Below are positions 1-64,000 of a stretch of DNA of 64,000 bases, piece by piece. A program made the position numbers and the translations under genes. Source of the DNA: Diphasiastrum complanatum. Its lineage: Eukaryota; Streptophyta; Lycopodiopsida; Lycopodiales; Lycopodiaceae. Under the pieces are notes generated by a model. The model did not search any database, was not told the DNA's origin, and was given only the letters and a program-made list of their open reading frames with translations. The stretch is from NCBI GenBank assembly GCA_029204225.1, contig CM055097.1, positions 31,137,599 through 31,201,598 of the forward strand, in the 5' to 3' direction. Each line of letters opens with the position of its first letter. Position 1 is the stretch's first letter.

Positions 1-535
1 TTTCATAAAGAATGATAAAAGTACAAAGAAATTAATGCATTAGCATAGCCTCCTCCGCGAGTTAGAGAGAGAGTGCAAAATTCAAGCATACAAGGTTAAA
101 GATCCAAATTGACAAGAAGTAGCTTCAATGCTTGGTTCATCATAAAAAATTGTGAGAGAACCCTCATACATTTGTGGTGGATGGAATAACTCGTGGTAGA
201 GCTAGCATTCATCTACTTTGTTCCACATCTAAAAGTGCAAACTAACAAATTATGACATATGTCACTTTACTTGCATATCTATCTACCTACTTTTACCATG
301 TGGCAATTTCTAAACTAGAATTGTCCAAATCACTATGCATGTGTCCATTACACTTTGTGTATGCTTTGCATGTCACTTTGGAACACTTACAACATTTGCA
401 TGTGATATGACTCGTGTTTCTACAAGCCTATAATTGACATTTCTATGTCAAACTTCTATATGCATGTTGTACTTGACCAACTAGATCTCATATAGCCATG
501 TAGCTCGAGTTTCCTCTAGGCCAAATTTGGCTTTT
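1..535. other. No gene seen
   Basis: AT-rich sequence with no sustained reading frame and no recognisable motif. It could be the 3' continuation of the decayed gypsy-like element that lies just to the right on the minus strand. Confidence 0.4.
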
Positions 536-2200
536 TTAATATAGAACATTACATACATGTAGAGAAAACTTTATCACAAACAAAGATAGATGATTTTCCA
601 TTTTCAACAGTACATCTATAGGAGCTACTTCTCTCGATGATTTTTTCCATTTCATGACCGTATTGTAATGTTGCTTCACTTGCTTCTTCGTCATCGGTCC
701 TGCAGCCTTTTCTTCATTCAATACAACTACTTTAGGCAGTTTTATTGTTGGTTCTTCAGGAATATCTCGGATTCCAATCTCATAGGATCCATATGATTTA
801 GGATCTGCTCATCTGTAAGTTTTGCATTTTCATCGTAAGACAAGGCGTGACTGACATGGATGAGTTCATCTTCAATCGGATCTGTTGATATCCAATCTAC
901 GTTCATCATGTTCACTGAAAAAGTGATTGGCGTATCCAAAGTTCGGTTTGGTGAAGGAATCTCGCTCAAATCAGATTGACTATCTCGTTGACACATATAG
1001 CCTGCTATACAATCCACTGTTGCAAGAACTTGGTTCCAATTGACAATATCAATTTGAGAGTCATAATGAACTCCCAAATTCTTTACATGTTGATCATATG
1101 TATGATATGTTTTGTTGGTGAATAATCATCCTCTTTTTGGACTACTGGCTTGATAGTCCAAGTGATTGGATCAACTTTGATTGCATGTTTCACGATTCTC
1201 AAAAGTGATTTTTTTGGTGCCCCATTTGTAGGTAGTAGGTCCTTGATATCAAAGCTTAGCATGCATTTACTGGATAATTCGAGGAATAAACAAGAAAAAA
1301 GTTGTTTCGTGTTCCATAGAATTGCACAGATGACAAATAGTATTCGTCATTCGTTGTTTCAATATTGGCGTGATTTCTCGCACAAATTGAACTCACCAGA
1401 CATTTTTTCGACTAGAAAAGGTCTTAGCAAACTTTTCTGTTGTGTTGCTACTCTTACCATGCACCACTTCCAAAGCTTTCAACTTCTCATTGAACTGAGA
1501 CTGCATCTTATCTAGCTGCATCTGCTACTTTTGAACAAGTTTCTCGAACTCGTTCATCATCAATTCCGCAGTAGCATTAATATACGTGGATGCAATAGTA
1601 GTGGATGTAGTAGTGGTTTTCCCTGTTGTATATGATAGCATTCCAATATTTGGTTCGTCATCAGAATCTTCATCCTCCTCTCGTATCTCATCATATTCAA
1701 TAGCATTTTATAAAGAAATATACTTAGTATGGTGTTTCAGCTCGTGTCCAATCCTCTTAGGTAGACCTGCTAAAAATCACATGATCATAGCATCGTCATT
1801 AATTAAATCAGAATCACACTCAGATTTGAGGTGCTTAACTCGTTCAATATAATCTCGTACTCCCTCTCTCTTTCTCATTTTAATTTTACTTAAAAGTAAA
1901 AAAGGATCTTCCATAAATTTTCTTGGTTTAAATCTTGTGACGAGGACTTGCTTAACAACTTCCCAATCTGTACGTTCTGTTTCATCTTGGTTATAAAACC
2001 AATCTTGTGCTGCTCCTGTTAAGACCATAGGAAATAGCTTAAGTTTATCTTTTGGAAAAACTTTGCCATTATATACCTCACATGATTCAGAATAGATTTT
2101 GGGAAATCTGACAGGATTCGGATAACTTATTATATTTTGGTATCTCTAATCGTGGTGATCTTCTAACGACAATTGGTGGAATGTCCATTGTGAATGAATT
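536..2200 (-). pseudogene. Decayed Ty3/gypsy-like gag and downstream fragment
   Basis: The minus frame at 1777-2028 reads as a retrotransposon gag core: the segment LTGAAQDWFYN, then a TRF..R stretch and KMRKREGVRDYIERVKHL, the pattern of the plant gypsy gag family. The coding signal continues leftwards past a stop near 1777 (..FLAGLPKRIGHELK..) to about 1380. Further down, 742-1077 and 536-721 are open on the same strand and may be later gag or protease-region pieces, but I see no DSG-type protease motif or zinc knuckle. Several stops and frame changes make it non-functional. The orientation fits the primer-binding site at about 3.54 kb, so this looks like the 5' internal part of one minus-strand element. 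Confidence 0.65.
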
Positions 2201-3532
2201 CAATCAGACAATGAGATTGGATCTAGATTTTTCAATCAAATCCTATCTCAGATCAAATCTGTAAAAATTCTATCACTTGACAATAATCAGATTTCTGATT
2301 TTTTTGGAATGATCAAGCGATCGACACTTCTAAAATCAAACTTTTTTGGAATCAAATAAAAAATGTAACAGAATGTCCCAAAAATTTGACAGTGGCTAGA
2401 TCTACTAGATAAGAACCTATAAATAGTACAGACAAAGATTCTCTAGGTGAAGAATGACTTGGCGAAGGTTCTTCACTGTTATTTTGGATAAAAAATCATT
2501 GATCTTGTTATTTTTTGACAAATCTGACAAAAACAACCTTTGCCAACTTCATAGTGGATAAATTTGACACAAATAAAAATAGGGTAGAACTAGCAAAGGT
2601 TTTTTCTTATGAACAATAAGGTTTTTATAGCTTGGCAAGGATAAAATTAGACTTTTTGGATGATCTTGACAGATCTACTAACCTTAGCCGAAGTCCAAAA
2701 TTATGACATACGATAGTTAGAATCCTCAAAAAAGTAGGCAAAGGTTCAAGAGAAATATTATTATTTTTGCAAAAAAGTGGTCTTTTTGACAAAAATAGAT
2801 CAATATGACTACTGGCCTTGTCTTAACATTCGTCGAACTTGCTGATTATAAAAAAATAGTAAGTCGGACTAACACTGACTCTAGCGAATGTTTAGGCAAA
2901 GGTTCTTCTTGGAGAACTAATTTTTTTTGTAGAAAGGAATAATTTTTTCACAAAAAATTACCAACAACTAGATGAACAGTTACTTTGGCCTTTTATTTTT
3001 GGTATAAATCTTTGCCAACCTCACAGTAGACAGATCTGAATCACACCTATGTGCTGTACATCGGGCAAAGGTTCTTTTTCTATTTTTTTAGAGTTTTTGG
3101 TAGTTTTTTTAATTGTTTTTGTTCTGTTTCTAAAAATCTGCTGGGAATTAATCTTTGCTCTTAAATCTAAAGATATTCTGTATGAAATCGATCGTGCATG
3201 CAACTCGACAAAGGTTCGTTTCCAGAGAGCAAGAAGTTATCAAGTCTATTGATGAAATTGCCTTCTTCTTCACCAAATATGACAAAAATGAACAATTTTG
3301 TTATTTTATCTGATTTCTCATATCCAAATGGATCTTAAAAATTGTGATCTGTATGGCTTTCCCTACTCAACAATCAAATTAGATTTCAAACAAGAAAATC
3401 CACTCAAATCAAGCAAAAAAGCTCCCAATTTAACCTTAAGTTGCAATTTTAACCCTATTGATGCCAAAACAAAATGCCTAAATGTAAGCTAACATTCATC
3501 CAAACATGTTGCAAACTAAAAAATTAGTGTAG
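2201..3532 (-). other. Putative 5' leader of the gypsy-like element, with repeated motif
   Basis: There is no credible coding frame; the short ORFs here overlap on opposite strands. The stretch lies between the primer-binding site and gag of the minus-strand element, so it is probably untranslated leader. A motif close to GGCAAAGGTTC, or its complement, recurs near 2462, 2545, 2598, 2734, 2895, 3011, 3065 and 3203. Confidence 0.45.
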
Positions 3533-3553
3533 CTCCTCAGCAACGGCGCCAAA
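3533..3553 (-). other. Primer-binding site, tRNA-Asp type
   Basis: On the minus strand the sequence reads TTGGCGCCGTTGCTGAGGAG, matching the TGGCGCCGTTGCCG signature next to the 5' LTR of many plant gypsy (Athila/Tat-type) elements. It directly abuts a TG dinucleotide that would be the edge of the LTR. Confidence 0.7.
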
Positions 3554-3554
3554 T

Positions 3555-4330
3555 TGTAGTGGGCTATTTTTATTCTAGCCTCAACCCTAGATCCAAGCTC
3601 ACAAGCATCAAGGATACGAGGTTAGTTGTCATGCGGGGGTTCGTTCCCATGAGAGCGATAGCATATTCCAAAATACAGCATGTACATACTAATATTAAGA
3701 TCCATTAACACTAAGCATTAACACTAGATCCATTAACGCTACAATCATTAACACTACAATCATTAACCCTATTTCACAATGATAGAAACTCGCCCCTCTC
3801 TCTCCTCTTCTCTCTTATCAAAAGCATAAGAACATTTAATCCCAATAAACATCAAATCCAACAATTAGAATACAAAGGAAGCTTGAGAGATGGAGGAAGA
3901 GAGATAGAGAGCAAAGACATTCTTGATCCATTCCATAAGAGGGCCAACCTGCTTGTATTGAAATGAAGAGAAAACATGTACAATGATTTGAATTAACCAC
4001 TTATATAGTGGATTGAGGATCTGGGTGCCTCAATTCCTATTGACTATTTCTAACCTAAGCATTTAAAAAGTGGAGGGAACCCATTCATTAATTGGAGAAC
4101 CCAATTTAAAAACAAATTTTGGTGGGAACCCCTATTTTATTCACTAACTTGACTTTTAGGCCCTACGACATTAAAAGTCCTGCAAAAAGGCCTAAAGTCC
4201 TTTTATTGACTTTCTAATTGATCAAATCTCTATGTGATCATCGGGTTGGACTTACATACGCAGGGTGCCAAATCCCTCTCACGTATTAACTAGGGTTAGG
4301 GTTGCCTTGGGATCCGCAAACCCTCCAACA
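3555..4330 (-). repeat. Putative 5' LTR of the gypsy-like element
   Basis: Bounded by TGTAGTGG at the primer-site side and CCTCCAACA at the far side, giving the TGT..ACA ends expected of an LTR, about 776 bp. The interior is non-coding and contains CT-rich and TTAACACTA-type short repeats. The partner LTR is not in the window, so the outer edge is a guess based on the terminal bases. Confidence 0.45.
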
Positions 4331-5340
4331 GGGTTGAGTGTGGATATTCAGTTAGTACTTGGTTTTGATGCTTACTTTGAGGTTACCAATCTTGTTTAAT
4401 GGTGATTGAAGGTAGTTGAAATTTTGTTGATGTATAGTTGATTGTTGTGATAAGCATGGAATGGTTTTGGATTGAGGTTCTTGGATGAGAGGTAATTACA
4501 TGTTGTTTTCTTCTAGGAGTTGTCCATTTGTGGTTTGTGGTAAATGCATGAGAGTGAAGTGTAGTATGTTTGAGAGAGTTGTTGGAAATGTGTTGCTAAG
4601 TGTTGCTTGTTTGAGGATGCTTGGAAGTCAATGAATTGAAAGTGATGGTAATCAGTTTGGGAGCTTGCTTGCAGCTTGAGAGAGCCTCATTGTCAAGTGG
4701 GAGGTGTTGCAAGATGGGATAGGCTGTGTTTGGAAGAGATTTTTTTTATTAAGGAGCTTGTCATTGAGTTCTTGGGTTTGCTTTCTTTCGATGTGTACTC
4801 ATGATAAGTTGGGATCTTTTAGTTCGTGTGTGTTTGTTATTCTTCCATCTATGAGAGTAGGTTTGAATCATAAGTTAAGAATCTTCTCAAATCAATTGAT
4901 CATGATCTATGTCATTCCATCTTTCATGATAAAAGAGTTATCTTTCGAGCCATGTAGGTACTAAGTACCTCTTAGTATTTTCTTTCATTCTACTGATGAT
5001 TGTCATGCTGGACCATAAAATCATTCCTATTGAGAACTCATCAAATAACCTTGTTGCTCATTGATCTATGAGGAATAATCATAGATCATTTTTTGGAATC
5101 GATGAGAGCTCACATGCGTTCACATTTGAGACAGACAATAATAATGGCTAATCATGATTTTGTTAGTAGATTATAAGATTGTGAAAGCTACTTTCAAGCT
5201 AGCATTTTTTCACACTTCAAGACTTTTTTGTGTGTACAATGTGCAGTTGGTTTTGAACTCGTAGTTTCAATTGAGCTATCACTTCTAAAGGTTCATACTT
5301 CAACCCTTCTGCCTGCATTTTGAGATTTCACAGACTTGCT
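4331..5340. other. No gene seen
   Basis: G/T-rich then AT-rich sequence. The longest frame (4704-4964, plus) has no recognisable domain and no supporting context. Nothing here can be assigned. Confidence 0.4.
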
Positions 5341-5342
5341 AC

Positions 5343-5419
5343 GGCCAACCAGGACCTACCTGATTTGCGGCCTATGTAGGCCAACCAGGACCTAACTACT
5401 TGATTTGCGGCCCATGTTG
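5343..5419. repeat. Two-copy tandem repeat
   Basis: GGCCAACCAGGACCTA followed by TGATTTGCGGCC occurs twice in succession (about 36 and 41 bp). The second copy carries a small ACTA insertion. Confidence 0.8.
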
Positions 5420-5764
5420 TTAATTGCCAACAATAAAATTGTCAATTTTGAAAGTGTTTTTTTTTTCTTCTTTTTCATCATTTATGGAGAGTGTTAACCA
5501 AATCCGACCTCTATGAAACACCAAAGCGGGCCGTCCACCATCCGTGGTTGAAATACACTGCCTTGGTTAAGAGTCGTACTAGTCACACCCACCGTCGGAA
5601 ATGCCTAGCGAAATACCACCGCTTATCAAACAAGGCAGTGCATATAACTTGCACCCCATGAACACTCTATACAGCAAGAAAATATAACAAAAAAGAAGAA
5701 GACACCCCCATATCAAATTTCATGAGCACTAGCCTTTTTGCCAAACACCTCCTGTATGATCTTC

Positions 5765-6225
5765 TAAGGGCATAGCCTTACCATTGAGAATCACAAGACT
5801 TTAAAGGCACGTATTCATACACTAAAGTCCATACTTTATCAAAGGTCATGATCCTAGAGTTAAAGGCTATATCCTAGAAATCTAAAGGCACAGTCCTAAA
5901 ACTTGAAGGAAATACCCCTGAAATGAAGGGCATAATTCACATTTCGAGCCCTTATCTTGCTAGGGACCGAGAACTTGGAATGAGAAGTCGGCCCTAAGCT
6001 TTTAAGGTAGCATCTTGAACATTGGCGGTGCACTCCCTCAACCATAAGGGTGGTGTCTTACATTTTGAGAATTGGACCAAAGAACTTCAAAGGATGGATC
6101 CTTACAAGTCATAGGCTGCACAGTCCGAAACATTCAAGATGGTACCTTAGAACATAGGTAATGCCTTAATCATTGAAGGTGCCCAAACCCTACCAAACCT
6201 ACCTCTTAACCATTAAGGACTATCT
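5765..6225. repeat. Degenerate ~22-bp minisatellite
   Basis: A loose unit close to AAGGCAYAATCCTARAACTTG recurs at roughly 20-24 bp spacing, for example near 5800, 5840, 5860, 5882 and 5907, and with more decay to about 6225. I count somewhere between 15 and 20 recognisable units. No reading frame stays open across it. Confidence 0.55.
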
Positions 6226-6477
6226 GAAAGCTGAATTGATGGAGAAAGAGACATTAGTGAGATCATAGCATGAACTAGCAGTCAGAGATTTGAGAACAGA
6301 AACATGAACCTAGATAGCTAGCGGATCATCGAACCAAAGTGCTAGCACCCCCTCCTTACAATCGTACTTCTGAGAGCCTGGAAAACTCTCATCGGCTCGG
6401 GAGCACGAGGTAACAAAGAAGGCCCTCAAGATTGGATGTGGCAGGTCATATGTTACTCACGTAGGGCATAATCACCA

Positions 6478-6783
6478 TCAGTGGTGGTTCCCCTTGATCC
6501 TTTTAGGACTTTTTGGTTGGTGGACTAATCCCCTGTCGAAAAATACCCTAACAGGCTTTGAGTCAGAACTAGATTCAGAAGACGTAGATTTCGATGTGTC
6601 TAAAGGATTTGGCAAATTAGCAAACTTCTCCTCGAAGAAATTTACAAATGATAAAGAGGCATTATAGAGGTTATCAAAAGCTTGTGGGCTTAATTTATTT
6701 CTTACAGACAAATTTTGTAAACTCTCAAGATACTGATTTTGAGCTTTCCTATAAGCTTCTAACTGCTTTCCCATTTTATCCAT
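6478..6783 (-). pseudogene. Short gag-like ORF, second gypsy-like element
   Basis: A 101-residue frame begins about 100 nt downstream (in element orientation) of the primer-site-like sequence near 6.89 kb, where a gag gene would start. It is hydrophilic, with a helical N-terminus (KQLEAYRKAQNQYLESLQ) and a Ser-rich stretch. I do not recognise a conserved gag core, so the call rests on position. It is far shorter than a normal gag and is probably a truncated relic. Confidence 0.35.
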
Positions 6784-6886
6784 TTTTGTTCAATGGTTAC
6801 GTCCGGTTAACCTTGCGCATACATTACATGAACAAAGATTCATAGAAGACTTGGTACACTTAAAAATCACAAAAGATGAGATTTGT

Positions 6887-6906
6887 CTCCTCGGCAATGA
6901 TGCCAA
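6887..6906 (-). other. Decayed primer-binding site, tRNA-Asp type
   Basis: The minus strand reads TTGGCATCATTGCCGAGGAG. This matches the site at 3533-3553 apart from changes that mostly fit deamination of CpG positions. It is followed at 6911 by TGTGGTGGCC, like the TGTAGTGGGC edge of the other LTR. Confidence 0.55.
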
Positions 6907-6910
6907 GTTA

Positions 6911-8890
6911 TGTGGTGGCCTATTCGTTATAGCTTTCCACGATAATGGTAAAAATGTGTAGTATAAAAGGTATATCGTTCCCCTAGAGAGAGATAAATCT
7001 TCTCTTTTGAATTATAAGTGTAAAATGAATAATTTCGGAGGTAAGGTATGTGATATTCACGGTTGAGTACCACGATGAAAAGGCTGATTATCCACAGATA
7101 TTGGTATAAATTGACATCCAGTAACACCAATGTGAAACGATATGGTCAAGAATTTAGAGTGAAGATGGTACTTTATCTTTCAGACAACCAGGATAAATAA
7201 TAATAAGATTTCAATCCACTTAATCTCACATTTTCTTCTATAAGAATAAGACGACTAAGACACAATGGTATATGAGGTAAAGGGTTGGATTTCATGAGAA
7301 GTGATGTTATGAAATTGTCACAAACATGTAATTTGTTGACTTTCTTTGGTAAAACATTCAATGGTTTTTGGCTATTCATCATGCAAAGTTATCTATTTCA
7401 CATTTCAAAACTAACAATGTCCTAGCTTTTATATTGCTGTAACATTTATGATATGCAAAATTCTGACTTCACAATATTCATAATTATATAATGTTTATAA
7501 TTTCAAAATATTTATAAGTTTGCTATTTCATATTAATATGCATTATATTCCTCCAAAATTGTTAGAAGAAAGACACATATTAGTAAAAACTAATCTAGAA
7601 CTTTGTGTACTTAATAAATGGAAGACATTGGCCCAACATGTTTTACTGTACCATCGATAAAAGCCTACAAGGGTAGGAGGTAACAAAAGATAAATAATTT
7701 AAACTGTTTTACCTCAAGTCACTAGGAATTGTCACCTCCTTTAGGCAGAATAGGTGATATGACCAATCATATGAAACATGAATGGAGCATCTAAATTACA
7801 AAAGAAATCCCTAACTACATGTAATAGGATCATTTGATATGATGACCCATATTGAAAGAATAAAAAATCAAAGTGGTTCTATATGCTTAAAAGTTTGATA
7901 TAAAAACCTACAAATGTATCATGTCTCATTCCCAATCCATATTCCAAAAACTTGTTAAATAAACAACCTTCGTTCAATTAACTACATAGTTTTAAATCCC
8001 AAAGTACTGAACAAGTCTCAAATTTTCAACAGATCTTCTCCTTATTTTTTCTGCACTATTGTCTTGTTATTGTTCCTAATTTCTTGAATACTACCACTCA
8101 CCTATCTATATGTACTACAATAACACTTCTCGATCAAGTTCTGACTAAAATGATTATCACCATGTAACATAAACATGGAAAATCACAGGTACCTATGACT
8201 ATAACACAAATTTTTTTTAATCTTTTTGATGGAATCAAATCGAAAATGGAACAGGCTGAAAGTTCTATCAATTACTATGTTTAGTTTTGAACGATGTTTG
8301 CAAATTTCGAAACTGTATAAAAAAATAAAAAAAACATCCCACCTTAAATGAATACCTGAGTTTTGATATATAATAAAACAAATTTTCCTCGCATGTGCAA
8401 TTACATAAACCGCACACAATAATATGTGAACATATAGTGTTCATGTAACCAAAATACTAGTTTAAGACAAAGATCAGCTTTTGGTCTTCCTTGCAATATT
8501 TCCAACAAAACTTTGAATCTATAAGCACAAAAACTTTCTAACATATTAAAATATTGACTACAACAATTTTCTTCAACTAGTTTTCTAAACACAACTTTGA
8601 GCCAACTTATATTTTTTTGTTCAAATTCATAAATAACTATGGTACATAGATCAATAAAGATACATAGCAAAATCAATAACATAAATAAATAAATACAATA
8701 ATAACATATCTAATTTACAAAAATTTCAGAATCTTGTATTTTTTAACTAGTGTTTTTTGTTCATAATTTTATCTCTTTCTTTTATCAATATTTGTGTTGC
8801 GCCTACTACTAACATGTCTTTTTATCTGCAGATTATGAAATTCTACATAACAATTGCAATCAAATACAAAACTTTTTTTCTAAAACAAAA
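6911..8890. other. AT-rich stretch; left end probably LTR
   Basis: The first several hundred bases would be the 5' LTR of the element whose primer site lies at 6.89 kb; no partner LTR is present to fix its end. The rest is very AT-rich with small overlapping frames on both strands and no recognisable domain. Confidence 0.35.
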
Positions 8891-8892
8891 AC

Positions 8893-9429
8893 ATGACAAC
8901 TCCAACAAACGGTGATATTGTAAAAAATTCTAATATTCATGAACAAAACAGAAATTGGACACCTATAATGACAGTTGCATTAAAAACATTGCTTGAAACT
9001 CATCCTACTTATACTTGAAAACAAATTATGATAGAATTCCATCACATTTTTTGAAACAGAACATACTTCCGCAACTATATTTTATTGTATTAGAATACTT
9101 AAAAAAGAAGCTCGTTATCAACATGGACATGTGATATGACAAACTATATTGAAGAACTTGTTCAACAAGCACCAGCATTATTCAAAAAACATATCATTAA
9201 CAAATTCCAAACAAGATTTCCTATTGCTCTAATGAAAAACGAACGTATTTTATATCGTATACGAAAAGCATTAAATAGCAATAATTACATAAACAGTACA
9301 CGTATCACAAATATAAGCAACTCTTCTCAAAAAGTTAGACTCAACAAACAATATTGGACTCACGATTTAATATTAGTTATTAGACAATTAATTTTACAAT
9401 ACTTGACAAGTCAAGACCAAACCCTTTGA
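8893..9429 (+). pseudogene. Unrecognised basic ORF with decayed N-terminal extension
   Basis: The open part (9136-9429, 97 residues) is rich in Asn, Ile, Arg and Lys, with ALFKKHIINKFQ and ERILYRIRKALN segments that could form helices. The same frame extends upstream to an ATG at 8893, interrupted by TGA, TGA, TAG and TAA codons; the two TGA codons could be decayed Trp. A frameshift near 9085-9110 is an alternative. I recognise no family. It may be a relic of a DNA-binding or mobile-element protein, but nothing seen proves that. Confidence 0.3.
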
Positions 9430-9913
9430 ACCCTTCAATTTATAGCATAACATGTAAGAAAAAAGCTGTATAAAGTCTTACAATATAGAGTACCATAAAG
9501 CGAAGCAAGTTTTAGGACACTCAGCTATTACCTGCCACCATCCCACAAAACACAACTGCACAAGTTAGTTACGTGAGAAAGATAAGTGTCATAGCTGAGC
9601 ATCATGTGTTATCCATGTCCAAAAAAAGATTAACTACAGGTTGGGAAGCTAAGTCGTGGTTTCCGGCTCCCTTTGGGATGCCTGCGCTACAATATTTGCT
9701 TCTTGTGTGATTGTGAAATTTGATGAAAATCTTTCGACAATACTTATTTGCAGCTTGACAACACTGCTAGGAAAAATAAATACAGAAAAAAAAAAATTCA
9801 AAAAAGTAAAAATAGAAATTTTTAAAAAGCTACATATGTACAAAGATCATATATATAGAGGTGGCTTGAGTTCCTAACTTATTTATCATGTGGATAGAGT
9901 TGTGGCCTTATCA

Positions 9914-9925
9914 GCTCTGATACCA
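9914..9925 (-). other. Copia-type primer-binding site (orphan)
   Basis: GCTCTGATACCA is the complement of TGGTATCAGAGC, the initiator-tRNA-Met site used by copia elements. It is followed two bases later by TGATGGAATGG at 9928, a possible LTR edge. The expected minus-strand gag to its left is not visible, so this is a relic or a chance match. Confidence 0.5.
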
Positions 9926-9927
9926 CC

Positions 9928-11050
9928 TGATGGAATGGAACGAAAGGATGATTGTAATTAAAAATAATACATCCAATCTTCCCTATCATGCATTTTATAA
10001 TTAGCAATACATTCTGCCCTTTAACAAAACCGTATAAAGACAGATGCCATACTGGTCAGTACAAGAGCAAAAAGAATGTATTAAGTTCACATAAGCTTTC
10101 TACATGTACAAAGCTATCTTTCATTATATAGATAACAAGAGACATGACTTTAGCATTAGTGCTAGGTACTAGGGCAAATCCATGCCATACTAGCCCCAGG
10201 TGCTCCCACGAAAGTCGTAGGGAGTCCAAGCACCTTATGGCTTGGGCAAATCCATGCCGTACAAGCGCGCCAAGGTCAAGCTCTTACAAAATTCACAACT
10301 TACTCAAAAGAAACCACTCTTAAGTCCAATATATCATGTCGTTGTTATAAGTGTTATAACTAACAACTTATCAGTTTAAAAGATGATAAACGCAAGTACT
10401 CTTCGTAACTATTTATAAGAGTAATAATCTAAAGTCTACTGTAAATATCTTGATGTATGCATAAACTGTCACATATTATCGAAAACATCATTCAAATTGG
10501 TGTTACCTCATATGGCTTCATACCTGGATGCGATTTGAAGAGATTTTCAGCGAGCTACACATCTCCAATCACTTTAAGCAAGATCTTCCTGATATACTAG
10601 TAATTACACACCGAGAATAATGAGTTAAAGGTAGCGTGTTATGGTTATAAGAGTATCGTATCGTAAAAAAGATGTTAATCGTCAATAGAACGTCATTCGT
10701 TTTGCAAGCCGGTGTTGGTATCTTAAAAAGCCATAAACACGTCTTTACATTACTTCATATCTTGATTTCCAGCACATTTTGCAAATAGTACAATTGTTTT
10801 GGTATCATTATTTTCAAGGTTGATACTACTAATATTGCTTAATAGAACCTGTCAATATGATAACCAGAGACACTACATTATATTACAATTCTTATGAACA
10901 ACCATGTATTTCATTCTCTATCAATGTTAGTATGTGCAATTGAGATAATATAGAAGTACGTTGGGCAGCCAACTGTGAGTAGTATTGAGCCAAAACAGTG
11001 TTATGCATTGCATGTATACTCATATAATATTGCTTTTGATACAAAATAGC
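9928..11050. other. No gene seen; possible LTR of the orphan copia relic
   Basis: Non-coding. GGGCAAATCCATGCC occurs twice (about 10173 and 10254), an ~80-bp spaced direct repeat. No partner LTR is found in the window. Confidence 0.3.
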
Positions 11051-11054
11051 AGGT

Positions 11055-11174
11055 AGAGCGATGGTGCACTGATCCGCTGTCACCATGCATTCTGAAAAGT
11101 GAGAATATGCACAAAGAGCGATGGTGTATTGACTCGCTGTCAGCATGCATTCTTAAAAAGCGGAAATCCGCACA
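11055..11174. repeat. 60-bp tandem duplication
   Basis: Two adjacent 60-bp units each start AGAGCGATGGTG, with CGCTGTCA.CATGCATTCT in the middle. They differ at roughly ten positions. Read on the minus strand they are in frame and encode a repeated peptide (..MHADSES.HHRS..), but no known protein is recognised. Confidence 0.85.
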
Positions 11175-11625
11175 TAAGGCAAGCATCAACTTATACAATC
11201 ATGTAAGAATCTGAAGCATTTCAGGAAGCACGTAGAAGTGCGATCTACCACTCCATAGTAAAATGCTGGCCAACAGCCCATTACTTTACCAAAGTAACCT
11301 CAAAGCTATACATTCATCAACGATTTTCCTATCAAGTGTGCCATCACTGTTCAGAAGCAACATTTTCAAATCGATATTAAGTATCATACCTCAGTAATTG
11401 TGGAGGTGTGAGGCTGAGGCAGCGCTCAATTGCAGTAGGAATTCAAGTATCCCACCAAAAAAAAATGGTTTTTTGAAAAAAAAAAGAAATTCTTGGGGGG
11501 TCATCCAACTTAGCATAACAATTTGAGACAATTTAATGGCATTGTTTTTGAAGAGACAACATAAGAAACCTTTCCAACAAAAACTCATGGAGCATTTATA
11601 ATAAAATTTGTATAAAATAGAGTCC

Positions 11626-11628
<3 letters not shown>

Positions 11629-11678
<50 letters not shown>
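11629..11678. repeat. (AG)n microsatellite
   Basis: About 25 uninterrupted AG dinucleotides. Confidence 0.98.
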
Positions 11679-11681
<3 letters not shown>

Positions 11682-12263
11682 TTGCTCCTAAAAGTAGAAT
11701 TTTCATAAAGCATTGGGATGTTGCAGGCTTTGCAAGAGAATGAATGTATTTTTCTTTAGGCTTTCAAGTCAGATAAATGCTTGTGTCTTTTTGCAGTCAA
11801 TCTCTAGTAGATGCATGGTTTCAGTCTGAAGATCTTCGTTGAAGGTAAGAAATTGGGAATGTATACATAGAAATTTAAAGACTTCATTAGGGGATATTAG
11901 AACTCAAAATGGGCCTTTGTCAAGATGTTGTTTTTGACTTGGCATGCTTTCAACGCTTATGTGTCCCAATGAATTTTGTCCATCTGTGACGAACTGTAAT
12001 GGTGGTTGACGGACGAAAATTGTATTTAACTTTCCCGACAAAATTTTCGTGATTTTCAAATATCTTCCAGATTTTTCGAGTGAGGAATGGATTTCTCTTG
12101 ATGCAGCAATTTCAAAAAGTTTTTGATCTAGGCTATATATTGATATTCAGAGTATATTAAAATGTAGCACTAGATCAAAGAATAATAGATTAAGTTGGTA
12201 TCTACCTTTTACTATTTTTGTTGATTTTTTTTTTCCAAATGCAATGTTCGGAAAACGAAAACA

Positions 12264-12811
12264 ATGTTTATTTGTAAGGACTTGAGTGCTGATATAATCG
12301 CCGAGTTGTTGGATGATGGTTGGGATACAAAACAAAATCAGCAAGTTGAGTGCAGAGTATGTTACTCATCCATGACATTTAGATATCACATCGAAAAATA
12401 AATGCTCACTATGCTGCTGTATTATAGAAGATGGATTAAATGCAAAAATGTTTGGAAGCCACTTGATCAAGATTTTGGTATAAATCCTCAAGAGCAACTT
12501 CAAATAACAGTGAAAAGAAATGACAACATTCTTGCAATGGTTGAGATCGAGGAAGATTGGTGTCTCAATCACATTCAATCAGAACTAGACATGTTGCAAT
12601 TAGATCTACCTCAATACTATCAATTTTGATTGAATGGTGTAAAGGTACGTCATGCCATATAAAAATATTCTTTTTTTTTCTATTTCTAAGTGAATCAATT
12701 TCATAAAATATATTAACTAAAACAATTTCTCTTGTGCAGTTAAGAGTAAGACATGAAGAGCATATAAAATGCAAAGACATTGGAACATCCATCGAAATTG
12801 AAGATCCATAG
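12264..12811 (+). pseudogene. Unknown two-exon gene, decayed
   Basis: One frame runs from an ATG at 12264 to 12644 with two in-frame stops (TAA at 12399, TGA at 12627). A GT-AG intron follows (12645-12739, GTACGT donor, TTGTGCAG acceptor), phase 0. The second exon (12740-12811) stays in frame to TAG. The protein has an acidic N-terminus, a C..C pair (ECRVC), a segment DNILAMVEIEEDW and, near the splice site, LPQYYQF then LNGVK. The end of exon 1 and exon 2 have the feel of a small ubiquitin-like or PB1-like fold, but that is a guess. It sits beside the H3/protease gene, facing it, and may belong to the same element. Confidence 0.45.
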
Positions 12812-12995
12812 ATTATGAACTATGGAATTTTGTATTATGTAATACAATTTTTTGTATACATCATTTTTGAAAATATATGAACCCACTTTTTCTATGAGGC
12901 TCTTTCATTTCTATGATCTCCATTTCCATGGTGCAAAACACAATGTAATTGCAACTGGATAATATGTTTTTGATAACAAGATTCATTGTCTCTTG

Positions 12996-13786
12996 CAGGA
13001 AATGCACTATCTCCATTGGGAAGATTTTCAGTCACTTGAACTCCAGTGATCAGTACAATCGACGCTTGCCCTTGTTGATGTCTCATATATATCGGTTGTA
13101 TTTTTGGTCTTCATTGCCTTGGTCTATATTGTCCTTGTCTTGGCATATTTGGATATGTTTAGAAGATGAACTAATTAAAGCTTTGCTGCAACAAATCTAA
13201 GTTTGTTGCATGTTTGGATTGGTTGTGGCAAAGGTTCCATTAGATCATCTTTTTGAACTTATCTAAAAAAAAAAAACATGATAAAGGCAAGACAGACCAA
13301 GGCTATGAAAAACAAACTTGTCGAGAAATCGTAGAAATTGAGATGAATGAATCATAACCTAAATTAATAACAGAAAAATAAACAGGAAATGCATTATCTT
13401 TATTGGGGAGATCTTCAGTCACTTGAATACCAGTGACTACTACAATCAGATATCGAATCAACGCTTGCCCTTGTTGAAGTCTCGTATATATCGGTTGTAT
13501 TTTTGGTCTTCATTGCCTTGGTTTGTATTGTCCTTGTCTTGGCATATTTGTATATGTTCAGTTGATGATTTGATCAAAGCTTTGATGCAACAAATCTAAG
13601 TGAACTAATGTCGCATGTTTGGATTGGTTGTGGCAAAGGTTCGATCAGATCATCATTCTGAACTTATCCAAAAAAAACCATGGTAAAGGCAAGGCAAACC
13701 AAGGCTATGAAAAACAAACATGTCGGAAAACCGTAGAAATTGAAGATGAATGAATCATAACCTGAATTGATAAGAGAAAAAAAAAC
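12996..13786 (-). repeat. Tandem duplication carrying copies of the protease gene's last exon
   Basis: Two adjacent units (12996-13382 and 13383 to about 13786) are clearly alike along their length: both start CAGGAAATGCA, share CGCTTGCCCTTGTTGA and TATCGGTTGTATTTTTGG, and end in an A-rich run. Their left ends match the last exon of the minus-strand H3/protease gene (around 14000-14044), including the ..LPNGD.. coding segment. So the 3' part of that gene has been duplicated downstream of itself. Confidence 0.75.
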
Positions 13787-14291
13787 AAGTAAGAACAACC
13801 ATAGAAAAACTATAAATATATTTCTATTAAAAATTTTTGTACATGTGTCTCATCCACATCAAGTGAGGCAAATATTTAATCAGTATCAACTATCTATGAT
13901 CTCTAAATCCATTTCTTCAGTTGGAAGTAGCTTGGGTGGAGAACATTCGGCCACTGCAACTGGATATGAATTTTTGATCACCAACTTTATGGTCTTCTTT
14001 CTGAAGTGCATTATCTCCATTCGGGAGACTTTCAGACATTTAAACTGAAAAAAAAAAACACAAACACAGTTAAATGTAATTAATCAAAGATCAGTTAATA
14101 TTAATTTGAATTAGGAAAAAACAAAAACACAATTAAAAGTTATTATTCGAAGATTACCTTTTCTAGATTTGGAAGTCCCATCTTGTAGTGCAAGCCAATC
14201 AAAAAAGTATTTGGCATTGCATATGGTATACCAACCACAGCTGACAGAATCAACCTGTTGGGAGGACTGCAAAATCCAAATTTTAACATTA

Positions 14292-14366
14292 TGAGATATC
14301 AGATCAACTACCAAGATGTTATAACTAAATCTACAACGGAAACAAGGGCGCGTCGAACCGATATCA
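14292..14366 (-). repeat. ~74-bp inverted-repeat element, copy 1
   Basis: The right end reads GGGCGCGTCGAACCGATATC; the left end (GATATCAGATCA) is decayed. It lies in an intron of the H3/protease gene. Confidence 0.5.
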
Positions 14367-14380
14367 AAAAAATATTTTTT

Positions 14381-14452
14381 GAATATTGGATCAGCGCGCA
14401 CGTTATGAAAAGAAATCAAACAATAACTACAAGGGCGCGTCGAACCGATATT
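14381..14452 (-). repeat. ~74-bp inverted-repeat element, copy 2
   Basis: The ends are GAATATTGGATCAGCGCGC and GGCGCGTCGAACCGATATT, imperfect inverted repeats of each other. It lies in the same intron as copy 1, 14 bp away and in the same orientation. Confidence 0.7.
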
Positions 14453-14553
14453 GATAAATTTTTACCTCTGCATCAACAATTTTTAGCTTCGTATATGCTT
14501 TTGCATTTGGTACTGGAAAGAGTTCCAGTATTTTCTGTATATGGCTCCTGGCA

Positions 14554-14555
<2 letters not shown>

Positions 14556-14599
<44 letters not shown>
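14556..14599. repeat. (GT)n microsatellite inside the protease gene
   Basis: About 22 TG repeats. On the coding (minus) strand it reads as a His-Thr run within what should be the protease domain, so it either disrupts the protein or marks an unrecognised intron. Confidence 0.97.
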
Positions 14600-14601
<2 letters not shown>

Positions 14602-15487
14602 AGAGTTCATCTTTAAACAAACTGGATTACACACACCCTCATCATTGACGTATAAGGACAACACATATAAGTTCCAATGATCACTGCAATCATAAAACAA
14701 TAAGTTAATGAGAATCAATGTGAAATCAAAATTCATATGAAAAATTTAACAAAATAAAATCTGAAAAAAAGACACTTTGTTATGTATGGCAACACGAGAA
14801 TTGGAGTCCCCAGTCTGACGTATTGGAGCATATCATCGTGCAGACTTTTGAAATCAGAAAAATCAAACGCAGTCATGAATTGAAGGGAAAACAATGCTAC
14901 ATTCATAAACAATGGGGTCTGGAAAAATCCCATCCAATACTGAATGGCCTCACCTCCTACATTGTCACCTAGCATTTTATCTCTATTTTCTAATTCACTT
15001 GTATCTAAACTAGAAAGGGGGAGACCAACATTGGTCTTCAGCATCCTAAAACTGTATTGAGGACCTAAACCTTTAAGATATGTGTTTAATAATTGGTCAT
15101 ACTGTACATATTGAGGACTATTTACAAAGGCAAGTGCAGGGGGTGACAGAAGTATTACAGATAAACCAGAAAAAGAATTGTCTTTCAAAATTGATTCTAC
15201 CTTTACATTAACAAAATCATCTAAATCATTTCCTAGAACAGGTGGAGAGGAACTAATATTTTTGAGGATAGGAGGAGGAGTTTAGGAGGAGGAGATTTAT
15301 TAGGAGAGGAAGATTTAGGAGGAGAAGTTAAAGTTGGAGTTATCGGATGAGAAGAAAGATACTTAGGAGGAGAATTGGGAGGAGAATGCCTAGAAGAAAG
15401 AAACTCATCCAAAGGGGATGGCTTGGAAAAATCTCTCGCTTTATTTGGAGGGTCAAGAGACCTCCTCTTCTTTGAGACACTCCCGTT

Positions 15488-16000
15488 CTATAGACGAATA
15501 ACAAGCCGAGATGGTTGAGATTGTTTTCGTTTTGACCTCCCTGAATCTTGTTTTGGAGGAGAGGAGGGAGTAGGTCTAAAGTATTCTGCAAATTTGTCAT
15601 ATGTGTCTTGAAGCCTGAACACAATGTTGAAATCCTTGGGCATGATGGTCACCCTCTTGACATGGACAGCTGCAACAATAGTATCAGAAAAAAATTTCAC
15701 CTAGAAATCCTCATATGCTGTGTGCAGCGTCTCAATTGCTGTTACCGTCCATCTCACATTTGCAGATAGACTTCTTGTCACCTGCCTGATGGATCTCTGT
15801 ATGTGAGCTTTTGGAATCAGAAGATTATTTGTCTTCTGTAGCTTTCGAATATCCTTGAGCCAGGGTGGGTCTCTTCTTCTGCCCCTTGGCCTAGGAGGAG
15901 GTGGTGGTAGACGAGGTGGTGGTTGTAAACTTTCCTGTCCTGCTCCTGAGATTGGTATTCCACCAGGGTGGCCTCCTGCAGTTTGCTTGGTCCGTGCCAT
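15488..16000 (-). other. Histone H3-like domain of the fusion gene
   Basis: The N-terminus MARTKQTA is identical to canonical H3 including Lys4, but what follows is a Gly/Pro/Arg-rich stretch, so the ARKS motifs around Lys9 and Lys27 are absent. The histone fold is then easy to follow: DIRKLQKTNNLLIPKAHIQR corresponds to the H3 alpha-N region, NVRWTVTAIETLHTAYEDF to the long alpha-2 helix, and VHVKRVTIMPKD to the C-terminal region, with KRVTIMPKD identical to H3. A TAG lies between EDF and VKF. After the fold comes a basic Ser/Pro linker (SGRSKRKQSQPSR). The fold is divergent elsewhere, so it is neither a normal H3 nor an obvious CENH3. Confidence 0.85.
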
Positions 16001-16006
16001 TACTGA

Positions 16007-16078
16007 CCAATATCGGATCAACACGCGAAGAAGGTAAACCCAGGATGAGAAGTAGGGTAGAGCACGTCGAACCGATAC
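16007..16078 (-). repeat. ~74-bp inverted-repeat element, copy 3, next to the H3-like start codon
   Basis: The ends are CCAATATCGGATCAACACGCG (right up to the H3-like ATG) and GCACGTCGAACCGATACC. On the minus strand the copy begins with GTATCGG after an AG and ends with TTGGTCAG, so it could itself be spliced out as a 5'UTR intron. Confidence 0.7.
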
Positions 16079-16536
16079 CTGAGCTCTACAATATTGATAA
16101 CTGATAGCGGATGGGCACGCGAGAGTATTGAGTTTGCCTCGAATGCGCTGTATCATTTTCGCATGGATGTAGAGAACTGTAATAACTTTAAGCAAAAAAA
16201 TTTCAATGTCGTCTATCAGTATATACAGAAAAATTTTGAAATGATTGAAAACGTCGTGGGTTGGATGTCCGAGGTTTGAATTATGATGATGATTTCTCTG
16301 AGACTTGTCAATCAAATCAAAGTGAATATCCATCTATAATAAAAATAATTAGTCGATATCGAATAAAACAAAATTAATTTCGTCTAAAGTATGGTCACAT
16401 CTACATTTAAAGCTACAAAAGTATGGTCACATCTAAAATTTAATGTTGAAATTGACAATGTTAAGCTATAAGTATCTGACATTTTTTATATCCAATCATT
16501 ATAATTTCGTAATATTCTAGCCGCCATTATTTCACC

Positions 16537-16610
16537 CAATAGCAAATCGACGCGCATATACTGCATGTGAAAACTAGAAATTCTATTCCTGCGCGCTGAT
16601 CTGATATTGG
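16537..16610 (+). repeat. ~74-bp inverted-repeat element, copy 4
   Basis: The clearest copy. Left end CCAATAGCAAATCGACGCGC, right end GCGCGCTGATCTGATATTGG, an imperfect ~20-bp inverted repeat around a ~34-bp centre. It is in the opposite orientation to copies 1-3. Confidence 0.75.
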
Positions 16611-16703
16611 AAAATAATATGAATGATCAAAGCTTGATTCGATATATGCTCCTTAGCTTTGGACTCCAATAATTTCAAAAATTGTCAAAAAATTTTGTTT
16701 CCT

Positions 16704-16778
16704 ACCCTAGCAATTTGACGCGAGCAATCCAAGTGAAAAATCACTGTCATCGTTAAAAGCGCACTGATCCAATATCCA
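16704..16778 (+). repeat. ~74-bp inverted-repeat element, copy 5
   Basis: Left end CCCTAGCAATTTGACGCGAG, right end GCGCACTGATCCAATATCC. The orientation and spacing match copy 4. Confidence 0.65.
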
Positions 16779-16780
16779 GT

Positions 16781-16832
16781 ATTTCACCCGATAGCTAATC
16801 GATGCGCTTATACAACATTTGAAAACTAGAGG
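16781..16832 (+). repeat. ~74-bp inverted-repeat element, copy 6 (left part only)
   Basis: ATTTCACCCGATAGC, then TCGATGCGC, and the following bases through GAAAACTAGA match the left end and centre of copy 4; the right end is missing. It lies just upstream of the plus-strand gene. Confidence 0.6.
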
Positions 16833-17610
16833 TGCTTTTCTCAATTGTTCCATTGATTGAAGCATTTGCAACTGTTGCAGTTGATGTAGATGATGTAGAT
16901 ACTGATATATGGGTTGAAGCTGAAACATCTATGGCTTCAGATTATCAAAAAACTCTCCCTCGTTTTATAATTCTCTCTGATTCTCTTCCATCTGCAACTC
17001 ATGTTAATCAATTAACTCTACTTGATGTTCCCTTATATTTTATAAATAATGAAAGTTATATTTCATTTAATGACATAGAAGATGTTTTGAATTTGAGAGA
17101 GGATGAAATCCTTTCAATTTTTGCTCAAAATTTATATGAATTTTCTGACATTGTTGATTACTCATATGATGACCTTGAAAGTGAGATAGACTATGATAAA
17201 GATGGCAATTGGAAATCTGGAAATGAGGCCTTGGAGGCCATGATTGAAAAACCTAAAGCCTATGAAAAAAATTTGTCTATAGAGATCCAAAAAAAAATCC
17301 CCCAAGGCCTAGATATATCCCCTCTGGAAATGTAGAGGCAATTGGAGGACATGACATTGGCAGAGCAAACGTCGTTGATTACGATGATTATGATCTGGTA
17401 CATAGATGTTATATTGTTATTGATATTGTTCAGTTTTCTTATTGAGTTTGCAGTGTTATGTATAATTCTAAATTTATTTTCTTTTCTCGTTTACGGAATG
17501 TATTTGAAATAGATGCTTTTGGTATGAGACATGGAGGCGTCCGTGGTGTATCAGCCAGGAGAAAAGATGTGTCTCTATCTCATTATTTGAAACACTTTCA
17601 AAATAATGAG

Positions 17611-18435
17611 TGTTGATTTCACACGTGTGGAGTGTCCACAACATGTATTTGTGATCTCCTAAGGTGTGTAGATGCACCAAGATCAAGACTAGATTGAGAT
17701 TCAAGATCTATCTTTGATTCTATGGCAAAAATACACTACTACATGCATTCAATCACTTCCAACTCTTACTCACACATGTGGGAAGTGTTCCAAAATTAAT
17801 CTAAGTAAAAACAAGCTGCTCTCCTCGGGTAGAGAGAGAAAATCATCAATAGCTCTCGGGTAGAGAGAGAAAGCTAGAAAATCACTTACACTCAAAATCC
17901 ACTCGATCTCAAAATCAATTAGATCCAAATGAGGAGTACAATGATACTAGTAGATCCATGAGCTTCCACTATGCTTAACTATGATTGGACCACACTTTGC
18001 CACCTCTTAATCCTATTGGACCATTGATCCATGCACCTCTAAATTCTATTGGACCATTTTCAAGCAAACCTCAAATTCTATTGGACCACTCATGGTTCCA
18101 CCTCTAAATCCTATTGGACCTCTTAAACTTCATCAAACAAAAGCATTACACTTGTCTAAACTCTAATTGGCACAGGTTTGGCCTCCTACTCTATTTTGGC
18201 TCAATAGTGACATTACAAGTGGAAATGGATAATTTGTCATCTATGCCAAATTTGACCCTATCAACATCCTACACCTAAATGCTTGACTATGAGATTCTAT
18301 GAGACCCCTATATCAAACATTTTTATTTACTTTACAATTCTCCACACGTGGGAACATACTCCACACATGTGAGATTCACTTACTAACTTCTATCATAAAA
18401 AAAATACCAAGCTAGATTTTTGCCAATTTTTCACA
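17611..18435 (-). repeat. Copia-6 3' LTR
   Basis: 825 bp, TGTTGATTTC ... TTTTTCACA. It contains the CACACGTGTG palindrome at 17620-17629. Confidence 0.9.
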
Positions 18436-18561
18436 CTCCTCCTCAAAAAATAGCTTGGAAAGGTACTAGATCACTTGAGAAGTTTGTGAATCTTTCTGAG
18501 TGGATCCTTCGGTATGCATAAGAAGTAAAGATCAACCAAGGGATCCATCATAGCAGCACCC

Positions 18562-19926
18562 TCACCATATCCATGATAAGATCTCTTTGGTAGAGGTCTC
18601 TTGCCAATGCCTTTGAAGAGTGCTCCACCAATATGCCACTATTATCATGGGCTTCCTCCATGCTTGATGATGATTTTTGCTATGAAAGTTCCACTTGCAT
18701 GATGGATGCACCATAAATAGATAAATCTGAGGCTTCCAAGCCTCATAAGGATCATGGAGATCAAGATCATAAGATGTGAAACAATGATGATTATCAAGAT
18801 TATGCTTTCTAGCTTGACTAGTCCACATACAATGAACTATATCCATGATGGATCTAATCTTGATATCAAAGACTATCTTGATCTTTTTTAGGCTAGTTAC
18901 TCTCTCAAGGATGTAAGTGTCCACTTTGGATGCTTCACTTAATCTCAAGAGGAGTTTACAATTTGCCTCAAAACATGTGAAAACATGATTTTCAAAAAAG
19001 TGAGTACCAAGCTCAATCTTGTTCTTACTAGAACCAAGAGCATACTTTTGACAATACAATATCTTGCTTTCAAAAAGTATTGGAAACACATCTAAGTCAA
19101 TAATGACAAGAAACATGTGCATACCATAAGCATCATACAAAACTAGTATAGCTTTTCTTGAACTTTGAGATCCAAAAAATTCAATGAAGCAAGATAGCAT
19201 TTCAAGCAAAGGAAGAGAAGCATATATGAATGTGTTGTAGTAGATACAACATGAAAGATGCCCCTCTTTGCCATGTAAGGTGAGCCATAAAGACTCGGCC
19301 ATGTATCTTGAAGATCTTCTTGAAATCATATGAAGAAGAAACTCCTCCTCCCACATTGGTCCCATCATAACTTGAATACCTTCAAAAAAGATAACTTGTG
19401 ATGCTTCTTGAGAAGCCTTGATCTCGGCCACTTCCAAGATTGAATCTTTATGCAATGTGACATCTCTACTCACAATCACTTTTAAAATAGAGAGTGTAAA
19501 GACACTAAAGGCCTCCTTGATGGATGAGTATCCAATCATGATCCATGACCTTGGATCATCCTTCCTTCTTGTTTCCAAGGGAATATGTGCAAAGCAAGCA
19601 CTACCAAGTTCACTAAGGTGATCAACCTTAGGCTTCATCTTAAATAAAACGTCATATGGTGCTATTCCTTCAAGAGTTCCAATACTCCTCAAAGCTTTGA
19701 TCTTCAATGAGAATTTCTTCTCAACATATGCTTTGAATAATAAGGAATAATTATACACCATAATACTTGAAGAGAGAAGATATGTGCATCTTGTGTGATC
19801 ATCCTCCTTTGAAATATTGGACATATAAGAAACATCAAGAGAGTTTGCACTCTCACTTGGATCCAATTTGTAGATGCCTTCAGATCTTGATCCATATGCA
19901 AGGATCTCACCATCCTTCTTGATCAC
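18562..19926 (-). pseudogene. Copia-6 pol remnant lacking the reverse transcriptase core
   Basis: An open 454-residue frame. The N-terminus (ILAYGSRSEGIYKLDP) is the region after the protease. The integrase core is largely missing; the frame then shows the integrase C-terminal pattern (KPKVDHLSELGSACFAHIPL, ETRRKDDPRSWIMIGYSS) and a linker (RRSSRYMAESLWLTLHGKEG). A rewritten reverse-transcriptase flank follows, in which ENHVFTCFEANCK takes the place of ENHVFICQSRYA seen in Copia-4. No YVDD motif is present, so it cannot encode an active reverse transcriptase. Keeping 454 codons open despite these losses is odd. Copia-3 has a related ORF. Confidence 0.7.
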
Positions 19927-19982
19927 ACAATTGTCAATATTGAAATTGACATCAAAACCACTATCAAGAAGTTGGCCAACAC

Positions 19983-20492
19983 TTAAGATGTTCTTTGTAA
20001 GCTTTGGGACAAAAGAACATTGTTGAGAAAGAGATCTTTGGAAGATGCAAGCTTCAAGGGAATAATCCCTACTCCTTCAATATTGCACTCATGCTTACTT
20101 GCAATGTATATGGTCTTCTTGACTCCATCATAAGGCATAATAGATGAAAAAGAGTGCTTGGAGCCACACATATGTGAGGATGCTCCACTATCAATATACC
20201 ATGAGTCATCCTTGTTGAAGGTGGAAGAGGAGAAGCTTGATGCCATAAGAGAGCCTTCTCCATCACTTGCAATATAGTCTTCTTTCTCATTGGTGATGTT
20301 GGCTTGATTGAGTTGATTCTTCTTCTTGAAGCAATTGGTGGCATAATGGCCTTTCTTGCCACAATAAAAGCAGTTGATCTTCTTCTTCTTGAGATTTGAA
20401 TTAGAAGCATGAGAGGTATCCTCCTCCTCTCCATCTTGGTCTTTAGCTTTGTCATTAGAGAAGTGATGATGTTGCTTTTTACTCCTCGGCAC
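19983..20492 (-). pseudogene. Copia-6 gag C-terminus and protease
   Basis: It contains a CCHC zinc knuckle (CFYCGKKGHYATNCF) that binds the element RNA and a pepsin-type protease site (WYIDSGASSHMC). The frame begins abruptly at the junction with the truncated LTR near 20490, so the N-terminal gag domain is missing. It breaks at 19983, where the Copia-4 counterpart continues into ..PRLTKNLISVGQLL. Confidence 0.85.
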
Positions 20493-20753
20493 AAGTTTGG
20501 CCTCCTACTCTATTTTGGCTCAATAGTGGCATTACAAGTGAAAATGGATAATTTGCCATCTATGCCAAATTTGACCCTATCAACATCCTACACCTAAATG
20601 CTTGACTATGAAATTCTATGAGACCCCTATATCAAACATTTTTATTTACTTTACAATTCTCCACACGTGGGAACATCCTCCACACATGTGAGATTCACTT
20701 ACAAACTTCTATCATAAAAAAATATCAAGCTAGATTTTTGCCAATTTCTCACA
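20489..20753 (-). repeat. Copia-6 5' LTR, truncated
   Basis: It matches the last ~265 bp of the left LTR from GGCACA.GTTTGG onward and ends TTTCTCACA beside the target duplication. Confidence 0.85.
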
Positions 20754-21103
20754 ATGAGATTTGTATATATCATTCATCTTTTAATCCATATGTAACCACT
20801 GTCATTATGGCCATCAAATCATTATCAGTTTGTTTGGGAGGCCATAAGTACGCAAGAGGAACATATAACATAAATTTTGTGAAAAGAGATTTGGCTATTA
20901 AGATATTGGGTTATACTCCCAATGAGACTATGAAAAGATCATCTGCAATGGCCTTTTATTCGGGTTACATTGATATGAGCAAGAGAAAAAATTTAGAATT
21001 TTTGGATCCATATGAAAGGAGTTCTTCATGACAATACCATCCATCTGAAGCTTGAAGAGGATGATGATGATAAATAAATTTTCTGTAATAGATTTTTGAT
21101 ATA

Positions 21104-22484
21104 TTACAAGGATTTCTCTTTTGTAATGAATTTGAATGCTTTAATACTTGGCACGTTTTTAGCTTGATATCTAAATTGTGCTCTTCTATAAAACCACTGA
21201 AAAAGTTGAAATAAATATTTATTTCTTGAATTGTGTCCTCCATGGTTTGTTGCTCTATAAAATGCTCCCCTTGCTTGCCAATGAGATTTTCTCATGCCTT
21301 GTGATGACCAGATACTTAAGCTCCCATATTCCTTTGCAAAATAAGTTGCACGATGAAGAAGGATGTGCTGCAAACAATAGTTTTGATTAGTTACATCAGT
21401 AGAAAAAAATATAAGCCCGAATGAGAAAAATATTAGATAATAATATAGATTAGCACCATGTAATGAGTAACATTGTCTTTTCCCCAACAATCATATGCAG
21501 ATTTTACAAATGTGGTGCAATGATTTTACAAAGTCCTCATATCTTCTGATGATAGGTTTTCTTTCCTGATAACACCTATGAGTTTGTCTAAGTTGGTCCA
21601 CGTTTGTTCCTTTTCCACTCGATTACTTCCTTCCAGTGTTCATGTGGCTTGAACAATTTCTCTCCAAATTTTGTATCTGACACTTGATTCTTTGCATGTG
21701 TGATTGGATAAGAATCTTCTTGCTTTAGCACCTCCAATTGATAAATTATTAGGAACGTTTCCTTTTTTCCCGAAGAGTCTGTCACTTTTTTCAATCGTGA
21801 CATTTTCTTTATGTAGTCCTGCATTTGACAGAACTATTTCCAACCTCCTAATTGTTGCTTAAGCCACAAACTCCGGTTTAGGATTCCATGCTAGTAGAAT
21901 ATGCAGGTAAATAAGTTTTTCAATAATACGAACCTCAACATGCAATGTGCATATGTGAACATATTTTAATGGAATTGGCATAACACTTTTCATATTTGGA
22001 TCTTCAGCTTCTCGGGCTGGGCCAGTGTTTGTTAATTGTCCCAAATTCATATTGTAGCAATCCTTCATGCAATAAAGACATGGATGCTTTGATGTTGCCC
22101 ATGAGAGACATTATACATACATTTTAATGTTTTCAAATCCCCTACAAGGTGCCATTGAATTTGAAAACTTCCATGGTTTTCGACTGTAAATTTATCACCC
22201 TCTAAATGTCTCCTTGTAATCTCGCCATAATTTGTTTTTGAAAATATCCATGAAAGTATTTTATGGTCCTCTTTCAAGACCTGTAGAGAAACAAGTAATG
22301 CATGACATGTCAATAAAAGTTGGCAAGATATGAATTGTTAATAAAGATATTCTAAATGAAAATAGAAATCTATACCTGGAATGCCGCCAACCACCATATG
22401 TGATTTTTCGATTGAGCATTAAACGTTTGATCATTTGTATCTGAAATTTTGTTCATCAAAGTGACACTCACTCGTTCCAACCTT
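21104..22484 (-). pseudogene. Conserved-looking unknown protein gene, multi-exon, decayed
   Basis: Three exons are visible on the minus strand. Exon 1 (22376 to at least 22484) ends NHIWWLAAFQ. The intron 22281-22375 is GT-AG, phase 0. Exon 2 (about 22280-21457) includes WHLVGDLKTLKCMYNVSHG, then after a one-base frameshift HPCLYCMKDCY and IPLKYVHICTLHVEVRIIEK. The intron 21368-21456 is GT-AG. Exon 3 includes LHRATYFAKEYGSLSIWSSQ, KSHWQARGAFYRATNHGG and QLFQWFYRR. The clustered Trp, Cys and His residues and the HPCLYC pair look like a genuine conserved family, which I recall only as unnamed proteins in repetitive loci. Stops include TAA near 21859 and TGA near 21640. The N-terminus is lost at the gypsy junction at about 22485. 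Confidence 0.55.
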
Positions 22485-22498
22485 GATGACAGCGGTAT

Positions 22499-23260
22499 AT
22501 GACAGAGATGCGTACGATGATATCGTCACTTGACGAGGGCTTTCACTCGTCTTCTTCTCAGCCTCCGCCTTTGTATCCTTCCCAGCTGCCCACTCGTTAT
22601 CCTTCTTTTGATACACAAATGATCATTGATTTTCCTCCTGATAAAAATATAAAGCCCACAAAATATGCTGGTACAACTTCCTAGAGGACTACTGATGTTG
22701 TAGATCAGTGGTTGCACAAGTGGGAAGAGTATTTTGATTTGAAATGGGCACCCACCGATGAAGGCTAGCGTGTTCGTAAGGCAGCTTACCATTTTATTGA
22801 CTTTGTTGACAGGTGGTGGCGCAAAGTGCTGAAATCACAGCAAGCCCCATTCACCTGGGTTGACTTCAAGCGTTGTTTTTGGGCACAGTTCGTTCCTCCA
22901 CATGAGCATGTGTGTGCGACGGATGCTTGGTTCTTGCATCGTCAGAGGCAGCACATGGTGCAGGAATATGTTGATCAATATAGAGAGATGATGATCAAGA
23001 TACCAAAGGAGATTCCCAAGTGGTTGGTAGTCCACAAGTTCATAATTGGTCTTCGTGCAAAGTTGAGGCCTTCAGTTCTTAATGAAGGATGCAAAACCTT
23101 GGAAGAGGCTGTTGCTACGACCCTCAACTTTGAAGGCAATGTACGCAACAAGGCTGAATTTGGAGTGGCAAGAGTGCCCTAGAAGATGGGTTCGCAGAAG
23201 TCCGGCCAAGCTGGTCAGAGGGATTTCTCGCAGAAGGATCCTATCCAGATGCAATAGACT
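22499..23260 (+). pseudogene. Gypsy gag
   Basis: The capsid-type gag core is clear: VVDQWLHKWEEYFDLKW, then VDRWWRKVLKSQ, FTWVDFKRCFWAQFVPP, and QEYVDQYREMMIKIP. This is the Retrotrans_gag pattern that builds the virus-like particle. TAG codons at 22682, 22766, 23180 and 23255 interrupt one otherwise continuous frame; each is explained by CAG turning into TAG. The zinc knuckle follows at the start of the next open stretch ([13 protein letters not shown]). Confidence 0.85.
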
Positions 23261-24560
23261 TTGAAGCAAAAATTGGCATCTCCTATGGCTCGTCGTGCTT
23301 ATGACAAGTCACCAATTACTCCTGAGCAAAAGGATAAGGCCAAGAAGGAAGTCTTGTGTTTCTTCTGCCTTGGCAAACATTTGTTCAAGGATTGTCCTCG
23401 ACGCACGGGCAAGAAGCTCCATGTTTTACAGCAGCGTCAAGAGGAGGGCAAGGATGAATCTATCCTGGATGATCTGTTGGTCAGTGATGATGATGACGCT
23501 AGACGTGTCATGACTATTTCGATGCGGAAGCTTGTTCCAGAGGCACCAGTTTGTTTTCTTTCCACCAAGGCACGAGAGGCCTATCAATTTCCAGATAGCG
23601 AACTGATACAGATGAGAGGGAAGCTGGAAGGTCATGATGTGCTTGTCCTATTTGACACCGACTCTTCCCATAATATTATCAACTCTCGTGTGGTGAAGAA
23701 GTTGCACTTGGCTACTGTTCCTTCGGATTACCGGTATACGGTTGAGATGCGAGATGGTAAGGAAACAGAGGTTTGGGATAGGAGAGTCTCTCAGGCATTG
23801 TTGTCCATTCAGACCTATGCTGAGAAGTTAGACTTTGAGATCACCAAATTAGCTAAGTTTGATATTGTACTTGGTAAGCGATGGCATGCGAGTAAGCAGC
23901 CCACTATAGATTTTAAGACTCATGTATATAAGTTTGGGCATGAGGGTTTGTCTCATGTTCTGAAGGGGGAGCGGCCTACTATTGAAGGTCCTCTTGTTAC
24001 CTTGATGCAAATAAAGAAAATGGAGTTGCAGTATGTGTGCTTGTGTTATCTTGCAAATGTGAATGTTGATTCTAGTTTTAGTTGTTTGCAAATAAACTCA
24101 TTCGCAACTTCATCTGATTTAATAACTTTGGTTAGTGCTAGTTTGATACAGCAACAACGATGTGATCCAACTAGTCAGCTAGAGCGATCCATCCGAGCTA
24201 AGTTTAAACATTTATTAATTGACCACATGCCAGAGGGATTGCCGCCTAGACATAATGTGGAGCATCGTATTGAGCTCATTCCAGGGGCAAGTCCGGTATG
24301 TAGACCTCCTTATAGGATGAGTTTGAAAGAAGAGGAGGAAGTCCAAAAGATGTTGGAGGAATATCTCAAGCTGGGGTATATCCGTCCTAGTTTCTCATAT
24401 TTTGCCTCCCCTATTTTATTGGTTAAGAAAAAAGATGGTACTTTTCGGATGTGCGTAGATTACAGGGGATTGAATAAAATCATTGTAAAGCACAGATATC
24501 CGATGCCAAGGATTGATGATCTACTGGATGCATTGCAAGGGGCAGTCATTTCAGTAAGAT
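23261..24560 (+). pseudogene. Gypsy zinc knuckle, protease and N-terminal reverse transcriptase
   Basis: A continuous 433-residue frame. [16 protein letters not shown] is the CCHC knuckle. [14 protein letters not shown] is the protease site; the usual DSG/DTG triad has become DTD, so the protease was probably already damaged. The reverse transcriptase begins with [20 protein letters not shown] and reaches [18 protein letters not shown] and [13 protein letters not shown]. The frame ends at a one-base deletion near 24550, just before the expected [11 protein letters not shown] motif. Confidence 0.85.
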
Positions 24561-25540
24561 AGATCTCAAGAGTGGCTACCATTAGATTTTGGCTGGTTCA
24601 GAAGATGTTCCGAAGACGGCCTTTCGAACATGCTTTGGACATTATGAGTTCTTGGTTATGCCATTGGGTTAACCAATGCACCGGCCACATTCATGATGCT
24701 CATGAATGATGTCCTACATGATTTTATGGGCAAGTTTGTAGTCAATTTTATTGACGACATCATCTAGTTTATAGTAACTCGGTGGACGAACATGAGGTTC
24801 ATCTCCGTACTATGTTTGGTAGGTTACAAGAAGTGGTCTTGTATGCCAATTCTCATAAAATAGAGTTATGTAAGACTCATGTCGAGTATTTGGGTCACGT
24901 AGTGATGGTAGAGGGTATTTCAGTTGGCTCTGCCAAGGTGGCTGTTGTCAAGCAGTGGCCAAGATTGGCCGATATTCATCAGTTGCAGTCTTTCTTAGGT
25001 TTTTGTAAGTTCTATCGACGGTTCATTAGGAACTATTCCTAGTTAGTTGCTCCTTTGACAGACTAGTTACTAGGGTTTAGCATTGTGGTTGTTTGGGATG
25101 CTGAAGCACAACATAGTTTTGACCACTTGAAGGAGGCTGTGGCCACAGCTCCAGTGCTCAAGATTGTTGATCCCAACAAGCCCTTTGACCTAGAGACGGA
25201 TGCAAGTGACATTGCCGTAGGTGCAGTGTTAAGTCAAGAGGGTGGACCTATTGCCTTTGAAAGTAGGAAATTGATGCCAGCACAACAGAGATATCCCACG
25301 CACGAGCAGGAGTTGTATGCGATCATACATGCGCTCAAGGTGTGGCGACATTACTTGTATGGCGCCGAATTTTACGTGTATACTGACCATCATACTTTGA
25401 AGTATTTTTGCACTCAGCCAGATTTGAGAGGCTGCCAAGCTCGGTGAGCCAAGCAGATGCAGGAATTTCATTTGAAAATTCGCTTCCGAAGAGGGAAGGA
25501 AAACGTGGTCGCCGATGCACTATCTCGGATACTACATCAG
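24561..25540 (+). pseudogene. Gypsy reverse transcriptase palm and RNase H
   Basis: After the frameshift the palm is broken. A TAG at 24583 falls in the SGYHQI motif, and the catalytic FIDDII is readable near 24745-24765 but followed by another frame change. The thumb is open at 24782-25042 (YLGHVVMVEGI, LQSFLGFCKFYRRFI). RNase H is at about 25085-25540 (FDLETDASDIAVGAVLSQ, then TDHHTLKYF, then KENVVADALSR), with TAG at 25040 and 25064 and TGA at 25445. Confidence 0.85.
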
Positions 25541-26816
25541 ATGAGCTTTATTGTAGTTGACAGTGATCTCATGGAGTAGATCAAGAAGGCTCAACAGGAT
25601 AACATACACCGTGAAGGAAGGTATGTTATTGAGAAATGGAAAAGCTTTTGTGCCAGACTTGAAGGACCTACGTTGTAGGATTCTTCATGAATGCCATGAT
25701 AGCCCCTACGCAGGGCACCCAGGTATTGATAGGACTACTGAGTTAGTTAGACGACATTATTTCTGGCCATGATTGCAGCGAGATGTCAGGGAGTATGTCT
25801 AGCGTTGCACGGCTTGTCAAGTGAACAAGGTCAAGAGAGTAAGTCCTCTGGGCTTGCTCCACCCTTTAGAGATACCTACAGGAAGTTGGGAAAGAATCTC
25901 TATGGACTTTATTGTTGGTCTACCCAAGATGCAGAAGGGATTTAATTCCATTATGGTAGTGGTAGACAGGTTCTCTAAGATGAATCACTTCATCGCAACG
26001 ACCACGAAAGTCACAGCTTCGCAAGTTGCTGAGTTGTTGATCCAGAACGTAGTCAGGTTACATGGTCTTCCTAGGTCCATTATCTCTGATAGGGATCCCA
26101 AGTTTATGGGAAATTTTTGGACTGAGGTGTTCACGAAGCTGGGAACACAGTTGCGGATGAGTAGTACTGAGCGTCCTCAGACGGATGGCCAGACAGAGAG
26201 AGTGAACTAGATCTTAGAGGATATGCTTAAAGCATATGTAAGTGGTACACAAGCAGACTGAGTAAAGCATTTATCACTATTGGAGTTTGCGTATAATGAT
26301 AAGAGACATGCGTCCACGGGATTGAGTCCATTTGAGCTCAATTATGGTTTTAGGCCATTGAGTCCTGCTACCATAGGCATTCCACAGAAGGTACCTAGCG
26401 CCTCAGAGTTTTTGACTCAGATGCTGCAGAGGCTAGAGATGGCACGAGATAAGTTGTCTAGGGCTATGGCCAGGGTAGAGAGTTATGCTCGTGAGAACTG
26501 TACCTACAGGGAATTTGAGATAGGAGATTGGGTATATTTACTAGTCCCTCTGAAGTCGAAGGTGCTACGCACAAGAAGGTGTGCCAATATATCTCCTAGA
26601 TTTTGTGGACCATGGTTGACTATCAAGACGGTTAGTGGTGTGGCTTATAAGCTACAGCTACCTGTGGGGTGCAATGTGCATCCAGTGTTTCATGTTAGCA
26701 AACTCAAGCGATGTTTGCATGATGGCGATAATCTGGTAGAAGGTCTAGTTTCTCTGGAGGAGAAAGACACTACAGATTATGAGCCAGATAGAGTCCTAGA
26801 TCGGAGAGAGCGATGA
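25541..26816 (+). pseudogene. Gypsy integrase and C-terminal domain
   Basis: The zinc-binding region shows ECHDSPYAGHPGIDRT and CTACQ. The catalytic core has ISMDFIVGLPK (first Asp), ISDRDPKFMGNFW (second Asp) and PQTDGQTERVN (Glu in the QTER motif). The C-terminus shows GDWVYLLV and HPVFHVSKLKRC, typical of plant chromoviruses. The frame stays open to DRVLDRRER, where a chromodomain would begin; nothing convincing follows the stop at 26816. Stops at 25577, 25770, 25800, 26208 and 26259 inactivate it. Confidence 0.85.
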
Positions 26817-26898
26817 TTGAGCTTATGCTACCTGAGAGATGCAACAGTGTTTGCAAAAGTCTTATCCAAGATTTGTCATTGAGGACCGATGACTTGCC

Positions 26899-26912
26899 AG
26901 AAGAGAAAAGGA
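26899..26912 (+). other. Gypsy polypurine tract
   Basis: AGAAGAGAAAAGGA immediately precedes the TGTTACGACTC edge of the 3' LTR and would prime plus-strand DNA synthesis. Confidence 0.75.
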
Positions 26913-26913
26913 T

Positions 26914-27917
26914 TGTTACGACTCAGTCTAGTTCTGACATGGCCTTGGCATGACTGGTCACTCAGAGGGCCTGAGGCCAAGTTGGCAAGGGTCAGTGACC
27001 GGGAAGGGCATCGCTTCCAAGTGGGAACTGATGTATCACGAAATCTCGTGATCCGGTGAGACCGTCTGACAAGCTATCAGAGATGCGGTCGCATAACCGT
27101 GGGGGCCCTAGCTTTTAATGCTAGCCGACAAGCAGTCGAGGTGACCAATTGGTGTCATTGGTAATGACGGGGCATGGGGGTGGTATCCCGTGAGTCACTC
27201 ACTATTCATAGGACGCATGCAGTGTGTACGCCAGGTGGCCTGATCAACCACTGGGGAGTACCTCGTGTATGTTGACAGGAATAGCATGTAGTGGACTCAA
27301 GAGGGGGGGTACCTATGGTTGGGAGGATCATTCCACACACTGGCCTTCAGGAGTTGAGCAGCTTAGAGAGTTTTGGTTGTTCACAGTAGGCACCTCGTAC
27401 CTTCATCATGGAGGGTATGTGGGGGTTTCACCCATTGAAGACCTTCTAGTGGCTCTGTCGCCACGATGAGATTGTTACCTACCCAACATGAGAAGGCTAG
27501 TGCCATAAACACGGGTTGTATAGGCTTAATGTGGTGTATGGGTTCCTCTCATGAGCGGCTCCTACTAAACTCTAAGTTGACGTCGGATTATCCTTTGCAC
27601 AGTGGCCCCCAATGCCAGTCAAGTCGTTCGGGTTGCATCGAGACAACAGAAATGCAGAGCAGGGTTGCCCCTACCCTTGATTTTTGCAGCCACAACTGTA
27701 GTAAATCACCTCTTCCCAAGTTCATCGTCCCCTTCCTATTCCATACCCAATAGAGTATACACCATATTAGTGCACATCGACATGGGATCTAGTTAATGTA
27801 GTCTTGTATAAGTAGTCAATCACCTCATTGCCAAAGGCGAGGGACCGCCGACCTCTCTCGAGCCTATCAGGATTAGTAGTTAGTCGCACAAGGGATGTTA
27901 CCAAGGGGCACCACGTG
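26914..27917 (+). repeat. Gypsy 3' LTR (right end uncertain)
   Basis: It starts TGTTACGACTC after the polypurine tract. It is non-coding and GC-richer than its surroundings. It runs up to the MC copia LTR at 27918, which either inserted into it or lies at its edge; no partner LTR is available to decide. Confidence 0.65.
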
Positions 27918-28998
27918 TGACGGGACAAGGGAGTATGGAGAACGCGAGAGTAGGAATATTTGCGGAATAGCTCTCCCGCTACAATGGGCTGCTAGATGCA
28001 AAAACAGTCTAATGGAATGTTTATGCTAATTACATTCACAACTTAAGAGTTCTATTGCTGAATAGGATCTTATAAATTAGTTCATACTCATAAAAAATAT
28101 AGAATGAGTACAGTCCACTGAAGAGATTAGAAATGGTTTGAGGTATTACTGGATTTTTGTATTCAATAAGAAGTTTAGTTTTGAAATAGATTGAAAGAGC
28201 AGTGTGACAATGCAAGTTTCTCAGGCGTCAAAGACAACCATCGTCTGATCAGAAACTAAGGAGTCGTAGACATTCATGTTCTGATCAGAGTGAGTGAACA
28301 AATGTTATCAAACAGTAATGAAGTGCATTCAAATCACAACAAGCATTCATCTACGTTATACACAGATAGAAAAGTGTGTTGTTGCTATATTACACTGAAG
28401 CACAACAAAATAGCGATAACAACCAGAATGACGACATAACTGGGAGGCTCAAAATCATTCGTCTCATGGACGGAGCATCACGTAGTGTGCCTGGATGATC
28501 CATTTATAGAATTCATCCATGTATTAATTACAGTAAATATTTGTCACCTAATTAGGTAAGCCATTGTACTTGGAAGTATTTGGCTTGTGGGACAACTGTA
28601 CATGGTATATACGGTCAACGAATCAGGAAATGTTGACGCGGACGAGGACATTGCAAATCTCTCACTTCGCATTTTACGTGAAGTGACTTTCTCTCACTTT
28701 GAAAATTTTGGAAAGTGCCTGGAACGTTCCTCGTTGAAAATAGATGATTGTCGAGATTTTTTTCTCTCTTCGGGATTTTGCGAAAAAGCTGACAGTGCCT
28801 ATAAAAATGCGAAGGTGCCCTTAAAAAGACGACAATGTCCTTAAAACAGTTTAATTTAAGTTAACTTTTTCAAAATAGTTGAAAGGAAGAAGTCAAAGGT
28901 AAGTGTTGCATTTTTTCGGAAAGTGCAAAAAAGCCGACATTGTCACAAAATAGTTAAACTGTTGAACTATGCTGAAGTGTGGCATTTCGGGAAAAGCC
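27918..28998 (-). repeat. MC 3' LTR, left segment
   Basis: It starts TGACGGGACAAGG and matches 62506 onward (TGATGGGGCAAGG) with scattered substitutions and indels. It is interrupted by Copia-1; the AAGCC at 28994-28998 is one half of that element's target duplication. Confidence 0.9.
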
Positions 28999-29696
28999 TA
29001 TTAAAAATTCACAATTCTAGCTTGTCACAATTCTAGTTTGACTAGTTTTGGTCATACGACTTGTAAATAGTTAGATGGTCATGATGTGGCTTGTCACACA
29101 TGCCAAATAGCATAGGATTCCATTCATAGGGATGTTCTCAAGTTGACTTGAGTGATAGAACCTTTGAAATGAGTCCAAATCATGCTTAGATACAAGAGAG
29201 AGAAAATAGGAGCAATTTTTGGTAATTTTTACATTGTTGAGGGATCTCCAAGATTCCAGCCCTAACTTGGTAGGGATGAAAGATCCACCAAAATTAGCAT
29301 TAGGGATAGGTTTAGGGATACTCAAACCTGCCCAAAACCGTGATGGATCATGTATATATAGGTGATGATCTCTCACCAAAATCAATCAAACAATTTCATG
29401 ATTTTTCTCTCATATTGGTGCAATTGCTCTCTATGTTCTTAATTCTTTGAGTTTTTGTGATTCCTAATCATTATAGGATTGAATGTGGGTTTGGTGTACA
29501 GTTCTCAGACTGTGGGGGGCCGTACTTTCACACGTGTGAAGAATTCTTCAAGGATTTGGGCCATTTAGTGAGGTTCAGGCATAGATTCTTCATGGATTTT
29601 GATGGTCCAAGTTGTGCTAATATTATGAGATCATAATCTATTGTTTTCCTCATCATTTCAAGTGTTTTAGGATTCTTATTTTCTATAATCTTTACA
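28999..29696 (+). repeat. Copia-1 5' LTR
   Basis: 698 bp. The first base pair reads TA instead of TG, a decayed end. A short near-duplication (CACAATTCTAG twice) lies near the start. A CACACGTGTG palindrome is at 29529-29538. Its end TTTACA abuts the primer site. Confidence 0.9.
29351..29361 (+). promoter_or_regulatory. Copia-1 TATA box
   Basis: TGTATATATAG within the LTR is the only strong TATA element in it, and the equivalent site is kept in the 3' LTR (about 34222-34231) and in both Copia-5 LTRs. Confidence 0.6.
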
Positions 29697-29708
29697 TGGT
29701 ATCAGAGC
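29697..29708 (+). other. Copia-1 primer-binding site
   Basis: TGGTATCAGAGC, complementary to the 3' end of initiator tRNA-Met, directly after the LTR. Confidence 0.95.
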
Positions 29709-30512
29709 CTAAAGGTTGAAATGAGCTAAATCCTTGGTTTGCATTCAATCTGATCACAATTTTTTTATCTAAATCTTGTGTAGATTGGATCTTAGCATCT
29801 AGCAATGATTCTAGAACTCAAAGTGAGTCAAATCCATTGGAGATTGGTGTTGTGTGACTTCATTTGTAGGTGTTTAGGTTTCTAAAACCGGAGGCAAAGT
29901 TGAATTTAATCCACATTACCAAGATAGCAAGTTTTGCTTGCTCCAAGCATTCATTTCGAAGCGAGTTTTGGAGGTGATTTCATAGAGGAGGCTTTCTAGC
30001 ATTCAAGGAGAGGGAAGATCAGAGATTTGGAACTCTTCAAGGCTATTCTAAGGTGTAGAGGACACCTCCTAAAATGATTTAGGTTAGGTTCAGTCCAACC
30101 ATTGCTTGACTTATGCATCAAATTAGATCTATTTTTCATCAATTTTGATCAATTTTTGCTTGTGATTGGATAGTAGATTGTGTTGCATCCTCATTAAGTT
30201 CCATCTAGATCTTTTACAAGTGATTTTGGAAGTATATTAGGTTGCTGAAATTCACTCTTGATCAAATCATTTGGAAGCTTTTATGTTCTGTATAGAAAGA
30301 GGGGCAATTCTACTAGTATTATCTACTTCAATCAAGCAAGTGCATTGTTTCTAGTATTCTATGATTTGATTTTGGTAAAGATCATTCTTAGATCTTTATA
30401 GGAAGTATATTACTGATCTTTTCAGGTCCCTAAGAAGTGGGATAAGGTAGATCTTCAATCAAATCAATAGAAGTAACCTTCATTTGTGTCAAGTCCTTAA
30501 TTAGGAGAATAG
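29709..30512 (+). other. Copia-1 untranslated leader
   Basis: About 800 nt without a reading frame between the primer site and the gag ATG. Packaging signals would be expected here, but none can be recognised by eye. Confidence 0.7.
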
Positions 30513-31860
30513 ATGGCATCTTTAAATGCATATCTTTTGGATACTAATGAGAGGCTCAACAAAACTGACTATTCCATATGGAAAGTTAGAATGGAATCCA
30601 TCATGATCATGCAAGATCTAATGGAGATTGTAAATGGTAAGGAGGATGAACCTATTCATCCTCAAGAAAAAGCCAAATACAACAAGAGGTGCAATATTGC
30701 ACTACATTGCATAAAAATGAATGTTGCAAATGAACTCTTAAGAGAGGTAGGAGATTGCACTTCGGCTCAAGAGGCTTGGGAGACTTTGCAAAAGGTCTAT
30801 GAATCCAAGAACCAAACTAGGATGTTAGCTTTGAAGAATCAAATCTATAGAAGCTATCAAAAGAAAGGAGAGAGTGCACATACTTTTGTCTTAAGAGTGA
30901 AGGAATTGAACAAAGAGCTAGCCTTCATAGGTTATCCTATCAAGGATGAAGAGCTTGTTCAACTCATATTGAATGGACTAAGCTTTGAATTTGACAATTT
31001 GGTTTAGGGAAATGCAATTATTGGTAAGCTACCCATACTTGAAGAGCTCCAAGGCACACTCATGGCCGAGGAATCAAGAAGGAGCCAAATGCAAGAGAGG
31101 ATGGATAGACTTTCCATCCAAGGTGGAGATGACCAAGCTCTCTTCACCAAAGTCAAAGGGAAGTCCAACGGCAAAGGATCAACATTCAAGAAGTCTTCAA
31201 AGCTTGAGGATCAATAAGGACCCTCAAAGGCATCTCCATCAACCACCAAAGTCAAGAAGGACAAATCGAAGGTGAAGTGCTACTATTGTAGCAAGATGGG
31301 GCATAATGAATCAGAATGCTTCAAGAGGAAGCAAGATCAAAGCCAAGCCAACATGAGCAAAGAGGAGGAGGAGGAGGAGAGTTCACATGAGGACTCTCTC
31401 ATGATGTTCATATTTTCTTCAACAAGCTTCAAAGGAGAAGATCATTGGTGGATTGACTCGGGTGCTAGTTCACATATGACTAGCAAAAGGCAGTTTTTCT
31501 CTTCTCTCTTATCTTATGATGGACCTATAAAGTCTATCTATACAGCAAATGATGAAGCTTGTAAGATTGAAGGAGTTGGTAGCATTCCCCTTTGCTTAGG
31601 ATCTTCCAAAAAGATCAACATAGAAGGTGTTTTGTACATTCCTACAATAACAAAGAATCTACTAAGTGTTGGCCAAATGGTAGACAATGGTTTCAATGTT
31701 GACTTTTTTTCAAATGAGCGTTTCATCAAGAAGAAGGGTAAGATAGTGGCTAAGGGCACTAGACCTGGCAAACTTTATAAGTTGGATGCATTTGTGGATA
31801 CTAATGTTGTCATGTTGGCCGAGAAGAGCAAGATATCTACCTCTTCACTTTATGGCACAA
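30513..31860 (+). pseudogene. Copia-1 gag and protease
   Basis: The gag core starts MASLNAYLLDTNERLNKTDY and shows the copia UBN2-type pattern (CTSAQEAWETLQKVYE, then AHTFVLRVKELNKELAFIG). A TAG at 31005-31007, where Copia-5 has CAG (Gln), and a TAA near 31215 break the frame, which then continues to the CCHC knuckle CYYCSKMGHNESECF (31281-31325) and the protease site WWIDSGASSHMT. A frameshift near 31850 follows, just before the pre-integrase HKRLGH motif. Confidence 0.9.
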
Positions 31861-32203
31861 AAGACTTGGACATGTCAACTCGGGTTCCATGGAGGCTATG
31901 ATCAAGGAGGAGTATGTTTTAGGCCTACCAAAGTCTATTGAGAAGGAAGACAAGGTTCCATTGGAAACAAAAACCAAGGAGGATCCATCTTCCACAAGAG
32001 GGATCATGCTTGGATATGCAAGCTCAAGCAAGGGCTACAAAAGCTCTCTCCTATCCTTGAACAAATTTGTTGTTTCAAGGGATGTTATATTTGATGAACA
32101 TCATATGCATATTCTTGAAGAAGGCTCAAGTGCTCCAACAATCAAGAAGAAGATGGCCAAGGAGCAAGATCTTGATTTTGAGGAGGAGCTCATGGAGGAG
32201 TAA
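31861..32203 (+). pseudogene. Copia-1 integrase remnant with core deleted
   Basis: The pre-integrase segment (MEAMIKEEYVLGLPKSIEKE) runs straight into the integrase C-terminal segment PLETKTKEDPSSTRGIMLGY. In Copia-5 these are separated by the full zinc-binding and catalytic core, from CEACALSKAH to CYVHV. All three catalytic acidic residues are therefore missing. The frame is kept across the junction. Confidence 0.88.
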
Positions 32204-33871
32204 GCACCAAACCCACCTATCACACCAAGGAGCCATCAAGGGCAAAATTGGAGCCATCAAGGCTCACATATCAAGGCAAAGGACAACAAGTTGAGGCTAT
32301 CTCATCCACTTCTTATGCTTTATCTAGTTTTGAAGAACCATCTAATGTTAAAGAAGCATTGAACTCCAAAGAATGGAGCTATGTTGGATGAGTATAATGC
32401 CTTGATTGGGAATGAAACTTGGTTGCTTGTTGATAGACCTCAAAGGAATGTAATAGGATGCAAGTGGGTCTTCAAGCTTAAGTTGAATGCAAATGGGAAT
32501 GTTAACAAATATAAAGCAAGATTAGTTGCAAAAGGTTATGCTCAAGAGAGAGGGATAGACTAGGAGGAAACTTTTGCATCCGTGTCCAAGATGGTCACAA
32601 TAAGGCTAATCATTGCACTTGCATCACATTCTGGATGGATCCTATGTCAAATGGATGTCTCTAATGCTTTCTTGAATGGTTTTTTGGAAGAGGATATCTA
32701 TATGGAGCAGCCACAAGGGTTCATCAAGCAAGGAATGGAGAACAAAGTATGTCATCTCCAAAGAAGCATCTATGCCTTGAAGCAAGCCTCGAGACCTTGG
32801 AATTCAAGATTACATTGCTATCTTATTTCACTTTCTTTTGTTCATAGTGAATATGATCCCACTCTTTACATTAAGTTTGATGATGTTGGTATTGTACTTT
32901 TACTCATTTATGTAGATGACATCATCATTAGTGGAAATAGTGTTGATGGTATTGAAAAAATCAAGATAGATCTATCCTTAGAGTTCAAGATGGTAGATCT
33001 AGGGCGTCTTCACTTCATCTTAAGCATAGAGGTACTTAGAGGATCTGATTTTATCTTTATAACTCAAGTAAACTATGCTCAAAGTCTTTTGAAGAAGTTT
33101 AAGATGGAAGAATGCAAAAGTGTTGGCACACCAATGGAGCAAGATGTAAAAGCGCCAAATGAAGATGAAAGATCCTTCATGGACATCACTTTGTTTAGGC
33201 AGCTTATAGGCTCATTGATGTGGATCACTATAAATAGACCAGATCTTAGCTTTCGTGTATGTAGGTTGAGCCAATCCATGGCAAAACCATTGAATATCTA
33301 TTGGAAAAAGGCTAAGAGGATTCTAAGATACATCTCGGATACATTGGATTTTGGGATTCTATATATCGGAGATGTGATTAGCCTTCATGCATTTAGTGAT
33401 TCAGATTTTGCAGGGGACAAGAGGGATATGAAATCAACAAGTGCCTATTCAACTTTAATAGGAGAAGGTGTGGTTTCATGGCTTTCAAAAAAGCAAGAAA
33501 CTATATCTCTATCTTCAACCGAGGCCGAGTACAAAGCTTTGACAACCACTACAAAGGAGGTACTTTGGATCAAGAGATTATTGGTGGAACTAAAGATCAT
33601 GGATTCAGAGGAGGCACCAATCATCTACAATGACAATATATCAGCCCAACACCTTGCATCTAACCCAATCTTCCATGCAAGATCTAAGCACATTGAGATA
33701 TGCCATCACTTTGTGAGAGAAATGGTGCAAGCCAAGGAGATTGCTTTGGAGCATGTTCCAAGCAATGAATGTGTAGTTGATCTACTTACTAAACCACTTC
33801 AAAAGACACCTTTTATGAAGTTCAGATCATCACTTGGAGTGATTAGTAAAGCAATGATTGAACCAAGCTAG
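32204..33871 (+). pseudogene. Copia-1 reverse transcriptase and RNase H
   Basis: The reverse transcriptase starts near 32381 ([20 protein letters not shown]), with a TAG at 32561-32563 and the catalytic LLIYVDDIIISGN around 32908-32946. RNase H shows SDSDFAGDKRD and SWLSKKQETISLSSTEAEYK. The 429-residue frame 32582-33871 is otherwise intact. The sequence before 32381 is the variable linker with stops and a small deletion. Confidence 0.92.
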
Positions 33872-33885
33872 ATAGTGAGGAGGAG

Positions 33886-34485
33886 TGTTAAAAATTCACA
33901 ATTCTAGCTTGACTAGTTTTGGTCATATGACTTGTAAATAGCTAGATGGTCATGATGTGGCTTGTCACACATGCCAAATAGCATAGGATTCCATTCATAA
34001 GGATGTTCTCAAGTTGACCTAAGTGATAGAACCTTTGGAATGAGTCCAAATCATGCTTAGATATAAGAGAGAGAAAATAGGAGCTATTTTTGGTAATTTT
34101 AACATTGTTGAGGGATCTCCAAGATTCCAACCCTAACTTGGTAGGGATGAAAGATCCACCAAAATTAGCATTAGGGATAGGTTTAGGGCTACTCATACCT
34201 GCCCAAAACCGTGATGCATCATGTATATATAGGTGATGATCTCTCACCAAAATCAATCAAGCAATTTCATGATTTTTCTCTCATATTGGTGCAATTGCTC
34301 TCTATGTTCTTTCTTTGAGTTCTTGTGATTCCTAATCATTATAGGATTGCCATTTAGTGAGGTTCAAGCATAGATTCTTGATGGATTTTGATGATTCAAG
34401 TTGTGCTAATCTTATGAGATTATAATCTATTGTTTCTCTCATCATTTCAAGTGTTTTAAAATCCTTATTTGCTATAATGTTTACA
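33886..34485 (+). repeat. Copia-1 3' LTR
   Basis: 600 bp. It is preceded by the polypurine tract GTGAGGAGGAG. It lacks an ~82-bp block present in the 5' LTR, which contains the CACACGTGTG palindrome. Confidence 0.92.
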
Positions 34486-34490
34486 AAGCC

Positions 34491-34895
34491 GACGCTGTCG
34501 CATTTCGAAAAAAGTTGACACTACGAAAAAACATAGTTCATTTCTGTAGATTGTTGCGACACTTAGTGTATTTTTACAAAGTTGTTCTAAATTCTAATTT
34601 GTGGAAGTCCTTGAAGATGGCCAAGTCTTCAATGATCTTCAAACAATTGAACTTAACATTTGGACATGAAAATATGATAGGATTGGTTACCCTTTGCTGG
34701 AGATCAACCGGAAGCCCATTGTAGATGTTCTTCAAATAATTTGGTTGTCTAAGTTATGATTCCTATAGGTATTAGATGAGCAGACATAGAACCAATGTTG
34801 GTTTCACATGACCCTAAATCAACGATCAATACACGTGCAGAAAGAATCTTGAAATCGAAATTAGTCATAGACAACTGTGGACTTAATTGCCAACA
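34491..34895 (-). repeat. MC 3' LTR, right segment
   Basis: Resumes the MC LTR after Copia-1 and ends GCCAACA. It is followed by GTCCCCCTTAA, the complement of the MC polypurine tract. Confidence 0.9.
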
Positions 34896-34904
34896 GTCCC
34901 CCTT

Positions 34905-35516
34905 AAGGTCACAGTTGGTGCCTTGGTATCTTTGTCAGGTTCAGCATGCCGAATGAAATGATACTGGATTTCTATGTGCTTGGATTTTCCATGAAATCTG
35001 GGATTCAGTGATAGTCAAATACAGCTCAACTTGTCACACAGAATGGTGGTAGCATTAAATTGAGTGTGATGTAAGTCGTGAAGTAATAACTTGATCCATA
35101 CAGCTTCTTTTGAAGCTTGACATGCTGCGATGTACTCTACCTTGGTCGAAGAAAGCACAACTGATTTCTACTTCCTTGAGTTCCACGAAATCGGTCCCCC
35201 TACCAGATGGAAATAGAACCCGAAGGTAGATTTTCTAGACAATTCCTTTCCAATCTGAGTCGGAGTAGCCTTGCAGGACGAGTGGGTCGATAGCATTTCC
35301 ATCATAACATAACACGTGATCTAAATTTCCCTGAATATATCTCATCACTCTCTTTAATGCTTTCCAATGAGAGATCCTAGGATTAGATATGAATTGACTT
35401 AACGTGCTAACAGTGTATGCTAAATCTAGTCTAGTACACAACATTGCATATATCAAAGAGCCTATGAGTGAATGATAAGGGTATTGTACTTCACTATCAG
35501 AATCAGCACACATAGA
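34905..35516 (-). pseudogene. MC RNase H
   Basis: The frame at 35235-35513 carries YPYHSLIGSLIYAMLCTRLD and GYSDSDW. After a frame change the domain continues (GGPISWNSRK, LSSTKVEYIAACQASKEAVW, KHIEIQYHFI) down to about 34905. Frame breaks and stops inactivate it. Confidence 0.85.
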
Positions 35517-36152
35517 TTAAGTCAATACTGTACTTGGATCCATTGGAGTATCAATTGGTTTGCAATCAAACATATAAATTTTTTTTAAAATGTCTTTTAG
35601 ATATGTTTGCTGGCTAAGATAGACCTTCTTCTTAAGTCTATTTCTAGTAATGTGAATTTTTAGCAAAGAATGGACAGCTCCCAAATCAGTCACATCAAAT
35701 TCCTTTGACAGATCATCTTAGTATTGTACAAAAGAGAAGTGTTGTTAGACAAAATAAACGTATCATCTACGTAAAGAGCTATGTGAACTGAATTGGTGCC
35801 TATATGCTTCAAATAAATATTACAGTCAACTGAATTGCTTGCAAATTCCAATTGAATGAGATAAGAGTTGATTCTATTGATCCATGCCCTTGCGGCCTGT
35901 TTCAGACCATAGATTGCTTTGTGCAGCTTGCACACTTTGTGCTCTTGATCTTTTGAGGTCTTTTGCGGCTACTAACGCAATCAGAGTCCTAATTGACTAC
36001 ATCTTGATAACAGGACTAAATTTTTTTTGATAATCCACTCCTTGGACTTGAGTGAATTCTTTAGCCACCAACCGTGCTTTCCATTTAGAAATAGAACTAT
36101 CAGAGTTAATCTTCTTCTTGAAGATCCACTTGTTGTCGATAACTCTCTTGTG
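35517..36152 (-). pseudogene. MC reverse transcriptase, N-terminally truncated
   Basis: The segment VIDNKWIFKKKINSDSSISK, near the right edge, is the start of the copia reverse transcriptase core. CKLHKAIYGLKQAARAW and the catalytic IALYVDDTFILSN follow. The part of pol linking it to the integrase at 42167 is missing at the junction with the inserted composite, so a piece of MC was lost there. Confidence 0.85.
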
Positions 36153-37889
36153 ATGTCATTCTAAAATGTCATCCATGGGTGGATATTTGATGGAATCAAG
36201 TGAGAGACTCACTTCCACAAATTATTCCATTTGGAAAGTGAGAATTGAATCACTCCTAGTGATCCATGATATTTATGACATAGTTCAAGGAGTAGAGGAA
36301 GAGCCTCAAACTCCCCAAGAACAAGCCAAATACAAGAAGAGAGCAATATTAGCTCTACATTGCATAAAGTTAAATGTATGCAATGACCTCTTGAAAGAGG
36401 TGTCTTCTTGTACCTCATCCAAAGAGGCTTGGGATTCATTGAAGAGCATTTATGAATCCAACAATACTTCAAGAATCCTCATGCTAAGAAATCAAGTTTC
36501 CCAAAGCATGAAAGGAAGTGGAGAGAGTGGACAAGAGTATGTTCTTAGGATCAAATCTCTTAACAAGGAGTTAAGTGCAATAGGAGAGAAGATCCAAGAT
36601 CAAGAACTAGTACAAATCATTTTGAATGGTCTAAGTGATGAGTTTATCAACTTAGTCCAATCATTTGCCATTCAAGACTCTCTTCCATCCATTGAAAAGT
36701 TGCACAATGTTCTTGTGGCTGAGGAGAGTAGGCTTCTACACCTCAAGACAAGAATGGATAGCATGTCACTTAATGGAGGAGAGGAGAAGGCTAACTTTAC
36801 ATCTAAAGGCAAGAAAAAGCAAAATCCATTCAAGACAAATCAAGACAAGGAGGCCGAGATGAAGAATGGAGGATCTACCTCCAAAGGCAAAGTGAAGAAC
36901 AAGGCAAAACTAAAGTGTTTCTTTTGTGGAAAGAAAGGACGCTTTGCCTCAGAATGCTACTTGAAGAAGAATCAACAAGCCAAAGGAGATCAAGGGAACA
37001 TTGCTCAAGAGGAAGAATATGAGGATGGATTCAACACATCCTTAATGGTTGCATCTACACCAACTTCAAGTCAAGACACATGGTGGATAGATAGTGGGGC
37101 TAGTTCCCACATGTCCTTTAACAAGCATTATTTTTCTACTCTTCTATCTTGTAATGACTCTAAGAAGTCAATATACACTGCTAGTGATCAAGCATGCAAG
37201 ATAGATGGCATTGGATCTATACCTCTTTGTTTAGGCACATCTAAAAGGATAGATCTAGATAATGTTTTGTATGTTCCTACCATTTCAAGAAACTTGCTTA
37301 GTGTAGGACAATTAATGGACAATGGACTAGATGTACATTTCAAGAATGGAGTTTGTTCCATCTTGAAAAATGATAAGTGCATAGCTAGTGGCATTAAGCA
37401 AGGTAGACTTTGCAAGTTGGATGCTAATGTTGCAAGTGAAAGTGTGAACTTGGCTAGGGAGGAGCTAACTCAAGTGGAGCTTTGGCATAAGAGATTAGGC
37501 CATCCTAATCTTCAATCTATGGAGTCAATGGCAAGCAAGGAACTAGCTCTCGGCCTACCAAGAACTTTCAAGAAGTGTGGAAAAATGTGTGAGGCATGTG
37601 GCCTTGCAAAGTCACACAAATCTTCTTACAAGAAATCTTCATCAAGATCTCTCTCTCCCTTGGATCTCATACATTTTGATGTACATAGTTTTTCACATGC
37701 AAGTAATGGAGGTGCCTTGATGTATGTAACTTTTATAGATGATTGTACTAGATTCACATGGATTGAGTTACTATAAAAGAAAAGTCTTGTTTATGAAGCT
37801 TTCATTAAGTTCAAGTCTCTAGTAGAGAAACAACTTAGTACTTCTATCAAGCACTAAGATGTGATAATGGAAAACTGTAAAATTTATCA
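36153..37889 (+). pseudogene. Truncated Copia-2 relative fused to an LTR tail
   Basis: From 36166 a 536-residue frame is almost identical to the Copia-2 gag-pol start: gag, knuckle CFFCGKKGRFASEC (the His of CCHC is now Arg-flanked by change of GHF to GRF), protease site WWIDSGASSHMS, and integrase up to FIDDCTRFTWIELL, ending at TAA 37774-37776. The integrase continues in sequence to GTGATAATGG, then jumps straight to AAACTGTAAAATTTATCA, the last bases of the Copia-2 LTR. There is no 5' LTR, primer site or leader. It is a rearranged fragment, not a normal insertion. Confidence 0.88.
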
Positions 37890-38184
37890 CCTACTTCAGC
37901 TTATTCCACACGTATGAGCTGTCCTCTACACATAGGATATGACACCTAACCAAAGGATGTGGCTCATGCAATCAATAGATTGATGCCATGTGTCATATGT
38001 CTAGAAAACTAGTTTTTGGCCATTTTAGCCACTAGAACTTGAATTAAATCATATGTACAACATATATGATTATGGTACATGACAAGTACACTAGTTTCAC
38101 ACGTGAGAACAGGCTCCACACATGTGTGTTCATCTATATACAAGATTTTTGGCCTCTATCAAGCTTATTTTTGCATTTTTCACA
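37890..38184 (-). repeat. Copia-3 3' LTR, truncated
   Basis: It matches the last ~290 bp of the right LTR (for example GGATATGACACCTAACCAAA) and ends TTTTTCACA before CTCCTCCTC, the complement of the polypurine tract. Confidence 0.85.
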
Positions 38185-38199
38185 CTCCTCCTCAAAAAT

Positions 38200-39660
38200 C
38201 TAGCCTGGTAAATCTAGCTTGATAGAAAACATGATGATCTTGAACTTGACTCCATGTGCTGAATTGGTCTTTGCTAGTTCAAAAGGTGTGAAGATCAGCC
38301 AATGAGCTTGACGTTGATCTGAAATCACCATATCCATGATAGTGCTTCTTTGATGTTCACATCTTTGATGAGCTTGAGAGCTTTGCACCATCCTAGCACC
38401 TCCAAAATTGATTCCTTCCAATTTTCATGTAGATGCTTGACCTTGAGGCTTGCTCCTTCTTCATGTGCATGCTCCACATGAGATATGCTCCTCTTTTCCT
38501 TGAAATGTGAGCCACATGGACTCAACCATATTTCTTGAGTTTCTTTTTGGAATCACAATTTGAGAAGGTCTCTCCTCCTCAATCCTTGGCACACTTGAAC
38601 CTTGAGAAGGATTCTCATCCTCAATCCTTGACACATTTGAACCTTGAGATGACTCCTTAAGATCCTCTTCATGGTGCTCCTTTTTTATGGAAATCCGAAC
38701 CTCCATGTCTTATAATGATCAGAACAATTATGACCATTCAATATGCACTTCCTATGATTATCAAGATTACTTATGCTAGAACCATAAGTCCAAAAATCAC
38801 CACAACTTGGCATGATTTTTCCAATATTGAAATCAAAAGGTATTTCCATCTCAATAAGGCTAACTACTTGCTTATGGATATAAGTGTCCACGTTGGATGC
38901 TTCACTTAATCTCATAAGAAGTTTACAACTTGCCTTTAAGATTGAAAACTTACAATTTTTATCTTTATGAATGAACACATCATTCATGATCTTATTGAAA
39001 CCAAAAGATCCTACATTATGAAGATATTTCCATTTCCTTGACTTCATAACTAATGTAAGCTTACAAGGAAAACATATTTTGCTATCTTTTAAGGCATCAC
39101 ACTCAACTAGTATTGCCTTAATCCACCTTTGAGATACAAAAATCTCTTCAAAGCAAAGTGGTTCTTTATAAGTTGACATGAGAGCATAAATGAAACTATT
39201 TTCATTTTGTGATTGCTCCTTATTCTTGATTGATTTTTTTTGGACAATAACAATAAATTTGAACTTGTCCAAAGTTCCAAGCAAAATACTTTCCAAGGAC
39301 ATAAAATAAATCCAAGTTACTTTCATGAAAGTGACATCTATCTTTGCATCTTGAACCAAACAATGCACTTCCAAATGAAAAATTTCAATAGATTTGACAT
39401 GTGTTGTGATGGACTCTTGAAGACAAATCTTGCAAGTCCTTGTGAGACTCCAAGCCTCATTTACCTTCCCACAAAGGAAACACCTTTCCTTGGACTTGTC
39501 CTTCTTGTATTTTCATTTTGAACTTGAAGCTCCATCCTTCACCTCGGCCCCCTTGCTTTGGTTCTCCTTGGATGGATTGGTCTTCTTTTTGTAGCATCTT
39601 GAGAAAAAATATCCTCCCTTGCCACAAAGGTTGCACTCAGGATCCTTTCTTTCCTTCAAT
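38200..39660 (-). pseudogene. Copia-3 gag-pol remnant lacking the RT core
   Basis: The 229-residue frame 39374-38685 contains SFIYALMSTYKEPLCFEEIF and WIKAILVECDALKDS, the start of the copia reverse transcriptase region. It then diverges into CKLLMRLSEASNVDTYI, almost the same as CKLLLRLSEASKVDTYI in Copia-6. No YVDD appears. At 39560-39650 the frame reads CNLCGKGGYFFSRC, a zinc knuckle whose His has become Tyr. Further short frames (38706-38461, 38421-38200) follow. Confidence 0.65.
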
Positions 39661-41333
39661 AGGATGCCACCTATTGATGCTATGTGAATAAAAACCTATG
39701 ATATGATTCTACAAATGTAATTTGTGACTCTCAAGAGACTAGATTTGAACATCTTCAACAATCTAGAAGGATCTACAAAAGATCTAGCTCACAAATCTAA
39801 GAATCAATCTTCACAGTAATGACTAGTCAATTGGAAACTTTGCTTTGATCATTAAGACAAAAGTACACAATCTTTGAATCAAATCACTAAAGAAATCAGA
39901 TCCACTCTCCTATTGGACTCATCAAATACCAATGACTCTTTTTTTTTAAAGCTGAAATGGATATGAAAAGATTTGACACCTAGATTTTCCTTTTCACTTG
40001 ACTAGTTCTCTTAACAATTGAGATTCTTGAACAAAAGATGGGTTTTGTTTCAAACACCTGAAAATCAAACTTAATCACTTCTTTTGGACTCACTCTTGAC
40101 CCAAATAATCTCACTCTTGAGATTTAGAATGAATTTGATTTGATTTGAAAACAAACTATACCACCAATTTTTCACAAAGGTTAAAAAGTAGACAACTAGA
40201 GATTCACAAAGATCTCAACCATGCATGAATGCTCAAATATGGACTCCTCCTCATTCTAGACATCAAATGGGATCACAAATTGACCCTCACACTCTCACAA
40301 AGAAAGTTGAATAGAACTAATTTGAGTTTCATACATACTATGTCAATTTTTGCTCAACAAATTGAATTCAATCACTCCTATTGGATTCCACCAATTAATC
40401 TACTTTTTAAGACTTGGAATGAAATTCAAAATCAAAAGTTGTGATTTTTCTCACTAAGATATTGTGCTTCAAAGAACTAATGCCACTTAGAAAGATTTGA
40501 TCACTTAGGAAGAGACAAACTCTCCACCAATAACAACACAAAATGAGATTCTAGATCTTGCCCTCTACAAAGGAAGGAACTCTTAGAAAATTGGATCTCT
40601 CTCTACACATTTGCCATAGACACCTTAATGACTCTTTTCAAACCTTACAATTACTCAAACAAATTGAGTAGGGTTGAGCAATGTGACTTGGATCTCAATC
40701 TCTTTTCTAGAACTCTCAATTTAAGCCAATCTATGTCAAATTCTACAAAAGATTTGCATAGATGCTCTATATGTAAAGGTTTCACTTGGAGGACAGATCC
40801 AAAGATGTTTTCTAGCAAATTGATGCTTCTAAACTTGACCCTATCACTCTTGAACAAATCTAGAGTGATGGTACAATGGATTTCATCCTCTCACCTTGCA
40901 TATCACTCCTTAATCTATAATTTTTAGCAAAATCTCTCTTAACTTTAACATACACTGAAAAAATCAGAGAAGATCAATTAATGCACCTATTTCAAGCTTC
41001 AATTTTAATTTTTTGTCTAATCCAATCCAAGAACTAATAAAGAGAGTAGATTTACTATAGAAAATGCTTGATTTTGCACTAAAAATCACTCAAATTGGGT
41101 ATGTGAGTCAAATTCTACAAATTTTTTAAGTTTCTTAGTCAAAACCAGAGCTGTATGGCCTCACACGTGTGAAAAGGGTTCCTACAGCCCACAACAAGAT
41201 CTGGATCAAAAATTTTGAAAATAGCTATCAAATCCAACTCGCTACACAAAATTTGACTAGTTTCCAAAAAACTGCTAATTTTGGCTTTGATTTGGATTAA
41301 CCCTATCAATTTCAACAAAACCTCTTCTACTAG
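39661..41333 (-). other. Copia-3 AT-rich internal stretch without coding frame
   Basis: Where gag should lie there is only AT-rich sequence with short frames on both strands. It may be leader plus eroded gag. One CACACGTGTG lies at 41162-41171. Confidence 0.5.
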
Positions 41334-41345
41334 GCTCTGATATTA

Positions 41346-42166
41346 TGTGCAAAAAGTACAAAAAGGACCAAGAGTGGATCCTAATCTGATCCTCAAGAGG
41401 GATTGGTTGTCAGATTACTTGATCTATCAATCTACTTGAGATTAAGATCAATCTAGATCAATTCTAGACACAAAATCCTAACAAGAACAATCATTAATTG
41501 AAGGTAGGTGTACTTTCTGGTTTCACACATGTGAAACACTGTCTGAGTACAGAATCCAACCTGAAAATCAAGTACACATTGATAGAATCTCAGAACAATC
41601 AAAACAAATGTAGACAAATGGAGAGAATCACTGAAATTTGCTTCCAAAACCAAAATTGGTGTCTCACAATGATTATGGCCAAATGTGGCTCTATATATAC
41701 AATAAGGGAGAGCTCGTGGTACTGATCATCCCTCTGATCCCACATGTGTGAAGGTGCTTTGTCATATGATGATTCATCATGCAAAACTGACACTTGGACA
41801 AAACCTTCTATTTTGAGCACTTTTGGTCCATTTTCCTTCTATATGGAGATCTACTTGGAAATCTTCTAGAAGTCAAAATTTGCTATTCCACACGTGTGAG
41901 TTGTCCTCTACACATGGGATATGACACCTAACCAAAGGATGTGGCTCATGCAATCAATAGATTGATGCCATGTGTCATATGTCTAGAAAACTAGTTTTTG
42001 GCCATTTTAGCCACTAGAACTTGAATTAAATCATATGTACAACATATATGATTATGGCACATGACAAGTACACTAGTTTCACAAGTGGGAACAGTCTCCA
42101 CACATGTGTGTTCATCTATATACAAAATTGTTGGCCTCTACCAAGCTTATTTTTGCATTTTTCACA
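41346..42166 (-). repeat. Copia-3 5' LTR
   Basis: 821 bp, TGTGCAAAAAG ... TTTTTCACA. It carries a TATATATA at about 41692-41699, one CACACGTGTG (41889-41898) and the near variant CACACATGTG at about 41526. Confidence 0.8.
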
Positions 42167-42973
42167 ATTGTTGGAAGATTACATGCTACGTAAATAGGAT
42201 GAAATGACATAGCATCATTTATCGATGGCTGTTTGAAATCATAGTATGTACGTTCTTGAAAAGTTACATCCCTAGAGACAAATACTACATTGGCGGATGG
42301 ATCTAAAACTTTATAAGCTTTATGTTCATCATGATAGTCAATGAAAATACATTTATTTGTCCTATGATCCAGCTTCTTCCTAAGTTGTTTGGAATGTGAA
42401 CAAAACATATACAACTAGAGATTTTTAAATGGTTGACACTAGGCTTGCCTTGAATCTCTTAAAGAATTCAAAGGCTTCTAATGAGCACGACTGTAGACCA
42501 TCTAGAATAATCATCTATGAAAGCGATAAAATAAATTGCATCTCCTAAGGACGGAGTTGGCATCGGACCGCAAAAATTGCTTTGTACAAGATCCAATACA
42601 TGCTTTGTCTTGATGGAATGTGATTTGAGAAACTTGCTTCTAGGGTGCTTCCCATAAATGCAAGATTCACAAAAGAAAGATTTCCTATCTAATAAAGAAG
42701 GGAAATATAATCCATCAACTAAATTATTCAACGCATGTAGGAAAGTGATCTTGCATTCACGTGTCCAAATCGACTATGCCACAGAATAGCATTATCGTTT
42801 ACATTTTCATTAGATATGCTAGCTAATGCAACTAAATTAGAGAGTGCGTAAAGATTTCTGACTCTAGTGCATGTAGTCAGAGTAGTATCTTCATCAAAGA
42901 TTGAACACTGCTCAGATGAGAAGGTAATAGTGTAACCCTCATCAGTTATCTTAGAGACTGATAACAGGTTCTT
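42167..42973 (-). pseudogene. MC integrase
   Basis: Read right to left: the pre-integrase segment (ILWHSRFGHVNARSL, in pieces), the zinc-binding part (CESCIYGKHPRSKF), the start of the core (HVLDLVQSNFCGPM and FIAFIDDYSRWSTVV), then, after missing sequence, the C-terminal part (RTNKCIFIDYHDEHKAYKVLDP and VVFVSRDVTF). The catalytic core is largely lost between 42468 and 42414. The frame runs into the Copia-3 LTR at 42166. Confidence 0.85.
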
Positions 42974-43561
42974 TCATGGCTGAGGAACGTGAAGGATGTT
43001 GAGAACACAAATAGAAAAATCGTTGTTGAATGTGATCTTTACTGTCCCTTTGCCTTCAACGCGTATGGTGCTTGAATCTCCGAGGTAGATGAATTGATCT
43101 CTACTGTAAGCTGCATACTCGGTAAACCATTCCTTGTGAGAAGTCATGTTTTGGGTAGCGCCGCTATCCAGGTACCAGCTATCATGGTCTTCGTTGCCAT
43201 TACTATAAGCCATTAGCAGGTGTGTGTCTTGCTCCTTGAATTCCGTCGCATTGGAGAAATCTGGCTGCTGTTGTTGTTGCTTCTTTGCCTTATTGTAGAT
43301 GCAGACACGACACTCTCTGATGTCGTGATTGGCTCTCTTGCAATATCTGTAGAAAAGCTTCTTGTGCGACCCACTATTCTCACCTTGAGTGTGAGGCTTC
43401 TACTATTGCTGCTGCACTTGATTTTTGCCCTTGGAATAGTCTTTCTTTTCGGTGTACAAGGCCATCAATTTGTCTTTGATGGACAGGCCACTAGTCTTTC
43501 TCTACATTTCTTCTTAAAGAAGATGATCGATCACCTTTTGAAGAGTGAGGTCGTGTTGTGT
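42974..43561 (-). pseudogene. MC gag C-terminus and protease
   Basis: The protease site is DSWYLDSGATQNMTSHK in the open frame 43213-42974, followed by LGDSSTIRVEGKGTVKI. Upstream (43561-43214) the gag C-terminus shows a decayed knuckle (YRYCKRANHDIREC, first Cys lost) and a Gln-rich run. The Copia-4 insertion at 43562 separates it from the rest of gag. Confidence 0.85.
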
Positions 43562-44298
43562 TGTTGAATTTCACACGTGTGGATTGTCCACTACATGTAC
43601 TTGTGATCTCCTAAGGTGTGTAGATACACCAAGATCAAGACTAGATTGAGATTCAAGATCTATCTTTGATTCTACGGCAAAAACACACTACTACATGCAT
43701 TCAATCACTTCCAACTCTCACTCACATGTGTGGGAAGTATTCAAAAAATAATCTAAGTAAAAACAAGCTGCTCTCCTTGGGTAGAGAGAGAAAAAACATC
43801 ATGAGCTCTCGGGTAGAGAGAGAAAGCTAGAAATTCAATAACTCACAAAATCCATGAAATCACCAAATCAATTAGATCCAAAATGAAGAGTACAATGATA
43901 TTAGTAGATCCATGAGCTACCACTATGTTTAACTATGATTGGACCATACTTTGTCACCTCTTGATCCTATTGGACCATTGATCCATGCAACTCTTAATTC
44001 TATTGGACTATATTCAAGCACACCTCAATTTCCTATTGGACCTCACAAGGTTCCACCTCTAAATCCTATTGGACCTCTTGGAATTCATCAAACAAAAGCT
44101 TTACACTTGTCTACACTCTAATTGGCACGTGTTTAGCCTCTTACTCTGTTTTGGCTCAATAGTGGCATTACAAGTGGAAATGCATAATTTGTCATCTATG
44201 CCAAATTTATTCCTATCAACATCCTACACCTAGATGCTTGATGTAAAAAACATAAGACCCCTATATCTAACATAGATAATCTTTTTCAATTCTTCACA
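43562..44298 (-). repeat. Copia-4 3' LTR
   Basis: 737 bp, TGTTGAATTTC ... TTCTTCACA, with CACACGTGTG at 43572-43581. CTCCTCTTAA after it is the complement of the polypurine tract. Confidence 0.9.
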
Positions 44299-44360
44299 CT
44301 CCTCTTAAAAAATTATCTATGAAGATTTGAGCATTGATCTTGATATAACTCCAAGATTAG

Positions 44361-45042
44361 TGTAAAAATTACAGCAAATAAAGATCCTAAAACACTTGAA
44401 ATGATGAGGGAAACAATAGATTATGATTTCATAAGATTAGCACAAGTTGAACCATCAAAATCCATCAAAAATCTATGCTTGAACCTCACTAAATGGCCCA
44501 AATCCTTGAAGAAGGCTTCACACGTGTGAAAGTACGGCCTCCCACAGTCTGAGTACTGTACACCAGACCTACATTCAATCCTATAATCATTAGTAATCAC
44601 AAGTACTCAAACAATTATGAACATAGAGAGCAATTGCACCATTATGAGAGAAAAAACATGAAATTGCTTGTTTGATTTTGGTGAGATATCATCACCTATA
44701 TATACATGATCCATCACGGTTTTGGGCAGGTATGAGTAGCCCTAAACCTATCCCTAATGCTAATTTTGGTGGATCTTTCATCCCTACCAAGTTAGGGTTG
44801 GAATCTTGGAGATCCCTCAACAATGCAAAAATTACCAAAAATAGCTCCTATTTTTTCTCCCTTGTATCTAAGCATAATTTGGACTCATTCCAAAGGTTCT
44901 AACACTTAGGTCTACTTGAGAACATCCTTATGAATGGAATCCTATGCTATTTGGCACGTGTGACAAGCCACATCATGACCATCTAACGATTTACAAGTCA
45001 TATGACCAAAACTAGTCAAGCTAGAATTGTGAACTTTTAACA
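44361..45042 (-). repeat. Copia-5 3' LTR
   Basis: 682 bp, TGTAAAAATT ... TTTTAACA, with a TATA box at about 44697-44704 and CACACGTGTG at 44519-44528. CTCCTCCTCAC follows. Confidence 0.95.
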
Positions 45043-45056
45043 CTCCTCCTCACTAT

Positions 45057-45741
45057 CTAGCTTGGTTCAATCATTGCTTTACTAATCACTCCAAGTGATG
45101 ATCTGAACTTCATAAAAGGTGTCTTTTGAAGTGGTTTAGTAAGTATATCAGCTACACATTCATTGCTTGGAACATGCTCCAAAGCAATCTCCTTGGCTTG
45201 CACCATTTCTCTCACAAAGTGATGGCATATCTCAATGTGCTTAGATCTTGCATGGAAGATTGGGTTAGATGCAAGGTGTTGGGCTGATATATTGTCATTG
45301 TAGATGATTGGTGCCTCCTCTGAATCCATGATCTTTAGTTCCACCAATAATCTCTTGATCCAAAGTACCTCCTTTGTAGTGGTTGTCAAAGCTTTGTACT
45401 CGGCCTCGGTTGAAGATAGAGATATAGTTTCTTGCTTTTTTGAAAGCCATGAAACCACACCTTCTCCTATGAAAGTTGAATAGGCACTTGTTGATTTCCT
45501 ATCCCTATTGTCCCCTGCAAAATCTGAATCACTAAATGCATGAAGGTTAATCACATCTCCTCTATATAGAATCCCAAAATCCAATGTACCCGAGATGTAT
45601 CTTAGAATCCTCTTAGCCTTTTTCCAATGGATATTCAATGGCTTTTGCATGGATTGGCTCAACCTACATACACTAAAGCTAAGATCTGGTCTAGTTATAG
45701 TGATCCACATTAAGGAACCTATAAGTTGCCTAAACAAAGTG
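45057..45741 (-). pseudogene. Copia-5 RNase H and pol C-terminus
   Basis: An open 226-residue frame from the Copia-2 insertion point to the natural stop. It has RQLIGSLMWITITRPDLSF, SDSDFAGDNRD, SWLSKKQETISLSSTEAEYK and KHIEICHHFVREM. It continues the frame of the 52053-54038 segment once Copia-2 is discounted. Confidence 0.92.
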
Positions 45742-45746
45742 ATGTC

Positions 45747-46608
45747 TGTTGAAAATTGTCACTTCTCACTTGACATTGGTTCATGTAAATATTGATCAAA
45801 CATTAGAATATGTTGATGATATGATTTCACACGTGTGGAGCATGTTCCCATGTGTGAAAGGATGTACTTTTCATGTTTGTATATATCCAAATTGATTTTG
45901 TATCATTCTAGTTAGTGTGAACATGAAATGACTAGTTTTTAGTCAAGTTGACTAGTCACCTACAAATTAGCTTTTCCTTGCATGTGCATGAGTAAATGCT
46001 CCCACATGGCAAGTGGATGTTCACATGTGTGTATAGAGTACTAGAAGATAAGAGTTGACCATTTTCCTTAGATCCTATTTTGTAGGGAATATTCCTATAT
46101 TCTAGGAGACTAGCTTTTTGGATTTTAGTCATATTCTAGAAGGTCAACTATTGGATAAGGATCAAGGATGGATCAAATGGATAGATATGAGTGATGTGGC
46201 ACTCTTCACACGTGTGAAGGCCTGCTGGACTGTACCAGACTCATGGATGTACTTGATCCATAAAAGGATCATCATTTTGCTAAGAAAATTGATGAGACTT
46301 TTGCACTCTACACTTTTGTGAGATTTCTAGTCATTTGTCTTGTGATTTTTATGCATGATTGCTATCTAGTATCATTGTACTTGTTGTTTCAGGTGCAGGC
46401 CGTACAGTGGACAGTACTCCACACGTGTGAAGCCGCTCTCACTAAAAAATGATGTGTTGATCCATTGCTCTTGCTTAAATCCAAGTGTAGTGAATCTAGA
46501 TCAAGATCTAATGTGTAGAACTTGATAGATTCATTGATTAAGCAACCAATAACTCTCTATGATTGTAAAGTACAATCATTATTGTCCTAAAAACTGTAAA
46601 ATTTATCA
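45747..46608 (+). repeat. Copia-2 5' LTR
   Basis: TGTTGAAAATTGTC ... AATTTATCA. It contains three CACACGTGTG palindromes (45828, 46207 and 46420) and a TATATAT element near 45879-45887. No reading frame of interest. Confidence 0.96.
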
Positions 46609-46620
46609 TGGTATCAGAGC
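46609..46620 (+). other. Copia-2 primer-binding site
   Basis: TGGTATCAGAGC directly after the LTR, complementary to initiator tRNA-Met. Confidence 0.97.
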
Positions 46621-47204
46621 TAAGTAAGAGAGTGATCATTGAATCATAAATCTTGTAAAGATCATTGGCAAAATTTGTTTTTTGGCCAATACTAGTGAGG
46701 GCGAGTTCTTCTAGAGTGATAGCTTGTAATCATTTGGATCAAAACGACTTGGAGGCTGTGTATGTACTTTTCACACGTGTGAAACCGTACAACAACTTTC
46801 AATTCAAGTTACTTTGTGTTTTTTGGTCCCAAAATCACAATACTAGTTCATTTTTGGTGCTTTTTGAAGCATAGTATTGATCTAGATTCATTCTAACTAA
46901 TGCCTATGACCAAATAGTGTTTTGGATCATTGAAGCATTTCTTTTTAGAGTCTAAGATCAGATCTAAGAGGCTGATTTGTTCAGATCCTTAGTTGAAGTG
47001 AAATCTCTAAGAAAAGTGTAAAGCAATTTTTTTTTGTGAGAGTGAAAGCTAGAAATTTTTGGTAAGATCTTTGAGTATCATTCAAGCTTGTGTGTTAGTT
47101 TGATAGAGACAAGCCTATAGGCATTCTAGTAAGCTTTAGGCCACTTCATAGATCTTTTAAAATTCAAAAATCTTTGTGATTTTTAAAAGAGCATTCATTC
47201 TAAA
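46621..47204 (+). other. Copia-2 untranslated leader
   Basis: 584 nt without a coding frame. It contains one further CACACGTGTG at 46772-46781, with GTAC and CCGTAC close to either side. Confidence 0.8.
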
Positions 47205-49607
47205 ATGTCATCCATGGGTGGATATTTGATGGAACCAAGTGAGAGACTCACTTCCACAAATTATTCCATTTGGAAAGTGAGAATGGAATCACTCCTAGTG
47301 ATCCATGATCTATATGACATAGTTCAAGGAGTAGAGGAAGAGCCTCAAACTCCCCAAGAACAAGCCAAATACAAGAAGAGAGCAAGATTAGCTCTACATT
47401 GCATAAAGTTAAATGTATGCAATGACCTCTTGAAAGAGGTGTCTTCTTGTACCTCATCCAAAGAGGCTTGGGATTCATTAAAGAGCATTTATGAATCCAA
47501 CAATACTTCAAGAATCCTCATGCTAAGAAATCAAGTTTTCCAAAGCATGAAAGGAAGTGGAGAGAGTGGACAAGAGTATGTTCTTAGGATCAAATCTCTT
47601 AACAAGGAGTTAAGTGCAATAGGAGAGAAGATCCAAGATCAAGAACTAGTACAAATCATTTTGAATGGTCTAAGTGATGAGTTTACCAACTTAGTCCAAT
47701 CATTTGCCATTCAAGACTCTCTTCCATCCATTGAAAAGTTGCACAATGTTCTTGTGGCCGAGGAGAGTAGGCTTCTACACCTCAAGACAAGAATGGATAG
47801 CATGTCACTTAATGGAGGAGAGGAGAAAGCTAACTTTACATCTAAAGGCAAGAAAAAGCAAAATCCATTCAAGAAAAATCAAGACAAGGAGGCCGAGATG
47901 AAGAATGGAGGATCTACCTCCAAAGGCAAAGTGAAGAACAAGGCAAAACTAAAGTGTTTCTTTTGTGGAAAGAAAGGACACTTTGCCTCAGAATGCTACT
48001 TGAAGAAGAATCAACAAGCCAAAGGAGATCAAGGGAACATTGCTCAAGAGGAAGAATATGAGGATGGATTCAACACATCCTTAATGGTTGCATCTACACC
48101 AACTTCAAGTCAAGACACATGGTGGATAGATAGTGGGGCTAGTTCCCACATGTCCTTTAACAAGCATTATTTTTCTACTCTTCTATCTTGTAATGACTCT
48201 AAGAAGTCAATATACACTGCTAGTGATCAAGCATGCAAGATAGATGGCATAGGATCTATACCTCTTTGTTTAGGTACATCTAAAAGGATAGATCTAGATA
48301 ATGTTTTGTATGTTCCTACCATTTCAAGAAACTTGCTTAGTGTAGGACAATTAATGGACAATGGACTAGATGTACATTTCAAGAATGGAGTTTGTTCCAT
48401 CTTGAAAAATGATAAGTGCATATCTAGTGGCATTAAGCAAGGGAGACTTTTCAAGTTGGATGCTAATGTTGCAAGTGAAAGTGTGAACTTGGCTAGGGAG
48501 GAGCTAACTCAAGTGGAGCTTTGGCATAAGAGATTAGGCCATCCTAATCTTCAATCTATGGAGTCAATGGCAAGCAAGGAACTAGCTCTCGGCCTACCAA
48601 GAGCTTTCAAGAAGTGTGGAAAAATGTGTGAGGCATGTGGCCTTGCAAAGTCACACAAATCTTCTTACAAGAAATCTTCATCAAGATCTCTCTCTCCTTT
48701 GGATCTCATACATTCTGATGTACATAGTTTTTCACATGCAAGTAATGGAGGTGCCTTGATGTATGTAACTTTTATAGATGATTGTACTAGATTCACATGG
48801 ATTGAGTTACTATCAAAGAAAAATCTTGTTTATGAAGCTTTCATTAAGTTCAAGTCTCTAGTAGAGAAACAACTTAGTACTTCTATCAAAGCACTAAGAT
48901 GTGATAATGGAGGAGAGTACACCTCCAATAAAATGAAAGACTTTTGTGAGATCAATGGTATTAAGTTACAATACACTTGTTCCTACACCCCTCAACAAAA
49001 TGGGGTGGCCGAGAGGAAAAATAGGAGTCTATGTGAGTGTGCAAAGTCCTTGAGGCTTGATGCATCACTTCCCATCTCATTTAGGGGAGAAGCCATAACA
49101 TGTGCTAATTATTTGTGTAATAGACTTCCTAGTAGTGCTATAGATGGGATCTCACCTCATCAAGCCTTGTTTGATAAGAAACCCAATGTAAAATATTTTA
49201 AGATCTTTGGATGTACTTGTTATGTACACATTCCTTTGGAGACTAGAAGGAAAGAAGATGCTACCTCCTTCAAAGGAATCTTTGTTGGCTATGGAGAAAA
49301 TAGCAAGGGATATAGGATATATGATCCTACATCCAAGAAAGTAAAGGTAAGCAAGGATGTACTTTTTGATGAGTCACAATTTGCTAAGAGCTTGTCAAAT
49401 GGATCTAACCCATTGTGCATTGAAGATCTTGACAAATCCGAGGAGGATCTTGACAAACCCGAGGAGGATCATGACAAACCCGAGGATGGAGATTTGGGGG
49501 GCCAAGAAGATCATCAAGGAGCAAGGCCGAGCCCTCAAGGCTTACCTATGTGGACAAGGGAAAGCAAAAGGAAGGCTCTACATCTTCTACCTCTTACTCT
49601 TTTTTAG
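47205..49607 (+). CDS. Copia-2 gag-protease-integrase ORF
   Basis: 800 residues. The gag core is at about 10-170, the CCHC knuckle CFFCGKKGHFASEC at 251-264, the protease site WWIDSGASSHMS with catalytic Asp309, and then the pre-integrase motif ELWHKRLGHPN. The integrase has a CEACGLAKSH zinc part and core motifs LIHSDVHS (Asp), RCDNGGEY (Asp) and QQNGVAERKNR (Glu). The C-terminal linker holds three copies of a DLDKPEE-type repeat. The natural frame is lost at the G run 49496-49501, so the last ~36 residues are out-of-frame sequence. The polyprotein forms the particle, cuts itself and integrates the DNA copy. Confidence 0.95.
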   Translation: MSSMGGYLMEPSERLTSTNYSIWKVRMESLLVIHDLYDIVQGVEEEPQTPQEQAKYKKRARLALHCIKLNVCNDLLKEVSSCTSSKEAWDSLKSIYESNNTSRILMLRNQVFQSMKGSGESGQEYVLRIKSLNKELSAIGEKIQDQELVQIILNGLSDEFTNLVQSFAIQDSLPSIEKLHNVLVAEESRLLHLKTRMDSMSLNGGEEKANFTSKGKKKQNPFKKNQDKEAEMKNGGSTSKGKVKNKAKLKCFFCGKKGHFASECYLKKNQQAKGDQGNIAQEEEYEDGFNTSLMVASTPTSSQDTWWIDSGASSHMSFNKHYFSTLLSCNDSKKSIYTASDQACKIDGIGSIPLCLGTSKRIDLDNVLYVPTISRNLLSVGQLMDNGLDVHFKNGVCSILKNDKCISSGIKQGRLFKLDANVASESVNLAREELTQVELWHKRLGHPNLQSMESMASKELALGLPRAFKKCGKMCEACGLAKSHKSSYKKSSSRSLSPLDLIHSDVHSFSHASNGGALMYVTFIDDCTRFTWIELLSKKNLVYEAFIKFKSLVEKQLSTSIKALRCDNGGEYTSNKMKDFCEINGIKLQYTCSYTPQQNGVAERKNRSLCECAKSLRLDASLPISFRGEAITCANYLCNRLPSSAIDGISPHQALFDKKPNVKYFKIFGCTCYVHIPLETRRKEDATSFKGIFVGYGENSKGYRIYDPTSKKVKVSKDVLFDESQFAKSLSNGSNPLCIEDLDKSEEDLDKPEEDHDKPEDGDLGGQEDHQGARPSPQGLPMWTRESKRKALHLLPLTLF

Positions 49608-51172
49608 CTACATTGATTGAAGAACCATCATCTTTTGAAGAAGCATGTAAATCTAAAGTTTGGAGAGATGCAATGCAAGTAGAGTATGATGCATTAGAAG
49701 AAAATCATACTTGGAATCTTGTAAATCTTCCAAGAGGAAAGAAACCACTTGCATGTAAGTGGATTTATAGAATTAAGTACAATCAAGATGGATCTATTAG
49801 TAAATACAAAGCTAGGCTTGTTGCTAAGGGATTTCTTCAAATAAAAGGATTGGATTATGAAGAAACATTTGCACCTGTAGCTAAGCTTGTAACTATTAGA
49901 TTAATCATTTGCATTGCTACTTTGTTCAAATGGGATCTCTACCAAATGGATGTGACAAATGCCTTCTTGAATGGCTTCTTAGAAGAGGAAATCTACATGA
50001 TGCAACCCGAGGGCTTCATCAAGATTGGTGAGGAGCAAAAGGTGTGCTACTTAAGGAAGAGCCTATATGGCTTGAAGCAAGCACCTAGAGCTTGGTACTC
50101 TAGGTTGCATGATTTTCTCTATTCCCTTGGCTTTGTACTAAGTGCTTATGAACCTTCTTTATATTTCAAATGTAATGAAGGAAAGATCATCATTTTGGTT
50201 CTTTATGTTGATGACATCATTATGACAGGAAATGATGATGATGGCATAGGCAAAGTAAAAGTTGACTTATCTAGTGAGTTCAAGATGGTAGATCTAGGCT
50301 TCCTAAAGTTTATACTTGGGATAGAAGTGTCTAGAAGTAGCAATTGTACTTTCATAAGTCAATCTAAGTATGCTACTTCCATTCTTGAAAGATTTGGTAT
50401 GAAAGATTGTAAGGGGATTGACACCCCTATGGAGCATGTTGTGAAAGCAACTAATGAAGGTGATGAAGCATCCTTTGAGGACATCACTCTCTTTAGGAAG
50501 CTTATAGGCTCTCTAATCTATTTAACCATCACTAGACCTGACTTAAGTTTTTGTGTAAGCAAGTTGAGTCAAAGTATGCAAGCTCCTTTAATTCATCATT
50601 GGAAAAGTGCCAAGAGAGTACTTAGATATGTTTCTAGTACTAGATTTTTTGGTATACTTTATGAAGGATCTAACTTGCACTTGAGAGCCTACTCGGATTC
50701 AGATTTTGCAGGTGACAAGATGGATAGGAAGTCCATTAGTGCATTTGCAACATTTCTTTGTGGAGGAGTGATATCTTGGCTTTCCAAAAAGCAAGATACA
50801 ATCTCACTATCTTCTTGTGAAGCCGAGTACAAGGCATTGACTTCAACAACCAAAGAGCTCTTATGGCTAAGAAGACTCTTGATGGAACTACATGTGCTAG
50901 AGGCCGAGGAGATCCCTTACATATTTTGTGACAATCAAGCTTCTCAACAAATTGCTTCAAATCCTATCTTCCATGCTAGAACAAAGCATATTGAGATAGC
51001 TCACCACTTTGTGAGGGAGAAGGTACAATCCAAGGAAGTGCAACTACATCATGTACCATCATCCGAATGCATAGCTGATATCTTAACCAAACCATTGTCC
51101 AAAGATCCATTTTTTAAGTTAAGATATGCTCTTGGAATTGTAGATAGATGTACACTAGATTTGCCAAGTTAG
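49505..51172 (+). CDS. Copia-2 reverse transcriptase and RNase H ORF
   Basis: The first ATG in frame is at 49550, but the frame is open and homologous from just after the G run (PRRSSRSKAEPSRLTYVD), so it is the continuation of the polyprotein and not a separate gene. The reverse transcriptase shows EPSSFEEACKSKVWRDAM, KWIYRIKYNQDGSISKYKAR, and the catalytic LYVDDIIMTGND near 50205. RNase H has AYSDSDFAGDK, SWLSKKQDTISLSSCEAEYK and KHIEIAHHFVREKV. It ends at TAG 51170-51172, 13 nt before the 3' LTR. Confidence 0.95.
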   Translation, partial: RRSSRSKAEPSRLTYVDKGKQKEGSTSSTSYSFLATLIEEPSSFEEACKSKVWRDAMQVEYDALEENHTWNLVNLPRGKKPLACKWIYRIKYNQDGSISKYKARLVAKGFLQIKGLDYEETFAPVAKLVTIRLIICIATLFKWDLYQMDVTNAFLNGFLEEEIYMMQPEGFIKIGEEQKVCYLRKSLYGLKQAPRAWYSRLHDFLYSLGFVLSAYEPSLYFKCNEGKIIILVLYVDDIIMTGNDDDGIGKVKVDLSSEFKMVDLGFLKFILGIEVSRSSNCTFISQSKYATSILERFGMKDCKGIDTPMEHVVKATNEGDEASFEDITLFRKLIGSLIYLTITRPDLSFCVSKLSQSMQAPLIHHWKSAKRVLRYVSSTRFFGILYEGSNLHLRAYSDSDFAGDKMDRKSISAFATFLCGGVISWLSKKQDTISLSSCEAEYKALTSTTKELLWLRRLLMELHVLEAEEIPYIFCDNQASQQIASNPIFHARTKHIEIAHHFVREKVQSKEVQLHHVPSSECIADILTKPLSKDPFFKLRYALGIVDRCTLDLPS

Positions 51173-51173
51173 A

Positions 51174-51185
51174 AGTGAGGAGGAG
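51174..51185 (+). other. Copia-2 polypurine tract
   Basis: AAGTGAGGAGGAG immediately before the TGTTGAAAAT edge of the 3' LTR. Confidence 0.85.
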
Positions 51186-52047
51186 TGTTGAAAATTGTCA
51201 CTTCTCACTTGACATTGGTTCATGTAAATATTGATCAAACATTAGAATATGTTGATGATATGATTTCACACGTGTGGAGCATGTTCCCATGTGTGAAAGG
51301 ATGTACTTTTCATGTTTGTATATATCCAAATTGATTTTGTATCATTCTAGTTAGTGTGAACATGAAATGACTAGTTTTTAGTCAAGTTGACTAGTCACCT
51401 ACAAATTAGCTTTTCCTTGCATGTGCATGAGTAAATGCTCCCACATGGCAAGTGGATGTTCACATGTGTGTATAGAGTACTAGAAGATAAGAGTTGACCA
51501 TTTTCCTTAGATCCTATTTTGTAGGGAATATTCCTATATTCTAGGAGACTAGCTTTTTGGATTTTAGTCATATTCTAGAAGGTCAACTATTGGATAAGGA
51601 TCAAGGATGGATCAAATGGATAGATATGAGTGATGTGGCACTCTTCACACGTGTGAAGGCCTGCTGGACTGTACCAGACTCATGGATGTACTTGATCCAT
51701 AAAAGGATCATCATTTTGCTAAGAAAATTGATGAGACTTTTGCACTCTACACTTTTGTGAGATTTCTAGTCATTTGTCTTGTGATTTTTATGCATGATTG
51801 CTATCTAGTATCATTGTACTTGTTGTTTCAGGTGCAGGCCGTACAGTGGACAGTACTCCACACGTGTGAAGCCGCTCTCACTAAAAAATGATGTGTTGAT
51901 CCATTGCTCTTGCTTAAATCCAAGTGTAGTGAATCTAGATCAAGATCTAATGTGTAGAACTTGATAGATTCATTGATTAAGCAACCAATAACTCTCTATG
52001 ATTGTAAAGTACAATCATTATTGTCCTAAAAACTGTAAAATTTATCA
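51186..52047 (+). repeat. Copia-2 3' LTR
   Basis: 862 bp, apparently identical to 45747-46608. Palindromes CACACGTGTG at 51267, 51646 and 51859. Confidence 0.96.
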
Positions 52048-52052
52048 ATGTC

Positions 52053-54038
52053 CATGAAGGATCTTTCATCATCTTCATTTGGCACTTTTACATCTTGCTC
52101 CATTGGTGTGTCAACACTTTTGCATACTTCCATCTTAAACTTCTTCAAAAGACTTTGAGCATAGTTTACTTGACTTATAAAGATAAAATCAGACCCTCTA
52201 AGTACTTCTATGCCTAAGATGAAGTGAAGACACCCTAGATCTACCATCTTGAACTCTAAGGATAGATCTATCTTGATTTTTTCAATACCATCAACACTAT
52301 TTCCACTAATGATGATGTCATCTACATAGATGAGTAAAAGTACAATACCAACATCATCAAACTTAATGTAAAGAGTGGGATCATATTCACTTTGAACAAA
52401 AGAAAGTGAAATAAGATAGCAATGTAGTCTTGAATTCCAAGATCTCGAGGCTTGCTTCAAGCCATAGATGCTTCTTTGGAGATGGCATACTTTGTTCTCC
52501 ATTCCATGCTTGATGAACCCTTGTGGCTGCTTCATATAGATATCCTCTTCCAAAAAACCATTCAAGAAAGCATTAGAGACATCCATTTGACATAGAATCC
52601 ATCCAAAATGTGATGCAAGTGCAATGATTAGTCTTATTGTGACCATCTTGGCCACAGGTGCAAAAGTTTCCTCATAGTCTATCCCTCTCTCTTGAGCATA
52701 ACCTTTTGCAACTAATCTTCCTTTATGTTTGTTAACACTCCCATTTGCATTCAACTTAAGCTTGAAGACCCACTTGCATCCTATTACATTCCTTTGAGGT
52801 CTCTCAACAAGCAGCCAAGTTTCATTCTCAATCAAGGCATCATACTCATCCAACATAGCTTTATACCATTCTTTGGAGTTCAATGCATCTTCAACATTAG
52901 ACGGTTCTTCAAAACTAGATAAAGCATAAGAAGTGGATGATATACCCTCAACTTGCTGTCCTTTGCCTTGATATGTGAGCCTTGATGGCTCCACTTTTGC
53001 CCTTGAAGATCTCCTTGGTGTGATAGGTGGGTTTGGTGCTTGCTCCTCCATGAGCTCCTCCTCAAAACCAAGATCTTGCTCCTCGGCCATCTTCTTCTTG
53101 ATTGTTGGAGCACTTGAGCCTTCTTCAAGCATATGCATATGATGTTCATCAAAGATGACATCCCTTGAAACAACAAATTTGTTCAAGGATGGGAGATAGA
53201 CTTTGTAGCCCTTGCTTGAGCTTGCATATCCAAGCATGATCCCTCTTGTGGAAGATGGATCCTCCTTGGTTCTTGTTTCCAATGGCACATGCACATAACA
53301 TATACACCCAAAAACTTTCAAGTGATTAAGATTGGGTTTCTTTCCATACAACATCTCATATGGAGTTTTGCCTTCAATTGCTTTGCAAGACACCCTATTC
53401 ATCAAGTAGTTTGCACATACAAGAGACTCACCCCAAAAGGATTTGGGCAAACAAGCATCTAATCTTAAAGCCTTAGAACATTCACATAATGTTCTATTCC
53501 TTCTTTCAACAACTCCATTTTGTTGAGGAGTGTAAGGACAAGAAGTCTCTTTCTTGATCCCTTCCTCCTCACAAAAGGCCTTGAACTCATTGGAGATGAA
53601 TTCTCCACCATTGTCACTTCTAATAATCTTGATGCTATGATTATGATGCTTTTCCACAAACAACTTGAACTTTACAAAAGTATCAAATACTTGAGACTTG
53701 AAGGAAAGTAAGAACACCCAACAATATCTTGAGTAGTCATCAATGAAGGTTAAAAACATGGATGAACCTCCATTAGATTTGGTGCTAGCAATGTGCACAT
53801 CCGAGTGTATGAGTTCAAGAGGATGAGATGACTTTGTGATGGAGTTAGGAAACACCTTCTTATGTGCCTTGGATAAGGCACAAGCTTCACAAACCTTGTC
53901 TTCCTTCCCAATAGACCTTGGTAGGCCTAAAGCATACTCCTCCTTGATCATAGCCTCCATGGAACCCGAGTTGACATGTCCAAGTCTTTTGTGCCAACAC
54001 TTAGTAGATTCTTTGTTATTGTAGGAATGTAAAAACAC
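52053..54038 (-). pseudogene. Copia-5 integrase and reverse transcriptase
   Basis: A long open frame of about 660 residues. Pre-integrase CWHKRLGHVNSGSMEAM; integrase zinc part CEACALSKAHKK; core motifs LIHSDVHIA, RSDNGGEF and QQNGVVERRNR; reverse transcriptase [27 protein letters not shown] and the catalytic IYVDDIIISGNS. It is cut at ..SFMDI by the Copia-2 insertion; the rest resumes at 45741. Without the insertion this segment would be largely intact. Confidence 0.93.
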
Positions 54039-55149
54039 CTTCTATGTTGATCTTTTTGGAAGATCCTAAGCAAAGGGGAATGCTACCAACTCCTTCAATC
54101 TTACAAGCTTCATCATTTGCTGTATAGATAGACTTTATAGGTCCATCATAAGATAAGAGAGAAGAGAAAAACTCCCTTTTACTAGTCATGTGTGAACTAG
54201 CACCCGAGTCAATCCACCAAGGATCTTCTCCTTTGAAGCTTGTTGAAGAAAATATGGACATCATGAGAGAGTCCTCATGTGAACTCTCCTCCTCCTCCTC
54301 TTTGCTCATGTTGGCTTGGCTTTGATCTTGCTTCCTCTTGAAGCATTCCGAGGCATAATGCCCCATCTTGCTACAATAGTAGCACTTCACCTTTGATTTG
54401 TCCTTCTTGACTTTGGTGGTTGATGGAGATGCCTTTGGGGGTCCTTCTTGATCCTCAAGCTTTGTAGACTTCTTGAATGTTGATCCTTTGCCTTTGGACT
54501 TGCCTTTGCCTTTGGTGAAGAGAGCTTGGTCATCTCCACCTTGGATGGAAAGCCTATCCATCCTCTCTTGCATTTGGCTCCTTCTTGATTCCTCGGCCAT
54601 GAGCGTGCCTTGGAGTTCTTCAAGTATGGGTAGCTTACCCATAATTGCATATCCCTGAACCAAATTGTCAAATTCAAAACTTAGTCCATTCAATATGAGT
54701 TGAACAAGCTCTTCATCCTTGATAGGTTCACTTATAAAGGCTAGCTCTTTGTTCAATTCTTTTACTCTTAGGACAAAAGTATGTGCACTCTCTCCTTTCT
54801 TTTGATAGCTTCTATAGATTTGATTCTTCAAAGCTAACATTCTAGTTTGGTTCTTGGATTCATAGACCTTTTGCAAAGTCTCCCAAGCATCTTGAGCTGA
54901 AGTGCAATCTCCTACCTCTCTTAAGAGTTCATTTGCAACATTCATTTTTATGCAATGTAGTGCAACATTGCACCTCTTGATGTATTTGGCTTTTTCTTGA
55001 GGATGAATAGGTTCACCCTCCTTACCATTTACAATTTCCATCAGATCTTGCATGATCATGATAGATTCCATTCTAACTTTCCATATGGAATAGTTAGTTT
55101 TGTTGAGCCTTTCATTAGTATCCAAAAGATATGCATTTATAGATGCCAT
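54016..55149 (-). pseudogene. Copia-5 gag and protease with internal deletion
   Basis: 377 residues starting MASINAYLLDTNERLNKTNY. It has the gag core, a knuckle CYYCSKMGHYASECF and the protease site WWIDSGASSHMT. The frame fails near 54045 through a one-base loss. Compared with Copia-1, about 65 codons between LLSVG and the pre-integrase HKRLGH motif are missing, so gag-protease and pol are joined too early. Confidence 0.92.
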
Positions 55150-55948
55150 CTAGTCTCCTAATCAAGGACTTGACACAAATGAAGGTTACTTCTATTGATT
55201 TGATTGAAGGTCTACCTTATCCCACTTCTTAGGGACCTGAAAAGATCAGTAATAGACTTCCTATAAAGATCTAAGAATGATCTCTAACAAAATCAAATCA
55301 TAGAATACTAGAAACAATGCACTTGCTTGATTGAAGTAGACAATACTAGTAGAATTGCCCCTCTTTCTATAAATAACATTAAAGCTTCCAAATGATCTGA
55401 TCAAGAGTGAATTTCAGCAACCTAATATACTTCCAAAATCACTTGTAAAAGATCTAAATGGAACTTAATGAGGATGCAACACAATCTACTATCCAATCAC
55501 AAGCAAAAAATGATCAAAATTGATGAAAAATTGATCTAATTTGGTGCATAAGTCAAGCAATGGTTGGACTGAACCTAAATCACTTTAGGAGGTGCCTACT
55601 ACACCTTAGAACAGCCTTGAAGAGTCCCCAAAACTCTGATCTTCCCTCTCCTTGAATGCTAGAAAGCCTTCTCTATGAAATCACCTCCAAAACTCGCTTA
55701 GAAATCAATGCTTGGAGCAAGCAAAACTTGCTATCTTGGTAATGTGAATTGAATTCAACTTTGCCTCTGGTTTTAGACACCTAAACACCTGCAAATGAAG
55801 TCACACAACACCAATCTCCAATGTATTTGACTCACTTTGAGTTCTAGAATCAATACTAGATGCTAAGATCCAATCTACACAAGATTTAGATCAAAAATTG
55901 TGATCAAATTGAATGCAAACCAAGGATTTAGCTCATTTCAGCCTTTAG
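55150..55948 (-). other. Copia-5 untranslated leader
   Basis: About 800 nt, closely similar to the Copia-1 leader, without a coding frame. Confidence 0.8.
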
Positions 55949-55960
55949 GCTCTGATACCA
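55949..55960 (-). other. Copia-5 primer-binding site
   Basis: GCTCTGATACCA, the complement of TGGTATCAGAGC, adjoining the right LTR. Confidence 0.95.
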
Positions 55961-56642
55961 TGTAAAAATTACAGCAAATAAGGATCCTAAAACACTTGAA
56001 ATGATGAGGGAAACAATAGATTATGATTTCATAAGATTAGCACAAGTTGAACCATCAAAATCCATCAAAAATCTATGCTTGAACCTCACTAAATGGCCCA
56101 AATCCTTGAAGAAGGCTTCACACGTGTGAAAGTACGGCCTCCCACATTCTGAGTACTGTACACCAGACCTACATTCAATCCTATAATCATTAGTAATCAC
56201 AAGTACTCAAACAATTATGAACATAGAGAGCAATTGCACCATTATGAGAGAAAAAACATGAAATTGCTTGATTGATTTTGGTGAGATATCATCACCTATA
56301 TATACATGATCCATCACGGTTTTGGGCAGGTATGAGTAGCCCTAAACCTATCCCTAATGCTAATTTTGGTGGATCTTTCATCCCTACCAAGTTAGGGTTG
56401 GAATCTTGGAGATCCCTCAACAATGCAAAAATTACCAAAAATAGCTCCTATTTTTTCTCCCTTGTATCTAAGCATAATTTGGACTCATTCCAAAGGTTCT
56501 AACACTTAGGTCTACTTGAGAACATCCTTATGAATGGAATCCTATGCTATTTGGCACGTGTGACAAGCCACATCATGACCATCTAACTATTTACAAGTCA
56601 TATGACCAAAACTAGTCAAGCTAGAATTGTGAATTTTTAACA
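55961..56642 (-). repeat. Copia-5 5' LTR
   Basis: 682 bp; TATA box at about 56297-56304 and CACACGTGTG at 56119-56128. It ends TTTTTAACA beside the ATTAG duplication. Confidence 0.95.
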
Positions 56643-56647
56643 ATTAG

Positions 56648-57730
56648 ATCTATGCTTGATGAAAGCACTTTTGCTCAAAGGCTTGGTGAGTAGATCGGCA
56701 ATACAAGAGGACGAGTTGACATGCTCCAAATAGATTTCTCCTCCAATAAGCTTTTCTCTCACAAAATGGTGTGCCACTTCTACGTGCTTGCTTCTTGCAT
56801 GAAATATGGGATTATTGGCAAGAGCTTGGGCGGAGATGTTATCAAACTTGATCATTGGTAGATCATCCTCCTTGATGCACTTTAGCTCCATTAATAACCT
56901 CTTGATCCAAAGCACTTCTTTGGTAGTTGTAGTGAGTGCTTTGTACTCGGCCTCACATGAGGAGAGAGATATAGTATCTTGCTTTTTGAAAAGCCAAGAT
57001 ATTAGATTGCCTCCAAGAAAGATAGTGTATGCAGTAATAGCTTTCGATCCATCTTGTCACTTGCAAAGTCTGAATCCTAGTAGCCAATAATGGATAGATC
57101 TTCACTTTTATAGAGTAGACCATAATCACAAGATGAAGATACATATCTTAGAATCCTCTTGGCCATCTTCCAATGATGGATCTTAGGATCTTGCATAAAT
57201 TGACTCAATTTGTGCACACAAAAACTTAGATCGGGCCTAGTAATGGTAAGCCAAATCAAGGAGCCTACAAGACTCCTAAAAAGTGTGATGTCCTCAAAGG
57301 ATCTTTCATCACCTTTATTAGGATCTTTTACAATTTGCTCCATTGGAGGATCTATGCTCTTAGAATTTTCCATATGGAATGTTTTCAACATAGAGTGAGC
57401 ATATCTAGATTGGCATATAAAGACATGATTTTCATAAAAATCAATTTCTAGGCCTAGGATGTAATGCATCTCTCCTAGATCTTGCATTTTAAACTCACAT
57501 CCAAGTGCTAGCTTGGTTTCATCAACTAGCTTGATACAACTTCCACAAAGAATAATGTCATCAACATAAATTAGAAGAATGACAATATTGCTATCAACAA
57601 ACTTTAGATACATGGAAGGATCATAGTCACTAAGAGTAAATCCTAGTGAGATAAGAAAAGAATTAAGTCTTGAATACCATGATCTTGGTGCTTGTTTGAG
57701 TCCATAAAGACTTTTGAAGAGCAAGCACAC
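56648..57730 (-). pseudogene. Copia-4 reverse transcriptase (C-terminal part) and RNase H
   Basis: The frame 57730-57077 has CLLFKSLYGLKQAPRSWYSR, the catalytic IYVDDIILCGS and FRSLVGSLIWLTITRPDLSF. RNase H is split: SFLGGNLISWLF..KQDTISLSS is broken by a frameshift near 57000, and 56915-56648 carries WIKRLLMELK, DNISAQALANNPIFHARSKH and HHFVREK. Copia-5 inserted just after the end of the domain. Confidence 0.9.
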
Positions 57731-59010
57731 TTTGGACTTATCCTTGATGAATCCTTGAGGTTGTTACATATAGATCTCCTTCTCAAGATAACCATTTAGA
57801 AAAGCATTGGATACATCTAATTGGAGCACCTTCCACTTGAAAAAACAAGCAAGAGAAATAAGAATTCTTATTGTCACCATCTTTGCAATGGGTGGATTTG
57901 AGCAAATCCTTTGGCACATAATCTTGCTTTATGCTTGTTGTGGCATCATACCACTCCTTGGTATTGAGTGCCTCTTGTACATTCTTTGGCTCTTCATGAG
58001 AGACATAAAAAACATAATTAGTGGAATCAAGATCCACTTGTTTGCCTTTGTCAACATATGAGAGCCTCTTAGGCTCGAATCTATCTCTCATGGATCTTCT
58101 TGGTGAGAAAATCCGAGGAGAGTCTTCTTCAAATCTCGACCCCATCACATCATGATTGTCTTCAAAATCAATGATTGATGATGCATCCATAGATTTCTTG
58201 ATCTCGGCCTCTTCAAAAGATGAGTGTTGATCTTCATGAAAGACAACATCTCTACTTTCAACAACTTGAGAAGTAGAGAGTATAAAGACTCTATAGGCCT
58301 TCTTGGTGGATGAGTATCCAACCATGATCCCTTTGCATACACTAGGATCTTCCTTCTTCCTTGTTTCCAAGGGAATATGGACAAAGCATAAGCATCCAAA
58401 AACTCTAAGGTGATCAACCTTAGGCTTCTTCAAAAATAAGATTTTATATGGTGACTTTCCTCCAAGAGCTATATGTGGGAGCCTATTGCAAAGATAATTT
58501 GCACAATTAATGGCTTCTCCCCAAAAATCTTTGGGCAAAGATGCCTCAATTCTCATAGATTTTGCACATTCACATAGAGATCTATTCTTTCTCTCGGCCA
58601 CTCCATTTTGAGATGGAGAGTAGGCACAAGAAAACTCTCTTTTAATGCCTTCAAGCTCACAAAAATCTTGAAATTTATTGGAGATATATTCACCACCTCC
58701 ATCACTTCTAAGAGCTTTAATTTTGAAAGAATTGCTTCTCTACATAAGCTTTGAAAATAAGGAAATGATCAAACACCATAGATTTAGAAGCAAGAAGATA
58801 TATCCAAGTGAATCTTGTGTAATCATCAATGAAAGTAACAAAACAAGTGGCTCCTCCCTTGCTTGTAGTTGATGAGAAATGCACATCCGAGTGGATTAAC
58901 TCCAAAGGATGCTTGCTTTTGATAGAAGATCTTGTAAATGGATTTTTGTGAGATTTAGCAATAGCACAAGCCTCACAAGGCTTGATCTTCTTGGAGAGTG
59001 ACTTTGGCAA
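57731..59010 (-). pseudogene. Copia-4 integrase and start of reverse transcriptase
   Basis: The zinc part and core start are open at 59010-58717 (CEACAIAKSHKNPF, ELIHSDVHFS, FIDDYTRFTWIYLL). A break at about 58715 precedes SDGGGEYISNKFQDF. 58601-57783 has MAERKNRSLCECAKS, the C-terminal HIPLETRKKEDPS, a linker (PRRSMRDRFEPKRLSYVDKG) and the first part of the reverse transcriptase (EEPKNVQEALNTKEWYDA), after which part of the fingers domain is missing. Confidence 0.9.
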
Positions 59011-60434
59011 GCCAATAGCTTTGGCTTATTTGATCATAGAGAGCATGGATTTGTAGTTGGGATGTCCCAACCTCCTATGCCATAATTCCTCCATAGAGAG
59101 CTTGTTCACAAGAGCAACATTAAAAGCATTCACATACTAATTTGGATCTAGTTTATAGATGCCACCAAATCTAGATCCTAATGCAAGTATCTCATCATTC
59201 TTCTTGATAGTGCAAGTATCAACATTGAATTTTACATCAAGGCCACTATCAAGCAATTGGCCAACACTAATAAGATTCTTGGTAAGCCTAGGTACATAAA
59301 GAACTTTAGAGAGAGAAAGAACTTTAGAGGATGCAAGCTTCAAGGGAATGTTCCCTATGCCTTCAATAGGACATTCAAAATCATTTGCAGTGTATATTGA
59401 TTTCTTGACTCCATCATAAGGTGCAATAGAAGAGAAAGAGTCCTTGGATCTACACATATGTGAAGAGGCTCCACTATCAATATACCATAGGCCGTCCTTC
59501 TTGAAAGGAGTAGATGAGAAACTAGAGACCATAAGAGATCCTTCTCCATCACTTGCAATAGTGTCTTCCTTCTCATTGATAATGTTGGCTTGCTTGAGTT
59601 GATTCTTCTTCTTGAAGCAATTGGTGGCATAATGACCTTTCTTGCCACATAAAAGCACTTGATCTTCTTCTTCTTGAGCTTGGATGATGAAGCATTAGAG
59701 GAATCATCTTCCTCCTCATCTTTGTCTTTGGATTTGACTTTGTCCTTGCTTGAAGATTGTTGATGTTGGTTCTTGCTCCTTCCTTTGTGCTTATCCTTGG
59801 CAAAGAGAGCTTTGCCATCATTATGAATGAGAGAAAGCTTGTCCAACCTCAAGATCTTGTACTCTTGTCTTGATTCTTCCGAAATTAGTACACTTTGGAG
59901 AGCCTCCAAACTTGGTAGCTCCTCCTTAATGGCATAGGATTGGACAAGGTTATCAAATTCACTTCTCAAGCCATTGAGAATGACTTGAACTAGCTCATTT
60001 TGATTGATGGAATCACCAATACAAGCAAGTTCTCTATGAATATCTTTTACTCTCAAAACATAACTAGATGCACTCTCATCACTCTTTTGGGTACTTTGAA
60101 AGATTTGATTCCTAAGAGTGAGAAGCCTAGAGGTATTCTTAGCCTCATAGATAGTCTTGAGACAATCCCAAGCTTCTTTGGTTGTTGTACAAGTACCTAT
60201 CTTCCTCAATATCTCATTAGAGACATTCATCTTAATGTAGTGGAGAGCCATCCTAGCTCTCTTTTTGTATTTTTGAACCTCTTGAAGAACTTGTGGTTCT
60301 TCTTCAAGGCCAAGAACTATGTCCATCACGTCTTGAAGGATCAAGATGGACTCCATCCTCATTTTTCAAATTGAATAGTTTGAAGTGGTCAATCTTTCAC
60401 TTAATTCCAACAAGGATGAACCCATTGAAGACAT
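59011..60434 (-). pseudogene. Copia-4 gag and protease
   Basis: The natural ATG is at 60432-60434, and a TGA near 60367 (Trp expected, as in YSIWK of the relatives) breaks the frame; the 335-residue frame then starts MRMESILILQ. gag shows CTTTKEAWDCLKTIYE and SYVLRVKDIHREL. The knuckle region shifts frame near 59655 (..CGKKGHYATNCF), and the protease site LWYIDSGASSHMC follows with TKNLISVGQLLDSGL. Confidence 0.9.
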
Positions 60435-61178
60435 TTGAAGTGAAGAAAACTCAAATGATGAACAATAAATGTTGCTACACAATCTCAATAGGATCCAATA
60501 AGAGAGTACTATCTCCTCCTATGAATAATCTTGCAACTATTTGTGAATTGATTCTCACTAGCTACACAAACCTCTCTAAAACAAGATCTATTTCACATAA
60601 AATGATGGAGTATAGGCAAAGTTAGGATCAAGCACTCTTAGTACGTGTGAAATACTCTAAGAAACCAAATTTGACTCAAATACAATGATATTGCATGAAA
60701 CAAAATGGCTAAGATCTCAAAACAGTGCCTAGATCACATATAGATGAGATTGGCAAGCATACAACTGTGATTTTGGATCAACCAAGCAATCTCTTGACCA
60801 AACCAAATGTGTCCACCCAGGTCTAGGTGCCCTACCTAACCCTCTTCAAAAGCTTATATCTTTTGATTGGCTCAACCAAATGGAATGAAACTGATTGCAT
60901 CAAAAACTAGACAAAAATAGCTTCAAAACAAGCTATCAAACAAGATAAATGGATCAAGCATGAGAGAGAACTTCCAAACTGAAATTGGATGTTCCTCACA
61001 CGTGTCTGAGCACCTAATTCCGTACAGTACCAGGTCAGACCCAATCAATGTCCTTTTGATCTCTTTTGATCCAAGATTGAACAAGATAGCTAGGAAAATG
61101 GGCCTTGACAACTTCTAGCTCAAGATTGATGAATAGTTTTCACTTAGATGGATTAAAATGCATGGTAACCTTAGGTAG
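60435..61178 (-). other. Copia-4 untranslated leader
   Basis: Non-coding between gag and the primer site. It holds the one-mismatch palindrome CACACGTGTC at about 60998, near CCGTACAGTACC. Confidence 0.75.
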
Positions 61179-61911
61179 GATCTGATACCATGTTGAATTT
61201 CACACGTGTGGATTGTCCACTACATGTACTTGTGATCTCCTAAGGCGTGTAGATGCACCAAGATCAAGACTAGATTGAGATTCAAGATCTAACTTTGATT
61301 CTATGGCAAAAACACACTAATACATGCATTCAATCACTTCCAACTCTCACTCACACATGTGGGAAGTAATCAAAAAATAATCTAAGTAAAAACAAGCTGC
61401 TCTCCTCGGGTAGAGAGAGAAAAAGAAACATGAGCTCTCGGGTAGAGAGAGAAAGCTAGAAATTCAATAACTCACAAAATCTATGAAATCACCAAATCAA
61501 TTAGATCCAAAATGAGGAGTACAATGATACTAGTAGATCCATGAGCTACCACTATGCTTAACTATGATTGGACCATACTTTGTCACCTCTTGATCCTATT
61601 GGACCATTGATTCTATTGAACTATATTCAAGCACACCTCAATTTCCTATTGGACCTCACAAGGTTCCACCTCTAAATCCTATTGGACCTCTTGGAGTTCA
61701 TCAAACAAAATCTTTACACTTGTCTACACTCTAATTGGCACGTGTTTAGCCTCTTACTCTATTTTGGCTCAATAGTGACATTACAAGTGGAAATGCATAA
61801 TTTGTCATCTATGCCAAATTTATTCCTATCAAAATCCTACACCTAGATGCTTGATGTAAAAAACATAAGACCCCTATATCTAACATAGATAATCTTTTTC
61901 AACTCTTCACA
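61179..61911 (-). repeat. Copia-4 primer site and 5' LTR
   Basis: GATCTGATACCA (61179-61190) is a two-base-decayed primer site; the LTR is 61191-61911 (721 bp), with CACACGTGTG at 61201-61210. Confidence 0.9.
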
Positions 61912-62437
61912 GTGTGGAGATCATCACCACAAAGTGTTCATGTGACTTTGGAAGAGAAGAAAGCAAGGTCATAGCGGCATCATCATCTTGAATAGCAAAT
62001 CCTACAACTGATAACTAATCCAATAAAGATTTGAAGTTGTTTATGTGAGAAGTGATGGCAGTAGAATTAGACATGCTAAGAGTAAAGAACTTCCTTCTAA
62101 GATGTAATCCAGTGGTTACATCGTGAGTCTCATAAAGACTTGATAACAAATCTAATGCATCCTTAGAGGTTTTGCATGTGGTAACATGAGATATTTGGGA
62201 GTCGGCTAGATTGAGTGTGATACTTGCTAAGGCCTTCTGATCTTTGATCTTCCATGCCTTTGCTTGATCACCATCTTCTGGTTTAAGGTCAACACCTTCT
62301 ACTACATCCCAAAAATCTCTATCTATCAACATCATCCGGAGTTTTAACTTCCAGATGTAGAAGTTAGATCCATTGAACTTGTCAATGACTCTAGCCTCGT
62401 TGGATGATGGAGACGAAGAGCTACCACTATGAGACAT
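61912..62437 (-). pseudogene. MC gag N-terminal part
   Basis: 140 open residues starting MSHSGSSSSPSSNEARVIDK, with FNGSNFYIWKLKLRMMLIDR and TSKDALDLLSSLYETHDVTT, the copia gag core. A TAA at 62015-62017 (CAA expected) interrupts it, after which the frame continues to the Copia-4 insertion at 61911. It resumes at 43561. Confidence 0.9.
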
Positions 62438-62490
62438 GTTAACAATACTACAAATAGAACAAACTTAATCTCTCAGTTTATATGAGCTAC

Positions 62491-62502
62491 GCTCTGATAC
62501 CA
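62491..62502 (-). other. MC primer-binding site
   Basis: GCTCTGATACCA, complement of the initiator tRNA-Met site, three bases from the LTR edge at 62506. Confidence 0.93.
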
Positions 62503-62505
62503 ATT

Positions 62506-64000
62506 TGATGGGGCAAGGAGTATGGAGAATGTGAGCGGAGAAGAGAGCAGGATTATTTGCGAAATAGCTCTCCCACTACAATGGGCTGCTAGATGCAAAA
62601 ATAGTTTAATGGAATGTTTATGCTAATTATAATCACAGTTTAAGTGTTCTATTGCCCAATAAGATCTTATAATTTAGTTCATACTCACAAAAAATACAAA
62701 ATGAGTATAGTCCATCGAAGAGATTAAAAATGGTTTGAGGTATTACTGGATTTTTGGATTCAATAAGAAATTCAATTTTGAAATAGATTGAAAGAGCAGT
62801 GTAATAGCGCAAGTTCCTTAGGCGTCAAAGATGGCCATCGTCTGATCAGAAACTGAAGAGTCATAGACGTCCGTGTTCTGATCAGAGTGAGTGAACAAAT
62901 GTTATCAAACAGCAATGAAGTGCATTCAAGTCACAACAAGCATACACAGATAGAAAAGCGTGATGCTGCTATATTACACTGAAGCACAACAAAATAGCAG
63001 TTACAACCATAATGACGACGTAACTGGGAGGCTCAAAATCATTCGTCTCATAGACGGAGCATCACATAGAGTGTGTCTGGATGATCCATTTATAGAATTC
63101 ATCCATGTATTAATTACAGTAAATATTTGTCACCTAATTAGGTAAGTCATTGTACTTGGAAGTATTTGGCTTGTGTGACAACTTTACATGGTATATACGA
63201 TCAACGAATCAAGGAATGTTGACGCGGACAAGGACGTTGCAATTCTCTCATTTCGCATTTTACGTGAAGTGGCTTTCTCTCACTTCGCAAATTTTGGAAA
63301 GTGCTTGGAACGTTCCTCGTTGAAAATAGACGACTGTCGATATTTTTCTCTCTTCGGGATTTTGTGAAAAAGTTGATAGTGCCTGTAAAAATGCGAAGGT
63401 GTCCTTAAAAAGATGACAGTGCCTGTAAAAATGCAAAGGTGCCCTTAAAAAGGTGACAATGTCTTTAAAATAGTTTAACTTAAGTTGACTTCTTCAAAAT
63501 AGTTGAAAAGAAGAAGCCGAAGGTAAGTATTGCATTTTTTGAAAAAGTGCAAAAAAGTTGCCACGGTCGCAAAATAGTCAAACTGTTGAACTATGTTGAT
63601 GTGTCGCATTTCGAGAAAAGCCAACACTGTTGCATTTTGGGAATAGCCGACACTACGAAAAAATATAGTTCATTTCTGCAGACTGTTGTGCCACTTAGTG
63701 TATTTCTGCAGACTGTTGCGAGACTTAGTGTATTTTTGTAGAGTTGTTCTAAATGCTAATTCGTGAAAGTCCTTGAAGATGGCCAAGTCTTCAATGATCT
63801 TCAAACAATTGAACTTAACATTTGAACATGAAAATATGATAGGATTGGTTACCCTTTGCTGGAGATCAGCCGAAAGCCCGTTGTAGACGTTCTTCAAATA
63901 ATTTGGCTATCTAAGTTATGATTCTTGCAGGTATCAGATGAGCAGACGTAGAACCAATGTTGGTTTCACCTGACCCTAGATCAACGATCAATAAAAGTGC
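62506..64000 (-). repeat. MC 5' LTR, running off the window
   Basis: It starts TGATGGGGCAAGG and aligns with the whole left LTR; by comparison about 65 bp remain beyond the window. Relative to the left copy it has an extra ~41-bp unit near 63380-63460 and a second copy of a TGCAGACTGTTG..CTTAGTGTA unit near 63675-63735. Confidence 0.9.

Follow-up and report, generated by a model that had tools for sequence, protein, structure and literature searches.

The minus strand of the 64-kb window (the whole stretch of DNA that was analysed) carries the remnant of a multi-exon gene between positions 16000 and 13889, with an ATG at 16000 and a protein that starts MARTKQTA. The original prediction, a histone H3-like domain fused to a Ulp1/adenain-type protease, had the feature end at 13917, which is corrected here, as coding stops at 13889 and is followed by a TGA at 13888-13886. 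The sequence landmarks it had named are all present on the minus strand, namely the MARTKQTA start, KRVTIMPKD, the Ser/Pro linker (Ser/Pro/Lys-rich), the HW motif (DHW at 14682) and the Q-x5-CG motif (QQVDSVSCG, within 14266-14159). Beyond the 199-nt intron (14465-14267) the next exon reads SSQQVDSVSCGWYTICNAKYFFDW, and the layout of the gene and its surroundings is given in Table 1.

Table 1. Features of the gene remnant and of the adjoining DNA, in window positions.
Feature	Position	Strand	Remarks
H3-like domain	15578..16000	-	141 codons from ATG; one TAG (codon 100); Pfam PF00125, PDB H3.2
Ser/Pro/Lys-rich linker	15285..15577	-	basic patches SKRKQ and SKKRR; one TAG; frame change at end
Exon 1 remainder	14776..15281	-	linker end and N-terminal half of proposed CE-clan peptidase; no stops
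Intron 1	14684..14775	-	92 nt, GT-AG; in-frame join gives ITN-DHW
Exon 2/3	14466..14683	-	DHWNLYVLSLY (His motif), Asn-Ser near expected acid, CA run, then SHIQKILELF..VDAE
Later intron	14267..14465	-	199 nt, GT-AG, phase 0; contains modules M1 and M2
QQVDSVSCG exon	14159..14266	-	proposed oxyanion Gln and nucleophile Cys
Last exon	13886..14044	-	52 codons and TGA
Module M1	14296..14364	-	69-bp palindromic module; arms with 0 and 3 mismatches; in 199-nt intron
Module M2	14383..14451	-	69-bp palindromic module; arms with 0 and 0 mismatches; in 199-nt intron
Module M3	16010..16078	-	69-bp palindromic module; arms with 2 and 1 mismatches; ends 9 bp before ATG
Module M4	16539..16607	-	69-bp palindromic module; arms with 0 and 2 mismatches
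Module M5	16707..16775	-	69-bp palindromic module; arms with 1 and 5 mismatches; second arm weak
Divergent acidic ORF	16823..17335	+	perhaps runs on in another frame past poly-A to ~17450
Two degenerate last-exon copies	12902..13427	-	short from 13427, longer from 13040; ~400-bp tandem units

This copy of the gene is dead. One TAG interrupts the H3 frame at 15703-15701 and another the linker at 15490-15488, and near 15285 the frame changes, after which a minus-strand frame of 182 amino acids stays open. This much of the decay had been predicted, and more frame trouble is now added to it: the reading frame differs on the two sides of a CA run at 14598-14556, where the alternative to a lesion is an 85-nt GT-AG intron (14632-14548), and at the junction of exons 4 and 5 the frame is not kept with the GT at 14157. 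Reassignment of the TAG codon was set aside informally, since long ORFs of retrotransposons run without TAG.

By homology, the identity of the first domain as histone H3 is certain and far beyond chance. With the stops read as X, it matches the Pfam Histone family (PF00125) at 3.4e-20, and in the PDB it matches H3.2 best (1.7e-18), with residues 1-131 colinear, the best 60 of 173 matches there being all named H3 or H3 variant; the predicted H3 fold is thereby upheld. Identity to H3.2 stands at 34 of 88 residues in the core and 13 of 44 in the tail. Among the residues kept are R52, K56, K64, R69, R72, R83, H113, K115, R116, T118, K122, D123 and R129, while R63, K79 and R128 are not kept and R49 and R53 have become Lys. 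The domain shares with canonical H3 the ARTKQTA start, the H3 core, KRVTIMPKD and a loop 1 of H3 length. It differs from canonical H3 in a proline-rich, single-lysine tail and in a C-terminus that continues into the linker and the peptidase-like part. K4 is the sole lysine of the tail, and other residues or a gap stand at the places aligned with K9, K14, K18, K23, K27, K36 and K37, in a tail alignment that is loose beyond residue 13. Loop 1 is longer in CENH3 than in H3, and membership of CENH3 was rejected on this point, the PDB alignments shown having no insertion there. A single-sequence structure model of the H3 part was poor (mean pLDDT 46.2), with helices roughly at H3 places.

An observation that goes beyond the original prediction is a cluster of paired 69-bp modules outside the proposed exons, which may be targets of the gene product. 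At up to three mismatches, CGGTTCGACGCGC occurs five times (expected 0.43) and ATATTGGATCAGCGCGC four times (expected 0.07), all in 14348-16775. The 17-bp consensus ATATYRGWTCRRCGCGC has eight sites in the 64 kb at up to two mismatches, and all eight avoid the proposed exons and lie in this same interval of less than 2.5 kb, against a shuffle mean of 0.017 (60 shuffles); at up to three mismatches there are 11 sites, one of them at 13450, against a shuffle mean of 0.48 (60 shuffles). Such counts are partly circular, because the consensus was derived from the counted sites, but this does not apply to the clustering and the spacing. Each of the five minus-strand sites with up to two mismatches has an inverted partner on the plus strand (with 3, 0, 1, 2 and 5 mismatches in M1 to M5), and every pair spans exactly 69 bp; among 20,000 random placements, none had even three of five sites sharing one span. 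M4 and M5 sit between the gene and the divergent acidic ORF on the plus strand. A sixth candidate at 16791-16859 was rejected, its arms agreeing at 4 of 17 positions, and a three-mismatch site at 16104 lacks a 69-bp partner. One lone copy of the 17-bp motif, with three mismatches and without a 69-bp partner, lies in the downstream repeats at 13450-13466.

Inverted ends and a fixed length are also traits of MITEs, and each module could be a copy of some short MITE that has inverted ends of 17 bp and nothing to do with the gene. This is rather unlikely, as the arms are conserved between modules (identity 0.59-1.00 for left arms, 0.41-0.82 for right arms) while the 35-bp cores are mostly near chance identity (0.23-0.54, with 0.54 for M1/M2 and at most 0.37 for the others), no target duplication is apparent by eye in the 12-bp flanks, and no further 69-bp pair occurs elsewhere in the 64 kb.

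The region downstream of the linker is plausibly a Ulp1/SENP-like peptidase of the CE clan, judging from the order of its motifs and from the top-ranked, non-significant matches in the PDB. In the later exons His-Trp is followed by Gln-x5-Cys-Gly, as in CE-clan (Ulp1/SENP) peptidases. A spliced piece of 108 residues had seven PDB matches, the top three being SENP8 (E-values of 0.17 and 0.18) and RickCE (0.39) and the other four unrelated repeat proteins; for a longer piece with five matches, a decapping nuclease (0.14) ranked above SENP8 (0.29 and 0.46). Control queries gave no CE-clan protein among two matches when reversed and none among five when shuffled. A shuffled control nevertheless reached an E-value of 0.1 with an unrelated protein, which puts values of 0.17-0.39 at noise level, and the case for a peptidase therefore rests on register and not on E-value. 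All three CE-clan matches (SENP8 twice, RickCE) share the register of Gln-x5-Cys-Gly; for His-Trp and the acid region this is true of RickCE only, as the SENP8 alignments span just the Cys half. A difference from both SENP8 and RickCE is the Asn or gap at the position of the expected catalytic acid, where Asn-Ser stands immediately ahead of the CA run. The first half of the domain (14776..15281) was mapped onto Ulp1 by a register that we take to apply, and a single-sequence model of this N-terminal half had a mean pLDDT of 35.8 and was uninformative on the fold. The Ulp1/adenain-type label of the original prediction is thus plausible from the order and register of the His, Gln and Cys motifs and from PDB rank, but not significant by sequence, and the spliced pieces matched no C48 family of Pfam up to an E-value of 10. 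These shortfalls, together with the uninformative model, are what a different fold with HW and CG motifs by chance would give; such a fold is nonetheless improbable, considering that the His, Gln and Cys motifs keep CE-clan order and register and that two separate CE-clan families head the PDB ranking.

Ulp1 domains and histone H3 are both known to have been captured by mobile elements. According to the available parts of three papers (PMC13317346, PMC5735166, PMC10398659), VANDAL-type MULEs captured Ulp1 domains, named KIU, and VANC proteins, which remove silent marks, bind short repeated noncoding motifs, some of them in introns of VANC21 and VANB21; VANC targets occur in introns and upstream regions. 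The Kaonashi/KIU elements described there are non-TIR MULEs of the VANDAL type that carry Ulp1 and have anti-silencing VANC genes. They resemble this locus in their short motifs in introns and upstream regions and, on the reading proposed here, in having a Ulp1-type domain in a mobile-element gene. Repeated noncoding motifs are a trait of VANDAL/KIU elements, and the eight clustered sites are candidate binding sites of the same kind. By analogy, the gene would work most like the KIU/VANC system, with H3 as a chromatin anchor. In contrast to KIU/VANDAL elements, for which histones go unmentioned (neither PMC13317346 nor PMC6117577 uses the word in its main text), it has an H3 domain and its motifs form 69-bp inverted pairs. 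A further difference is that six-frame searches of 1-17600 and 20000-29500 revealed no MULE transposase, so the gene cannot be classified as KIU/VANC. Another parallel is found in hAT transposons of Dothideomycete fungi, which, in the part of the source available, captured histone H3 and likewise carry an intronless H3 coding sequence on a DNA transposon; they differ in that the captured H3 copy lies inside the element and that no protease fusion is mentioned in that part (PMC6710886).

Retroelements occupy much of the window, with a minus-strand Copia adjoining the gene (LTR-like repeat from 17611) and a Gypsy-type element on the plus strand within 20-29.5 kb. No transposase family was detected in the six frames of 1-17600 and 20000-29500 or in the two long ORFs examined within 17600-20000, and a search for terminal repeats between 9001-13900 and 16001-23500 gave no element ends, with a 14-bp exact match (E 0.11) at best. 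The window gave no matches to Rfam and no tRNAs, and there is no second full copy of the gene within its 64 kb. The acidic ORF (16823-17335), with a coding-like codon score of 18.6, is a possible partner gene of the same element; neither Pfam (E 0.5) nor the PDB (E 10) gave a match for it, and the viral-contig scan with 16823-17450 found no relative. The last exon and its 3' flank lie in tandem units of about 400 bp at 12902-14044, 84% identical over 408 bp. A host gene family with an H3-peptidase fusion, for instance a chromatin factor, represented here by a pseudogene in repeat-rich DNA, would fit the multi-exon structure with its introns and the failure to find either a transposase (1-17600, 20000-29500) or element ends. 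It is an unlikely source in view of the tandem decayed 3' copies, the surroundings filled with retroelements and the modules that resemble VANC targets, none of which is decisive against a host gene.

Scans of viral contigs and prokaryote genomes found no relative, as is expected for a eukaryotic gene in collections with few eukaryotic sequences, and the same kind of collection yielded none in a plasmid scan at the DNA level or in a phage scan with the H3 part. Among the open-licence papers listed by the literature searches, none describes an H3-Ulp1 fusion, which is weak evidence of absence.

The fusion itself was the central claim of the original prediction, and it stands in so far as the H3 domain occupies the same exon as the start of the protease side and later GT-AG junctions are in frame, while the frame change between the two parts speaks against it. 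We regard the H3 domain and the protease-side region as one unit because the first exon is open and the GT-AG introns at 14775-14684 and 14465-14267 join in frame. Read on to 15233, the H3 frame has three stops in 256 codons, the third of them beyond the frame change, where 5,000 Markov simulations gave a mean of 10.7 (probability of three or fewer, 0.004). Farther on, the minus frame of the gene has no stops at 15281-15130, against six and four in its sister frames, and none at 15131-14776, against 12 and 13. A codon-usage score trained on 11 retrotransposon ORFs from the window does not set the H3 or protease frames apart. A plus-strand frame outscores that of the gene in the linker (25.7 vs -1.1), where a second minus frame of 102 amino acids is open as well (15648-15340). 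With codon usage neutral or negative, the claim of coding therefore rests on homology and on the open frame. An H3 retrocopy or fragment that came to lie upstream of an unrelated ORF, the fused protein never having been made, would suit the intronless H3 part, the stop and frame change between the two parts, the neutral codon usage and the other open minus frame in the linker, but this chance juxtaposition is quite improbable, since the H3 has diverged as a protein does (core 34/88 identical, with many residues kept that we take to contact DNA or the second H3) where a fresh fragment would resemble canonical H3, and since its frame continues through a linker of low complexity that contains basic patches.

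Our preferred reading joins a dead multi-exon gene for a fusion of H3 fold, linker and CE-clan peptidase with membership in a mobile element; taken jointly, these are held tentatively, at somewhat below an even chance, with the peptidase identity and the element membership being the parts that we infer. The product may have been an anti-silencing factor of a transposon, a role that is put forward here as a proposal. In such a role, the H3 part would serve for entry into nucleosomes or docking on them, its tail open to readers and writers at K4 but lacking K9, K27 and K36, and a basic disordered linker would join the histone fold to the peptidase. At local silencing factors the peptidase would remove SUMO or a modifier related to it, and this action would be focused on the element itself by the paired motifs in the upstream region and the intron, much as VANC proteins act on VANDAL transposons. 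On its own, this mechanism of docking, stripping and targeting is doubtful. Plant KIU proteins, the closest analogue, are described as unlikely to act on SUMO (PMC6117577), and what their Ulp1 domain does is called unknown (PMC13317346); these statements, from the available parts of the two papers, count against the deSUMOylase step.

An H3-H4 tetramer organises roughly 70 bp of DNA, and the modules, with a closely similar length of 69 bp, may therefore be positioning sites for subnucleosomes. It is conceivable, if very improbable, that the element encoded a K4-only H3, fused to a deSUMOylase-like peptidase and placed by the 69-bp dyads, and so built custom subnucleosome sites that could not be silenced. 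Transposons are silenced largely through histone H3 marks and DNA methylation. A selfish gene with an H3 of its own, from which the silencing lysines are gone, and with a protease that removes modifiers would, if real, be a direct counter-weapon, as well as a natural tool to separate H3K4, H3K9 and SUMO in silencing. Where its product would act is predicted concretely by the paired-motif modules.

Elsewhere in the window, LTR-like repeats at 17611-18347, 43562-44299 and 61191-61886 are 88-89% identical. A 267-bp piece recurs at 20488-20753 as well (96%), and the Copia beside the gene therefore seems to be rearranged or truncated. A further Copia, at 47187-51172, has two long ORFs that overlap (806 and 565 amino acids).
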